64,000 nt of DNA from Bryoerythrophyllum caledonicum (taxonomy: Eukaryota; Streptophyta; Bryopsida; Pottiales; Pottiaceae): positions 10,855,218-10,919,217 of the forward strand of contig OZ020514.1 of the NCBI GenBank assembly GCA_963971425.1, in the 5' to 3' direction. The number at the start of each line of letters is the position of its first letter. Position 1 is the first letter of the stretch. Both the position numbers and the translations under genes were made by a program. The notes below the pieces were generated by a model that saw only the letters and a list, made by a program, of their open reading frames with translations, was not told the origin of the DNA and made no database searches. Shown here piece after piece: positions 1 to 64,000 of this stretch.

Positions 1-430
1 GGTATGTAAGGGTAAGGGTATGTGGGATTGAGGTTAATTAGGGAATTAGTTATCTTAATCAAGGTTAATTGTATTAAGTAAGATTAACTAGTCTAATTGT
101 AATCAATTAGCTTAACTAAAATTAAGTGGATTAATCAAAGTTAATCATTTTAGTTAAATATAATTATCTTAACTATTAATTAATTATTATTAAGTGGAAT
201 TAGTTAATTCAATCAGAGTTTGATTAAGGCTTGATTTAGGTTAAGGATAATTAATGTTTTTAGTTAAGTTTTTGAGAGACAAGTTCTACAAGACATCTGC
301 ATCATGTCTTATTATATGTACATCGAGTTTTATTATACAAGTTGAAGATTAGAGGCCTTTCTGATATGGTGAATGAGGACTTATAAGTTTATAAGGACTT
401 GGACACAAATCATATGTTCTATATTCTCCC
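1..430. repeat. AT-rich degenerate short-motif DNA, no gene
   Basis: The first 250 bases are built from imperfectly repeated TTAATCAA/GTTAATTA-like words without a fixed period. No reading frame of note is present. It is probably decayed low-complexity DNA. Confidence 0.5.
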
Positions 431-732
431 TTTCCCTCTCTAAACTAAGTGCAGCCAAGAACCCTTCGTTTTCCTGAAGCAAAGACTCTCTACACGACAA
501 CGAGTGTTCAAGAATCTAAGTGTGACATACATAAATGGCATATTGCAAGGCTCCCGAAGACTTCCGATAAGTGTTGACATGCTAAATAGGCCAGGACGGG
601 TAAGACGTGCACCGAGAAGATTGTGGTTTTGGGGAAAAACACTCTTGCTCCTACATACACGGGGCTCCTCCATGTTCGAAGACTCTTGAAGGACAAAGTT
701 ACCGAGTTCTTTCATTGTCCGGATGACATTGA

Positions 733-1376
733 ATGGTGCGTAAGGGACCAAAGCGGAAGTGGATGAATCACCGTCCGCTTGTTCCAGATGTATCACCTGT
801 GATGAAGGGCACCAACCTGGCCAAGGCTGAGATTCTCAGGCTAGAAGAGGTAGGATTTCAACTTGAAGAGCGACGGGAAGTGTCACCAAGGCGGCTCTTT
901 GGAGATGCTGTCAATCCTATTGCGCAAGCTGCATCCATGCCTATACCTGCAGATGCCGACTCTTATCCAACATTGCATGAAGGCTGCCGTATCCGTCGTT
1001 AGGCAAAGGTTTCCATGAAGCAAAAAAATTGATGGGCATCAACGGACAACCTCGACGTCCGCATCAACTCCATCTCAATGCTTCTCTACTCCGTCCTCGG
1101 ATGCATCATTGTACTACAGTCAAAGAAGGGGCAGAAGACGAGTGAATATCGCCTTACTATAGGCCCTCTCCCAAATTGCTCTTACGGCGACTTCAAGGAC
1201 ATGGTGGTTCAATCCAAGAAGAGAGGTGCTTGGTACCATTGCAAGCATCTCTATTATATTTTTTGAGTGGTATGCAAGCTTGATTTTGAGGACGATGCTT
1301 TTGTCCATGCTGCTACCTTAAGCTTCAACGAGATCAAGAATGTGCTGGAGAGTGGTGTCTTGGAGCTTATATGATG
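733..1376 (+). pseudogene. SWIM zinc-finger gene fragment, broken
   Basis: The conceptual protein from about 1,120 contains TIGPLPNCSYGDF followed by WYHCKHLYYIF and then VCKLDFEDDAF, the layout of a SWIM finger (CxC...CxH) and its following helix. SWIM domains bind nucleic acid or protein and occur in plant E3 ligases and in transposases. The first CxC reads C-S-Y, so one zinc ligand is missing. An in-frame TGA falls at 1,264-1,266, directly after the CKHLYYIF segment, and the reading continues sensibly beyond it. An upstream block (733-1,002, ending in TAG) shares the frame but is separated by further stops and a probable frameshift near 1,110. No start codon or promoter can be assigned. 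It could be a decayed host gene or a piece of a MULE-type transposase; the family call rests on motif reading only. Confidence 0.45.
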
Positions 1377-1916
1377 TGTAGCTTCAAAAGTACTGACATA
1401 ATCAATACCATTTATAGCCCAACTCATATGGATTGTTGCTGAATGTTGTTAGTATATGGATAATGTACCTCGTATTTGTTATAAAATAGAAAGATTTTTT
1501 TATTCTTATACTGTAGTTGATTTCGTTGTCATATCCACATCTATTTCACTTGTGTCTCCATCAATTTTACAATACTTCACCAACTTAATTATCTACCATC
1601 GTTATATATACTATACATACACAAAATAAGAGTATCGTGATTCGTATGTATAAAAATCCTCTCTAGGTCCTAAACTCGTAGTGCCTACAATCTCTCCAAT
1701 ACACCTTCAACTTTGCGAAATAGGAAGACCCAACACTACTTGAATTTGATTACAATTGGACCTGAAATATTGTAGTCTATTCTAATTGCACGGTTATAGG
1801 CACTTAAAATTTACTAAAAATATTTTAATCAGAATTTTTTCTCATACGGATAACATTATTTTAAGAAAAATAAACCTATTTTTGGTAAATCACAGCTTAC
1901 CGCTCATGAAATCTCC

Positions 1917-1950
1917 GCTCATGGCTCATGGCTCATGGCTCATGGCTCAT
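1917..1950. repeat. 7-bp microsatellite (GGCTCAT)x5
   Basis: Five perfect tandem copies of GGCTCAT. No associated gene. Confidence 0.9.
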
Positions 1951-3756
1951 ACCCTAGCGTCGTTGTTGTTGTGTTTATCGATCTTTGTTTACACGACTGT
2001 ACAATTTAGGTTTGAACTCATGTCATCATTGTTGATTCACTATCAATATCATATAAATGGATGTATAACTTGATTACGACTCACTTTTCGTCTACAATGG
2101 ATGATACATGCATTTGAGCCTAATCACATTGTTGTGGCTTTTGAACTTTCAACTACTAAGCAATGATTATTAAAGATGACATGTACAGTTGGGACTTAAT
2201 ATTCATACTAATTAGGAAATAACTTCAACATGAATTCTTTAAACTGAAATGTTGTAGCAATTGCTAAAAAACTAAATTAGATTGAATGAACAAAAAATAC
2301 TAGAGTCCAAAATTACTAAACTCATATTGTCACTTTTCATCTTTTCAACAATTTTCATAAATATTATGTTGAGAATGATAGTAATGATAAAAATAATATT
2401 GAATTGTGCATAGAATATAAGAATATGAAAGCATTTTGTTGGTCAATTTGTAACATTGACAAACCAACTGTTTTAACATATTACAATATTAAAGTTCAAG
2501 ATCAGAGGCTCATCATTGAATGGCACTATGCATCAAATTCAATTTTCTTCCTAGAATATACTTCATAATAAATCTACACTAGTCTCCAAATTTAGAGGAA
2601 GTTTGACAAATTCAACATCCATAAATTTGGTGGAATGTGGTGGCCACGTAGCTATGGCTATCATTTGTGGAGATTGTTAGTCCTATGCACACTTTTAGAG
2701 TTACGATCAAGGTTTAGAAGTTTGATTAATAAATTAGAGGTTGATGCTTGAAGTTAGAGAACCAAGCACATACAAACATCTTATCTATTGGGGAAATTAT
2801 GCCATTTTGGACACACTTGTATGCTTGTATGATCACAAATTGACGAACTTTTTGAATAGATTTGGCATTATAGTAGCTTTGTAAAAAAATCAAAAAAATT
2901 CCACCTTAGACATCTAGAATATAAGTTATGGTATTCTAAGTGCAATTTGTTGGACTTTATTCAACTCCAAATTTTTTACTACAACCTTCTATTTGAGTTG
3001 CAATTTTCTATACAAATAATCTTTATTATGTACATTCAAATCAACAAAGAAAAAATTCTTTAGTGAAAAAATTCCATGTCAAGGAAATCAAAGGATATTA
3101 TACCCTACCATATATGGTGCCAAAAAAATATCATTCTATTCTACATAAGGTCACAAATTCTAGTTTTCATCTAGAAAAAACATATCTTCTTCAAGTTGTA
3201 GTACAAATCCTTCTTTTGGGCATTTGGGTTTGTATTCCATAAGAAATGGCATCATCAAGAAATCAAATTTTGAATTGAGAGATTTTTATTGTTCTTTAGG
3301 TGCACAATTGCTTTTAAGATACTTTATTCTTTTTCAACATCTATAAATTAGAATTACATAGGTCGAAGACCATTTTATCCATAATGGTATAAAATCTAGA
3401 GCTCAATATGTAATAGAATGTTGTGACACCAAGTGAAATCAAAGTGTGAAGAAATTTATTTGGAGAAATGAAATGGTCCTTTTCATTCAATCCAAGAACT
3501 ATAATCTTCCAATGCATGCTATCAGAGTTGAGTTTCTTGAAAGTAAACATATAATCTACTCTTTAGAGCGGGAAATAGTTCCATTATACTAATCTATGTG
3601 ATGTGGGCATGAGCTTGGTGGTGCAACGAAGAGACACTTTATTCACGCCGGATTCCTTTGAGGACCGAAGTTCTTCATCTTCTTTTAAACGGGTAGTTCA
3701 CTTTCACAAAATTTTAAGAGCATGTCTTTTTGTTAGTCTCAACTAGGATTTTACGT

Positions 3757-4000
3757 CATCATTGTGGCATTTGAAGTCCTTACAACTAAGCCACTGACGG
3801 TTCTAGATGACTAGTGACATTGATGGATTACCAATAATACCATACAAACAAATTTCACTATTGTTCATAAGTTTCAAAAAAATTGGGTTTGATCACACGA
3901 CATCATTGTGGCATTTGAAGTCCTTACAACTAAGCCACTGATGGTTCCAGATGTCTAGTGGCATTGTTGGATTACCAATAATACCATACAAACAAATTTA
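3757..4000 (-). repeat. 144-bp tandem duplication carrying two SINE heads
   Basis: The word CATCATTGTGGCATTTGAAG occurs at 3,757 and again at 3,901, and the similarity runs on through ATACCATACAAACAAATTT. Each unit holds, on the minus strand, the tRNA-like head (A-box region) of the SINE family found throughout the window. Confidence 0.7.
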
Positions 4001-4370
4001 TCTAGTATTCTTGAAATTAACAAATGTTACATGAATAATCATTACTTGCATATGTTATATGATTAAAAAAGTGATTGTCAGACTTCACATTTCCATTCAA
4101 AAATATGACAGTTGGGTTAAACAACTCTCACTTCATCTTCATACAAAATTCAATATAAAGCCACCACCATTGATGCGCTCATAAGCAATGCTAAAAGCTA
4201 GTTCTAGTATGTTAATATCAATAAAATAGCAAATGTACATTACAAGTTTTAATCAAAGTAGATATGTAAAAGTTACAAGAAGAAATGGTGGCAAGAGCCC
4301 ATGGTGAGTGATGATTAAGCAATCTTTGTAATCAATAATTTAAAACTAGTAGTAAGTATTTATATATATT

Positions 4371-4378
<8 letters not shown>

Positions 4379-4411
<33 letters not shown>
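4379..4411. repeat. (TA)n microsatellite
   Basis: About 16 uninterrupted TA units. Confidence 0.95.
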
Positions 4412-4414
<3 letters not shown>

Positions 4415-4849
4415 ATGATCCCAGCTCACTTCCTGTCATGAATACAGTAATTGAATTTGATAGCATTTACTTCTTAAAAGTTACTTGAGCAATTCTAATA
4501 TTCAATTATCCATTTCAAGTTATGATTTGAAGTTTACTCCAAGATATTTTTTTGAATGACTTAAACATGTTGCATTGCTTTACATTTCATTATAACCACT
4601 GAATAAATATTTATTTTGACTCTTTTTTCCTTCTACAATAATATTGTATTATGTTAGTTAGATATGAAGTATATTCAATATTGTGAGAAAGATCTAGAAT
4701 CAAGTATTGTTCTATTTATGTTGATTACGTTGTTGATACAACTATATGATCTACAATGATATAGAATCAAAATTCACATCCATAAAATATATATGAATAG
4801 TCAAGCTTATTTTTATAAAGCAAGTCAAGCTTATTTTTATACACAACAA

Positions 4850-5020
4850 TTTTTATTAAGTACAAAAACAAGCCTTGTTAGCTCCAATCCATGATCCCAA
4901 GAGTTGTACTGCAAACATGTGAATATAAGTACAGCTCAAGTTTAAACTCACATCATCATTGTGGTATTCGAAGCCTATATGACCTATATGACGGTCCAAA
5001 TGTGTCATAGTACTATTAAA
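4850..5020 (-). mobile_element. tRNA-derived SINE copy, diverged
   Basis: Minus-strand reading gives the family order: a GACCGTCATATAGG-like head, a B-box region AGTTTAAACTTGAGCTGTAC and the tail. It is more diverged than the copies in the inverted duplication. Confidence 0.5.
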
Positions 5021-5622
5021 TTACTATTAATATCATTAAAAACAATTATACAAAGATTAGTGTATTAGCATATGTTACATTAATAATTATTACTTGCATT
5101 TGTTGTATGATTGATGAAGTGATTGTCATACAATATGGTTTTAAACTAATGCTTGTGATTTGAGACAACAATTCTTCACTTCTACTTCATGTGAAATGCA
5201 TTGGTTTATCCTTTAGAGGGCGAAGTAGTTCCATACTACTAATCCTATGTCTAGTGGGCATTGTTTTAGTGGTGGAACACACAAACACTTTATTCATGCC
5301 AGCCTCCTTCGAAGACCAAAGTTATTCTTCTTCTGAAATGCATTGTAAATCTGCCACCACAATGCGCTGATTGGCATTGTTCAAACTTAGTTTAATATAC
5401 TATGATTGGTACGATGGCAAATCCGTATGAAGGGTTGAAATTGAAGTACATATATACAATATACATAAATAAATGGTGGCATAAATTTATGGTAAGTGAT
5501 GAATAGTCAGTCTTCATATTCAAGTATTTTAAATGAATGAAAAATCAGTTGTAGCTCACTTTCCAATGAAAATGGATGATACATGCATTTGAGTCTAAAT
5601 ACATTATGATCATGCCTTTTGA

Positions 5623-5913
5623 CCCTTTAACGCCTACGAGGCCCCGACATGGTTGTTTTTCGTGCTTTTGCTCTTCTAACTCTTTCCACAATTAGCCATT
5701 GTCTCTCATGTCCTCTGAACGCATTTCGAGCTCCTTGTTAGCTTTCTAACGGATCTCTCCAATCTCCAATCCATGCAAGCATCAACAAAGTGCAGTGACA
5801 TCGGTGAAGTGGGGTTAAGCTTAAATATACATATTGAGGACATGATGTTCAGCCTAATCTATTACAAACCTAGTTTCTCCATGGCTCTCATAGTCCACAT
5901 AGGCGTTAAAGGG
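5623..5913. mobile_element. 291-bp TTAA-flanked MITE-like element
   Basis: The left end reads CCCTTTAACGCCTACGAGG and the right end, reverse-complemented, CCCTTTAACGCCTATGTGG, giving terminal inverted repeats of about 19 bp with two mismatches. The flanks are TTGA on the left and TTAA on the right, consistent with a mutated TTAA target duplication. TTAA plus a CCC terminus is the piggyBac signature. There is no coding capacity. Its interior resembles 7,300-7,490 and 43,920-44,085. Confidence 0.6.
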
Positions 5914-7289
5914 TTAAGCCACTTAGCAATGTTTATAAGAAGATGATATATAGCCTTTTTGAAAATAAACTATTCATATCTTTAAAGAATCAACCTCGAT
6001 ACTAATCCCTAAAATCAAATTTTGTATGATTTAATAAAAATATACTCTTGGATCAAAAGAAAAATAATAATAATAAATGTCTAAGCTTCAATGATCACAT
6101 TTCATTATGTTGAAAGTATTTTTAATAAACCACAAAAATGACAAAAGTATATTAACTTATGGGGTTGAAATGAAATTAGCCCCTAAAGACCAAAAGTCCA
6201 AGGTGGGCTTTTGCAAATCTCTAGCATGTTTCTATGACTGGATATTTATATTTTGAGTTCTTGAAGTTTTGAATGAAGATATGGGTTTATAGTTTGAAGA
6301 ATAATTGTGCTTAGACAAATTTTGAATCTCTCTTCATCCATCAATTGTTTGAAAGTGCTTCACGTCTCCTTGACCTCTATAAATTGGTATATGAAGAACT
6401 AAACATCACGATAATCATAATTCATATATAAAATTTAAAACCCTTTGGAATGCAAATCTTTAACAAAAAGAGTAGTAAAATTCTGCTAATACGAGGAAGA
6501 AGAAAATATTTTTCTCTTTACTTCAAAAACAAATATTTGAATTCATGCGGTCATAATTCATGAAAATTTGTGAGCATGTATGTTTATTAGTATAGATCAA
6601 TATCTTACGATTGGAACTAGAAATTTTTCCAATCCATTCTTTTCCACTAAAATGAGCAATTTTGAAGTGTTTTTGATGTGAAATTGTCAAGGAGCTTTGC
6701 AGGTTAATAAAGCATTGACAATAATAAATCCTATTTGAGCACACTAACAAATCTAACTAAATAAATAAATAAATAAAATTTAAGTCCATAGTATAATTCT
6801 AAGTTTTGTTCAAATTCAAGGCTCAAACCATACCTGAGGGTTAGATTCAGCACATCTGTATTGAATGATTAGTTACTTCTAAAAATAGAAGTTTGGCAAA
6901 ACTAATGTATTTCAACATCCGTTTTTTCACCAAGTTAAATTGATGTATTTGAAAACTAATTTTTGAAAATGTGGGCAGGTCTTTCTACAATATTTTTTGT
7001 AAAAGCGAGTAATACAAATATTGGAAAGTCAAGAATATATCTTTTAACATATTGTATTCTAAAAATAAATGATGGGGTTCTTGTCTCTAACTGAACATAA
7101 AAAACGGCCCTTAGTATTGGACTTGAAAGATTATAATTATATAAAATTGGTAAAAGCATTGATAAATGCTAACCACATGAGTCTAGAGTTTTGTTTAGAC
7201 ACTAACTCTAAAATACCCAAAGGTATGTTTTCACATTTATGATATTTTTTAAAAATCGTATAAAGTTATATATTCAAGGATGTAATTAT

Positions 7290-7500
7290 TCAAAGCCTGC
7301 AAAGCATGGGAGGGTCAATTTTGGTGCTCTGGATGCCATAACTTTTTCCATGATTGGTTGCTGTCGTCGCAATCTTCAAAATGCACTTTGAGCTCCACAA
7401 GAGCTTTCCAACGCATCTCTCTAGTATCCAACTAATGTAAGTATTGGCAAACTACAGTGATTACCGTAAAGTGGAGTAGCGATGAAATGTACCCACTACG
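7290..7500. repeat. Dispersed repeat shared with 43,905-44,090
   Basis: The words GGGAGGGTCAATTTTGGTGC and GAACTACAGTGATTA-like sequence occur in the same order here and at 43,920-44,085. In the second place the repeat sits directly beyond the 3' end of the minus-strand zinc-finger gene; here it lies just before the gene-less copy of the flank repeat. Confidence 0.6.
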
Positions 7501-8449
7501 TAGATGGTGTTGTGCATAAACTATTACGCTAGTAATACTACTAGGGCCTCAAAACTAAGTTCTAAGGAATGTAGTAAGGAGGATGTGAATGAAATTTTTG
7601 GAAGGATGTGAAGCAAGTGTTTTTTGTTTTGAAGGAGGTTGTTATTATCAGTGTTTGTGATGTTGTGTTTATGTGGGGGTTGGTGATTTTTTTGTTTTGA
7701 GAGTTGGTTTTTAAAATTTTTAATTGTAGTTGTTAGTTGTATGGTTTTGTTGGAATGATGGATAGAGTATGGTGGTTGCCGTGGTGTTTTGTTGTATGTT
7801 GACGATAGGTATGATGCTTGTTGTAGTTTGTGTTTCCAACATGAGGGTTGGAGAGCGGGGTGTGTGGACTTTTTGATGCAGTTCTGATGATTATTTGGAG
7901 AGCATGTTTGACTTGAGTAGTTTGATCTTGATGTTTTTTTATTTATTTGTTTTGATACCGCTACAATTTTAGTGTATACCTTGCGGGTATTGTGATGCCT
8001 TTCTTTTAAATAGAAATTTTGGTTCTCTTTCACTATAATTGATGATAGTTTTTGTTGAGTAATTCTTCATGGAGAGTTTTTTTGGAACTATTTATTTCGT
8101 TCAACAATTAGAGCATATTTTAACAACTCTATGATTTATTATCTAGATTAAATTATGTTTTGGATATTATTTACTCTAAGATGTGTTTTGAAGGACTTAC
8201 AGATGTTGCATTGCTTTACATTACATCATCATAACTAAATGAATAATGATTTTGACTCTTTTTCCTTTAGTATAAGTATATAGTGTCATTGAATATGAAG
8301 CATATTCATTTATGTTAAGAAGATCCATAATTGGATATTGTTCTATATTTGTCGATTGCAGTGATGATGCTAATATATATTCTATAATGATACAATATAA
8401 AATTCACATCCATGAAATTCATATGAAGAATTCTTTTAAAAAGATTAGG

Positions 8450-8665
8450 TAGAAGTCTGTCTTGGAACAATTCACAAGCATTTCTATATTCAATGATTTT
8501 GATTAAGTACATAAACAAATGTGAACTGGTATAAGACATGAGCACTAAGAGTTGTATTGTGAATATGTACAGCTCAGGTTTGAATGCACATCATTGTTGA
8601 GGCGTTGGAAGTCCTTACGACCAAGCTATCGACGGTCCCAAATGTGTGGTAATAGTATGGAACCA
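8450..8665 (-). mobile_element. tRNA-derived SINE copy
   Basis: Read on the minus strand: a GGGACCGTCGATAGCTTGG head with an A-box-like TAGCTTGGTCGTAAGG, the B-box region around TTCAAACCTGAGCTGTAC, then a tail ending in ATTGAATATAGAAATGC. It holds an intact TTAA (GATTAAGTACA) at the site where the left-arm copy has an insertion. Confidence 0.65.
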
Positions 8666-9409
8666 CGTATCAATACCATTCAGAAGGATATACAAAGACT
8701 CTTGCAATGAATGAATCTTCATGTTACATGTATATTCATTACTTGCATTTGCTATATGATTGTGATTTGAGAGAAGTGATTGTCATGCATAAGTTTCATA
8801 TTAAAAAATGTGATTTAAGACAAACATTTCTTCACTTTTACTTCATATAAAGTTCAATAGAGATCCGCCACCATCAATGCCCTCATAGACATGGTTTAAA
8901 GCAAGGTTTTATATATTCTTGATCAATAAGGTGGCAAATGCATATGATATACGGGTTGAAATCAAAGAGCATATATTCAAATTATAAATTAAATGGTGGC
9001 AAGAGTTTATGGAAAGAGTTTATGTTGAATATCATTGATGTATCAATGATTGAATTTGAAAGCACTTACTTTCACTTGATTACTTTTTTACTTTTCATGC
9101 ATCAAGATTTATTTTTTAATTTATAAGTTAATTGCTCATTTTAGAATAGGTTTGGGGTGGCTTAAATATGTTGCTATGCCGTTTACATCTTTATTTTTTG
9201 AGTAGTATAATAAATATAGTTTTTTATTAATATTTAATATTATGAAATATCATTAAATATGAAGTATATTATAGGTATGTCAAGAGGGTCTATAATTGGA
9301 CTTTTAAAAAAATAAAATTATAAACATGTTTAGATTCATATATAAATTGTAAGGATATAGAATCAAAATTCACATATACAAAAATTTGATAACCAATCAT
9401 TAAATAAAA

Positions 9410-9640
9410 ATTACGTAGCAAGCCTTCATGGTGTGTCAGGTATAGCTTGTTTCTACAGTCAATGGTTGTGACTAAGTACGTACATAAGCGATACTTGGGA
9501 CACCTTGCGAGGTGTACGAACTTTCATACTCCAAACATGTAAGCAGGATTACATCTCAATTTCAAACCCACGTCGTCACCGTGGCAGTTGAAGTCTTTAC
9601 TACAGCTGCCATTGGCGGTTCCAGATGTGACACAATACTA
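9410..9640 (-). mobile_element. tRNA-derived SINE copy
   Basis: Second SINE of the flank repeat. On the minus strand the head (GGAACCGCCAATGGCAGCTG) is followed by a B-box region GTGGGTTTGAAATTGAG and a tail of about 110 bases. Orthologous copies lie at 29,383-29,605 and 48,885-49,112. Confidence 0.65.
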
Positions 9641-9976
9641 TTGAAATACTATTTATACTAGTACTTTTATTGGCACCACCTGCTTAGTCTAAGTCAATCT
9701 CACTTGGTCCATCCACGTTTAGTCCACTAGTCTCTCTTCCCTCCATATTTCATACTCCAAACATGTAAGCAGGATTACATCTCAATTTCAAACCCACGTC
9801 GTCACCTTGGCAGTTGAAGTCTTTACTACAGCTGCCATTGGCGGTTCCAGATGTGACACAATACTATTGAAATACTATTTATACTAGTACTTTTATTGGC
9901 ACCACCTGCTTAGTCTAAGTCAATCTCACTTGGTCCATCCACGTTTAGTCCACTAGTCTCTCTTCCCTCCATATTT
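9525..9976. repeat. 226-bp tandem duplication, very recent
   Basis: Two units, 9,525-9,750 and 9,751-9,976, differ at about one visible position (CACCGTGG against CACCTTGG). They contain the SINE head and the DNA behind it. The orthologous places in both arms of the inverted duplication have one unit only. Confidence 0.9.
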
Positions 9977-10759
9977 TTGGTGCCTAAAAAAATACTAGAA
10001 TTAATACCAATCAAAAGAATTATACAAAGATTTTTTAAATAAAAAATGTTACATGAATAATCATTACTTGCATTTGCTACATGATCAAAGCGGTGATTGT
10101 CACACATCATAGTTTCATACTACAGCACGTGATTTGAGACAAACGGCTCTTCACTTCTACTTCATATGAAATGCACTGTAAATCCACCACCATCAATGTG
10201 CTAATAGGCATGGTTAAAACTAGCTTCAATATATTATGAGTACTTAGTAATGAGATTTTTAATACAAGTTACTATCATTTTGAAATTGTGAAAAAAAACC
10301 CTCCATAGTGTAGAAGTACCATTCCAAGGCTAGTCAAAGTTTCCTCACCTATTTAAGACAAGGTGAACAACACAGACTTTATTTCCTTATATAAATTAGA
10401 GATCTTGGTTTTCTTCTCATTTGATTTCTTCGTCTTTAAGATGAAGCATGAACCTTAGATTTGGCCATTTGGCTTTTCAATTTCTCCATGAATATAATTA
10501 ATCAAAAACCAAAATGTGGTTTGGTGTTTTTAACCTCTCGTCATTGGTGAATATTATTTTGAATATGCTTCACTTTATTGATACCTCTAAAAATTGGTGT
10601 ACTAGAAACTAACATCACGTACGTTGTAATGGTGTAAAGCCATGCAAAATTTTAATCCCAATTGAATTCAAAGTCTCATGCTCCTTTAAGGGTAGGGAAG
10701 AAGAGAATAAATTCTTTTACTTCAAATTCTATAATTTTTCAATCCATGTGGTCTCAAAC

Positions 10760-12780
10760 AACTTCATTCCCCGCACAATCTCAGCCAATGACAAATAACT
10801 TCTAAATGGAACTCTTATAAATTTCAACTCCAAAATGCATATAAGCTCTTAAGATGTTTGCAAAGTATATTGAAGTTTTGTTAGAGGTTTTGTTAAGCAT
10901 TTGATGGTTTCATTGGTCTTCACATGCCAACGTCTAAAATAACATCGATGGTTCTTCTACAATAAACTTAACCCTCAAAGATTAATGAGCTCCAAAATCT
11001 TGCAGTGCCAATTTTCAACAATTCTCTTTTAGAGAGCTAGAAGAAGAAGAACTATGGTCTTTGGAAGAGGCCGGCGTGAATAAAGTGTCTGTTCATTCCT
11101 CCACTAAGTCCATGTCCACTTTAGATAGGTACTTCTAAAACTTTGTGAGGATACAATTTCTTTTCCAAATCTTACATTTGATGAAATAGTTATGCTACAT
11201 GAAGCACTTTTTTGTGGGAAGTTACTAAGCGCACTATTAACCTTTGATAGTACGAAGTACTTACCACGGGAGACCTCCATCCACCAACGCCATATTTGGC
11301 TACACCTTTTGGGAGAAATGAGTGTATATAACCCTGCTCGACTTTCACAAAGTCCAAATTTGAATGGTCAAAGTACCAATACTTTATATATTTTTTTGCT
11401 GAAAATCCAACAATAAAAATAAAAATACCCCTACAAAGGTTTCTAAAATGCATGTTCTCAATAAATGTTTGAATTCTAGAAAAGGTTGCTTATGGATGTT
11501 TGGTCTTGTAGAGGTTAATTCTATACCTCTAATTAGTAATAGTTATTGTTCATTGAGGAGTTGATTAAAATGAAATTACCATTTGTTTCCAATGAATTAT
11601 CATTTGCATGTGGAATATATACCATTTGGTGGGGGTCATTTTTGGCACCTAGCTGCCGAAATAATGATTTTTTGGGCACTTTTCGCATGCATTCATACAC
11701 AATGGGTAGTACCTAGACATCACATGAATATCACCTAGACATTACATGAACATCACCTAGAATTACATGAACATCACCTAGAATTACATGAACATCACCT
11801 AGACATTACATGAATATCACCTAGACATTAAATGGATATCACTGAGACATTACATAGATATTACGTAGACATTACATGGATATAACACATGCATTACATG
11901 GGTATTACCTAGGTATTACATGGGAATCATCTAGACAAATATCTTAGATTTTTCAAAATTTATGGACATTCTCCATTGAGAATCATTTATGTACAAAACT
12001 AACCCGCACTTAGGGTACTCTCAATTTGATCATCTAGGGATATAGTGCCTACATTCCTCTCCTTTTTGTATGGAAAATCAAAAACCATCTTTTGTTTAAG
12101 GGGAAGAAACCAAGTAACATCTTGATAAATCTACATGAAGAACATTGAAATCATTTGACGCGCCGTATTTTTTGTTATCAAATGTGCTATTTACTTTGTA
12201 CACTTAGTATTTTTCAAGGTAAGAATGATATGTTATGAATTACCGTACACATCGGTCTGGTTTGGACACCCCTTGTACGAACCACTTATTTTTTTAACAC
12301 AGTGGTACGGACACAATGGTATCACCTAGGTGTTACATATTGTCTAGATATTACAAGGGTATGACCGTGACATTACATGGGTATCACCTTAGACAAATAT
12401 TTCATATTCTCCAAAAATTTGGACACTCTCCATTTTGAATGAATTATGGACGAACCGGACCAATGCATAGGGTAGTACGACAACAAGTGGCTTCACCATT
12501 CTCTAACATCCACCAAAGCTACGAATTCTTCCACATCACTCAAGCAATAAGTACGTAGACTACGGTAAATTATGCTTTCTGAGTTCTTACTTTATATACA
12601 GGGACGTATTTTACTCTATAGAATATTAAAAAAGGTACTAAAGTCTAGCAAGACTTACACCTTCGGATTGAAAATTCTTTAACTAACATCTTTCATGTGG
12701 AGGTCATTTCAAAATCTCAACCTTATCATGTTCAAATGCGACATTGTACGTGTAGAACAGTGGCATGCATTATGAAGCAC
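10760..12780. other. No supported gene; dispersed repeats
   Basis: AT-rich DNA with scattered pieces of the same repeats (for example the reversed 130-base block near 11,030-11,110) and one minisatellite. No frame with recognisable protein character. Confidence 0.5.
11711..11936. repeat. About 22-bp minisatellite (ATCACCTAGACATTACATGA)
   Basis: About ten degenerate units based on ATCACCTAGACATTACATGA, some shortened to CACCTAGAATTACATGA. A smaller cluster with the same word and the same downstream flank (AGACAAATAT...ACTCTCCATT) lies at 12,315-12,440, and a trace at 36,330-36,365. It seems to be the variable interior of a dispersed element that starts near 11,625 (GTCATTTTTGGCACCTAG). Confidence 0.75.
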
Positions 12781-13384
12781 CGCCACTCTATGCGCAAACT
12801 CGGCCGCACGTCCGCGCACTGATCGGGTGATCTCCTCAGGTCTCTCTTTTTCCCATTCCGCCACTTTTCCTTGTTAGCACTTGTGAGAGGCGCGTGGACG
12901 GGCACGGACGATCGCATTCACTTCACTTTCGTGGTGTTTTGTTGGTTTGTTGGTGCAGGAATCTCGTTTTGCAGCTCGTGCAGGATGAGCGTTTCGAAAC
13001 CACGCTTCGAAAGGTTAGAAAATTCTGCCATGTTGAGAATGAGGGTATTTTTATTTTCATCGTGAGCAGACTCGTTCGTGGTGGTCCCAGTGTGAGACTG
13101 ATTTTCGATGACATTGTCTCTGTTGTTGAGCTTGTATTTATATGTGGGTGGAATTTAAGTGATCGTGGGTTTATGGTTTAGGTTTTAGGGTTTAAAATAC
13201 GTTTGAAGCACTTGTTGCTGCGTCTACAATCACTTGGGGTTTTTTTGTGGTTTTTGTCAGCTTTGTGGGATGCAATTCTATGGGTGATAACGTGTGGTAT
13301 TTCCGGATTGGCTTTTCTTCAATTGCAACTGATGAGATGAAGGGCATGGCCGCTCGCACTTAGTGTTGCTTCAACAATTTACTT

Positions 13385-13454
13385 GGTAGTAGAGAATTGA
13401 TTGACAGTACCGTGGTTTCGGTAGTAGAGAATTGATTGACAGTAGCGTGGTTTT
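13385..13454 (+). repeat. 35-bp tandem duplication next to a 3' splice site
   Basis: GGTAGTAGAGAATTGATTGA begins at 13,385 and at 13,420; the two 35-bp units differ at about two positions. The second unit runs into TTTTGGTGCAG/AGGC, a good acceptor six bases before the F-box start codon. Confidence 0.85.
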
Positions 13455-13465
13455 GGTGCAGAGGC

Positions 13466-14743
13466 ATGGACATGGAGGCTGGCATGTGGAGCGGGCTCCC
13501 ATTCGAGATCCTGGAGCAAGTGCTGGCCTTCGTGCCGGTCCCGGATTTGTGCAGGTACCGCGCCGTGTGCAAGGCGTGGGACCATCTCATCAGTGACCCC
13601 GAGTTTGCGGCCCGTCACAAGGCAGCGTCCATGTCCTACATCGTCATGAGTTATAGCCGTAGGTTCAAGGGTTACAGCCCCAGGTTCATGGACTCCGCAA
13701 AGAAGAAGAAGGAGACTGACCTCGGCCCGTGGTGCATACTGGATGTGCATGCGAGGCGGTGGTACACGGTGGGGTACCACAAGCGCCACCAGTTCATGCA
13801 CGACTTTGAAAGCATGGCCATGGAGGGGGGGCTTGTGTGCCAGTACTTGGAGACAAAGGCGCACGCGAACGTTGTGATTGTGCGCAACCCGATTGCCAGT
13901 GACACCGCGAGATTGGTGCCTGTTGCGTGGGACCACATCCCGTCCAACTCGTTTCGGGAGCTCTGTCTGGCAGTCGACGTGGCCTCCGCAGAGTTCAAGG
14001 TCATCCTGATCAACCACAGCTTCAACGGCTGGAGGTGTGGGATGATGCCTGTGACGGTGTTCAATGACATCCGGAAGGACCCGCCTGTGCGCGTGTACGA
14101 GTCTGCAACGAAGGATTGGAGGACCATGTGCATTCCGCCGTGGGTCAACGCGGGAGTGGGTCACATCCGCCGCAGCATCATGTTACGGGGCTGGTTGTAT
14201 GTGCTGTTTGGCGAGACAGAGTGCCCGCTCTGGCGATACGACGTTGCAGCGGACCTGTGGGAGAGGCTTGCTACGCCGTTCTCTCATATTCCCAAGTACC
14301 CGGAGCTCGTGGTGAGTGACCAACGGCTCTTCCTCGCCGCGTGGTACTGTAGGCGCTTCAGCCGCGCCTTGGACGGCGGCCTAAGGGAGAGGAAGTGGTT
14401 CTACAAGCTGTTTGAGGTCAAAGATTTTGAGAAACCGTGGTTTAAGGTCAAAGTCTCAAAGTGGGAGACGGTGTTCGACCATTCTAGGGCGAAGATGGTC
14501 GCGCTCTTTGAGGACGACGCTGAGGATTGTGACTCGGAGTACTATCACATCAGCTTGTTTGGGTGTGGGAGCTGCCTGCTGTTCATGTCAAACTCGACCG
14601 GGAAGGCGATGACGTTCGATGTGGCCACGAGGACGTGGGACCGCAGCTGGCCCCAGAACCCGCTTGGCGACAAGCTCCCGGAGGAGGATTGCTCATGGGT
14701 CGGGGAGCACATGAATCTCCTTCTTCCGAGTATGCGTTGGTAG
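13466..14743 (+). CDS. F-box protein with putative kelch/beta-propeller C-terminal part
   Basis: A single uninterrupted frame of 425 codons. Residues 11-42 form an F-box (LPFEILEQVLAFV, then CRYRAVCKAWDHLI), the segment that binds SKP1 and docks the protein into an SCF ubiquitin ligase. The remainder, with spaced aromatic strands such as LWRYDVAADLWERL and MTFDVATRTWDRSW, looks like degenerate kelch repeats, which would recruit the substrate. The organisation matches the large F-box/kelch family of mosses, liverworts and lycophytes. The first ATG after a plausible acceptor (TGGTGCAG at 13,453-13,460) was chosen; the frame is open further 5' but without ATG. A long 5' leader with intron(s), starting in the GC-richer DNA around 12,780-13,070, is likely. 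Codons are GC-rich compared with the AT-rich surroundings. The substrate is unknown. An opposite-strand frame of 261 codons is a shadow. Confidence 0.85.
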   Translation: MDMEAGMWSGLPFEILEQVLAFVPVPDLCRYRAVCKAWDHLISDPEFAARHKAASMSYIVMSYSRRFKGYSPRFMDSAKKKKETDLGPWCILDVHARRWYTVGYHKRHQFMHDFESMAMEGGLVCQYLETKAHANVVIVRNPIASDTARLVPVAWDHIPSNSFRELCLAVDVASAEFKVILINHSFNGWRCGMMPVTVFNDIRKDPPVRVYESATKDWRTMCIPPWVNAGVGHIRRSIMLRGWLYVLFGETECPLWRYDVAADLWERLATPFSHIPKYPELVVSDQRLFLAAWYCRRFSRALDGGLRERKWFYKLFEVKDFEKPWFKVKVSKWETVFDHSRAKMVALFEDDAEDCDSEYYHISLFGCGSCLLFMSNSTGKAMTFDVATRTWDRSWPQNPLGDKLPEEDCSWVGEHMNLLLPSMRW

Positions 14744-16140
14744 GAGCTACGTCAATGAAGAAATTAGCACGAAAGAATGATCACTGGATCATGACAAAAC
14801 ATTTTCTAGATTCAACAATTAGTTTCCGAGGTCCAGGTGGTAAGAATCCCAGTCCACATCCTGATAGAAACGATTAGGATCGAAACTGAAACGCAATAAT
14901 TGCAAACTTGGATAGAGCATGTTTCTAAAATTTCACGGCCATCAAATTGTCGGACAATTTCTGTGAATTTTTAATAGTCGGATGGGACACCGTATACTGT
15001 GGTATCAACTGGTTATTTTGACGTTCAGAGCTTTTGTCTCAAGCTCTAAGGAGAGGCAACATGCTCCGAACTCCAAACACAATAGATGTGACGAGCAATC
15101 CCTAGAACCCAAACTTGTGGAATGCGCCGCTGTAACGTCCTCTTTGCAGGATCCTTGGTGTAATATCTGCCAACATAACCAGACTCCATATCAATACAAG
15201 GACTATCACCAAAAGTTTCAGTGAGATACCCCTCTTTTTATTTCCAAGTACAAAAATTTCTTTACTTTTACAAATGAAAGAGAAATTGGAGGTCTCTCAA
15301 CTACAATCCTTATTCAGTACGCGAGTGTTGAAGTTGACGATTATATACTTTTCTGAGTACGGGTGGGACATCGAAAGACTGCCACTTATCGATGGAATGA
15401 ATTCGATTCGTGTTAAGTATGTAGAAGAAAAGGTGATCGATTGCATATACACCGCTAGTCACGGTATTAACAAGTGCTTGAACTGGCTTACCATCACAAA
15501 GTACAGTAGTATTACACAATTGAATTCTCAAGCTTGACACAGACGAGCGATCTTTGCCAGAGTATGCGATCATTCATCATGAAGCGCGCATTGCAGGGTC
15601 GACGTGGTACCAGTAATCGGAAGTGGAATTATGGTTCATAGGGTCTCGCCATGTGAAAGTAGCGATTCCAAATTATCAATGCCTTCTCTTTGAGCTTCGT
15701 GGTTTTTCGATCTCTACTCTGTTTCTGTGATAATTAGTTGTTTGCTTAATTTGGTAAAACATGGCAGCGCACTTTGAAGATTCTTAACTAATTTACATTT
15801 CATCGGACAAATATGAAATCACTTGGGTTGAGATTGTGATTCTGTTGGCTGTCCCTGAGAAATAAATGTATCAATTCTTTCTCCTCTCCATATGTGCACA
15901 TTGCTTAACTTGTCAGTTATGGGGGGTTTACTTTATTTGTTTCAGTTTTGAAATTATCTTGGAAGAATTTTTCGAAAAGAGCCTGAATGGACCCAGTATT
16001 GTACTCCCAGTACTGTACGAAGTTATACAAATTCCCCCAGACGCTAGCAGGCACATTCTCAACAGTTTCCCATGGGGGAAGGTAACCCTAGCCTTCTTCT
16101 CTACTACAACTAATTGAAAGGGAAAACCCTAATTCTCCAA
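14744..16140. other. No recognisable gene
   Basis: Only short frames of 80-104 codons without family character. Composition is intermediate between genes and desert. It may hold the 3' untranslated region of the F-box gene and unrecognised duplicated sequence leading into the exon-fragment cluster. Confidence 0.5.
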
Positions 16141-16142
16141 AC

Positions 16143-18392
16143 CTACAGAATCTGTTGCAAGTCCGCATCCTGTCGCGCAAGCTCCAAAAGCATGGGGTCG
16201 TCAAAGAACTTGTTGATACTCACATCCTCGCTCATACCCTGTACACAATGAAATCCAATCCAACACATGAGAAACAAGCGTAAACCCTAAACCTAAACCT
16301 AGAGTCATTTGTAAAGTCACCCGAAGTTTCAAGAAGATATCCCCATTAAAATCAGCTCTAAAATCAGGTCAAAGGAGAGAGGCGGCTAAATAATATTCAT
16401 GGTACAAACTCTTCCTTCTTCCTTCACTTCGGTTTGTTTTGAGTTTAGACACCACCAAGCGAGTTCTTTCATGAAGCTCTTCTGTGGATCTATATAGAGT
16501 GAGGAGTAGTCTAAAGATGGCCAGATTTGAGTTCACTTCCATTGAAGGAATCTACTTGAAAGACCACTAAGTTCTTCAACATCTAGTGATTATTTAGAGA
16601 GAGGAAAGAGAAGTATAATAAACCAAAAGAGGGAGTGAAACTCCGGGTGACTTTAGGAAGAAGTAAAGTACCCCAACAAGGAACGAAAGGAAGCAGTTGC
16701 ACTTTTTTCAGAAGTAGAAAATGTTACCTTTCTGCGCCTAGTTTTGACCATGAATTCACGGGCGAGATGCTGAACTGGGGCTGGCTCCAGAGGCCGCAGC
16801 ACAACCGACTTGTCGAGAGGATCCCCGGGCACTATGGACCAGTGGTCAAACACCGACACACAAAACGCCTGTCCTTGCGTGTGGTACCAAAGATCGGTCT
16901 CAAAACCAAACGACTCGATCACAGGTAAAAATGCCTGAACACCAACAACAGCACCATCAGTAGAAGATAGAGACACACTGAAAAGAATGATCTAGGCAAT
17001 AGAGTTATCTGCAAAGTACCCCAAATCTTCAGTTTCTAACCTCTCAAATGGAAAAGCCAGGGTCGCCGAGTCCACTGGCAGGTTTCACTGTAGACCTAGA
17101 ATAGAACACTGGATAGACTAGTTTTTGAGCCTTAGAATTCCCAAACTCGAGTTTGTGCCTGGCTTTTATTTTAAGCAATCATTGACCCTTCACATCATGC
17201 ACAACTCTAGGATGTAGGATACATGCCAGAGTGTCATGACGTTCATGATTGTTCTTGTGTTTTTTTTGGGAGATTTGTGCCACTTGTGCCATAAATAACA
17301 CCTCCTCAAAACCCTCAAACCCTGAATTTTTTTCACAGGATTACTTTGCGGCTACACTCAAATATAGGTTAGATTCTCTTTTGCATGAAAAAAGGAGGAC
17401 AAAAGACCGGTTCCCTTTACAAATAACTCAAATGACTTATTAGAGTTATTCGTAAAGTCACCCCAAGTTCATAAGCCATTCCTTCTTGAAGCTCAGTTAG
17501 ATACAGGTGCTATTGATGTGTTCCATTGGCTGAGCTCAGATGAATTACTAGAAAGGAGGCGAAATACACACCAATGGAAAGAAGAAAGTTCTCTACGACA
17601 TGGGCCTAGGAAGTTTCTATCGTTTTTCTTTAGAGGTTTAAATTTTCAGCTTGAGGATTGAAGTGCCTCGACAAAGTAGACAGGTTCCATGAGGCGCGGG
17701 GTTGCCATGAGGAAAGCGGAGTCTGCAACACGCCGAGAGGTCGGAATGATCTGGCCGCCGCCCCGATGCAGCGGCTCTTGCGCAATTGTGGCATCTAGGA
17801 TTTTGAACTTCACATTGCGAATAGGTTCATCACACAAGGGCCCCTCACGAGCTCCCCACTGAAACCTGCCGAAGTCACGTTTACAAATAGAGCACTTAAA
17901 TGTCACTTCCATATTGAAGAAACTAGAGAAGTGGACGTATTCAAATCATTTGACAAGTAAGAGATAGAGCCCGAGCTTCACCTAAAGCGCTTCTAGGATT
18001 AAAATCTGTCTTTAGCAGCGAGAATTCACGTACCCTTGCACGATGGAATCCTTTACAGAATTCAAAAGACCTTTGTCCACTTCACTCGGTAGTGAGTCGT
18101 CCAGCAATATATTCGGACCCTGCAAAGCTCAAACAAAGGCCACAACATTGATTTTTGGAGATCAAGAAACACTCTGCGCAAACAAACGATTTAGATGATG
18201 TTATGGTTAGGGAAAGAAGAGGTTCACATAATACCAGTTTATCTGGACCAAAGGCCCAGATAGACCTTGCAGCTAAAAGATCCCAGTCGTAATTGGTTTG
18301 GAAAAAATCTCCCAACCGCTTCCGAGGCCAGTCTAATGAACTATTCCATTTTCAATGTCCTCCGCTAACCCCTTCTCTAAGGGCTCTGCTAT
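16143..18392 (-). pseudogene. EFTUD2: EFTUD2/Snu114 (U5 snRNP GTPase) 3' exon fragment
   Basis: EFTUD2 (Snu114; CLO/GFA1 in Arabidopsis) is the EF2-like GTPase of the U5 snRNP that drives spliceosome remodelling. Five C-terminal exons are readable on the minus strand, with introns kept: 18,392-18,235 ([15 protein letters not shown], then [20 protein letters not shown]), 18,119-18,034 ([20 protein letters not shown]), 17,865-17,667 ([19 protein letters not shown]), 16,934-16,728 ([15 protein letters not shown] to KTRRRK) and 16,238-16,143 ([15 protein letters not shown] to a TAG stop). It is a pseudogene: the GTPase domain and roughly the N-terminal two thirds are absent, one internal exon (the SAIYTVL/RRRGHV region) between 17,667 and 16,934 is missing, the first exon shown has a one-base frameshift near 18,350, and the donor after 17,667 reads GC. 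Retained introns mean DNA-level copying, not a retrocopy. It abuts a PSMA3 fragment head to head. Confidence 0.85.
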
Positions 18393-18570
18393 CTGCACAC
18401 ATCAATTGCAAACAACCAAGGATTCATCGTTACCTACTTCATGAATATGCGAACGTATTGTTCTTCTGAACGTTGGGGTTGAGATTAATGTTCTTCTGTT
18501 GTTGCTCTTACAGTGTATTGAGATGCGTGTGTTCATGTCAGGATTTGACATGTAGATCTCTAGGTCGCAG

Positions 18571-19520
18571 GGAGTGGAAAAGCTGATCTCGTCCAAAATG
18601 TTGCTGGAGGGCTCCAACCGCAGAATCCATGCTGTGGACCGTCATTCTGGCATGGTAAGCTCGTCTAGTTCTGATCATCTTGCTTGGATATAACATATCA
18701 TAGTCCTTCTCACATGAGCTTCGGTTTTATCTGGTTCAACTAATTGGTTGTCTGCCCATGTTTTTGCAGGCAATGGCAGGTTTGGCGTCGGATGGTAGGC
18801 AGATTGTAACGAGGGCTCGCAGTGAAGCCTCAGAGTACCGAAGGTATCTTTCATTTCTGGGGGTTTCATTGAGGATGAAGATCGTCTGACATGATTGTTA
18901 ACCCCTCTTGCTTGTGGCACAGCTTTTATGGTACATCTTTTATTTCTCTTGCTTGTGGCACACCATTGCAGGGAAATTGAAAAGCTGAATTTGACAGAGA
19001 TGACCTGCAGAGAAGGAGTCATTGCAGTCGCCAAAATGTAAGCATTCACGAAAAACTCTGGAATTTACTCTTGAATGATATGAGCAAGACCCTCGTCTAT
19101 ACCATGAAACCATGACACCTTATTTTATATCAGTCACTTTAACAGCATGCTGGTAATATCAGTCGCTATATCATCACATTGGAATAATATTATCACGTTA
19201 TGAAATTGCCATCTAATGTTTGGATGTGCATTTTTTTGTTTTCAGCATTTATGGTGTGCATGATGAGGCTAAAGACAAGGCATTTGAGCTGGAGACGAGC
19301 TGGATTTGTGATGAATCAAACGGTGAGCACCAACGAGTAAGTTTTGTGTTTTCTTTTTTCAAATTAGCACTGTCAGCCTCAACTCTCTTAACATTTTTTG
19401 AACTTAATGAGATGCTTTTCATTGAAAAATTCAAGAAGCGATGTGAGATGTTCGGTATTGATGCAGGTCCCAGCGGACTTGTTGTCTGAGGCCCAGGAAG
19501 AAGACATGGATGCTAACTAA
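18571..19520 (+). pseudogene. PAG1: Proteasome alpha-3 subunit (PSMA3/PAG1) partial copy
   Basis: The 20S proteasome alpha-3 (alpha-7 by position) subunit is part of the outer gate ring. Five exons with good splice sites are readable: 18,571-18,654 (GVEKLISSKMLLEGSNRRIH), 18,770-18,843 (AMAGLASDGRQIVTRARSEA), 18,972-19,037 (EIEKLNLTEMTCREGVIAVA), 19,246-19,336 ([17 protein letters not shown]) and 19,467-19,520 ([17 protein letters not shown], stop). The first coding exons (start, N-terminal gate helix) are missing because the EFTUD2 fragment begins there. One conserved internal exon (the YGEP...YWWLRPFG region) is missing between 18,843 and 18,972, yet the phase across the gap is kept (AG/G). 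The C-terminal tail is shorter than usual. No stop or frameshift is visible in what remains. It cannot make a functional subunit as arranged; expression of a truncated product is not excluded. Confidence 0.85.
18905..18961 (+). repeat. 16-bp direct repeat at the missing PSMA3 exon
   Basis: TCTTGCTTGTGGCACA occurs twice, at about 18,905-18,920 and 18,946-18,961, inside the only 128 bases separating two PSMA3 exons that normally flank another exon. This fits a deletion or repair scar. Confidence 0.7.
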
Positions 19521-19665
19521 GAAGAAGGAGAAGAAGAAGACCAGCTCTGGGCAATGCTTAAATCCTCGATAAGTTATACTCTTTTCCAAATCTACAGATT
19601 TTTCCTACTTTAGGTTTTTGCCATGGAAATATTTTTTAATGAGGTATCTCCAGATCGAAGAGGAG

Positions 19666-20088
19666 TGTTAAAGTAAAAGTCAACTTAGAAACGATCAGTA
19701 GTTTCTATATCTGCATAAGGTAAAAGGAACTTTTGTTTCTATATCCACTCAAAGTAAAGTAAGCTTGTAGTTTACTTTACCTTCTATGGTGGGAGGAAAG
19801 TATATAAGGCAACTCTCCCATCGAGTTGAAGACACTTCTCCATAGCCAATATATTACAAATATATTTATGTTATTTGCTCTCTCTCTCTTTTATCTTGGT
19901 TTCCCCAGAGTTTGTAGCTCTATTTCCTTACGGTATATAGCTCCATCTTAACACTAAGGGCGTTGTGGATGCCACGCAAAGAGTCTGTTTTTGTCACTAT
20001 AAGCACTACCAATTGTTCCTTGTCTTAATTAGTGGAGTGATGCCTAGGTTCTTCCTGAGAGAATCACTGATTTAATTTTATTCCTGCA
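19666..20088 (+). mobile_element. Ty1/copia-type LTR (fossil)
   Basis: A stretch of about 423 bases starts with TGTTAAAGTAAAAG directly after a purine-rich tract (AGATCGAAGAGGAG), contains a TATATAAGG promoter-like box and a TC-rich stretch, and ends TTCCTGCA. This is the form of a copia LTR, preceded by its polypurine tract. No coding remains of the element are seen next to it, so it is a solo or truncated end copy. It sits between the PSMA3 and PP2A-A fragments. Confidence 0.55.
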
Positions 20089-20242
20089 CCGACATAAAAA
20101 ATTTGACAAGATGACTAGTCTTTAATTTGAGGCTCAAAATTTTCTACTACGAATATAAATGTACTAGAGCTCGAGGAAGTACCCGTTAAAGAGTTGTTAA
20201 ATATGGATGACTCCGGCATTGATAGCGGAATCTTGGTTGCAG

Positions 20243-20355
20243 ATCAAGACTTAGTGCGGCTTTTAGCAGTGGAGGGTTGTGCTGCCCTAGGGAAACTTCT
20301 GGAGCCTGCCAATGGCGTTGCGAATGTTCTCCCAGTAATCGTGAGCTTCTCACAG
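20243..20355 (+). pseudogene. PP2A scaffold subunit A, single exon fragment
   Basis: A 113-base exon with acceptor (TTGGTTGCAG) and donor (CACAG/GTAGGA) encodes DQDLVRLLAVEGCAALGKLL followed by an EP...VLPVIVSFSQ segment, a HEAT-repeat region of the 65-kDa PP2A A subunit (PDF1/RCN1 family), the scaffold that holds the catalytic and regulatory B subunits. A substitution series in the middle (ANGVAN where family members have a QDCVAH-like sequence) suggests decay or divergence. Neighbouring exons were not found on either side; the next recognisable sequence belongs to SPF30. It is an isolated captured exon. Confidence 0.75.
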
Positions 20356-20749
20356 GTAGGAGAATCTCAGTCCCTTTCTTCCCTCGTATCTTCTTCTGTC
20401 AGGTCGAGTTCTTCTCACATCACTCTTACAGTTCCTTGTAGCCAAGGAACTGGACAGCTGCATCGCTTAGTATGCAGAGATTTGAACTTTGTCGTGAGAG
20501 ACAATGGAGCCCAACTCAATTGTGAGAGAGTTGTTGCTTCGTTTAAACTATGTCTATAGCGTATTTTGGTTGCATTCAAGGCTGAATTTTCTTCAATCAC
20601 AGTATTTTAATAGTCCATAGCTTCCTGAGTGAACAGTGCATCCAACCAGGGAATATTGTATGATTTGTGAGCATATCAAGTTTGAGGAGATGTTGGTATT
20701 TCAGTATTTAAGGGTTTAGTGGAATCGGATGTACTTGCGATGGGCTAGT

Positions 20750-20842
20750 GATGAAGGGGTTTGCAATGCGATGGTTGTCAGAAGTCTGATTTTTGGTGAT
20801 GAGGGGGTTTGCAATGCCAAGGTTGTCAGAAGTCGGATTTTT
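20750..20842 (+). repeat. About 48-bp tandem duplication
   Basis: GATGAAGGGGTTTGCAATGC... is followed 48 bases later by GATGAGGGGGTTTGCAATGC..., both continuing into a GTTGTCAGAAGTC-type word. It lies in the probable leader or intron of the SPF30 fragment. Confidence 0.7.
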
Positions 20843-20934
20843 GGGGGTTTGTTAGGGTGGACGATTTGGCTCGTGTGGTGGATGCGTGTGTTGTGGATGT
20901 GGGATGGAGCGTTTGATGTCGTTTGTGCTCCCAG

Positions 20935-21240
20935 GTTGGTGACAAGATGAGTCTAGAGGAGTTGGAGGCCAATCTCTCCACAGACAAAGAGCAGCGTCAG
21001 GAAGTAAGCAATTTTGAAAATGAAGAATTGTTTGTATTTGAAGTTTTGTTCTATGATCAGAATGCAAAGATGTTGGACTCATTTTTTGGTGAGGATTGGT
21101 GCTGATGATTTTAGGGTTTGGTATTTGGAGCACAGGTGGAGGAATGTCTCGAGGTGGTGTTTGGAGCGCAGGTGAAGGAATGTCTCGTGGTTGAGCCTGG
21201 ACATGTCGAGCATCGAGAGATGACGGAAGATTTGACTAAG
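20935..21240 (+). pseudogene. SPF30/SMNDC1 splicing factor N-terminal exons
   Basis: Exon 20,935-21,003 starts the protein MSLEELEANLSTDKEQRQE (ATG at 20,947). The next exon ends VEPGHVEHREMTEDLTK at 21,240. Together they match the N-terminal helix region of survival-motor-neuron-related splicing factor 30, which recruits the tri-snRNP during spliceosome assembly. The Tudor domain and the rest are absent. The second exon start is duplicated: 21,121-21,156 and 21,157-21,192 are 36-bp tandem copies, each with its own CAG acceptor (21,135 and 21,171), so two exon lengths differing by 36 bases are possible; the downstream acceptor gives the canonical protein. Retained introns again indicate DNA-level copying. 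Confidence 0.65.
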
Positions 21241-21494
21241 GTATTCATTTCAATGCCCTATGCCCTATGTGTATTTGATGCTTGTGATTGGATTATGCCG
21301 TATGCCTTATGTGTATTGATGGTTGTGATTGGATTCTGATAGTCAGACTATCATATTACAAACACCTAAAAAGATGTAATGATATTACATCTTGGATTTG
21401 TGAGGTTTACATCGAGAACATTTAGATATTAATGTATAGACTTGATATAGATTATAGTAAATTGATTTTTTTATTGTTGTGTTGTGGTGTGTAG

Positions 21495-22730
21495 ATCCCT
21501 TTTCCCATTATCAAGCAGTACTTGGCTTCTAGCTACTTTTACCTCATAGATGACCCTCCTCCCACTTCCACTGGTGCATTGCAATCCATCGAGCAGGATT
21601 TGAATGCAGACGTGGACCGCACTTCATTTGATGCTTCAAAGGATGCCTTGAAGTACTTTTTATTAAAGTACTTCTCTACTCTGGTGGTTGCGGAGGTCAT
21701 GGAGGTCTATGAGGAGGTTCAGAGCTCAGTACTGGGCATTCAGTACTTTCTCCGTGGTGGCCACGGCATTTTTGGATTGCGGGTGTTGGACGATGTCAAT
21801 GATATTATACATTAGCATTGCACACGTGACGCGAGTCAAAATCCCGGTGTTTCGATGGGGACTATTACACCTCAACGAGCTGGTCATCAACCTCGTGATG
21901 AGGGGACATCTAGTGCTAGAGGAGGCCCAGCACAGTGGCCAGGACGGTCAGGACGGCCAGGACGGCCAGGACGGCGAGGTGGATTGTTTGCTCCAGCTGT
22001 ACCTTTGGGTGTGTTTTTTGAGGGACTTTTGACGGTTGACATTCTACTCCCAGCCTTTATGACCCCGGAGAAGCTTCCTACCAGAGAGGAGCAAGTTCGG
22101 AGGAGGATTACCATTGGAGAGCGATCATTGATGTTTCTTGATCATGCGATGGCGGTATATCCTTCAGGTCATCACTATGATCCTTTCGAGGATCGCATTC
22201 AGGATGTTACCCTCTACCATGGTCTACGTGCATCTTCATGGGAGAGGTTTCGCAAGAATGGCATTGTTCCACCGAATAGGAGGAACGAGTTTTCCCTTTG
22301 GCCGACGTTTTATGTGTCTAATGACTTAGGTCATGCGTTTGAGCATCCGCTCCATACCTGTCCACGATTGTGCGCGGGTGATGCAGTCAGCGTTCTTGCA
22401 TTTACGGTTCCAGTCGACATCCTCCATGGCGATCGAGCTCCCCCAGATGGCGGTGCTCCATTCGTTGTGCGGTGGTTTCAGTTTCCTGATGCAGACTGGC
22501 TGAGCTTCTATACGGGAAATCTCTATGTCAGTCATCATTCTCCGCATGACTTCGACATTGTGATCGGCCCTTCATGTATTCCTCATGGTCAGGGACAGGC
22601 GATAGCTTTTCAGTTTCTTCGTCATGGGGAGATGATCCAGCCGACGCAGATTGCTTTCTGCTCGAAGAGAGCATGGACTTGGTTGAGTGGACATGCTCAC
22701 TGTCTTCTTCAGGAGAAGAGAGCCTCATGA
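21495..22730 (+). CDS. Unrecognised ORF, possibly ADP-ribosyltransferase-like fold
   Basis: The main frame from ATG 21,855 runs 291 codons to TGA 22,728-22,730. The C-terminal 200 residues read LYHGLRASSWERFRKNGI, then FYVSNDLGHAFEHPL, VSVLAFTVPVDILHGD and HDFDIVIGP. The order YHG / FYxS-x-A / strand / DxVxGP recalls the ADP-ribosyltransferase-like DUF3990 group (NAD-binding fold), but no E-x-E catalytic pair is obvious. A 9-bp repeat (CAGGACGGC x4, 21,945-21,980) gives a Gly/Arg/Pro-rich linker. The same frame is open upstream from a TAG/ATC acceptor at 21,495 (YFYLIDDPPPTSTGALQSI...), interrupted by one TAG at 21,813-21,815; this may be an earlier exon, a premature stop, or a separate gene. 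GC content is higher than in the surroundings. It follows the SPF30 fragment and may belong to the same chimeric block. Function is not established. Confidence 0.5.
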
Positions 22731-25080
22731 TGCTTTCTTGTAGGACATTCGCTAGTGACAGTGATAGGGATGATGCTTTCTTGTAGGACATTCGCTAGGG
22801 ATTTTTCCATCGAGAAGTAGTTGAATTTTTCAGCATAGATTGAACCATGACTCTGATGTACAAAGTTGGATGAAAGACAGGTTCTGTTTTACAAAGTTTT
22901 CTACACAACAATCAAGTCATTTCAAAAGAGAAGGAAAGAAAAATCTCCAGAAAATGCTGAATAAATGAACAAGTCCAGATGCAGAACGAGCATGTAGCAT
23001 GTGATTCCACCTACCAATATTTTTCCTTCATAGCAACTCAAGCAACAAGCATCTTGGAACAAGGGCATGATTATAAAAAAAAACTTGTATTAAAAGGAGC
23101 AATCGAGCCTGTCAACACCAAATGTAAAGATGGAAGTCTCTGCATCTTATTTACAGTCACGATGCTCATGCACAATACATGAGCTAATCAATTTTCTAAT
23201 AAAAAATTTCAGCAGCAAGGGGGTTGGATCCACAACTACCGTTACCCCATGTGTTGACAAAGTTGTCTAGATGAGGAACGCCGCTTGTTGAGATTTAATC
23301 CTCTAAGTTGAACCCTGTTTGTTGTTGATGATGAAGATGATTCTATAGTTTCCTTCACTTCTGCGAGAAATGATGGATATGTAAAAAGGTGCTATCTGTT
23401 CTACAAACTCCTCGATCACTTTCCGAATGAAAAACGTGACTTCCAACATGCACGGACGATTCCGATTCTCTCTGAGAAGATTGACTTCTTACTGCACTTA
23501 CTTGAATTCACCTTCAAAACCCTAACACGCCCTCGTACACAGAAAGACTCAAAAGCATCAAAAGGCCCAAAACCCTACAAAACCTAATTCCAAGACCTGG
23601 CTCTCGGATCATCAAAGCACCCAAAACCCTAATGAAATGGGTTGCGACAAGAAACCAAGACCTGATCGTATCAATCACAGCACAGAAATAACACAGATGC
23701 ACAAAACACATCACAAGAGAAAACTCTTCGAAGAACATACAAGATGTGATAAAGAGCAACATAAGAAGAAGAAACTCTCCTTTTTTAAGAAAAACCCACC
23801 CACATGAGAAAAGTGTTTGTTCGTTCCAACCCTAAACCCTGAACCTACGTACCTTTGAGGCGCATCGCCATGGCTTTGGGCATGAGCAAGGAAACAAGTC
23901 TCCTTCTCTTTGCTTGCCTTGAGGGCAAAATGAGTTGAAGGTTTCTTCCTTGACTCTCTCTTTGTTTCTTCTCTTTTTCTTTCCTTTTTCTTCTCCTCTT
24001 TTTCTTTTTCCTGTTCTTTCCTTTTTCTTTTTCTTCTCCCCTTTCTTTTCCTTCTTTTTCATTTTTGTTATTTTTGTTGTAGGCCAATCACAAGGGACAC
24101 AATTCTTTTTCCATCAAGAAATACTCTAAATTTTGATGTTTAGTGTAGGCACACTATATGATTATAAATGCTGCAAGTTCTTACTTTTTATGAATATCTT
24201 TACCAACCATGTCGATAAATGATCACCCTCTTTAAGTAGAATAGATACTTGTACTCTCTGTAAAAATCTTCATCAAAAGTAAAAAGTCCTAGCGCTTTCA
24301 AATCATAAAGTATCGCAATATCAAATTCAATGCAATTGAGTTTTTTCCCTTATTTTCCTCTTTTCTTTTCCTTTCCTTTTCTTTCCTTTTTCTTCTTCTA
24401 TTCTCCGCAATTTTTCATACTATATAATAAATTGAATTAGAATTGAACAATTTAGCATATGAAATACATCATCCTCAAATACAAGGGATGTCGATATCAA
24501 CAACAAGAGATGGATTCAACGTCTTGCGGCCAACTAATCTTTGACAATTTATCAGCTAATTCTGATGTGATGGCCGTGTGAATCTCACACATAGTCTTGC
24601 CGATGTCAACTGCATCTTTCGAAGATGTGGTTCTACCAGAGTTGCACGGGTTAGATTGTCAAATTTGAATTGGCTAAGACCAGTTACAAAGTTTATAAGG
24701 AGAGAACCAGTGCTTTGGTCACACCTCTCCTTAATCAGGTTAGATTTTTTTTGCATTATTTTTATTTATTTATTTTTAGTTGTGGATTGGGCCAATTGAG
24801 CCTTTTGAAAGACTTCGCATTTGCCCATTTTTCCCTATTTTTTCCCATTTTCCCCGCATTGGACATACATTAGTTCATTGGCAAAGGGAATTGAATCCGA
24901 GTTCTTTAGGGTGACATTGCAACAATTTAGAAAGAGGAAGTCACCACATCCATAGTGCCCACCTATTTTCACCTTAAAGCATGAAGTGATCACAAAAGAT
25001 ACTGGAATTGCTCTTTACACATACCATGTTCAATATTCTCTTTTGCATTGCTGCAATTTTTTTATACATCCACTCCTTCA
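22731..25080. other. No supported gene; pyrimidine tracts
   Basis: The most notable content is a T/C-rich tract at 23,945-24,060 and a smaller one at 24,350-24,405. Two short minus-strand pieces with splice-like borders (ATG-containing 23,841-23,890 and an acceptor near 23,350) could be a small gene but show no family similarity. Confidence 0.5.
23945..24060. repeat. Homopyrimidine tract
   Basis: About 115 bases of almost pure T and C on the plus strand (GA-rich on the minus strand). Frames here that encode Lys/Glu or Phe/Leu runs are composition artefacts. Confidence 0.85.
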
Positions 25081-25179
25081 AGGTCAATTCAATGTCAAAT
25101 AGGATTTTAACTATCTATTTATGTTTAATGTGCAGGTATGGATGTCTGGTTGAAATTACATGCTTGAATGATAGCCATT

Positions 25180-25635
25180 ATTCTTGAACTAAATCAAACG
25201 GCCGAGGAATGTAAGAAGAAATTTAATATATTAAATAAACAATATTGACTTGACAAAATGGTAAATAATGTGTCCGGATCCTACCAAAAAAAGTAGAAAT
25301 TTTATGAGATTTTTTACCAATGGTGGCAGTAGACCAACACAATGATCAAACATGTTTCACCATCAGCCAATGACTCTAATTCTACAAAGGAAAACACCAA
25401 AAAATTGGACCACATCAATAAATTGGATCACGCCAACGAAATAGACAAAAATCAAGCATTCAGAAGTAGTAATTTTTCATCTTCAAAGCTTAGTAAAAAA
25501 AATCAAAAACAAACTTATGGATTGGTTAATCAAATGGCAGAAAATAGTTCAATCATGATTAAGAATTCTGAAAAGAAAAATATGTTTTTAGAAAAGCTGG
25601 AAAGACAAATTGATAGACTTATTGACAAGTTGTAG
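25180..25635 (+). pseudogene. PIF/Harbinger accessory Myb-like (trihelix) ORF remnant
   Basis: Readable pieces are QTAEECKKKFNILNKQY and then, after in-frame stops around 25,230-25,330, a 97-codon frame from 25,342 ending EKKNMFLEKLERQIDRLIDK. This is the layout of the Myb/SANT-like protein encoded next to PIF/Harbinger transposases, which helps nuclear import and DNA binding of the transposase. The N-terminal Trp helices are largely lost. It converges on a transposase remnant on the other strand, as in complete elements. Confidence 0.55.
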
Positions 25636-25639
25636 ATTT

Positions 25640-26308
25640 TGCCCTATTCTTCTTCCGGATCATTTTCTATAGGAGGAATTACCACTTTATTTTACCATTG
25701 TAGTTTAGCGTCCAAAAAACTATTTGCTAGTAATTCATGGACATTTATAGCTTCTATTAGCATATTTTTATTTATTTTTTAGTTTCAATAAAATTTGTTC
25801 CTTCATTATTTTTGCCTTTCTCATTGTCTTCATCATTTACAATTACTTGTTTTTCATCTTCAATTAAAATCACACTTTCAGCCAATTTTAGATATTGGCG
25901 CACTTCTTTTATTGCATGTATTGTTGCCATAAAAATGTCATGTTGTTCAAACTGCCTAGTTTTCTCTTATTTTCTTTGTTCATCAATAATTCACCTTCCT
26001 TTGTTCATACATCATCAAATTTATCTTTATAAATAATGCAAAGGTTATAAATACAAATGCAAGTATTGACCATATTAGGCTCTTGCTGTGGAAGTATCCA
26101 CTCTCTTGAAAATAATCCTCTATTGCCTTTTTTAGAATACCTAAAGTCCTTTTTAGTGTTATCTTAGTAGAAGATTGTATAAAATTTCAATGAGCTTTTG
26201 TCTTTGACAGTCCTTCTTTTTTACTTTTGAAAGGATAATGAAACCAAAATCTCATAGGATAGGCAACATTCTCAATTAGTTTATAAGGTAAAAACTCTTT
26301 TATTATTA
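25640..26308 (-). pseudogene. PIF/Harbinger transposase C-terminal remnant
   Basis: On the minus strand the sequence reads LPYKLIENVAYPMRFWFHYP, then EGLSKTKAH, NFIQSSTKITLKRTLGIL and, in another frame, MVNTCICIYNLCIIYKDKFD. This is the C-terminal part of a DDE_Tnp_4 (PIF/Harbinger) transposase: the segment around the last acidic residue and the downstream helix bundle. The N-terminal catalytic part is missing; its place is taken by a Helitron at 26,312. At least one stop (in KTKAH*NF) and one frameshift (after GILKK) are visible. The element is dead. Confidence 0.65.
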
Positions 26309-26311
26309 TTT

Positions 26312-26631
26312 CTAGGATCGGCTCCCGTCACCCCGACGGAAAAACTTAGCCCAAAATGCCTCATAAAAACACAATTTTTTTGTATTTGAAACTCTTGAAA
26401 CTCTTGAAACCCTTGATAATCTTGAAAGTCTTGAAACCCATGAAACACTTGAAACTTTTGAAACTTTTGAAACCTTTGAAATCCTTGAACTGTGAAAGAA
26501 ATCTAAGAAAACCCTTCATAGTAGGTTTCACGTCTTATGACTCTTGACAATGAATGGACACTTCCCGGCCAATCAAAATACGTCGAAGGACCAGACACTC
26601 AAAATTGTATTCTATTTTATATATAGATAGA
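26312..26631 (-). mobile_element. 320-bp non-autonomous Helitron
   Basis: Read on the minus strand it begins TCTATCTATATATAAAATAG after an A and ends with a hairpin (CCGTC ggggt GACGG) followed by GAGCCGATC and CTAG, the expected Helitron architecture: 5' TC, 3' hairpin about 10 bases before CTRR, no inverted repeats, no target duplication. The base after CTAG is A rather than the usual T. The interior has a 9-bp minisatellite. A diverged second relative of the 5' half lies at about 26,740-26,930, where it cuts off the kinase pseudogene of the left arm. Confidence 0.6.
26387..26488. repeat. 9-bp minisatellite (CTTGAAACC)n
   Basis: About eleven copies of a CTTGAAACY-type unit inside the Helitron; short frames with Leu-Lys repeats here are artefacts. 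Confidence 0.85.
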
Positions 26632-26934
26632 TTGAATTTCAATAAATTTCCTTTGTTGTATTGAACTAACTAATAAAGTGTTATATCATATAGGATTGCA
26701 CCAAAATTCTCAATTCTATTATAAAGGTAGATGGATGAGATTCAAAAAAACCCTTCACATCAAGAGGTCAAAATCAAGAGTAAAGAGGCTTGAACTTGAA
26801 ACCTTCCATATTGGATGATCAATGAATGGACATTTGCCGGCCAATCAGAACGCATGAAAAAGCTCGAACAATCAAACAACCTAAATCGTATTCTAAATTG
26901 GTGAAACTGTACACCAAAAGTTGTGGCGCTGGAA

Positions 26935-27965
26935 ACTGTGGCGATGCAACTTTGGTGAGCCATAGAAGACAACATAGAAGACATCGGCATGGTGCAATCT
27001 GCAATCGATTTGGTGAGGCTGCGACGCCCCAAGTCCACATGGTACTGACGACATTTTGTAGGAATCTAGCCGGTTCATAAAGAAGCGCTGAGCGCATGTA
27101 TGCAAAATCCATGTAGAGTATCTCACTGCCCACTTGACCATGTGTAGGCCTTCCTAGCGCTAAAGGGTTAGTCCAGATCGGAGTACTTCAGGTGCGGCAT
27201 ATTGCGTGGTATGTTGAGGTACTACATTAGATGTGGCATATCGCATAACAATGAAGTGGATGAGCTTACAACGATGTCATCTGAAACAATTACGACTACA
27301 TTTGGTGGCTTCAGGTCTCCGTGCACCCAATCCTTGTCATGTAGAAATTTCATGCCCTCAGCAATTCCCTTCACTATCTTCCACCTTCTCTTTGGTCACA
27401 AAATTCCCAAGCATCCCCCTGCTTCTGCCCCTTTTTTAGGCGGATGATTTCCGTCCAAATCTTGAAGCGCGTCACACAACTAAAATTATACACATCCGTC
27501 TTAAATAGCTGCAAATTAGATGCATGTCAATTGAATTGTTTGGGTGCCTTATAACATGATGTACTAGCATGAGTTTGATCACACTGACCCACACTCGTGA
27601 GCTTGGAACTACCAAAGTATGCAACCTTCACATCCTTATGGAAGCGTGTCATGAGTACAGCCGACACTCTCATCAGCACATTTTGGGGCCGACATTCTCA
27701 TCAGCACATTTCGGGGTTTAAGAATATCCATTCTCCTGCACGTGCTTCATTCCCCCCGCAATTTCAGTCATAAGAAGGATCTTCTTGGATGACGAGCTCA
27801 CACTTAGCACCTCTTCCATAGATATACTTGTCTCAGTCAAAATCCATGAGCTGCATGACCATGGAGCATTTTAGAACTAGAACAGGCTCAACCACAAAGT
27901 AACATCCGTACAAGTTCCGAACATTCTAGAAAACCTTCCCTTAAGGGGCTCTTAAAGATGTCACC
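26935..27965 (-). pseudogene. Protein kinase pseudogene, left-arm copy
   Basis: On the minus strand the order of fragments matches the right-arm copy at 53,770-54,965: an N-lobe piece (VMQLMDFD-like), AGGMKHVQENG before a catalytic loop, a degraded DFG region and an APE-like region. Multiple stops and frameshifts are present. The 3' end is cut by Helitron-related DNA near 26,930. Similarity to plant TKL-type kinases is by motif only. Confidence 0.5.
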
Positions 27966-29382
27966 AAGGGAGTTTGCGTCTTTGCCTACAAAATCCATTT
28001 TTTAATACCACTTCTATCATTTCTTTTTTGTATTTTGCATCCAACTCCTAGTGTTTTCAATTCCCTTCCCCCCTTCCATTCTTGAATTGCTTCTCTTCTT
28101 CTTTGTAGTGTTGCAACGATACTTGAAGAGATCTTGAGAGCTTCAAGTGTGTGCATTTTGAGACGTTTAGGCAGATTGTAAAGGGAGTGTAAGTATGAGT
28201 TACATGAAGTGTGAGTAAATTTGAGTGAGTTACTTGTGAGTAGGTGACTTGTAAAGTTGAGGGAAAAAGATAACATAAGAAAAACAAAATGATTGAAGTA
28301 GAAATTGCAAAGTTTTGCATATCAATCCCTAAAACTTCTTGACTATTTCTCACCAAAACATTTCAAAATTGCTCATTTTAGTACAAAGAGAAAAAAAGAG
28401 AAGTAAAGTCATGTTTTCATCTTCAACCAATAAATCATAATACATACTAATGTAACCACATGCTCACAAACTTTCATAATCTATGACCACATAGATAAAA
28501 AGATTACAAAATTTGAGGTGAAGAAAAGAGTTTTCTTTCTTCCCTGCATATAAAGGAGCATGAAAATTTGAATTCACTTAAGGTTGAACTTTTGCATGAC
28601 TTTACACCATTACAACGTAAGTGATGTTTGGTTCTAGTACACCAATTTTTAGAGGTATCTGTAAAGTGAAGCATATTCAAAATAGTATTAACCAATGACA
28701 AGTGGATGAAAAACACCAAACCACGTTTTGGTTTTTGATTAATTAGATTCATGGAGAAATTGAAAAGCCAAATGGTCAAATCTAAGGTTCATGCTTCATC
28801 ATAAAGACAAAGATATAAAATGAAAAGAAAACCAATATTTCTAATTTATATAAGGAAATGAAGTCTGTTTTGTTCACCTTGTCTAAAATGGGTGAGAAAA
28901 CTTTGACTAGTCTTGGAATGGTACTTCTTCACAATAGAAGGTTTTATCTTCCACAATCTTAAATGACAGTAACTTGTATTAAAAATCTCATTGTCAAGTA
29001 CTCATAATATATTGAAGCTAGTTGTAACCATGCCTATGAGCACATTGATGGTGGTGGATTTACAGTGCATTTCATATGAAGTAGAAGTGAAGAGCCGTTT
29101 GTCTCAAATCATGTGTTGTAGTATGAAATATGATATGTGACAATCACTGCTTTGATCATGTAGAAATGCAAGTAATGATTATTCATGTAACATTTTTTAT
29201 TTTAAAAATCTTTGTATAATTCTTTTCAATGGTATTAATTCTAGTATTTTTCTTTAGGCACCAAAAATATGGAGGGACGAGAGACTAGTGGACTAAACAT
29301 GGATGGACCAAGTGAGATTGGCTTAGACTAAGCAGGTGGTGCCAATAAAAGTATTAGTATAAATAGTATCTCAATAGTATTG

Positions 29383-29605
29383 TGTCACATCTGGAACCGC
29401 GGATGGCAGCTATAGTAAAGACTTCAACTGCCACAGGTTACGACGTGGGTTCGAAACTGAGTTGTACACCTACTTGCATGTTTGCAATAAGACAGTTCAT
29501 ACACCTCACAAGGTGTGCCATGTATGGCTTATTTACGTACTCAATGAAAATCATTGAATATGGAAACAAGCGATACTTGACACAACATGAAGGCTTGCCA
29601 CGTAA
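29383..29605 (+). mobile_element. tRNA-derived SINE copy
   Basis: GTCACATCTGGAACCGCGGA starts the copy; the A-box-like region and a clear B box (GTGGGTTCGAAACTGAG) follow, then a tail ending with ATGAAGGCTTGCCACGT. Orthologous to 9,410-9,640 and 48,885-49,112. Confidence 0.7.
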
Positions 29606-30334
29606 TTTTTATTTAATGATTGATTATTAAGTTTTTATGTATGTGAATTTTGACTCTATATCCTTACAAATTATACACTAGTCTCAACATTTTTATAAAA
29701 AATAAAAAACAATATCCAATAACAGAAATTCTTTACATACCTAAAATATTCTTCATATTCAATGATAGTTCATAATATTAACAAAAACATTGTTTATAAT
29801 ATTTTTAAAATATATATATAGATGTGAAAGGCATGGCAAATATTTTAGTCACTCCAAACCTAATCCAAAATGAGTGAATAACTTGCAAATCAAAAGAATA
29901 AATCTTGATGCATGAAAAGGGATAAAGTACTTAAGTGAAAGTAAGTGCTTTCAAATTCAAACATTGATGCATCGGTGATATTCACATAAACTCTTGGCAC
30001 CATTTTTAAAATAATTTGAATATATGTTCTTTGATTTCAACCTAAAATTATATGCATTTGCCACTTTATTGATAATAATCTATGAAAACTTGCTATACAC
30101 CATATCTATGAGCTCATTGATGGTGGCAGATTTCTATTGAATTTTATATGAAGTAAAAGTGAAGAACTACTTGACTCAAATCACATGTTTTAGTAAGGGA
30201 CTCTTACGTATGTCAATCAGTTCTTCAATCATATAACAAATGCAAGTAATGCATATACATGTAAGATGAAAATTCATTCATTTCAAAAGTCTTTGTATAA
30301 TCCTTTTGAATGGTATCAATAGTAGTTTCATAGT

Positions 30335-31470
30335 ATTATGACACATCTGGGACCGTCAATGGCTTGGTCGTAAGGACTTCCAACGCCACAACAATGACGT
30401 GGGTTCAAACCTGAGCTGTACATATTTACGGTACAACTCTTAGTACTCATGTCTTGGACCAGTTCACGGTCATTTCTATACTTAACCCCTAAAGATCCTT
30501 GAAAGCCAAAATGGCTTTTTGCTATTTCGGGCAGCCTAGTTCAAGGGGTTAAATTTCATCTTTTTGCAAAAGATTTTTATGGGGTGTTCCCTATACTACA
30601 AGGTGTATGTGCAAGAATTTGCAAAGTCGAATTCCAATTTTTGAGCTTATTTACTCAAATTTTAGTTTTCAACCTCTGGGCGGGCAGAAAAAAACTTTTT
30701 ATTTTCAACATTTTTTTGAAATGTTTTTTTGCTAATATGTTCATAACTAAGTTTCTATTCAAATTTCCAAGTGACCCATGTTGAACCTTTTACCAATTCG
30801 GCAAGGGCAGCCTTTAAAAATGACAACAACAAGTTTCAAAGTTTTCCACAATATTACATTTTTTTCTTTCAAAATTCGTCAAAATTTGAGATTTAATAAT
30901 TTTTCAAAAATAATTTTTCCCAAAATTCACAAACTTAAAGAGGTACCTACTTACCGTTCAATTTTTTTCCTAAATTAAATAAAATAAACGTGATGCATGT
31001 TTTTCCAAATCACTGTTTTTATACCTTCTGTTGGAAAATAATTTGCATGAAGGTCCAAAAAGCCAAATGAGTCTCTAAAATTTTGCATAGGCATTCAGAA
31101 CATGATTCTCCACATGGAAAAAAATGTGAGCAAAATGATTGGTGTAGCAATCATCAAGTTTTCCTTTGCACAAAGTAGACTATGTCTTTTAAACAATGCC
31201 CAAAAAAAGTTTTGCATCAACTTTGAACATTATAATCTCACAAATGGTGCACATCCAAGGGCTCAAATTTGGCATAGTAAATTTCATAGTAGCTAGGTTT
31301 AAGATCCTACGGTTGAAAGTACTAAAAAACAGTAAATACATTGACCATACCTCAATTCCAACAGGGTGGTAGAAATTCGCAATTTTTGGTTTTCGAGCTC
31401 CCAAGAACACAAGGATTTTTAGGGGTTAATCAAAATCATTGAATATAGAAGTGTCCCGTAAAATGTTCTT
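30335..31470 (+). mobile_element. SINE copy split by a TTAA-flanked element
   Basis: The head (GGGACCGTCAATGGCTTGG, B box GTGGGTTCAAACCTGAG) and first part of the tail lie at 30,335-30,485. The tail resumes at 31,426 with TCAAAATCATTGAATATAGA. The intact orthologues at 8,450-8,665 and 47,960-48,165 show the pre-insertion sequence. Confidence 0.75.
30486..31425. mobile_element. 940-bp piggyBac-type non-autonomous element
   Basis: Terminal inverted repeats CCCCTAAAGATCCTTG (left) and CCCCTAAAAATCCTTG (right, reverse-complemented) match at 15 of 16 positions and are flanked by TTAA on both sides (30,482-30,485 and 31,426-31,429). Both other copies of the host repeat have a single TTAA in GATTAAGTACA here. 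The interior is AT-rich without coding capacity. TTAA target and CCC ends define the piggyBac superfamily. Confidence 0.85.
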
Positions 31471-32040
31471 GGACAAAGGCTTCTAACTAATCTTTTAAAG
31501 TGAGTTCTTCAAATATATTTTATGGATGTGAATTTTTCATTATATCATTACACGTCATATATTAGCATCATCACTGCAATCAACAAATATAGAACAACAT
31601 CTAATCATAGATCTTCTCCACACAAATGAATATGCTACATATTCAATGACAATGTATACTTGAACTAAAGGAAAAGAGTCAAAATAATTATTCATTCAGT
31701 TAATATGATGAAATGGAAAGCAATGCAAAATTGGGAAGTCCATCAAAACACATCTTAGAGTAAATATCCAAAACATAATTTAATATAGATATTAAATTAT
31801 AGAGTTGTTAAAGTAACTCATAAGAAGTGAATGCTTTCATATTCAATTATTGTACACATAACACTATGGAATGGAAATGATAAATATGCTCTAATCATAG
31901 AACCAAATAAATAGTTCCAAAAAAACTTTACATGATAAATCACTCATCGAAAACTATCATCAATTATAGTGAAAGATAACCAAAGCCTCCCCAAAACAGA
32001 AAAAAACACTTGCTCCACATCCTTCCAAAAACTACATTCC

Positions 32041-32414
32041 CACCCTCGCCTCCCAACACCGACACGGCACCTGGAACCGCCACACACGAGAATACGACCC
32101 CGCGACGTCCGTGCATGCCGACGGCTTTCGAGGCCCGGTCCGCGGCGATGGGGACGCGCACCCCACACGCGGCCACCCAAGCCCGCGCGTCTGCCCTAAT
32201 TGCTCTGTTCGCAGCGGAATGCGAGCGAGCGAGCGAGAGCGCGCGCGCTGCGAAGCGAGAGACTGCGAGAGCGCGAGAGAGAGTGAGAGCTCTCGACGCA
32301 AGAAAGGAAGTGGTGCGAAGGGGAAGGAAGGATCGAGAAGGGTCTGGGGTGAGGGCGAGGAGGAGGGAGGAGGAGGAGGAGGAGGAGGCGTGGGGTGAGT
32401 GGGGGTTGGCGAGG
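32041..32414 (+). promoter_or_regulatory. GC-rich promoter and leader of the plus-strand zinc-finger gene
   Basis: GC content jumps at about 32,041, exactly where similarity to the gene-less copy ends. It contains GCGAGCGAGCGAGAGCGCGC and a (GGA)n run just before the ATG; the run is two units shorter in the right-arm copy (46,344-46,703). Probably the core promoter and 5' untranslated region; no TATA box is obvious. Confidence 0.5.
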
Positions 32415-34376
32415 ATGCCGCCCAAGGCCGCGCCTTCCAAGGGCGGGGGCAAGGAGAAGAGCAAGGCGGACCTGGCGAAGAAGCAGAAGGTGGTGGAGGA
32501 CAAGACGTTCGGGCTCAAGAACAAGAACAAGTCCAAGAACGTGCAGAAGTATGTGCAGTCGCTGCACCAGTCCGTGCAGAACGCGGGCCCCAAGCGCGGG
32601 TCCGCCGAAGACGTGAAGGCGCAGGCCAAGGTCTGGGCTCTCCCGGGTGGAAATTGGATTGGATTGTGGTGGTTTAGGTCGTGATCGGTTGCCCTAATGT
32701 GGCGGTGTTGTGTCTCGTGCAGAAGAAGAAGGAGGAGGAGGCCGCGCGCGACAAGGAGCTGAACGAGCTGTTCAAGGTGGCCATCAGCCAGCCGAAGGTC
32801 CCCCTCGGCGTGGACCCGAAGTCGGTGGTGTGCGAGTTCTTCCGGCACGGGCAGTGCGCCAAGGGGTTCAAGTGCAAGTATTCGCACGACCTGAGCGTGG
32901 AGCGGAAGGGCGAGAAGATCGACATCTACAGCGACCAGCGCGATGACGCCGAGACGATGGACGAGTGGGACCAGGAGACGCTGGAGAAGGCGGTGGCGGC
33001 CAAGGCCAACGAGTACAGCAACAACAACAAGCCCACGGAGATTGTACGTGGATCGTTGGAAAGTGGAATGCATGTGGATGTGGGATGAGAGTGGTTTGGA
33101 TTAGTATCACCGCAGCAGTGGGATTCTTTTTGGAAGGGGTAGGTAGCTCGTTGATTGTTGGAACGGGTTTGATTTTCGAAGTGGAGTGGTGGAGACATGA
33201 GCAGAAGAAGGGTGTGCATGATGCTGGTAATTACAGCATAGCCGGGGCCTTGTTCGTGCAGGTGTGCAAGCATTTTTTGGATGCGGTGGAGAAGAAGCAG
33301 TACGGGTGGTTCTGGACGTGCCCGAATGGCGGGAAGGAGTGCCATTACCGACATGCGCTGCCCCCTGGTTACGTGCTCAAGTCGCAGATGAAGGCGTTGC
33401 TGGAGGAGGAGGGCGAGAAGCTGACGATCGAGGAAGAGATCGAGAATCAGGTGCGTGAAGGGGCAGGTCTTTGGAGGACGCAGAAGAGTGCTGTATTTAG
33501 TATTTCAGTAGTTCAATAGTTCAGCGCGACGGTTTGCAGTGAGACGAGGGAGGCGGATGCGACGGCAGGGTAGTGATTGGCTGTGTTGTTATGGATGCAG
33601 AGGCATATGACGAAGACGACAACGCCGATGACGGGAGAGCTGTTTGCGGAGTGGAAGAGGAAGAAAGCGGAGGCTCGGGAAGCTGAGCAGACTGCGAAGA
33701 GAGCGGAGAGGGCAAGGTCCGACAGAATGAGGTATGTTGTTTGGTTCAGGTCGCGCGTCGCGACTCAGAGAGGAGTCGTTGGAGTTGTTGTATCTGTTGG
33801 AATGGACTGGCGTATATGGGATTCTTATTCACCTTAATATTGTTTTTTTTCCCGTTATGAGTTTCGGATGAGCTGATTGGTGATGTTGGTGGACTCGGTA
33901 CAGTGGACGGGAGCTGTTTCTTTTGGATGCGAGTCTGTTCGTGGACGACGCGGAAGCGTATGACTCATACATTCGGGAGGAAGGTCCTGACGAGGTCGGG
34001 GCTTCAGGGTCCACGCCGCAGGTCAGTGGCGCGTTTGTTTCGTTGGAATGACCTGTTGAAAGAACTGACATGTGTGGAGGTGTAGCCTGAGTTGGTCTTG
34101 TTTGGGGTGCTCGAGGTTTGAGTAGTCTCCGATGTTGGTTTCTAGTCTGGTATGTGGGAGGACTTGCTCAAGAGCATGTGATAGTTCTCGAAATGGCACA
34201 ACTGACGCAGAGTTGTAAATCTGGTGCAGGCGGAGGAGAAACCAAGTATCATGGAAAGGGCAGGCATTAGCGAACAGGATGAGAAGCTGTTTGCAGACGA
34301 CGATGACGAGTTGGACTTGGACGAGTTGGATGAGTTGGAGTCAAGGATTCATAAGACGTCGTTGGATGACACTTGA
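32415..34376 (+). CDS. ZC3H15/DFRP1-type CCCH zinc-finger protein (DRG1 partner), left-arm copy
   Basis: Six exons with canonical sites: 32,415-32,630, 32,723-33,043, 33,262-33,450, 33,601-33,731, 33,904-34,021 and 34,230-34,376, giving 373 residues. ZC3H15 (DFRP1; Tma46 in yeast; C3H11-type in plants) binds and stabilises the developmentally regulated GTPase DRG1 and associates with translating ribosomes in the cytoplasm. Seen here: a Lys-rich start (MPPKAAPSKGGGKEKSKADL), a first CCCH finger (C109, C117, C123, H127 in CEFFRHGQCAKGFKCKYSHD), a second (C181, C199, C206, H210), a DFRP region (GELFAEWKRKKAEAREAEQ, about 253-290) and an acidic tail (FADDDDELDLDELDELE). Length is near that of family members. 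The frame is intact. ATG 32,415 follows GCGAGG and is the only start giving the conserved N-terminus. An opposite-strand frame of 369 codons is a composition shadow. The gene faces its twin at 44,373-46,343 tail to tail. Confidence 0.93.
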
Positions 34377-34806
34377 GGAGACGGAACCGTGACACCGTGA
34401 CGATGTTTGTAGGAAGGCAAGCGTTGGTGAGGTGGTTGAAATGGTGTGTGCATTCGGTTCTGGTTTTCCTCCACGGTTGATAACAATCTGATGGAGTTGA
34501 AGGGTGGTTTCCGAGTGATCATTGAGGTTTAGTTGCAGTTTTTAGCTCTCTAATGTGAGGGGTGATGTAGGAACCTGAGACTCCAGCTTGTGTAGGTTTG
34601 TTTAGCAAATTTAGAGCTCTTTCCGGGAGTGTTTACGTGAAATGTCTCTTTTTGAGGTTTATTTATTGAGTTCATGTGCTCTGTCTCGAATTTTCTGTTG
34701 CTGGGAGGTACTGAGAATATGTTAAGAATTTTAGATAATAGAGTTATTTGTGAAATCAGGCTAAGAGACCTAGAATTTTACCTCCTTTCTCATTTTAAGT
34801 CATTAA

Positions 34807-36300
34807 CCCCTAAAGGACCAAGTGTTGAAATGGGCTTTTTGAAAGTTTGGTCAGGTTCTTATGATGTCAATTTCTAATATTCCTCTTTGAATTATTTTTT
34901 CTAGAAGAGCAGTACTATGACCTGAGTGGGGGAACAATTTTTTCCTATATCCGGCATTTAATGAAAAAGTTTGAAGGTTTTGAATTTTAAATAGGGAGAG
35001 CTGGCACATAAGGCATCCCAAAATCTTTTGCTAGGACACTTCCTTGAATGTGAGATATTCAGTACTAGCAAGTAATGTTATTTCCTTTCATATTGTCAAT
35101 TAAAATTTGTCTTTATTGAAAACTAGCACATTAATTCACCATATTTGATAGAAGTGCAGAGAGCCATGTGCACTTTTTTTTGGATCAAATAGTAGGGGTT
35201 TTGCACCACCTTTCACATACCTACTTGATGTAATTACATTATTTCACGTATCAATAAAACTCCAATACATTGTGGAAACTAGAGGAGTAAACAATAATCC
35301 ACCTCCCTATTTGTAACCACAACTCCATAAAACATTAACGACGTTGACGGTTGGAGAGGTAGGCAAGTGCTAACATACAAAATTCGGAGATGAAAATTGA
35401 GGAGGGGGGTAGGCAAGCGCCTTTCCTCCTTTGCACATAAAAAACAAAATTAGAATTATGTTTCAATGTGCACTTTTACTATGGCATGTGCACTTTTATT
35501 GAATATGGTGTTCCAAGTCAAACATTTTCACAAATTGTTACACATTCTTGGGCTAGGTACCAAAAAACTTCTTCCTTTCCACATAAAACTTAGAGATCTT
35601 CATATTTTCGACTTTTTATTTTTCCCACAACAATATGTGGTGTAAGCCTTCTTATTGACCATTTGGATTATCAATCTTAAACATATTAAGTTCACAAAAA
35701 ATTGAAACATGAATTGGCAATTTTTGAACCTCCACTTCTTAGCACAATTTTTTTGAATATGCTACACCCCTCTTCTACCTCTAAAAATTGGTGTACAAAG
35801 AACAAACATCATGCTTAACACAATGGTAATGGATTTAGAACTTGTATAGTGCAAACACTTGACACTAAGTGAAGTCAAAGTGTGTTGACCCACTCAAGGA
35901 AGAAAATGAACCATTTGCTTAACTTCAAACACTATGATCTTTTAATCTGTGCAGCCAAAGTTTATATAATTTTGTGAATATATTATTCAATAAGTCTAAA
36001 TTGAGATCCTACAGTCATAACTATAAATAATTTATTTTGTTTCCTTCTTTTATCCATTGCATTAGAATCCAACACCTTCAAAGTGTTTTTGGTGTGAAAC
36101 TATCATGGTACTTTAGGGTTAAATTAGCTCCAAATATCAAGTGAAAAGACAATAGGGTAAGATTCAGGGTACATCATGACCTCTCCTTCCTCCTAAAAAG
36201 TGGCTACAAGCACGAATTTGAGCTTGCTTCCATATTTGATTGAGAGACTATCCTACTTGTGGGTCACTTTTGTACATAATTACAACAAAGAATGTCCAAA
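34807..36300 (+). mobile_element. Large TTAA-bordered dispersed repeat, left end
   Basis: TTAA (34,803-34,806) followed by CCCCTAAAGGACCAAGTG starts a sequence that is followed closely by 63,153 onwards for over 300 bases and again from 35,510 (TCAAACATTTTCACA...). Between 35,165 and 35,500 it has an insertion bordered by the direct repeat CATGTGCACTTTT. The right end could not be fixed, so the end coordinate is approximate. No coding sequence. Confidence 0.5.
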
Positions 36301-36629
36301 AAAATTGGAAAATTTCAATTTTTTTATCTAGGTGATATCCAAGTAATGTCTAGGTGATACCCATTGTGCTAAAGTCACCCTTAAGAAAATAATTATTTTG
36401 GCACTTGGATGCCAAAACTGACTGGCACGTACTATATTCCAAATGAAGAAGAAGAGACCAAGCATCCTTAATTTTTCTTGACTTAATCCAGAAAAGAATG
36501 TTACAATAGCAAGGTTAAATTGTAATTCAACTTTCTTGATTAGTATTAATAGAAAAAGGACGGAATTTAATTGATATTAATTATCCTATGTGATATTAAT
36601 AGAAAGTCAATAATGATGAGATACATCTA

Positions 36630-36810
36630 GGACTGGCAGTGGCTTTGTGGTAGAGACTTCTAACGCCACAACACTGACGTGGGTTCAAACTCAAGCTGTA
36701 CCCATATTCAGATGTTTGGAGTCCAGTTCTTATGATGCGTCTGGTATGACTTGTTTATATATTCAATCCCATTAATTGAATATAGAAATTAGTCATGCCA
36801 AATTCACCAT
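36630..36810 (+). mobile_element. tRNA-derived SINE copy
   Basis: ACATCTAGGACTGGCAGTGG starts the head; the A box (TGGCTTTGTGGTAGAGACTT) fits a tRNA, the B box is GTGGGTTCAAACTCAAG, and the tail ends TTGAATATAGAAATTAGTCA. One of the most complete copies. Confidence 0.75.
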
Positions 36811-37082
36811 TGAACGTTGTTCTTCATTTTTTCACTTATGTTTGATTAACTTATTTTTAAATTATGTGCATGAATCTTAATTTGATATTTATAAATTCCA
36901 TGTAATATTAAATATCAACAAAGTGCAATTATGAATACTTTAAACAAATAGAAGTCTATAAGTGACTTTAAAATTGAAGAAAATTAATGTTTATTTACAT
37001 TATATCTTTTAGTTGTAAATAAAATCACAACTATTAATGTATGATATTAATAAAAAGTCATAATAATACATCACACATAGAT

Positions 37083-37275
37083 CCGTCAGTGGTTTACTGG
37101 AAGAGACATCTAATGCCACAACAATGAGGTGGGTTCAAAATTGGGCTACACTGATATTCACGTGTTTTGAATTTATATATTCTTCATAATCTTATTCATA
37201 TTCATATTCTTCTTGAGTTTTGGTATGCCAAGTTTTAGTAATTGATTATAGAGACCAGTCATTCCAAACTCACAA
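37083..37275 (+). mobile_element. tRNA-derived SINE copy
   Basis: Head GATCCGTCAGTGGTTTACTG, B-box region GTGGGTTCAAAATTGGG, tail ending ATTATAGAGACCAGTCATTC. Like its neighbours it is preceded by GATATTAATA. Confidence 0.65.
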
Positions 37276-38012
37276 TGAAACCTTGTTTCACCTTTTCTCT
37301 GTGATTTTTAATGACTTAACTTATTTTATGCATGTGGATTCAAATCCTTCATCTATAAAATCAAATAAGATTTTAATCCATATTTGACACCTATATGCAA
37401 TTCTGAATTCTAACATATATAAATAGACTATCTATTTTAATACATAAAAATAAACAAAAATTGGTGGCTAGGATTTATAAAGATGTATATAAATACTCTT
37501 TAATTCCCACAAGTTTACATGTACCTTAATAAAACCATTGCTACATGACTTGTCATCCTTATTGAATGTTTGAAATTGGTCGATCTTATGACTACCAAGA
37601 TATTTCTTACCTTTATAATATGACAAAATGGGTGATAGTCACATTATCAAGGGAGGTTTGAATTAAACATGTTCAAGAAAGTTTGGAAAGAAAAGGAATG
37701 TTTTAATATTCCTTAGCCCCCGAGAGACCACAACTACGGATATAGAAAAATAACTTTTAATCTATTGTTAAGATTGCCAATATAACACATTTACAATTAA
37801 TGATCTCATTCCACTTCTAATTGTAGAATCCTGTTATGTATAACTAGAAGAACACATCAAAGTTTTTATAAAGTTTTTGACTGCACTAATTGGAAGATTA
37901 TGGCATTGAAGACAATTTTAATAGCCTCTTCGCACCCTAATTTCACAAGGTCAGCACTCTAAGTTTTTTTTTATAAAATCCAATTTCCACACTACGCAAA
38001 GTTGCCACTCTT

Positions 38013-38143
38013 TAATCCTCTAAGAACAAGGCTCTGAGCGACCATGGATGGAATGCACTCGTTGCCTTGATGATAGAAAACATAGTCTATGACCCTTGTA
38101 GATTCCACCCATGGTCGCTCCACATCTCGTTCTTAAAGGATTA
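38013..38143. mobile_element. 131-bp foldback MITE
   Basis: The left arm (TAATCCTCTAAGAACAAGG...GAGCGACCATGGATGGAAT) is the imperfect reverse complement of the right arm ending AAGGATTA; the arms are about 45 bases with a short loop. The second tandem unit lacks it, so it is an insertion. Confidence 0.65.
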
Positions 38144-38474
38144 CATCACAATCTATATGATGTGAGGTACTTGTTCTAAATAATATTCTTATGTCAAAGG
38201 TGTTGAACATATCCAAAACAATCTTGCAACAAAAATGGGTCCAAAATCATACAAATACCTTTTTTTTATGATCTCAATTTCATATAGAATCTTAATCCAA
38301 ATGGCAACTTTAGAGATTGTCATGTTTTCTTAAAGAAGGGAAGAAAAAAGTGCAAAATCTCATAAATTTGTGCCTATTTATCTAGAAGAATGAAAATTCT
38401 ATTGCTCATTGCTTAAAAACTTAGACACTTGGGGGAGTGAAATTTTTGCACTACTGAAAGTTTTTGTTTATAAC

Positions 38475-38790
38475 ATTCAAGTTGTAACCATGTTCACATG
38501 TTTGCAATTTGGATCTCTATGATGCCTCTCGCATGACTTATTTCTATATTCAATCATATCAATTATATATAGAAATCATTCAAGCCAAATTCACTATTGA
38601 ATCTTGTCATATATTTGTTTACTTGTGATTAATTTCCTTATTTTTCTTTTATATGAAAAAATCTTAAAATGATATCTATTTTTCTTTTATTTGTTTGCAG
38701 AACGGTTCTCTAGGTTGTGTCAAATATGACTTGTTTCTATATTCAATCATAGTAGTTGAAAATAGACATTAGTTATACCAGACACACCCG
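38475..38790 (+). mobile_element. Two headless SINE tails
   Basis: Tail sequence GACTTRTTTCTATATTCAATC occurs at about 38,540 and 38,730, each followed by a TTGAAAATAGA-like inverted match. The tRNA-like heads are missing or unrecognisable. Confidence 0.5.
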
Positions 38791-39059
38791 TAAACCTTGT
38801 TATCCATTTTCATCACTTATAATTGATTAGAGATTATGTTATTTTAATTTATGTGTAGAAATCCTAAATTGATATCTGTGAATTTCATGTAAATTCTGGA
38901 AATTCAAATCATAAAATATAGAGAATTGCAATTCTATATTTTTTAACAAATAGGAATTCATAAAAGTTGAAAACATAAATCTTGGTCTATATCATATTCT
39001 TAATAAGTGAATGAATAGGTTTTTAATGATTCATGTTTGATATTAATAGCAAGTCAATA

Positions 39060-39255
39060 ATGACACAACACATCTAGAGATGCCAATGGCTTGGTGGAAG
39101 AGAATTCTAACGCCACAACACTAACGTGAGTTTTAATTAGGTTGCACCCATATCAACATGTGTGCAGTTTGGTTCTTTATGAAGTGCACGGGTGTGGCTT
39201 GTTTCTATATTCAATTGTAGAAATTGAACATAGATATAAGTCATACCCTACACTC
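39060..39255 (+). mobile_element. tRNA-derived SINE copy
   Basis: ACACATCTAGAGATGCCAAT followed by TGGCTTGGTGGAAGAG (A box) and a worn B box (GTGAGTTTTAATTAGG); tail with TTGTTTCTATATTCAATTG. Confidence 0.65.
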
Positions 39256-40070
39256 CATTAAACCTTGTTACTCCTTTTCTTTGTGATAATTACTCACTTT
39301 ATTTGATGTATGTGAATTCAAATCCTATTTGTATAAAAATCATATAAGATTTCAATTCATAAATGACAACAATATGCAATCATGAATTAAAAACACATGT
39401 GGATTTATTTATTTATTTTTAAAATTTTAAATTTTAAAAATCATTGGAATTTGGTGGCTAGGATTTATAAAGATGTATATGAATTTACTTAAAGTAACAC
39501 AAGTCACTTTAATGTTGATAAAATCATAGTTTTAATATTTTCATCCTTACTGAATGATTGAATATGGTGGAACTTATCACCCCCAAGACATTTGTTACCT
39601 TTAGAATACAACAAAATGAAGTTTCCAAATGTCACATCATTGTGTGTGATAGTCACATTATCAAGGGAGTTTTGAATTAAAAATGCTCAAGAAAGTATGG
39701 AAAAGAAAGAAATGTCCCAATAGCAATTTTGTCACAAGAGGTTGTTGTATTATCATCAAGTGTCATATTATTGCACTTGAACTACATTTTGATTTTTTCA
39801 ATTAACACTTCTTAAAGAAATAGAGTACCACTTGTTTCACATTTTTCAAGAGAAGTAGATAATCTCTACCCAATAAATTATGATGTCCAAGTTGATCATG
39901 TTCTAGTATTGTGCAATAGACTTGTCCTGAAGGACCACAATTATGTGTATGAAAAGAACTTTAAGACTATTGTTAAGACTGCCGGTATAACACATTCACA
40001 TTCATGTTACTGCAACACCGGCCGCAACATGAGCAGCTCATGGAGGCTGAACAACTCGCAATTCTTGCTA

Positions 40071-40380
40071 CACTAAACATTGCATTTAGTGTCGTCTACA
40101 CTAAATACGAACCCTTACACTGAAAGGAAGAATTACAATTAGTGTAACGACACAACATTACACTAAATGTGAAACATTACACTATATGTAAAAATGGATG
40201 GTTTTTTTTTTTTACTTGTGCACAATTAGTGTAGCTGTATAAGCTTGCCGCAGTGAATAAAATCACTAATAGTGTATGAAAAAGCTTGCCGCAACTAACA
40301 CTAATTGTGAACAAGTTCGCAAATAGTGTAGTAGGGTAATTATACTATTTGTGTGACTACACTAAATGCAATGTTTAGTG
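40071..40380. mobile_element. 310-bp MITE related to the Tc1-like transposon
   Basis: Flanked by TA on both sides (40,069-40,070; 40,381-40,382). It begins CACTAAACATTGCATTTAGT and its other end is the reverse complement of the same word; the transposon at 50,249 begins CACTAAAGATGGCTTTTAGT. Both subterminal regions, rich in ACACTAA/TTAGTGT words, align with the two ends of that transposon in the right order (for instance TACCCTACTACACTATTTG against TACCCTAGTACACTATTTG). It is an internally deleted or parallel non-autonomous relative. Confidence 0.8.
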
Positions 40381-40459
40381 TAGCAAGCCTTCATGTAGTC
40401 AAGACTCGTTTCCTTTAGAGCCTGATCAATTAGCTAGGCTCTTTAGTGTTTGGCCGACT

Positions 40460-40596
40460 TAAGGTAAGGGTCTCTTGAACCGACCATGTTTCTTAAACCG
40501 TCCCCCTCTTGAAATGTACACTATAGGTACACTGTAGGTACTCTGAGTTAGAGGACGGTTTAAGAAACAGGGTCGGTTCAAGAGACCCTTACCTTA
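40460..40596. mobile_element. 137-bp near-perfect palindromic element
   Basis: TAAGGTAAGGGTCTCTTGAA at the left is matched by its reverse complement at the right; the two arms of about 44 bases show one mismatch, with about 50 bases between. Likely a young short MITE; the target duplication is ambiguous. Confidence 0.75.
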
Positions 40597-42196
40597 GACC
40601 TCTTTTGGTCCGGGTTCACTTGTCTGGTGACACTCCTGCATTTATGACCTTTGTCCCCTCCCTAGGTTTGTGTTATGTTCTTGCCTTGTGGCACTTTTGT
40701 GTCCGAGGCCCAAGGCCAATTTTGCATGCGGCTTTTTGTTGCGTTGTTTTTTTGGTTTTTGTTAATCAATCCCGAATTGAGTCTTTCAATACATTAACTA
40801 CTAATGATCTCATTCCACTTCTAATTGTAGGATCACGTTATCTACTACTAAAAGAACACATCATATTTTTATATAAACTTTGACCACATAGATTGGAAGA
40901 TTATAGCATTGAAGACAAGTTTAATGGCCTTTTTGCACCCTAATAATAAAGGATCAACTTTGCATGGTGTAAAATGATAAAATAAAATTTTTACACCATA
41001 CAAAGTTGCAACTCTTCACAATGGCAGCCAATATGATGTAAGGAACTTGTTTTAAAAAATTTAGGTATGTTTAAGGTGTTTGGCATATCCACAACAATTG
41101 TGCAACAAAATGGGGTTCAAAATCACACAAAACATTTTATATTAGTGTGATCTTGATTTCATATAAAATCATAATCTAGCCAGTGAACACATGAATAATA
41201 TTGAGTTTTCTTGAGGTAAGGAAAAAAGAAGTGAAAATCTATAAAAAAAATTGGGTCTTTATAAGTGGAAGAATGACATGTTCTCTGCACGGTGCCCAGA
41301 AACTTTGACTCTTTTTGCTGCAAAGTTTTTGTACTAAAGAAAGTAGTTTTTGCAAAAATCTCAAAGGAAGGTTTGCTGGTTAGTTGTGTAAAAAATTTCA
41401 GTATTTTTTTGAGTAACTTGGTATATTGCCCAAACGGCCTCTCTTGTACAAAAATTGTTTTGGGTAGCACAACATTTTCATCAATATTAATTCTTAGAAA
41501 TAACACTCTAATAAAACATTTGGAAGTGTCTATCAATAATTAAAACCTCAAAGAAAGCTGTTGAAAATTGACACCACAAGAACCTACCTATTTTCTAAAG
41601 AAGTCCACTGTCAAACATTTTTGTCCTTTAGGATCAACAACTCTATTCAACCTACAAATTTAATAAATTTTATCCTTAATGAATATTATTACCCAAAAAT
41701 AAATTATGAATGAATTTGATCGGGGCCGTCATTGCAATTTTGGCTTTGGCAATGTAAGGTGCCATGGAAAGTGGGTTCTACCAATCGAGTGCACAAAAGG
41801 GGAAATGGTAGAACTATTCATAAAGTCGTGTAAAAAAAACTAGAATTATTCAAAATTGGGTTTTGAAATTCAAACGCAATTAAAACTAGTTCTATGTACT
41901 ATTTTAAAGAAGCTAAAATAAGCCTCATTGACTCTCATCTCAATGTAAAAGATGTGTTAACCACATGAAAATTTCCCATAAGTAATTTTCACCATTCATA
42001 TATTCTCTTGATGTTCTACTCTTAAAAGGCATGCTCCTCTAAGCCCATAAGGATGTCGTCACACACGCATATGATATGCTGCAAAGAGAGGTTGAAGATT
42101 TCTATATAGTGGCTAACTATATAAATAACTCTGATAACCCAACAACTTCAAAATCTAATGTTATGACCAACATACACACCAACACTAACTCTTTAA

Positions 42197-43592
42197 CCCT
42201 TAAACGCCAAAGGAGCCAAAAATTGGCTTCCCGGATGACATTTTGAGGATGATTATTGCTGTAGACAGTCATTTTTCATCCAATTCTTCATCCAATTTTA
42301 GATGATGATGAAACTTGCCTCATTGAGGTAATCATGTTATATCTAAAGAAGAAAAAGTTTGTGACATGGATGTTGCAATAGGTACATTTCAGTACAAAAT
42401 TCTACGAACTTATTTCACAGAAATCACTCTAGCTCTCTAAGGTGGAGGCACACAATTCTGATCAGCCACCCAAAACCGATCAATAGAGTATGCATGGCAT
42501 GGTGCATGAAAATGGTAAATGCATGAAATGGTGGATGAAGCGACCCATAACCGATATCTCAAAATTTGAAAATCCCAGTCATTATTGGCATTGGGTCATG
42601 AAGTGTGCAATTTTGGATTGCTCCACCTCAATTGAGCTCTCATTGGTGGCCTTGCCTCGAAAGTCGAACAAGGCCAATTGGCATTGGGTACCTTCATTAG
42701 TTGGTTATCTATGGCATGTCTTCTCTCTTTTACTCACTCTCACTTATTGGCATTAGGCAAAGGAGGGCACCAAATCTCACCCACTCTACAATATGATTAT
42801 AGGCTCTAATGGTTTTTGGGCTTTTGAATTCGATACCAATTGCAAATCTTTGAGATTAAATTTGAAAAAATGTTTGTTGAATTTCATTCCTAATTTGGCA
42901 TCTTTCTACATAAATGTTTTTGCCATACAATGTCATTTGAGTCCCCAACTGGCTTAAGTGATCGGAATTGGGTGCCTCCATTTTATTGCTTGCACGGATT
43001 GTCGTGGCAATGGTCTCAATAAGGTAGAGACACCCAATTCTCATAATTTTAGCCAGTCGGGATCTCAAATGACATTGTACGTCAAAAGAAATAATATTTA
43101 TTGAATATTTATTGAATAAAATTTAATGAATATTTTTTCATATTTAACATGAAAATTTTAGAATTGATATAGTATTATAAAGCCCAAAAATCACCAAAGC
43201 CCATAGTTGTTCTGTAGAGTATATAATAGTTATGAGGTGGGTTGGATTTTGTGCCCTCCTTTGCCCAATGCTAATGAGTGACGGTGGGTAAAGCGAGAAG
43301 AAATGCCATGCAATTCCAATAACATGCATGACCCAATTCCGCACCCCCTTCTGAGACTTTCAAGGCAATGCCACCAATGAGGAGCTTGGGTGGGGTGGTG
43401 CAACCAAAAATTGCACACCTCATGACCCAATGCCACTACTAACTATCTTTAGTTATTGACATTTTAAAGAATTTTTGAGTGGTTAAGGGTGGGTGGGTGA
43501 TCATAATTGGGTTACTCTAAATGATCGGAATCAGATCCATCTAGATGACAGATTTAGGTGGATAATCAGAATTGGTTGTCTCCACCTTAGAT
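42197..43592. mobile_element. Foldback sequence, arms about 560 bp, centre near 43,005
   Basis: Left-arm words TAAGGTGGAGGCACACAATT (42,434), CATTGGGTCATGAAGTGTGC (42,590) and ACAATGTCATTTGAG (42,927) recur as reverse complements at about 43,592, 43,430 and 43,080. The arms are diverged by perhaps 20 percent. A TTAA followed by CCCTTAAACGCC at 42,193 may be the outer left end. No coding potential. Confidence 0.65.
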
Positions 43593-43904
43593 GCCCACCT
43601 TCCTCCACCTCTAAGTCACAGTCTATTTTTTCCTTCAAGGTGGCCTGAAGCACTTACTACAAAGGTTTATGTGCCAAAACAACCTAACAATATATGGTCA
43701 TTTGGCCTTAACCTCTGAACGTCATAAGGTGCCACTAGTGACCACAATATTCTACATGTATGCAGTCATATTTGAGCATGATAAGGTTCATATATTGAAA
43801 TGACCTCCAAATGAATGCTGTCAATTGAAGGATCTTCAACCCAAAGGTGTAAGTCTTGCTAAACTTTACTACAATTTTTGAATTCTACAAAGTAAAATAC
43901 AGGG

Positions 43905-44090
43905 TTAAAGGGTTTAGGCCTAGGAGACCTTGGGAGGGTCAATTTTGGTGCTATGGGTATGAACACCCCTCCCATGATTGCCTGTTGTGTCACGGTCTTC
44001 AGAACCACTTTGGACTCGAATGCATCCAATCGATGCAGGTATGGGCGAACTACAGTGATTATTATGAAGGGAGGTAGCAATAAAATGTAA
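43905..44090. repeat. Dispersed repeat next to the 3' end of the minus-strand gene
   Basis: Matches 7,300-7,490 (see there). Confidence 0.55.
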
Positions 44091-44372
44091 AGACTCAAAT
44101 ACTATACCTCAGATAGAAACATTTCACACACAGACTCCCGGAGAAAACTCTAAAATCTCGTCTCAACCCTGCACAACTTGAAGTCACAAGTCCCCACATA
44201 ACCTCTTCTTACATGACAGGTGCACTGCACACTCCCAGCTAAGCTGGGATACTACATTGTGTAGAAACCTTTCCCCTCCATCAGCTTGTTTTCAAAACCG
44301 AGGAGAAGAAATATACCAAATAAACCTCACCACCGCTTGTACAACATCTGACGGTGTCACGGTTCCGTCTCC

Positions 44373-46343
44373 TCAAGTGTCATCCAACGACGTCTTATGA
44401 ATCCTTGACTCCAACTCATCCAACTCGTCCAAGTCCAACTCGTCATCGTCGTCTGCAAACAGCTTCTCATCCTGTTCGCTGATGCCTGCCCTTTCCATGA
44501 TACTTGGTTTCTCCTCGGCCTGCACCAGATTTACAACTCTGCGTCAGTTGTGCCATTTCGAGAACTATCACATGCTCTTAAGCAAGTCCTCCCACATACC
44601 AGACTAGAAACCAACATCGGAGACTACTCAAACCTCGAGCACCCCAAACAAGACCAAATCACGCTACACCTCCACACATGTCAGTCATTTCAACAAGTCA
44701 TCCAACGAAAGAAACAAGCCACTGACCTGCGGCGTGGACCCTGAAGCCCCGACCTCGTCAGGACCTTCCTCCCGAATGTATGAGTCATACGCTTCCGCGT
44801 CGTCCACGAACAGACTCGCATCCAAAAGAAACAGCTCCCGTCCACTGCACCGAGTCCACCAACATCACCAATCAGCTCATCCGAAACTCATAACGGGAAA
44901 AAAAACAATATTAAGGTGAATAAGAATCCCATATACGCCAGTCCATTCCAACAGATACAACAACTCCAACGACTCCTCTCTGAGTCGCGACGCGCGACCT
45001 GAACCAAACAACATACCTCATTCTGTCGGACCTTGCCCTCTCCGCTCTCTTCGCAGTCTGCTCAGCTTCCCGAGCCTCCGCTTTCTTCCTCTTCCACTCC
45101 GCAAACAGCTCTCCCGTCATCGGCGTTGTCGTCTTCGTCATATGCCTCTGCATCCATAACAACAACGCCAATCACTACCCTGCCGTCGCATCCGCCTCCC
45201 TCGTCCCACTGCAAACCGTCGCGCTGAACCATTGAACTAATGACATACTAAATACAGCACTCTTCTGCCTCCTCCAAAGACCTGCCCCTTCACGCACCTG
45301 ATTCTCGATCTCTTCCTCGATCGTCAGCTTCTCGCCCTCCTCCTCCAGCAACGCCTTCATCTGCGACTTGAGCACGTAACCAGGGGGCAGCGCATGTCGG
45401 TAATGGCACTCCTTCCCGCCATTCGGGCACGTCCAGAACCACCCGTACTGCTTCTTCTCCACCGCATCCAAAAAATGCTTGCACACCTGCACGAACAAGG
45501 CCCCGGCTATGCTGTCATCTTCCACGCTCACCAGCATCATGCACACCCTTCTTCAGCTCATGTCTCCACCACTCCACTTCGAAAACCAAACCCGTTCCAA
45601 CAATCAATGAGCTACCCACCCCTTCCAAAAAGAATCCCACTGCTGCGGTGATACTAATCCAAACCACTCTCATCCCACATCCACATGCATTCCACTTTCC
45701 AACGGTCCACGTACAATCTCCGTGGGCTTGTTGTTGTTGCTGTACTCGTTGGCCTTGGCCGCCACCGCCTTCTCCAGCGTCTCCTGGTCCCACTCGTCCA
45801 TCGTCTCGGCGTCATCGCGCTGGTCGCTGTAGATGTCGATCTTCTCGCCCTTCCGCTCCACGCTCAGGTCGTGCGAGTACTTGCACTTGAACCCCTTGGC
45901 GCACTGCCCGTGCCGGAAGAACTCGCACACCACCGACTTCGGGTCCACGCCGAGGGGGACCTTCGGCTGGCTGATGGCCACCTTGAACAGCTCGTTCAGC
46001 TCCTTGTCGCGCGCGGCCTCCTCCTCCTTCTTCTTCTGCACGAGACACAACACCGCCACATTAGGGCAACCGATCACGACCTAAACCACCACAATCCAAT
46101 CCAATTCCCACCCGGGAGAGCCCAGACCTTGGCCTGCGCCTTCACGTCTTCGGCGGACCCGCGCTTGGGGCCCGCGTTCTGCACGGACTGGTGCAGCGAC
46201 TGCACATACTTCTGCACGTTCTTGGACTTGTTCTTGTTCTTGAGCCCGAACGTCTTGTCCTCCACCACCTTCTGCTTCTTCGCCAGGTCCGCCTTGCTCT
46301 TCTCCTTGCCCCCGCCCTTGGAAGGCGCGGCCTTGGGCGGCAT
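44373..46343 (-). CDS. ZC3H15/DFRP1-type CCCH zinc-finger protein, right-arm copy
   Basis: Minus-strand exons 46,343-46,128, 46,035-45,715, 45,486-45,298, 45,147-45,017, 44,844-44,727 and 44,519-44,373 have exactly the same lengths as those of the left-arm gene (216, 321, 189, 131, 118 and 147 bases). As far as I can compare by eye the 373-residue product is identical, with both CCCH fingers, the DFRP region and the acidic tail. Coding differences are silent (for example GCG/GCC at the start of the last exon). Introns differ by a few substitutions and, in intron 2, a small indel (GGTGAGCGTGGAAGATGACAG here). Similarity to the twin collapses about 15-20 bases after the stop codon, where the 3' untranslated regions are only loosely alignable. 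Both copies look expressible; which is ancestral cannot be told. Confidence 0.93.
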
Positions 46344-46703
46344 CCTCGCCAACCCCCACTCACCCCACGCCTCCTCCTCCTCCTCCCTCCTCCTCGCCCT
46401 CACCCCAGACCCTTCTCGATCCTTCCTTCCCCTTCGCACCACTTCCTTTCTTGCGTCGAGAGCTCTCACTCTCTCTCGCGCTCTCGCAGTCTCTCGCTTC
46501 GCAGCGCGCGCGCTCTCGCTCGCTCGCTCGCATTCCGCTGCGAACAGAGCAATTAGGGCAGACGCGCGGGCTTGGGTGGCCGCGTGTGGGGTGCGCGTCC
46601 CCATCGCCGCGGACCGGGCCTCGAAAGCCGTCGGCATGCACGGACGTCGCGGGGTCGTATTCTCGTGTGTGGCGGTTCCAGGTGCCGTGTCGGTGTTGGG
46701 AGG
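46344..46703 (-). promoter_or_regulatory. GC-rich promoter and leader of the minus-strand zinc-finger gene
   Basis: Near-identical to 32,041-32,414, with a shorter GGA run. The boundary to repeat DNA is sharp at about 46,703. Confidence 0.5.
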
Positions 46704-47959
46704 CGAGGATGGGAATGTAGTTTTTGGAAGGATGTGGAGCAAGTGTTTTTTTTTTGTTTTTGAGGGAGGTTATTCTCATCAGTGTCTGTGGTGCTGTGTT
46801 TTTGTGGGGGTTGTTGATGTCTTTGTGGGGATAGTTTCTTTGTTATTTTTATTGTAGTTGTTAGTGTTGGATCGATGTATGGTTTTGTTGGAATGGTGGA
46901 TAGGGTGTGGTGGCCGTCGTGGTGGTGGCCGTCGTGGTGGTGTAGTTTGTGTTTCCAACATGAGGGTTGATGCAGTTTTAATGAGTATTTAGAGAGCATG
47001 TTTTGACTTGAGTAGATTGATCTTAGTTTTTTTATTTTTTTTGTTCTGATACCACTCTAATTTTAGTGCATACTTTGGGGGTGTTGTGATGCCCTTCTTC
47101 TGTATGGAAATTTTGGTTATATGTTACTCTATATGATTGTGGTTTTTTTGAGTGATTCTTCATGTAGAGTTTTTTGGAACTATTTATTTGGTTCTATGAT
47201 TAGAGCACATTTATCATTTTCGTCCCATAGTGTTGTGTATACAACAATTGAATTTGAAAGCATTTGCTTCTTATGAGTTACTTTAACAACTCTATAATTT
47301 ATTGTCTAGACTATATTAAGTTTTGGATATCCACTCTAAGATGTGTTTTTCAAGGACTTATAGATGTTTCATTGGTTTCCATTTCATCATCATAAATAAG
47401 TGAATATTTATTTTGACTCATTCTCTTTTAGTATTCTCTAGGTGGACCTTTGGTTCAACACCTCAATGCCGAATAATTCATTAAAGTGAAAAAATGACAT
47501 TCGGCATTCAAAATAAAAATAATGTTATTTTTGGCAAGAAATAAAAGACTATTATATTTGGCTTGCTTTGGGACTCATGGGGATTGAATTCAAAACCTTG
47601 GGATTCCAAACCCAAGTGTTTATGCATGAAATGCCATGGATGAAGACTTTTCCAAGCCTTAATTCCCTTTGATGTCTCTCCATGTGCCAAAATCTATTAA
47701 TATACATTTAAAACAATTTTTGTATTTTAAAAAAAATCATTTAATTTGGCATGGGCTTTTCTAATTAATATATGCCGGACGAGAGGTTCACCTACGGTAA
47801 TTCTATAGTGTCATTGAATATGTAGCATATTCATTTATGTGGAGAAGATCTATGATTGGGTGTTGTTCTATATTTGTTGATAGCATCATCATATAATGAT
47901 ATTATGAAAAATTCACATCCATCAAATATATATGAAGAATTCATTTAAAAAGATTAGTT

Positions 47960-48165
47960 AGAGGCCTTTGTCCAAGAAAATTCCACCAGACACTTCTATA
48001 CTCAATGATTTTGATTAAGTACAGAAATGACTGTGAAATGGTCTTGGACATGAGCACTAAGAGTTACTGTGAATATGCGTTGATCAGGTTTGAACCCGCA
48101 TCATTGTTGTGGCGTTGGAAGTCCTTATGACCAAGCCACTGACAGTCCGTGATGTGTCATAATAC
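47960..48165 (-). mobile_element. tRNA-derived SINE copy
   Basis: Minus-strand head with TGGCTTGGTCATAAGG and B box GCGGGTTCAAACCTGAT. The uninterrupted tail (GATTAAGTACAGAAATGAC) supplies the empty site for the TTAA element of the left arm. Confidence 0.7.
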
Positions 48166-48884
48166 TATGAAACTACTATTAATACCATTCAAAAGGATTA
48201 CACAAGACTCTTGAAATGATTGAATATTCTTGTCATATGCATATTCATCACTTGCATTTGTTATATAAAGTGATTGACATACATATGAGTTCCATACTAA
48301 AACATGTGATTTGAGAAATGTGGTTCTTCACTTTCACTTGATATGAAGTTCAATAGAAAGCTGCCACCATAGCTACGCTCGTAGACATGGTTTATGGCAA
48401 GTTTTTATAGAATATTATCATATCAAAATGTGGCAAATGCAAATAATTTTAGGTAGAAATCAAAGAACATATATTCAAATTATTAAAAAGAAATGGTGCC
48501 AAGAGTTTATGAAAAGAGTTTATGTTGAGTATCATTGATGTATCACTAATTGAATTTGAGAGCACTTACTTTTTCCTTAATTACTTTATCCCTTTACATG
48601 CATCAAGATTTATTCCTTTGATTTATAAGCTATTCACTCATTTTGGATTAGATTTGGAGTGACTGTAACATTTGTCTTGCTTTTCACATCTATATTTTTT
48701 TTAAAGTATAATAAACAATTTTTAAGTTAATATTATGAAGTATCATTGAATATGAAGTATATTTTAGGTATGTAAAGAAGATATATCATTTTTTATTTTT
48801 TTATAAAAATATTGAGAGTAATGTATAATCTCTAAGAATATAGAGTCAAAATTCACATATAATCAATCATGAAACAAAAATTAC

Positions 48885-49112
48885 GTGGCAAGCCTTCATG
48901 GTGTGTCAGGTATGGCTCGTTTCCATATCCAATGATTTTGATTGAGTACGTAAATAAGCCATACATGGCACACCTTGTGAGGTGTAAGAGCTGTCTTACT
49001 GCAAACATGCAAGCCGGTGTACAGCTCAGTTTCGAACCCACGTCGTAACCTATGGCAGTTGAAGTCTTTACAACAGCTGCCATTGGCGGTTCCAGATGTG
49101 ACACAATACTAT
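48885..49112 (-). mobile_element. tRNA-derived SINE copy, near full length
   Basis: Minus-strand reading: TGTCACATCTGGAACCGCCA, an A-box-like region, B box GTGGGTTCGAAACTGAG, a body of about 120 bases and a tail ending GCTTGCCACGTAATTTTTG. Confidence 0.75.
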
Positions 49113-50799
49113 TGAGATACCATTAATACCATTGTTCTTTTAGGCACTACTTGCTGGGTCTGAGCCAATCACACGTGCGCCTTCAACATTTAGTTCACTA
49201 GACTCTCTTCCCTCTATATTTTTGGTGCCTAAAGGAAATACTAGAATTAATACCATTCAATAGAATTATACCAAGATTTTTGAAATAAAAAATGTTGCAT
49301 GAATAATGATTACTTGCATTTTCTATTTGATCAAAGCAGTGTCTGTGACATACCATATTTTCATACTACAACACGTGACTTGAGACAAACGGCTCTTCAC
49401 TTCTACTTCATGTGAAATGCACTATAAATCCACCACCTTCAATGTGCTCATAGGCATGGTTACAATCAGCTTCAATATATTATGAGTACTTGACAATGAG
49501 ATTTTTAATACAAGTTACTATCATTTGAGATTGTGGAAGATAAAACCTTCTATTGTGAAGAAGTACCATTCCAAGACTAGTCAAAGTTTTCTCACCTTTT
49601 TTAGACAAGGTGAACAAAACGGACTTCATCTCCTTATATAAATTAGAGATCTCGGTTTTCTTCTCATTTTATACCTTTGTCTTTAAGATGATGCATGATC
49701 TTAGATTTGACCATTTTGCTTTTCAATTTATTTAAGAATGAATTAATCAAAAACCAAAACATGGTTTGGTGTTTTCAACCACTTGTCATTGGTTAATACT
49801 ATTTTGAATATGCTTCACTTTACCTCTAAAAATTGGTGTACTAGAAACTAACATCACTTACATTCTAATGGTATAAAGTCATGCAAAAGTTCAACCCCAA
49901 GTGAATTCAAATCCTCATGCTCCTTTAAACGCAGAGAAGAAGAAAAACTTTTTTCTTCACTTCAAATTATGTAACCTTTTAATCTATGTGGTCATAGATT
50001 ATGAAAGTTTGTGAGCATGTGGTTTTATTAGTATGTATTATGATATATCAATTGAAGATGAAAACATAACTACACTTCTCCTTCTCACTCTTTGTACTAA
50101 AATGAGCAACTTTGAAATGTTTTCGGTGAAAAATAGTCCAGAAGTTTTAGGGATTCATATACAAAACTTTGCAATTTCTACTTCAATCATTTTGTTTTAC
50201 TTATTCTATCTTTTTTTTTCCTCAAATTTACAAGTCACCTACTCACTACACTAAAGATGGCTTTTAGTGTAATGGTACGAATAGTGTAGTTACCCTAGTA
50301 CACTATTTGTTAACAAGTTAGCAATTAGTGTTAGCCGCCATTGTCATGAATGTTATCCCTCAATCATCCACCTACCCTAGTACCCTTAGTATTTGCCCCC
50401 AATCAACCACTTATCCTAGCACAAAAATTTATTCACAAGTTCATAAATAGTGTTAGCTCCCAATCAACCACCTACTGGCCGCCATGCATTTATTCTCCCC
50501 GTCTCATCCTCAACCTCATATCCTTGTCTGCTTATTCCCAACTATTCCCATTCACATCTCTTGCACTCCATGAAACTTTTAATGAATATCTAATGAATAA
50601 TACATGAACATTTATATATTTCATGAGAATTTAATGAAAACTTAATGGTTTCTCAAAGAATAAATAAAGAATATTTAAAGTACATTTGTATATTATAAGA
50701 ATATCTAATGTATACTTGTTGATATAAAGAATATTTAATGAACTTTTAAATAAATTTTAACGAGTTTTAGATGTATATTTTATGACAATTTAATGTATA

Positions 50800-51020
50800 T
50801 TTTTATATTTAATGAATATTTAATGAATATTTAATGAATATTTAATGAATAGTTAATAAATTTCTAATGTATATTTAATGAGTATTTGAATATTCAATGC
50901 ATATTTAATGAATTTTTAATGCATATCTAATGAGTATTTGATGTATATTTATTGTATATTTGTTGTATGTTTATTGTGTATTTATTGTATGTTTATTGTG
51001 TATTTATTGTATATTTATGT
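50800..51020. repeat. 11-12-bp AT-rich minisatellite in the transposon
   Basis: Units of the type TTTAATGAATA at 50,805-50,850 grade into TTTATTGTATG/TTTATTGTGTA at 50,945-51,020. Frames encoding Tyr/Cys/Ile repeats are artefacts. Confidence 0.75.
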
Positions 51021-51728
51021 TTTATTCCCTTTTCCAATATTCCTTTCTTTTCTCACTTTCCTTCTAAATCAAAGTTCTTATTTTTCCAATCTTGTACTTC
51101 CAATTTTATTTTCCCTCCGTATGTACATTTTTTTTTCTAATTTTTGAGATTTTCCTTTTGTTCCATATCTACGTTCTATTTCTCCCAATATTCACTTGCA
51201 AATTCTTGTCTTTCTACATGCAATCAAAATCTTCTTTACTTTGATGCTCAAAATGTACAGTACCCTGTAGCAAGTGTTGCAACACACTCTATTTTTTAAC
51301 TTAAAACATATCCCATGGCCTGATTTAGAATGATGGTGTTGGCATGATAATCATCACATCTCCATGAGAATTTTTGCATCATGGAAGGTGTTCCAATTAC
51401 CTTCATACACCATGCATTTTCTAAATATAAAGAGGCATCCATTGCCATGTGTCTACCAAAATTGCCATCATGCTTAAAAATCTTGGAAAAGGGTACCCTT
51501 CTTAATGTGATCACTTCTTCTCTGGGATATCAGATTTTGAGTATGTTTGAGCTTGGGAGGGTCCAGAGATACACATACATGTTTGCAAGTCATCTTGATG
51601 GTACACATTTCTTAGAAAAATTGTGTGCAACAAGTCCTGTTTGTCAAACATATCGTTTCTGTGTTGTTGTTAGGACCTTTTTTATCAAACTTTTTGTGGA
51701 TGTAAGTGTTGTTTGAGGATTGTGCACC

Positions 51729-52747
51729 ATGACAAGGAGTTATGTATCAAATGATATACGACACATGATAGTTGGTATGCAGAAAGCTGGCATGTCAGTG
51801 AGTGAAATTGGAAACATTGTAGGAAGGCCAAAATCGACTATTTCAAGGATTCTCAAGCGATTTAGAATTAGTGGCTCTGTATTGCCAGCAAGTAGGTCCG
51901 GTAGGCCGCGAAACATGAGTGATCGAGATAGGAGAAAGCTCCATAGAGATCTTAGTAGTAATCGTCATGCTCCTCTTGGAGAATTGTGCAGCAATGTGAC
52001 ATCTTCCGTGGGCATGTCAACTTTACGTAAAGAGCTTCATGAGCTTGGTGTTAACAGTTGCATTGCAGTGAAGAAACCATTCTTGAGTGACATACACAAG
52101 GCAAAGAGGTTGGCTTTTGCAAAGGAGCACTTGCATTGGACGATTGACGATTAGAGTAATGTGATTTGGACCGATGAGTCATCTTTTGAAGTTGGAAAAC
52201 CATTACGCCAAATTCGTGTCTGGCAAAAAACACATGAACGCTACAACTACAATTGCTTAGCACCTACATTCAAATCCGGAAGGACTTCAATTATGGTATG
52301 GGGTGCTATCACTGGCTCTTCTAGTCTTATTTGGTGTTAATTCCTCCTAATAGACGCACTGCCAAAGACTTTGTAGAGATAGTATCTCAAGGAGCATTAG
52401 AGCATTATTATTGGCACCATGACCACTATGAGCACCTCATTTTAATGGAGGATGGTGCTCCAGTACATGGTAGTAATATACAAAAAGATTGGAGAGAGCA
52501 ACTTGGATTGAAAAAGCTTGAATGGCCACCAAATTCTCCTGACCTTAATCCCATAGAGAATGTCTGGAAGCAAGTTAAAGATCAAGTGCAAGAGAGAAAT
52601 AGACCACGAAACAAAGACGAAATGTGGACATCAGTCAATCTGGCTTGGGAGGATATACCTCAAGAAAGCATCAAGAAGTTGATTTCAACAATGCCAACCC
52701 GGATGAAAGCTATAATAACAGCTCAAGGTGGTAGCACTCGATGGTAG
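51729..52747 (+). pseudogene. Tc1-family DD34E transposase, two lesions
   Basis: The ATG at 51,729 begins MTRSYVSNDIRHMIVGMQKA, followed by a paired-like helix-turn-helix (SVSEIGNIVGRPKSTISRIL), a GRPRN hook-like motif and a second DNA-binding helix region. The catalytic triad is complete: D in WTDESSF (52,173-52,175), D in MEDGAPVH (52,451-52,453) and E in DLNPIENVW (52,556-52,558), with 34 residues between the last two. Two lesions are visible: an in-frame TAG at 52,152-52,154 where TGG (Trp) is expected, and a one-base loss near 52,330 that moves the rest to another frame, ending GGSTRW-stop. Otherwise it is well preserved, so the insertion is young. DD34E Tc1 transposases are typical of animals, fungi and protists; plant mariner-like elements are usually DD39D. 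Confidence 0.88.
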
Positions 52748-53769
52748 TAGGTGTTCCATTTTACTGTAGAATATTTGTTAGTGAGTAAGACATATTGTAA
52801 ACTTCATATCATATTAGGCTTCTATACTACTATAGCTTTGTAGTGATACCTTATTTGACTTTATTTGATCAAATTTTGATTTAATATATGAGTTTGATTT
52901 CCTTAGCCTAGAATATGAAAGAATGGAAACTATGAAAATACTTTAGAGCCACATAGAGGAGAATTTTACCTACATAGTGTGCATCTTTGTAATACCAAGA
53001 ATATGAACAATGATATATCCTATAAATTGGTGCAATCAAATTTTAAAAAATCATCATATATATTTCTCAGTTAATTTTTTTTGAAATTAAGTGAATAAGA
53101 TAAAATAATTCACCAAAAATAGAGATTTCATCTTTTGACATTGACATTTTATGAACACGTGAAGGGTCCGTAACACAAAAGATTTAATAGGATAAATTTG
53201 ATAAAATCCTCCCATATTGAAAATGAATGAGAGAATTTCAAGAGTTCACAAAATGGTTGCAAGACATGTTGGAGGGTATTGTATACATGATCATTTTCTA
53301 GGTTTCATTCACTAAATGTCCACAAGTAAAAAACCTTATATTCCACTATTTAGTGGAATTGACATTTAGTGTAGTAGTTGACATTTAGTGTATACTTTTG
53401 TCACTACACTAATTGTAAAATTTACAATTAGTGTATGGATTTGTATTTAGTGTCCACTACACTAAAAGCCATCTTTAGAATAGTGACTCACTCAAATTTA
53501 CTCACACTTCATATAACTCATACTTACACTCCCTTTACAATCTACTTAAATGTCTCAAAATGTACACACTTGAAGCTCTCAAGATCTCTACAAGGATTGT
53601 TGCAACACAACAAAAAAGAAGAGAAGCAATTCAAGAATGAAAGGCCGGGAAGGGAATTGAAAACACAAGGAGTTGGATGCAAAATATAGAAAAGAAATGA
53701 TAAAAGTGGCATTAAAAAATGGACTCGGTAAGCAAAGAAGCAAACTCCCTTGGTGACACCTTTAAAAGC

Positions 53770-54965
53770 CCGTTACGAGAAGATTTTCCAGAACGTTTGG
53801 AACTTGTACGGATGTTATTTTGTGGCTCAGCGTGTTCTACTTCTGAAATGCTCTATGGTCATAAAGCTCATGGATTTTGACCCAGAAGTCTATCTATGGA
53901 AGAGGTGCTAAGTGTGAGCTCGTCATCTAAGAAGATCAATAGTATGGCTGAGATTGCAGGGGAATGAAGCACATGCATGAGATGGGTATTCTCAAATCCA
54001 TGAATATGCTAATGAGAAGGTCGGTTATACTCATGACCCGCTTCCATGTGGACTTGAAGGTTGCACGCTTTGGTAGTTCCAAGTTCAATGTGAATGTCGG
54101 TCAATGTGATCAAACTCATGTTGGTACATCATGTTGTAAGGCGCCCAAACAATTCAATCAACATGCATCTAATTTGCAGCCATTTAAGAAGGATGTGTAC
54201 AACTTTGGTTGTGAGATGTGCTTCAAGCTTTGGACGGGAAACATTTGCCGAAAGGAGGGATTTTGTGACCAAAGTGAAGGTGGAAGATAGTGAAGGAAAT
54301 TCGTGAGGAGCTGAAATTTCTGCACGACAAGGATTGGGTGCACGGAGACCTGAAGCCACCCGATGTAGTCGTAATTGTTTCAGAGGACACCGTTGTAAGC
54401 TCATCCACTTCAATATTATGCGGTATGTCACATCTGATGTAGTACCTTACCATACCACGCAATATGCTGCACCTGAAGTACTTCGGTCCGGACTTAACCC
54501 TTCAATGCAAGGAAGGCAAATACATGGTCAAGTGGGCGGTGAGATACTGTACGTGGATTTTGTATACATGCGCTCAACGCTTCTTCATGAATCGACTAAT
54601 TCGCACAAAAGGTCGTGAGTTCCACGTGGACTTAGGGCCTCGCAGCCTCACCAAATTGATTGCAAATTGCACCATGCCGTTGTCTTCTATGTTGTCTTCT
54701 ATGGCTCACGGAAGTTGCATCGCCACGGTTTTCGGAGAGTGTACACCGAAAGCTCCGGACTATAAAGGTTTGCGAGGAATTAGATGTCTGTAGTTTGTCA
54801 TTACCATACTAGCTCCAACATTCTACAGTGAGATGAAGACTTTGGTGGTATCCGGGAAGCATGAGGCATGCATTGCCCAAAGAAATAAGTCAGGATGTGC
54901 AAAATCTTATCACAAGATGTTGGAGTCATGACCCTGCAGATGCAGCATACATGATGGAGTTATGA
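53770..54965 (+). pseudogene. Protein kinase pseudogene with two catalytic-loop-like segments, right-arm copy
   Basis: Readable fragments in order: NLYGCYFVAQRVLLLKCSM (N lobe), AGGMKHMHEMGI then KSMNML (catalytic loop without HRD), KVARFGSSK (DFG region), GTSCCKAPK (APE region), FKKDVYNFGCEM (subdomain IX); then a second catalytic loop, EELKFLHDKDWVHGDLKPP, with YHTTQYAAPEVL; and finally SQDVQNLITRCWSHDPAD (subdomains X-XI, normally CWxxDPxxRP). Several stops and frame changes separate the pieces. Either a tandem-kinase gene or two neighbouring kinase genes decayed here. The left-arm copy lacks the last part. Confidence 0.6.
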
Positions 54966-55854
54966 CCCTGTAGAAGTCATGGCCTTCTTGTGTTGACATA
55001 TTCGACTTTTTCTCATGACCTATGCCTGTGCAGGATTGTGGGCTCCGTCCAGGAGCTATGCCAGTGCAACATTGTTGAAGCTTGTTGTAGGATCATCAAT
55101 TGACGCTTCCAAACAAGTGATCGCATAATCAATTTCTGAAAAGTAGTAGAATTGCTACAGCCTGTACTTTGAAGTAAATAAGTCAGCTATTCAAATACAT
55201 AATATGTGGAGCATACCTTGCAATATTTGTGATGCATTAATGTAATTCCCATGGATATCATCTCTAAAGAACACGCAATTAAGCAATTATGCACTTAGAC
55301 AAGTGCACTGGTTGCTCGTAGAAAGCCGCAAGTTTTTCGCTCCTAACTTTAAAAAAATCAAAATTTTGGCAAGAGTTTAGTTTGTTTTTTGTCACAAAAT
55401 TTTGGTGTTTGTCGTGTCAAACATTGACATCTTCATGTTCATATAAGTGATATATTTTTTATATTTGCTATCTTTTTCTAGAAAATATATGATTTCTAAT
55501 ATAGTTTGCAAATCCTGCAACAAAATTATAATCATGTGCCCAAAGAGATTATAAATGTGTTTTGAGTTATTGTACGATTTTAGAGTATTGCACTACATAT
55601 ACAATGTGTAAGAGATACAAAAATACATATGCAACTTCCTAAGACAGTGTAAATTACCTCACTGTATTTTATATGCAAAAACATACATAATCAAGCAATT
55701 CTACACTATAGCTGAGAGATTCTAAAATCAAACATATCATATGGACCACCCAATACCACCCAGTGAACGATAGACACATCTTAAACTGCAATATACTAAC
55801 GTACTTGCCACCTAAACTACGTGCATGCTCTACTGTAGTATAAAGCTCGAGGGC
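54966..55854. other. No recognisable gene
   Basis: AT-rich DNA with a short partly repeated word (GTTATGACCCTG at 54,923-54,970) and no frame of note. Confidence 0.5.
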
Positions 55855-58800
55855 TCAGAGCTCATCTTCTAGTGCAACGACTCCCTCCACGTGTCCAATG
55901 GCGCTACCTACCATAGCAGACAGTTCATGATCCTGCACTGGATGATCTTCCACATCTTCGGTGCTAATGGACGTACACTCAACATATCGATAATTGCCTA
56001 AAACACCCTCCCGCGTATGCCTTACGCTATCATCATTGTAGAAAAATCCATCCTTTATATTGAAGGACATCTCTCGCTCTGAGGAGAAGGCCCCCTGAAA
56101 TGCAATGGTGTCCTCAGATATGCTAGATCTTCGAACGAAAGGCAAACTTGGTCCGGTATCACTCTGTACCTCTGAACGTCTCATGTGTCTCCGATGCCGG
56201 CTCTAATTGAGAAAACATCGAAAGTTGTCGAATCCTCCTCTGCACCGAAAAAAATTCCAATGACTCCAGATCTTCTTCCTCCATTTCCAGCCTAGGACCA
56301 TCAAATGTACGCCCCACTCCTGCCATTGCCGCCAAACTAACATCCACTACATCGGTATCTTGCATCCTCTCTGTAGGTGTTGCAGACGTCTCCCCTGAAG
56401 TATCTCCCACCGCCCGTTGCGTTGATGGAATACTCTCTCTTGGAGGAGACTAATTCACTTCATCTTCATCGGCATCTGATGTCCTGTACCCCGAGCTACT
56501 GCGAGATGAGGAATCTTTAGTGGTACCTGAACGTAGTAATCTCTCATGTAAACCACCTCCATCGTCATTGTCGTCGTCATTCCTCCCTCCACCAATCGCC
56601 TCTTTGGTCTCGTGTACGATGTTGCCACCAGTACTTGTTCCACAAGTCCTGACCAACAGTTGTCATTGGAAATTGTTGGACAACTCGTTGTACAGGAATG
56701 AAACTCTGTCTGTACAATCGTCAGTAATAAAAATCTCAGATCCCTCAAAAATCTCCTTGAAGGATCGTGGAAATGGCCGTAGATCTGTTACACGCCACTA
56801 AACCCAAACCACGGGGCAAGTATGAGCCCACTAGTCTTGCCAGCTGTGATAGAGATCTCTCAAGTGAATCAACTTCAGAGGGTTGGTGTGCCTCACTCCA
56901 GTGATCCAAGAATACAAGTGGAAGTGGAATGTCTCCAGAAACATAGTTCAGGCGAGGAGAAATATCCACAGGGTACTGCATACAAATCACAACATCGCCA
57001 ATTGGTTGTATTACTTGCTTCAAATGCCCATTCTACGTAAAATCGAGAGCATAGAGATTAACCGAGTTGGGATCAAATGCCCAACATCCACGTCGTATAG
57101 TACATCCCTCTAGAAGCTTCACCTTTGTGAAAAACTCTTCGTTGGCATACGCGGCAGTTGGTAACAAGAAGATGACGTTCCATCGTTCAATATTTGCCAT
57201 CCAGGATGTCAGCTATGCAAAAGCTGCGGATAACTGGTCGTCTCCCCAATGACCATCTCGATGCCTCCCTCCGCCTCGTCGACAATCAATCATCCACAAA
57301 CATGGTTTCCCCAGCTCTATATAGTCGGTGCGGAATAACCCTCTTCTACACCGAACCGGAAGAAGATTCTCTGTGTCGTTCTCGCCTCGCCACTTGACTT
57401 CCATCTTCCATACCCAATTAGCAGTAGCCAATCTTCCCACATCTACAGACAGTCCAATGTATCCACCCCCCCCTGCTGCAATGTCACCATAATGAAACCT
57501 GATGGAAGGGGGGATGAGGTAGCCTATGTCTTCCAGTTTAGACACCTTCCCCCGCACATGAGCATTCCAAGCTTTTTCGCAGTAGCTGTCAAAAGCTTTC
57601 CAAAGGTATCAAGTTGTTCGTTACTCCTTGGAAAATACTTCCCTACACGGATACGAAAGAACTCATCCATGGAATTAGGTGTACTTTCCTTGTTCTCCAC
57701 CATCAACCAATAGGTGGAATTCATCACAGCTTCTCGTCTTGTATATCAGTCAACCACACCGGCAATCGTACGAGGATGTGGATTCGGGTCTTTTACACCG
57801 TTGACGTAACATGCTTGACGAGGTCTTACTTTATCATCCTTCACCGGCTTCGCTGTAGCAGACTTTGCCAACGGAAGACAATATGGATTCGGAACCCTAC
57901 CTAATGGCCTCAACCAATTCTGGGTCGTCTCCTTTCTTGTTGGTCGTACGTCCACATTTGGATCCAGCTCTTTCTTCCTCGCCATGTCCTTCCACTTGTC
58001 CTCTTCCTCCTTGTTCTAAAAGAGATTGCTATCTTCGTAGTCCTTGCATAGTTGAATGATAGTTTCAAAGCAATCATTGCTCGGATTCCATGCATGATTG
58101 GTCAGATCCTCCATGTTTTTGGCCAACATCTTCACCATGAAAACTCCATCCCCCATGGACAATTTATGCACTACACTTGCCGCACTCACCGAAGCAATAG
58201 CCCTGCGTGCATCGTCCGCACGTAGTGTGCTATCAGGCCTTCCGTATAGATCCCAAATCTGATGGAGCTTCCTCAAATCCTCCTCCATGGTAGAATATGA
58301 ATGTCTCTGGAACTCCGCCACGTTGATCCGCACAGACTTCTCAATGTAAAAGCGACGATCATCATACACCACAAAAGAGGCCTCCCGCCGCTCGAACGTG
58401 TCCAGGTACTCATTTAAAGGCAAAGTACCATCTCTCCACTGCTGCTATGCAAACTTACAAGCTGCTACTATGTGTTGCCCATCCACCGGTTCCCAAATGA
58501 TATGATCTTGAAGCCAAGAATACTGAGATTCCATGGCACCTTGTACAGAAGCACTCCCGTGTGCAATGAACATGCGCTCAAACTCTCGTGCAGTTCTTAC
58601 AAACGGAAATGGAAGCTCCTCCTTCTCAACGACACCATCATCGGTGGTAGTATGCAAGCTGTATCTGATCGGTCGAAGTACCAATCTATTCACCCAAGTC
58701 GCGGATTAAGCGGTTAAATACTTCTATAACCCTCTTCTGTGATTATACCCGGTGGTTCGTTTCCGGATTCTCCACAGAATCAATGCGGTCAATGTGTGCC

Positions 58801-59823
58801 TTAAACACAAAATTCCCCCACACTGATCCTTTTGCAATCTCCTCCGTTGTAGACACTGGTGCTTTTAAATACATTGAAATTGGAACATCCTTTGTTATCT
58901 TCGCATTGTCTTCAAAATCCTCTACTACACTGTCTGGAAGGTTGTGAAATTCTTCTTCCTCCGACGCCATGGCTGACAAATCAGCTAAATCTCCCGACGT
59001 AGATGCAGGGACCCTACGATGACCATTAGACGTCCTGAGCCCTGACCTAGAAACCCTGCCACCCGATCTTACACTTCTCCCAATTGACTTCCTTCCGCTT
59101 GGATCCAAATTTGAAGTGCCTTCTCTTGAACCAGAAGCTACATCACTCTCAACACGCCGTGGCCTCTTCGTAGGACGTCTACTCGTTGATGGAGGATTAG
59201 ATAATGTTTGTATCTTAGAAGTTGTGGTGGGATCTGGGCCTTCACTTCCCCTACCCCCCTCTAGTGGTCCCCAATCCAGTTGCAACGGCTCAGCAAAAAT
59301 TCGACAAACTTTTGTTTCTTCTGGTTTCGTTGGTGGGGCTCGAGTTGTCGCACGTGATGGGTCTCTCTCCCGAAATGCCTCATATCTAATATATTCCTCC
59401 ATAATCTTCTTAGCCTTCAGCACCACCTCCGCTGATAACGCTAAACAGGCTAAGACGTTATTGTGTCTAGCAGTACGTACCGCAAGAGAGATGTTTAACC
59501 AAAACGTTTGCAATGATTTGAGGAATTTCACTTGATCTGGATTTTGAAGAAGATTCAAAGGGACAGGTGCAAGAAGCAACTTCTTCCAAAGAGAAGTCTT
59601 CACCTCCGATTAACCAGGACCCACTGCGCAAGTAACGTATACCATATCATCACGTCGAAGAGTGATTGCCTGGATTTTGCCAAAACTCTTCCCCAACGCC
59701 GATGTACGCTTCCCCATCTCAAAGGGATAATCTGTCACCCACAAGAAGGCGCTCTACTCATCCACTTCCGCAATCCACCAGCCGTGGCTCTCCCAGATTC
59801 TATCAATATTTGGTGGTGCCATA
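55855..59823 (-). pseudogene. Long broken coding unit of unknown family with a DGQH motif
   Basis: Almost 4 kb of the minus strand has coding character over its whole length without obvious introns, from MAPPNIDRIWESHGWWIAEV at about 59,820 to a C-terminal EDEL at 55,855. Parts in order: an N-terminal globular region; a low-complexity Arg/Ser/Thr/Pro-rich region (about 59,050-59,350); an acidic patch (SEEEEFHNLPDSVVEDFED); WEPVDGQHIVAACKFA near 58,470, which recalls the DGQH/ParB-like nuclease core; a helical region; a Gly-rich segment (GDIAAGGGGYIGL) and WMANIERWNVIFLLPTAAYA, which might be a methyltransferase-like fold; and a disordered acidic C-terminus. The unit has roughly seven or more breaks and is not functional as it stands. 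It could be a host gene, part of an unrecognised mobile element, or of viral origin; the sequence alone does not decide. Confidence 0.5.
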
Positions 59824-59880
59824 ACGCAACATTCAAAAAACCTGTATATCATTAAAAACCGATAGTCATTGTCAGTATGG

Positions 59881-60700
59881 AATAAGAATTTTTGAACCAC
59901 CACTCATTGCACAATTTTTTTGAACATGCAACACCCCTTATCTACCTCTAAAAACTTTTGTACTACACAAGATCTAAATCCAATACCATCGAGTTAAGCA
60001 TGTCGTTAGTTCTTTGGTGAAATAGCATATTAATCCAAGTCAATTATTTTCACACATTGTCACACATTTTTGGGGAGAGTACCAAAAAACTTCTACCTTT
60101 CCACATAAAACTTTGAGAACTTTGTATGATTCACTTTTGATTTTGCCTACAGCATTATGCAATGTAAAACTTCTTATTGACCATTTGGATTCTCATTTAA
60201 AACAATATCAATTTCACAAAAAAATATAACGTGAATTGAGAATTTTGGAACCTCCACTCATTGCACAATTTTTTTTGAATATGCTACACTCCTTGTCTAC
60301 CTCTAAAAAGTGTTGCACTACACAAGATCTAAATCCAATATCATTGTGTCAATCATGTTGTTAGTTCTTTGGTGAAATAGCATATTAATCCAAGTCAATT
60401 ATTTTCACACATTGTCGGCCATGGTACCAAAAAACTTTCTACCTTTCCACATAAGTCTTTGAGATCTTCGTATGATTCACTTCTGATTTTTCCTATGGCA
60501 TTATGTGATGTAAACCTTTTTATTGACCATTTGGATTCCCATTTAAAACAATATCGAGTTCACAAAAAAAATATAACGTGAATTGAGAATTATTGAACCT
60601 CCACTCATTGCACAATTTTTTTGAATATGCTATACTCCTTGTCTACCTCTAAAAATTGGTATATAGCAAACTAACATCATGCTGAACATTATGGTAATTT
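59881..60700. repeat. About 355-bp tandem repeat, two to three units
   Basis: CCACTCATTGCACAATTTTT occurs at about 59,900, 60,255 and 60,602, each followed by the AATATGCTACAC / CTACCTCTAAAAA words. The unit is also present singly at 35,730-35,800 and at the window end, so it is a local amplification of the TTAA-bordered dispersed repeat. Confidence 0.75.
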
Positions 60701-61158
60701 GTTGAGACCCTTTGAAATGCCAAAATTGGACACCAATTGAGGTCAAAGACTGCTGGTCCATAAAACGCAGGGATGAAAATGAGCCTTTTCTCTACTTCAA
60801 ACATTATAATCTTTCATTCCGTGCGGTAAAACTTTATGAGATTTTGCGAGTATATTACTTGATAAGTCATTTTTGAGATCCTACGGTTAAAACTACCAAA
60901 AAAAACTTCAATTTGTTTTCCTTGCAACTTGCACTAAAACAAGCATTTCTAAAGATTTTTGGTTGAGATATTCTCTACATCATTTTTGGACAAAGGTACT
61001 TGGGGTATCAATATCGAGGGTATCCCCACCAGGGTATGATTTATTGGGCCCCACAACCGGTTATCAACCAAGGTATCTACTTAGGGTTTCAAATTAGGGT
61101 TTTCAAATTCAGGGTATTAATACGGATATCAATGTGTTGCACCTTTGGGTAGTCCTAC

Positions 61159-61184
61159 GAGGGGTGTGCGCGCGCACACCCCTC
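61159..61184. repeat. 26-bp perfect palindrome with (GC)n core
   Basis: GAGGGGTGTGCGC followed directly by its reverse complement. A similar GTGCGCGCGCACACC core recurs at about 61,808-61,822. Alternating purine-pyrimidine sequence able to form a cruciform or Z-DNA. Confidence 0.9.
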
Positions 61185-61875
61185 ATAGTAGTTGTAAGGG
61201 AGGCTGTGAGTGTGAGAGACAGGGTTTGGAGGAGGGAGAGGCTTGTGAGAGGCTTGTGGGATTGTGAGAGGGGCTTGTGAGGGCGGAGGGTGGGGAGAGA
61301 AGAGTTGTGAGGGAGAGGAATGAATGGGAGGTGAGGGAGGGGAAGTTTTGGGAGGTGTGAGGAAGAGAAAATGTGGGCGGCTAGGGTTTGGTAGACACAA
61401 GGAGGATAGGGCGCGGGAGGAGAGAGGAGAGATGGAGGTGAGAGCATGGGAGGGGGGAATTTTTTTTTCCTGCGGCCTGCCTCAGGGCGTAGGCAGTGGG
61501 CCAGGGCTAGGCCACGCGCCTGCGCGCCAGGCTAGGCAGCGCTAGGCCGCGCCTGCGCCATCGCCCGCAACACTTGCGCGCCATCACTAGCAGCGAGCAA
61601 TAGGCCATCGCACTCTCATCTCATTGCTCTCCGCCTTCGTTAGGCTGCGCAAAGTTTGGAGTTGCGCGTGCAAGGTTCTTCGTTGACGTTGCGCAACCAG
61701 CAGCACCTTGCGCGAGGCCGTTCAACGTTCAAGAAGCACCTTCAGAGGGTTTGGGCTTTCGGCCTTGACGATTTTGGATATGGTCGATGGAGGACCACCA
61801 TCAGTTGGGGGGCGTGCGCGCGCACACCTCCAGTCTACAGTTGCTCCATGAGGTGTTGTGCGAACTCCATGGGAA

Positions 61876-61990
61876 CGGCGGCTAGGGTTTGGTTGTGGCA
61901 GCTAGGATTTGGTTGTGGCGGCTAGGGTTTGGTTGTGGCGGCTAGGGTTTGGTTGTGGCGGCTAGGGTTTGGTTGCGGCGGCTAGGGTTT
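61876..61990 (+). repeat. 20-bp minisatellite, about six units
   Basis: Units of GGCGGCTAGGGTTTGGTTGT with few changes. The TAGGGTTT word resembles the plant telomere motif TTTAGGG but the period is 20, so it is not telomeric DNA. Confidence 0.9.
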
Positions 61991-63016
61991 CAGGTAGTGT
62001 GTTGATGTGCTATACTCAGGACTTAGTGCCATTCTACGAGCTATCTCTTGACTTCAGTTTTGTGTGGTTTTTGTGTCAATGTTTTAGTAGTACAAAACCT
62101 GCACTCTCTAGTTGTTGACTCCTATCTTGTGTGAACATTAAACTATTGTTGTAATTGCAATTTTAAACATACACAAGTTCATGTTCTCAGTTGTGTGCTC
62201 CAATATTGGTACTGCTCTCTATTGTAACTCTAACTGACTTTAATCATCATGAACCTAACCCTGGAGTTCCCTAATATTCAGAATTGAAACAAAGCTTACC
62301 AAATTCGCAAAAATCTCCTTGGTGTGTAAATGTCCTCTAATCTACACAGTACATACAAAGTTGACAGAAATTAGTGAGTGAAGAAAAATGCGCATGGCCT
62401 TGAGGTTTCGATTGCAAGAGAGCTCACCTTAGAAACTGGGAAGGAAAGAGACCTCTAGATTTGCATAGAAACCTTATATCCTTGTTGGAACCTTGTGCCG
62501 CAAGTTTACTAGTCAAAGTTTGACTAGTAAACTTTGGACCTTTTGCTTTGCTTCTCCTTTTGTTAAAGCTTTTTACATATTATATTAAAATTTTGGGCTA
62601 TGTAATACGAAGATAATTAGGAGTTTTTATCACATAGTTTACCATATAAATTTTATGCATGTGTTGTAGGTAAAGTGGGAAGAGTTGAAAAACATGTTCA
62701 ACAACAACGATGGAATGGTGACTTAATGTTGAACGCCATCAAGCACCAGTGCGTGTACGACTAACACTTGCAACGTATCTTGAGGTAAACATTTATTTAT
62801 ATACAACTTTAATTTTATGTGTTGATTGAGCTTCTGTACTATGTTGTTTGTAGAATAACCTTTATGTGGATGTACAAACCTTTTTTTTTATTAGGGAGCA
62901 AAACAAGTTCCAATGGTGTCAATAATAGCAAGTAGACAACATGGTTCATTTTCTTCCCCAGGTTCAATGGATTCCCTTTGTTTAAGTTCACTTTGATTCA
63001 AAAGATTGCATCACAC

Positions 63017-63085
63017 ATGATCTAGACTTATTATCATCATGATCTAGACTTATTATCATCATGATCTAGACTTATTATCATCATG
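63017..63085. repeat. 22-bp tandem repeat, three units
   Basis: Three perfect copies of the 22-bp unit that starts ATGATCTAGACTTATTATCA. Confidence 0.95.
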
Positions 63086-63152
63086 TCAGAAATTATATTA
63101 GTTCTATTTTATACCAATGATTAGGGATGCAAAAGGGGTGTAGCATATTTAA

Positions 63153-64000
63153 CCCCTAAGGGATCAAGTGTCAAAAATGAGCTTCTTGAAAATTCGGTCA
63201 GGTTCCTATGGTGTCAATTTCTAACATTCATCTTTGAAAATTTTACTATAGAAAGGCATTACCAAGACTTTATTGGGAATAAAATTTTTACCTAAATTGG
63301 ACATTTGATAAAAAAGTTTTAGGGTTTTGAATCTCAAATGGGAAGAGTAGGCAAGTCGGGAATGTCCAAAATCTATTGCTAGGACACTCTGTTGAATGTG
63401 AGATTTTCAGTACTCGCAAATAATATTATTTTCCTTGATGTTGTCAAAATAAGTTCTTGTCTTTAGTGAAAAATAACATATCAACCTGAGTCAAACATTT
63501 TCACACATTGTTTTTCATTGTTGGGCAAGGTACCAAAAAAACTTCTTGTTTTCCAAATAAAACCTAGATATCTTTTTATTTTTCACTTTTTATTTTTTCC
63601 ACAACAATATGTGGTGTAAACCTTCTTATTGACCATTTGGACTACCAATCTAAAACATATTAAGTTCACAAAAAATTAAAGTGTGAATTAACAAATTCCG
63701 AACTTCCACTCCTTGCACAGTTGTTTTGAATATGCTACACCTGTTTTCTACCTCTAAAAATTGGTGTAAAAGGAACTAACATCATGCTTAACAAGATGGT
63801 TGTGGATTTAGACCTTCTGTAGTGCAAAAATTAGACACCAAGTGAAGTCAAAGTCTGCTGATCCACAACACGCAGGGAAGAATATGAACCATATGCTTGA
63901 CTTCAAACTCTATTATCTTTCAATCCGTGCGGTCAAAGTTTATGATTTTTTTTAAAAATATTACTTAATAAGTCTTTATTGAGATCCCATGGTCAAAACT
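63153..64000 (+). mobile_element. Large TTAA-bordered dispersed repeat, left end, runs off the window
   Basis: TTAA (63,149-63,152) followed by CCCCTAAGGGATCAAGTG; the remainder follows 34,807-35,160 and 35,510-36,000. No coding sequence is seen. Confidence 0.55.

Follow-up and report, generated by a model that had tools for sequence, protein, structure and literature searches.

The block at 15747-20684 of the window (the whole stretch of 64,000 nucleotides that was analysed) is an inverted, degenerate duplicate, with introns retained, of a single 16.4-kb locus, C1:8684518-8700953, on the same chromosome at a distance of 2.17 Mb. The donor interval holds EFTUD2, PSMA3 and PP2A-A exons 1-3 as neighbours, in an order and orientation matching those in the window, and the block is very probably an inverted segmental duplication of this three-gene locus that is now a pseudogene block. 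The first-pass annotation had described intron-bearing partial copies of four unrelated genes, EFTUD2, PSMA3, PP2A-A and SPF30. All four were present with introns and SPF30 is indeed separate, but the other three are adjacent at the donor and thus are not captures from separate loci. The features are as follows.

15747-20684, minus strand: whole decayed block, copy of C1:8684518-8700953 (blastn)
15747-17008, minus strand: EFTUD2 3' flank with exons 11 and 10, copy of C1:8699723-8700953 (blastn and exon matches)
16998-17434, no strand: putative MITE-like repeat, about 437 bp, high-copy (sequence comparison)
17455-17469, no strand: scar of a 346-bp deletion between donor CCAAAGTT repeats (junction sequences)
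17462-18461, minus strand: EFTUD2 exons 8, 7 and a frameshifted 6, copy of C1:8698358-8699354 (blastn and exon matches)
18462-18472, no strand: 11-bp filler at a 4,122-bp deletion (junction comparison)
18473-18932, plus strand: PSMA3 exons GVEKL.. and AMAGL.. and the start of the next, copy of C1:8693771-8694235 (blastn and tblastn)
18933-18963, no strand: 31-bp filler at a 515-bp deletion of PSMA3 middle exons (junction comparison)
18964-19555, plus strand: last three PSMA3 coding exons and 3' end, copy of C1:8692633-8693255 (blastn and exon matches)
19556-19953, plus strand: LTR-retrotransposon remnant, internal 3' tail and one LTR (copies at 85-95%)
19954-20684, plus strand: PP2A-A exon 3 with flanking intron, copy of C1:8684518-8685256 (blastn and exon match)
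20947-21240, plus strand: SPF30-like exon 1 (20947-21003) and exon 2 (21172-21240), not donor-derived

Comparison by blastn gave five collinear blocks, inverted and with the donor order kept, at identities of 88.6-96.1%. The matches cover 466-1,296 aligned bases with E values from 0 to 5e-216, far beyond chance, and the window retains about a quarter of the donor length. The search for intact parents led to C1:8.69 Mb for the three genes and to C6 for SPF30. The donor EFTUD2 has a complete frame of 981 aa in 11 exons with GT-AG introns and is the one gene of the three with a splice-checked model; the coding exons of donor PSMA3 and PP2A-A are in order. The joined donor translations align over approximately their full length with the solved Snu114/U5-116K and proteasome alpha-3 chains. 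The donor possesses the exons missing from the window, so their loss is not the normal structure of the parent genes. The introns kept in the window align to donor introns, and a retrocopy was rejected on these grounds, as the annotation had argued. A collinear, intron-bearing genomic parent that is intact, facing a copy disabled by absent exons and a frameshift, is what is expected of a non-processed pseudogene formed by segmental duplication. No further close exons of EFTUD2 (47 of 50 candidates scored) or PSMA3 (27 of 27) were found among the scored candidates, and the segment is single-copy, in opposite orientation, at two sites of C1. We infer that the duplicate was made from the C1:8.69 Mb locus and that what survives in the window is a dead relic. 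Assembly collapse is argued against by the count of zero N in the window and by junctions with fillers or microhomology.

A duplication wider than the block was considered and rejected. Outside the edges, comparison of the window with 90 kb of the donor region gave only scattered 75-92% matches (at least 150 bp, in window 28-64 kb), which were taken as repeats. Inclusion of SPF30 in the same duplication was also rejected, the SPF30-like exons having no match in 90 kb of sequence surrounding the donor. Their parent lies at about C6:21682.5-21682.8 kb, and their divergence is higher than that of the donor-derived block; they were probably added in a separate event, older than the block duplication. 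An extra donor-derived PP2A fragment, at C1:10840925-10841388, is found about 30 kb to the left of the block, in opposite orientation and more diverged (87% identity). This fragment implies that copying happened more than once or that a rearrangement followed, and we count it against the preferred explanation.

All of the donor-interval exons of the three genes that are absent from the window fall within four deletions (346 bp, 4,122 bp, 515 bp and about 7.4 kb), and PP2A-A exons 4 onward lie outside the duplicated edge. EFTUD2 is represented on the minus strand by pieces of donor exons 6, 7, 8, 10 and 11 (five of 11 exons, spanning 16158-18407). Exon 9 was taken by the 346-bp deletion, a size read by eye from donor coordinates 8699700 and 8699354; the flanking direct repeats are 8 bp long and the window repeat differs by one base. 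The 4,122-bp deletion removed the 5' exons of EFTUD2 (exons 1-5) and of PSMA3, and this is why the two genes abut head to head. A gap of about 163 bp separates their coding pieces (18407 to 18571), in agreement with the earlier figure of less than 200 bases. Within the 11-bp filler at this junction the 10-nt TGTTCTTCTG recurs nearby, and with a 3-bp extension the match was found in 8 of 2000 shuffles. Without the extension the match is 7 nt, which 297 of 2000 shuffles attained, and this weak match is also counted against the preferred explanation. PSMA3 retains five coding exons on the plus strand at 18571-19520, four found by tblastn and the last by alignment. The 31-bp filler that marks its 515-bp deletion holds CTCTTGCTTGTGGCACA, a 17-nt local copy of sequence found just upstream, which none of 2000 shuffles equalled. 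PP2A-A is reduced to one exon on the plus strand, at about 20242-20355.

Two transposon sequences sit in the copy. The MITE-like repeat is missing from the donor site and present as an insertion in the copy, with short terminal inverted repeats, GAGTTAT...ATAACTC, a 3-bp AAT duplication and 97-99% identity to at least 21 other copies. The LTR of the retrotransposon remnant (19666-19953, ends TGTTAA...TTAACA) recurs by itself 2.5-10.6 kb off in eight pairs. The deletion of about 7.4 kb ends within this retrotransposon, the other end of which is gone, and thus the deletion is later than the insertion.

Given the 8-bp microhomology and the templated filler at the junctions, the deletions probably arose when double-strand breaks were sealed by microhomology-mediated or theta-type end joining. 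Work on plant filler DNA and theta-mediated end-joining scars likewise describes deletion junctions with microhomology and with insertions templated locally (PMC10923293, PMC2686159). That work deals with breaks induced in Arabidopsis or scars in maize alleles, whereas the scars here are old and deduced by way of a paralogue. The earlier suggestion of a repair mosaic holds in part: the internal junctions bear end-joining scars, and SPF30 comes from another chromosome.

With exons trimmed to exclude intron codons, the window and donor differ by 15 nonsynonymous and seven synonymous changes in 399 codons (68% nonsynonymous against 75% expected, p = 0.63), and these changes look neutral. One frameshift and one 21-base loss add to the coding damage. 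CpG sites were lost from donor to copy in 22 cases against seven in the reverse direction (p = 0.008), while C:G-to-T:A transitions as a whole, CpG or not, numbered 57 against 41 (p = 0.13). Non-coding divergence from the donor is 0.059 (Jukes-Cantor). The present copy would appear to be functionless and decaying as silenced DNA. In the trimmed exons 23 of 1,202 sites differ, compared with 153 of 2,702 non-exon sites (Fisher p about 4e-8), and differences in exons are thus fewer than they should be in a copy dead since birth. Exon sites may be far less changed because early constraint acted, or because mutation is faster, or alignment poorer, in introns. In PSMA3 there are three sites at which the window rather than the donor carries what we take to be the residue of the Arabidopsis protein. 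The exon contrast, these three sites and the p value for all C:G-to-T:A transitions are counted against the preferred explanation.

Helitrons have a 5' TC, a 3' hairpin-CTRR end and an A|T insertion site, and their captures frequently, though not obligatorily, join pieces from separate loci; Pack-TIR elements (Pack-MULE, CACTA) are bounded by terminal inverted repeats and a target-site duplication. The multi-gene, intron-bearing fragments and the transposon-rich surroundings would suit a Helitron or Pack-type transposon that captured several gene fragments and inserted them here, the giant gene-capturing element of the first-pass annotation, and a perfect 10-bp hairpin lies 6 bp ahead of CTGG-T at 21681, beyond the right edge of the block by about 1 kb. 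However, homology to C1:10.247 Mb continues through 21681, and the hairpin is therefore not an element end there. By eye, TC/CTRR ends were absent on both strands at 15747 and 20684, where the true edges could have eroded, and the edge sequences showed no target-site duplication. A search of 15200-21300 for inverted pairs of at least 14 nt gave 22, none of which links one block edge to the other. The short Helitron claimed 5 kb away was not recovered, a strict scan of window 10-26 kb giving no match; when the criteria were relaxed and the whole window was scanned, 12 Helitron-3'-end-like motifs were found, none at a block edge, against 7, 4, 10, 6 and 8 in five shuffles. Among the scored candidates (40 of 3,083 and 40 of 249), many of which were repeats, the package did not recur. 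With EFTUD2, PSMA3 and PP2A-A sharing one collinear donor locus, capture by a transposon is extremely improbable. A single template-switching repair event, copying separate donor pieces together with the junctions as copying jumps, agrees with the collinearity of all pieces at one locus and would fit the junction fillers too. It is nevertheless improbable, since the truncated LTR retrotransposon at the PP2A junction must have been inserted before the junction formed, and the 346-bp junction lies between donor direct repeats, as is typical of a simple deletion.

The preferred explanation is that the inverted segmental duplicate was created by DNA-level break repair or replication, probably with neither a transposon nor reverse transcription. 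How the duplicate arose admits a variant of this explanation rather than its opposite. The inverted pair might bound a 2.17-Mb inversion produced through staggered single-strand breaks, where the 16.4-kb segment between the nicks would be duplicated oppositely at both ends and one end would then decay. The inverted orientation, the shared chromosome, the multi-gene segment and the contrast of one intact end with another shortened by deletions would all be consistent with this, and there is a precedent in inversion 2h of D. mojavensis. There an intact 7.1-kb three-gene segment lies at one breakpoint and a 2.7-kb inverted copy riddled with deletions at the other (PMC3355041). In both cases one site has the three-gene segment whole and the other has it inverted and shortened by deletions; here, unlike there, the inverted duplicate pair alone is known, the segment is longer at 16.4 kb, and a plant is concerned. 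A dispersed duplication on the same chromosome would be inverted about half the time anyway, however, and an inversion does not predict the extra PP2A fragment in direct orientation, and we regard this variant as a tentative and rather unlikely one.

Fragmented, intron-retaining dispersed pseudogenes of plants were judged compatible with break-repair duplication in an earlier study (PMC7935947). As in that study, introns are kept here, the copy is broken and homology was not found past the block; unlike there, the block covers three neighbouring genes in donor order with identifiable deletion scars. Once the donor is located, the patchwork of 'unrelated' genes becomes a set of co-duplicated neighbours, trimmed by deletions with readable repair scars. 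If the inverted pair does mark an inversion, it would be a fossil scar of a large rearrangement, datable from the non-coding divergence, and a plant case for a mechanism described in flies.

The EFTUD2, PSMA3, PP2A-A and SPF30 pieces, introns included, were found with the same strands and order as in the first-pass annotation, and the EFTUD2 and PSMA3 coding pieces are separated by ~163 bases. A DNA search of the same genome (437 Mb, 894 contigs; contig OZ020514.1, here C1, is 65.2 Mb) with window 14740–23500 as query gave matches to C1:8684518–8700953 that were collinear and inverted. Refinement by blastn gave five blocks.

Collinear blocks shared by the window and the donor locus on C1 (blastn identity)
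Block 1: window 15747–17008, donor 8700953–8699723, inverted, 88.6%
Block 2: window 17462–18461, donor 8699354–8698358, inverted, 95.0%
Block 3: window 18473–18932, donor 8694235–8693771, inverted, 96.1%
Block 4: window 18964–19555, donor 8693255–8692633, inverted, 91.4%
Block 5: window 19954–20684, donor 8685256–8684518, inverted, 91.7%

Together these cover ~4.06 of the 16.4 kb of the donor (25%), where three genes lie side by side: PP2A-A (minus, 8686274 to 8681630), PSMA3 (minus) and EFTUD2 (plus). The alignment indicates that the EFTUD2, PSMA3 and PP2A-A pieces have one donor, not four. The donor EFTUD2 is an open frame of 981 aa in 11 exons with GT-AG introns, and is complete, so the exon loss is not the normal structure of this parent gene. 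Its joined translation (977 aa) aligns over residues 2–977 with PDB chain 8xi2_C, oddly deposited as 'Elongation factor Tu, chloroplastic', and across 1–975 with human Snu114. Donor PSMA3 and PP2A-A are exon placements without a splice-checked model; the best PDB match of PSMA3 was 7qve, a plant proteasome, which points to a probable plant genome. Protein searches of the genome found no further close exons of EFTUD2 (47 of 50 candidates scored) or PSMA3 (27/27); the remaining matches, at 28–56% identity, are probably paralogues, for example EF2 and further alpha subunits.

Comparison with the donor indicates that the exons missing from the block were deleted in the copy. The first deletion, 346 bp by donor coordinates 8699700 and 8699354, lies between CCAAAGTT repeats of the donor, one base of which is altered in the window, and removed EFTUD2 exon 9; adjoining it is a 437-bp high-copy repeat with a 3-bp AAT duplication that the donor lacks. 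The second, 4,122 bp, took EFTUD2 exons 1–5 and the PSMA3 5' exons together and by itself produces the head-to-head abutment. Its junction holds an 11-bp filler whose 7-nt local match is at chance level (297/2000 shuffles); with 3 bp added on each side the match is 10 nt, reached in 8/2000. The third, of 515 bp, cost PSMA3 its middle exons and left a 31-bp filler including a 17-nt copy of nearby sequence (0/2000 shuffles). The fourth, ~7.4 kb, removed the PSMA3–PP2A intergenic stretch and PP2A-A exons 1–2. As it ends within an LTR retrotransposon, of which an internal tail and one LTR (19666–19953) are left, it is later than that insertion. The 289-bp LTR part recurs alone 2.5–10.6 kb away in at least eight genomic copies, the pattern that a two-LTR element would give. 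Microhomology and templated fillers are described as marks of theta-mediated end joining in a report on Arabidopsis (PMC10923293) and of filler DNA in one on maize (PMC2686159); the same enzyme may have acted at the junctions seen here.

Divergence was counted with trimmed exons. Copy and donor differ at 153/2,702 non-exon sites (5.7%; Jukes-Cantor 0.059) and at 23/1,202 exon sites (1.9%), exon divergence being far under non-exon divergence (window 15812–20684; Fisher p ~4e-8). The 399 codons compared, from 11 exons, show 15 nonsynonymous and 7 synonymous changes. The nonsynonymous share is 0.68, where neutrality predicts 0.745 (p = 0.63), a pattern that looks neutral; the copy also carries one frameshift and a 21-base loss. 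CpG loss is biased from donor to copy (22 vs 7 in reverse, p = 0.008), the direction that silencing of the copy should produce; counting every C:G to T:A transition gave 57 vs 41 (p = 0.13). However, exon divergence is below what should be found in a copy dead since birth, which is a poor fit. Likewise, three PSMA3 sites where the window, not the donor, matches the residue of the Arabidopsis protein do not fit neatly.

The SPF30-like exons (20947–21003 and 21172–21240) have another origin. The parent is at 21682.5–21682.8 kb of contig C6, the sole SPF30 locus found in the genome search (4 matches; 5/5 candidates scored). Its intron positions correspond, and the aligned stretches of 76 and 53 bases are 74–87% identical at the DNA level. 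These exons join a third (21495–21815) in frame as a 148-codon ORF (20947–21815) without a Pfam match. Directly past its stop, in the same frame, is a 304-codon open frame (21816–22727) that matched no Pfam family at thresholds as loose as E 1 and has partial relatives at C1:10.247–10.257 Mb. The segment from 21254 onward is 87–94% like several copies there; most exon 3 copies have in-frame stops, and the SPF30-like exons were not found in the 20 kb examined around them. Window 22776–24399 is a 92–94% copy of C1:10775987–10777614 with its halves swapped (circularly permuted), as from a tandem array or circular intermediate.

A second donor-derived PP2A-A fragment (exon 1–2 region, direct orientation, 87%, C-to-T bias 29 vs 7) lies at C1:10840925–10841388 (625–1088 of L057, the piece C1:10840301–10842300), ~30 kb left of the block (34 kb if measured to the PP2A exon of the block); it may be part of the same duplication. 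The PP2A-A intron/exon block also has three equal-scoring matches, each of 77%, at C1:6653862, 6663604 and 6673346; their exact 9,742-bp spacing suggests a tandem triplication. Large inverted repeats within window 28236–34411 and 44340–50246 (31986–34411 vs 44340–46769, 97.9%; 28236–30485 vs 48015–50246, 86.7%) contain a G+C-rich reading frame that by eye is zinc-finger-like.

The proposed gene-capturing transposon is not borne out. At the block edges no TC/CTRR ends or duplication were seen by eye on either strand, the 22 inverted repeat pairs include none that links one edge to the other, and one collinear donor makes capture unnecessary. A hairpin-CTRR-T scan gave 12 matches in 64 kb; five shuffles gave 7, 4, 10, 6 and 8. 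The best of the 12, a perfect 10-bp hairpin at 21681 (21660–21685), lies outside the block and is run through by homology to C1:10.247 Mb. This hairpin, GAAGTACTTT-TTATT-AAAGTACTTC, 6 bp ahead of CTGG-T, resembles a Helitron 3' end. For the origin of the duplicate, a break repaired by copying to another site, the route proposed in a study of dispersed plant pseudogenes (PMC7935947), would suffice. A more specific possibility is that the pair was made by a staggered-break inversion, an event that puts an inverted duplicate at each of its ends. The intact donor and deletion-cut block are much like the two ends of D. mojavensis inversion 2h, described as three intact genes in 7.1 kb at one end and 2.7 kb, reduced by deletions, at the other (PMC3355041). 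The patchwork block is real, well explained and ordinary in kind, a clean example and not a surprise.
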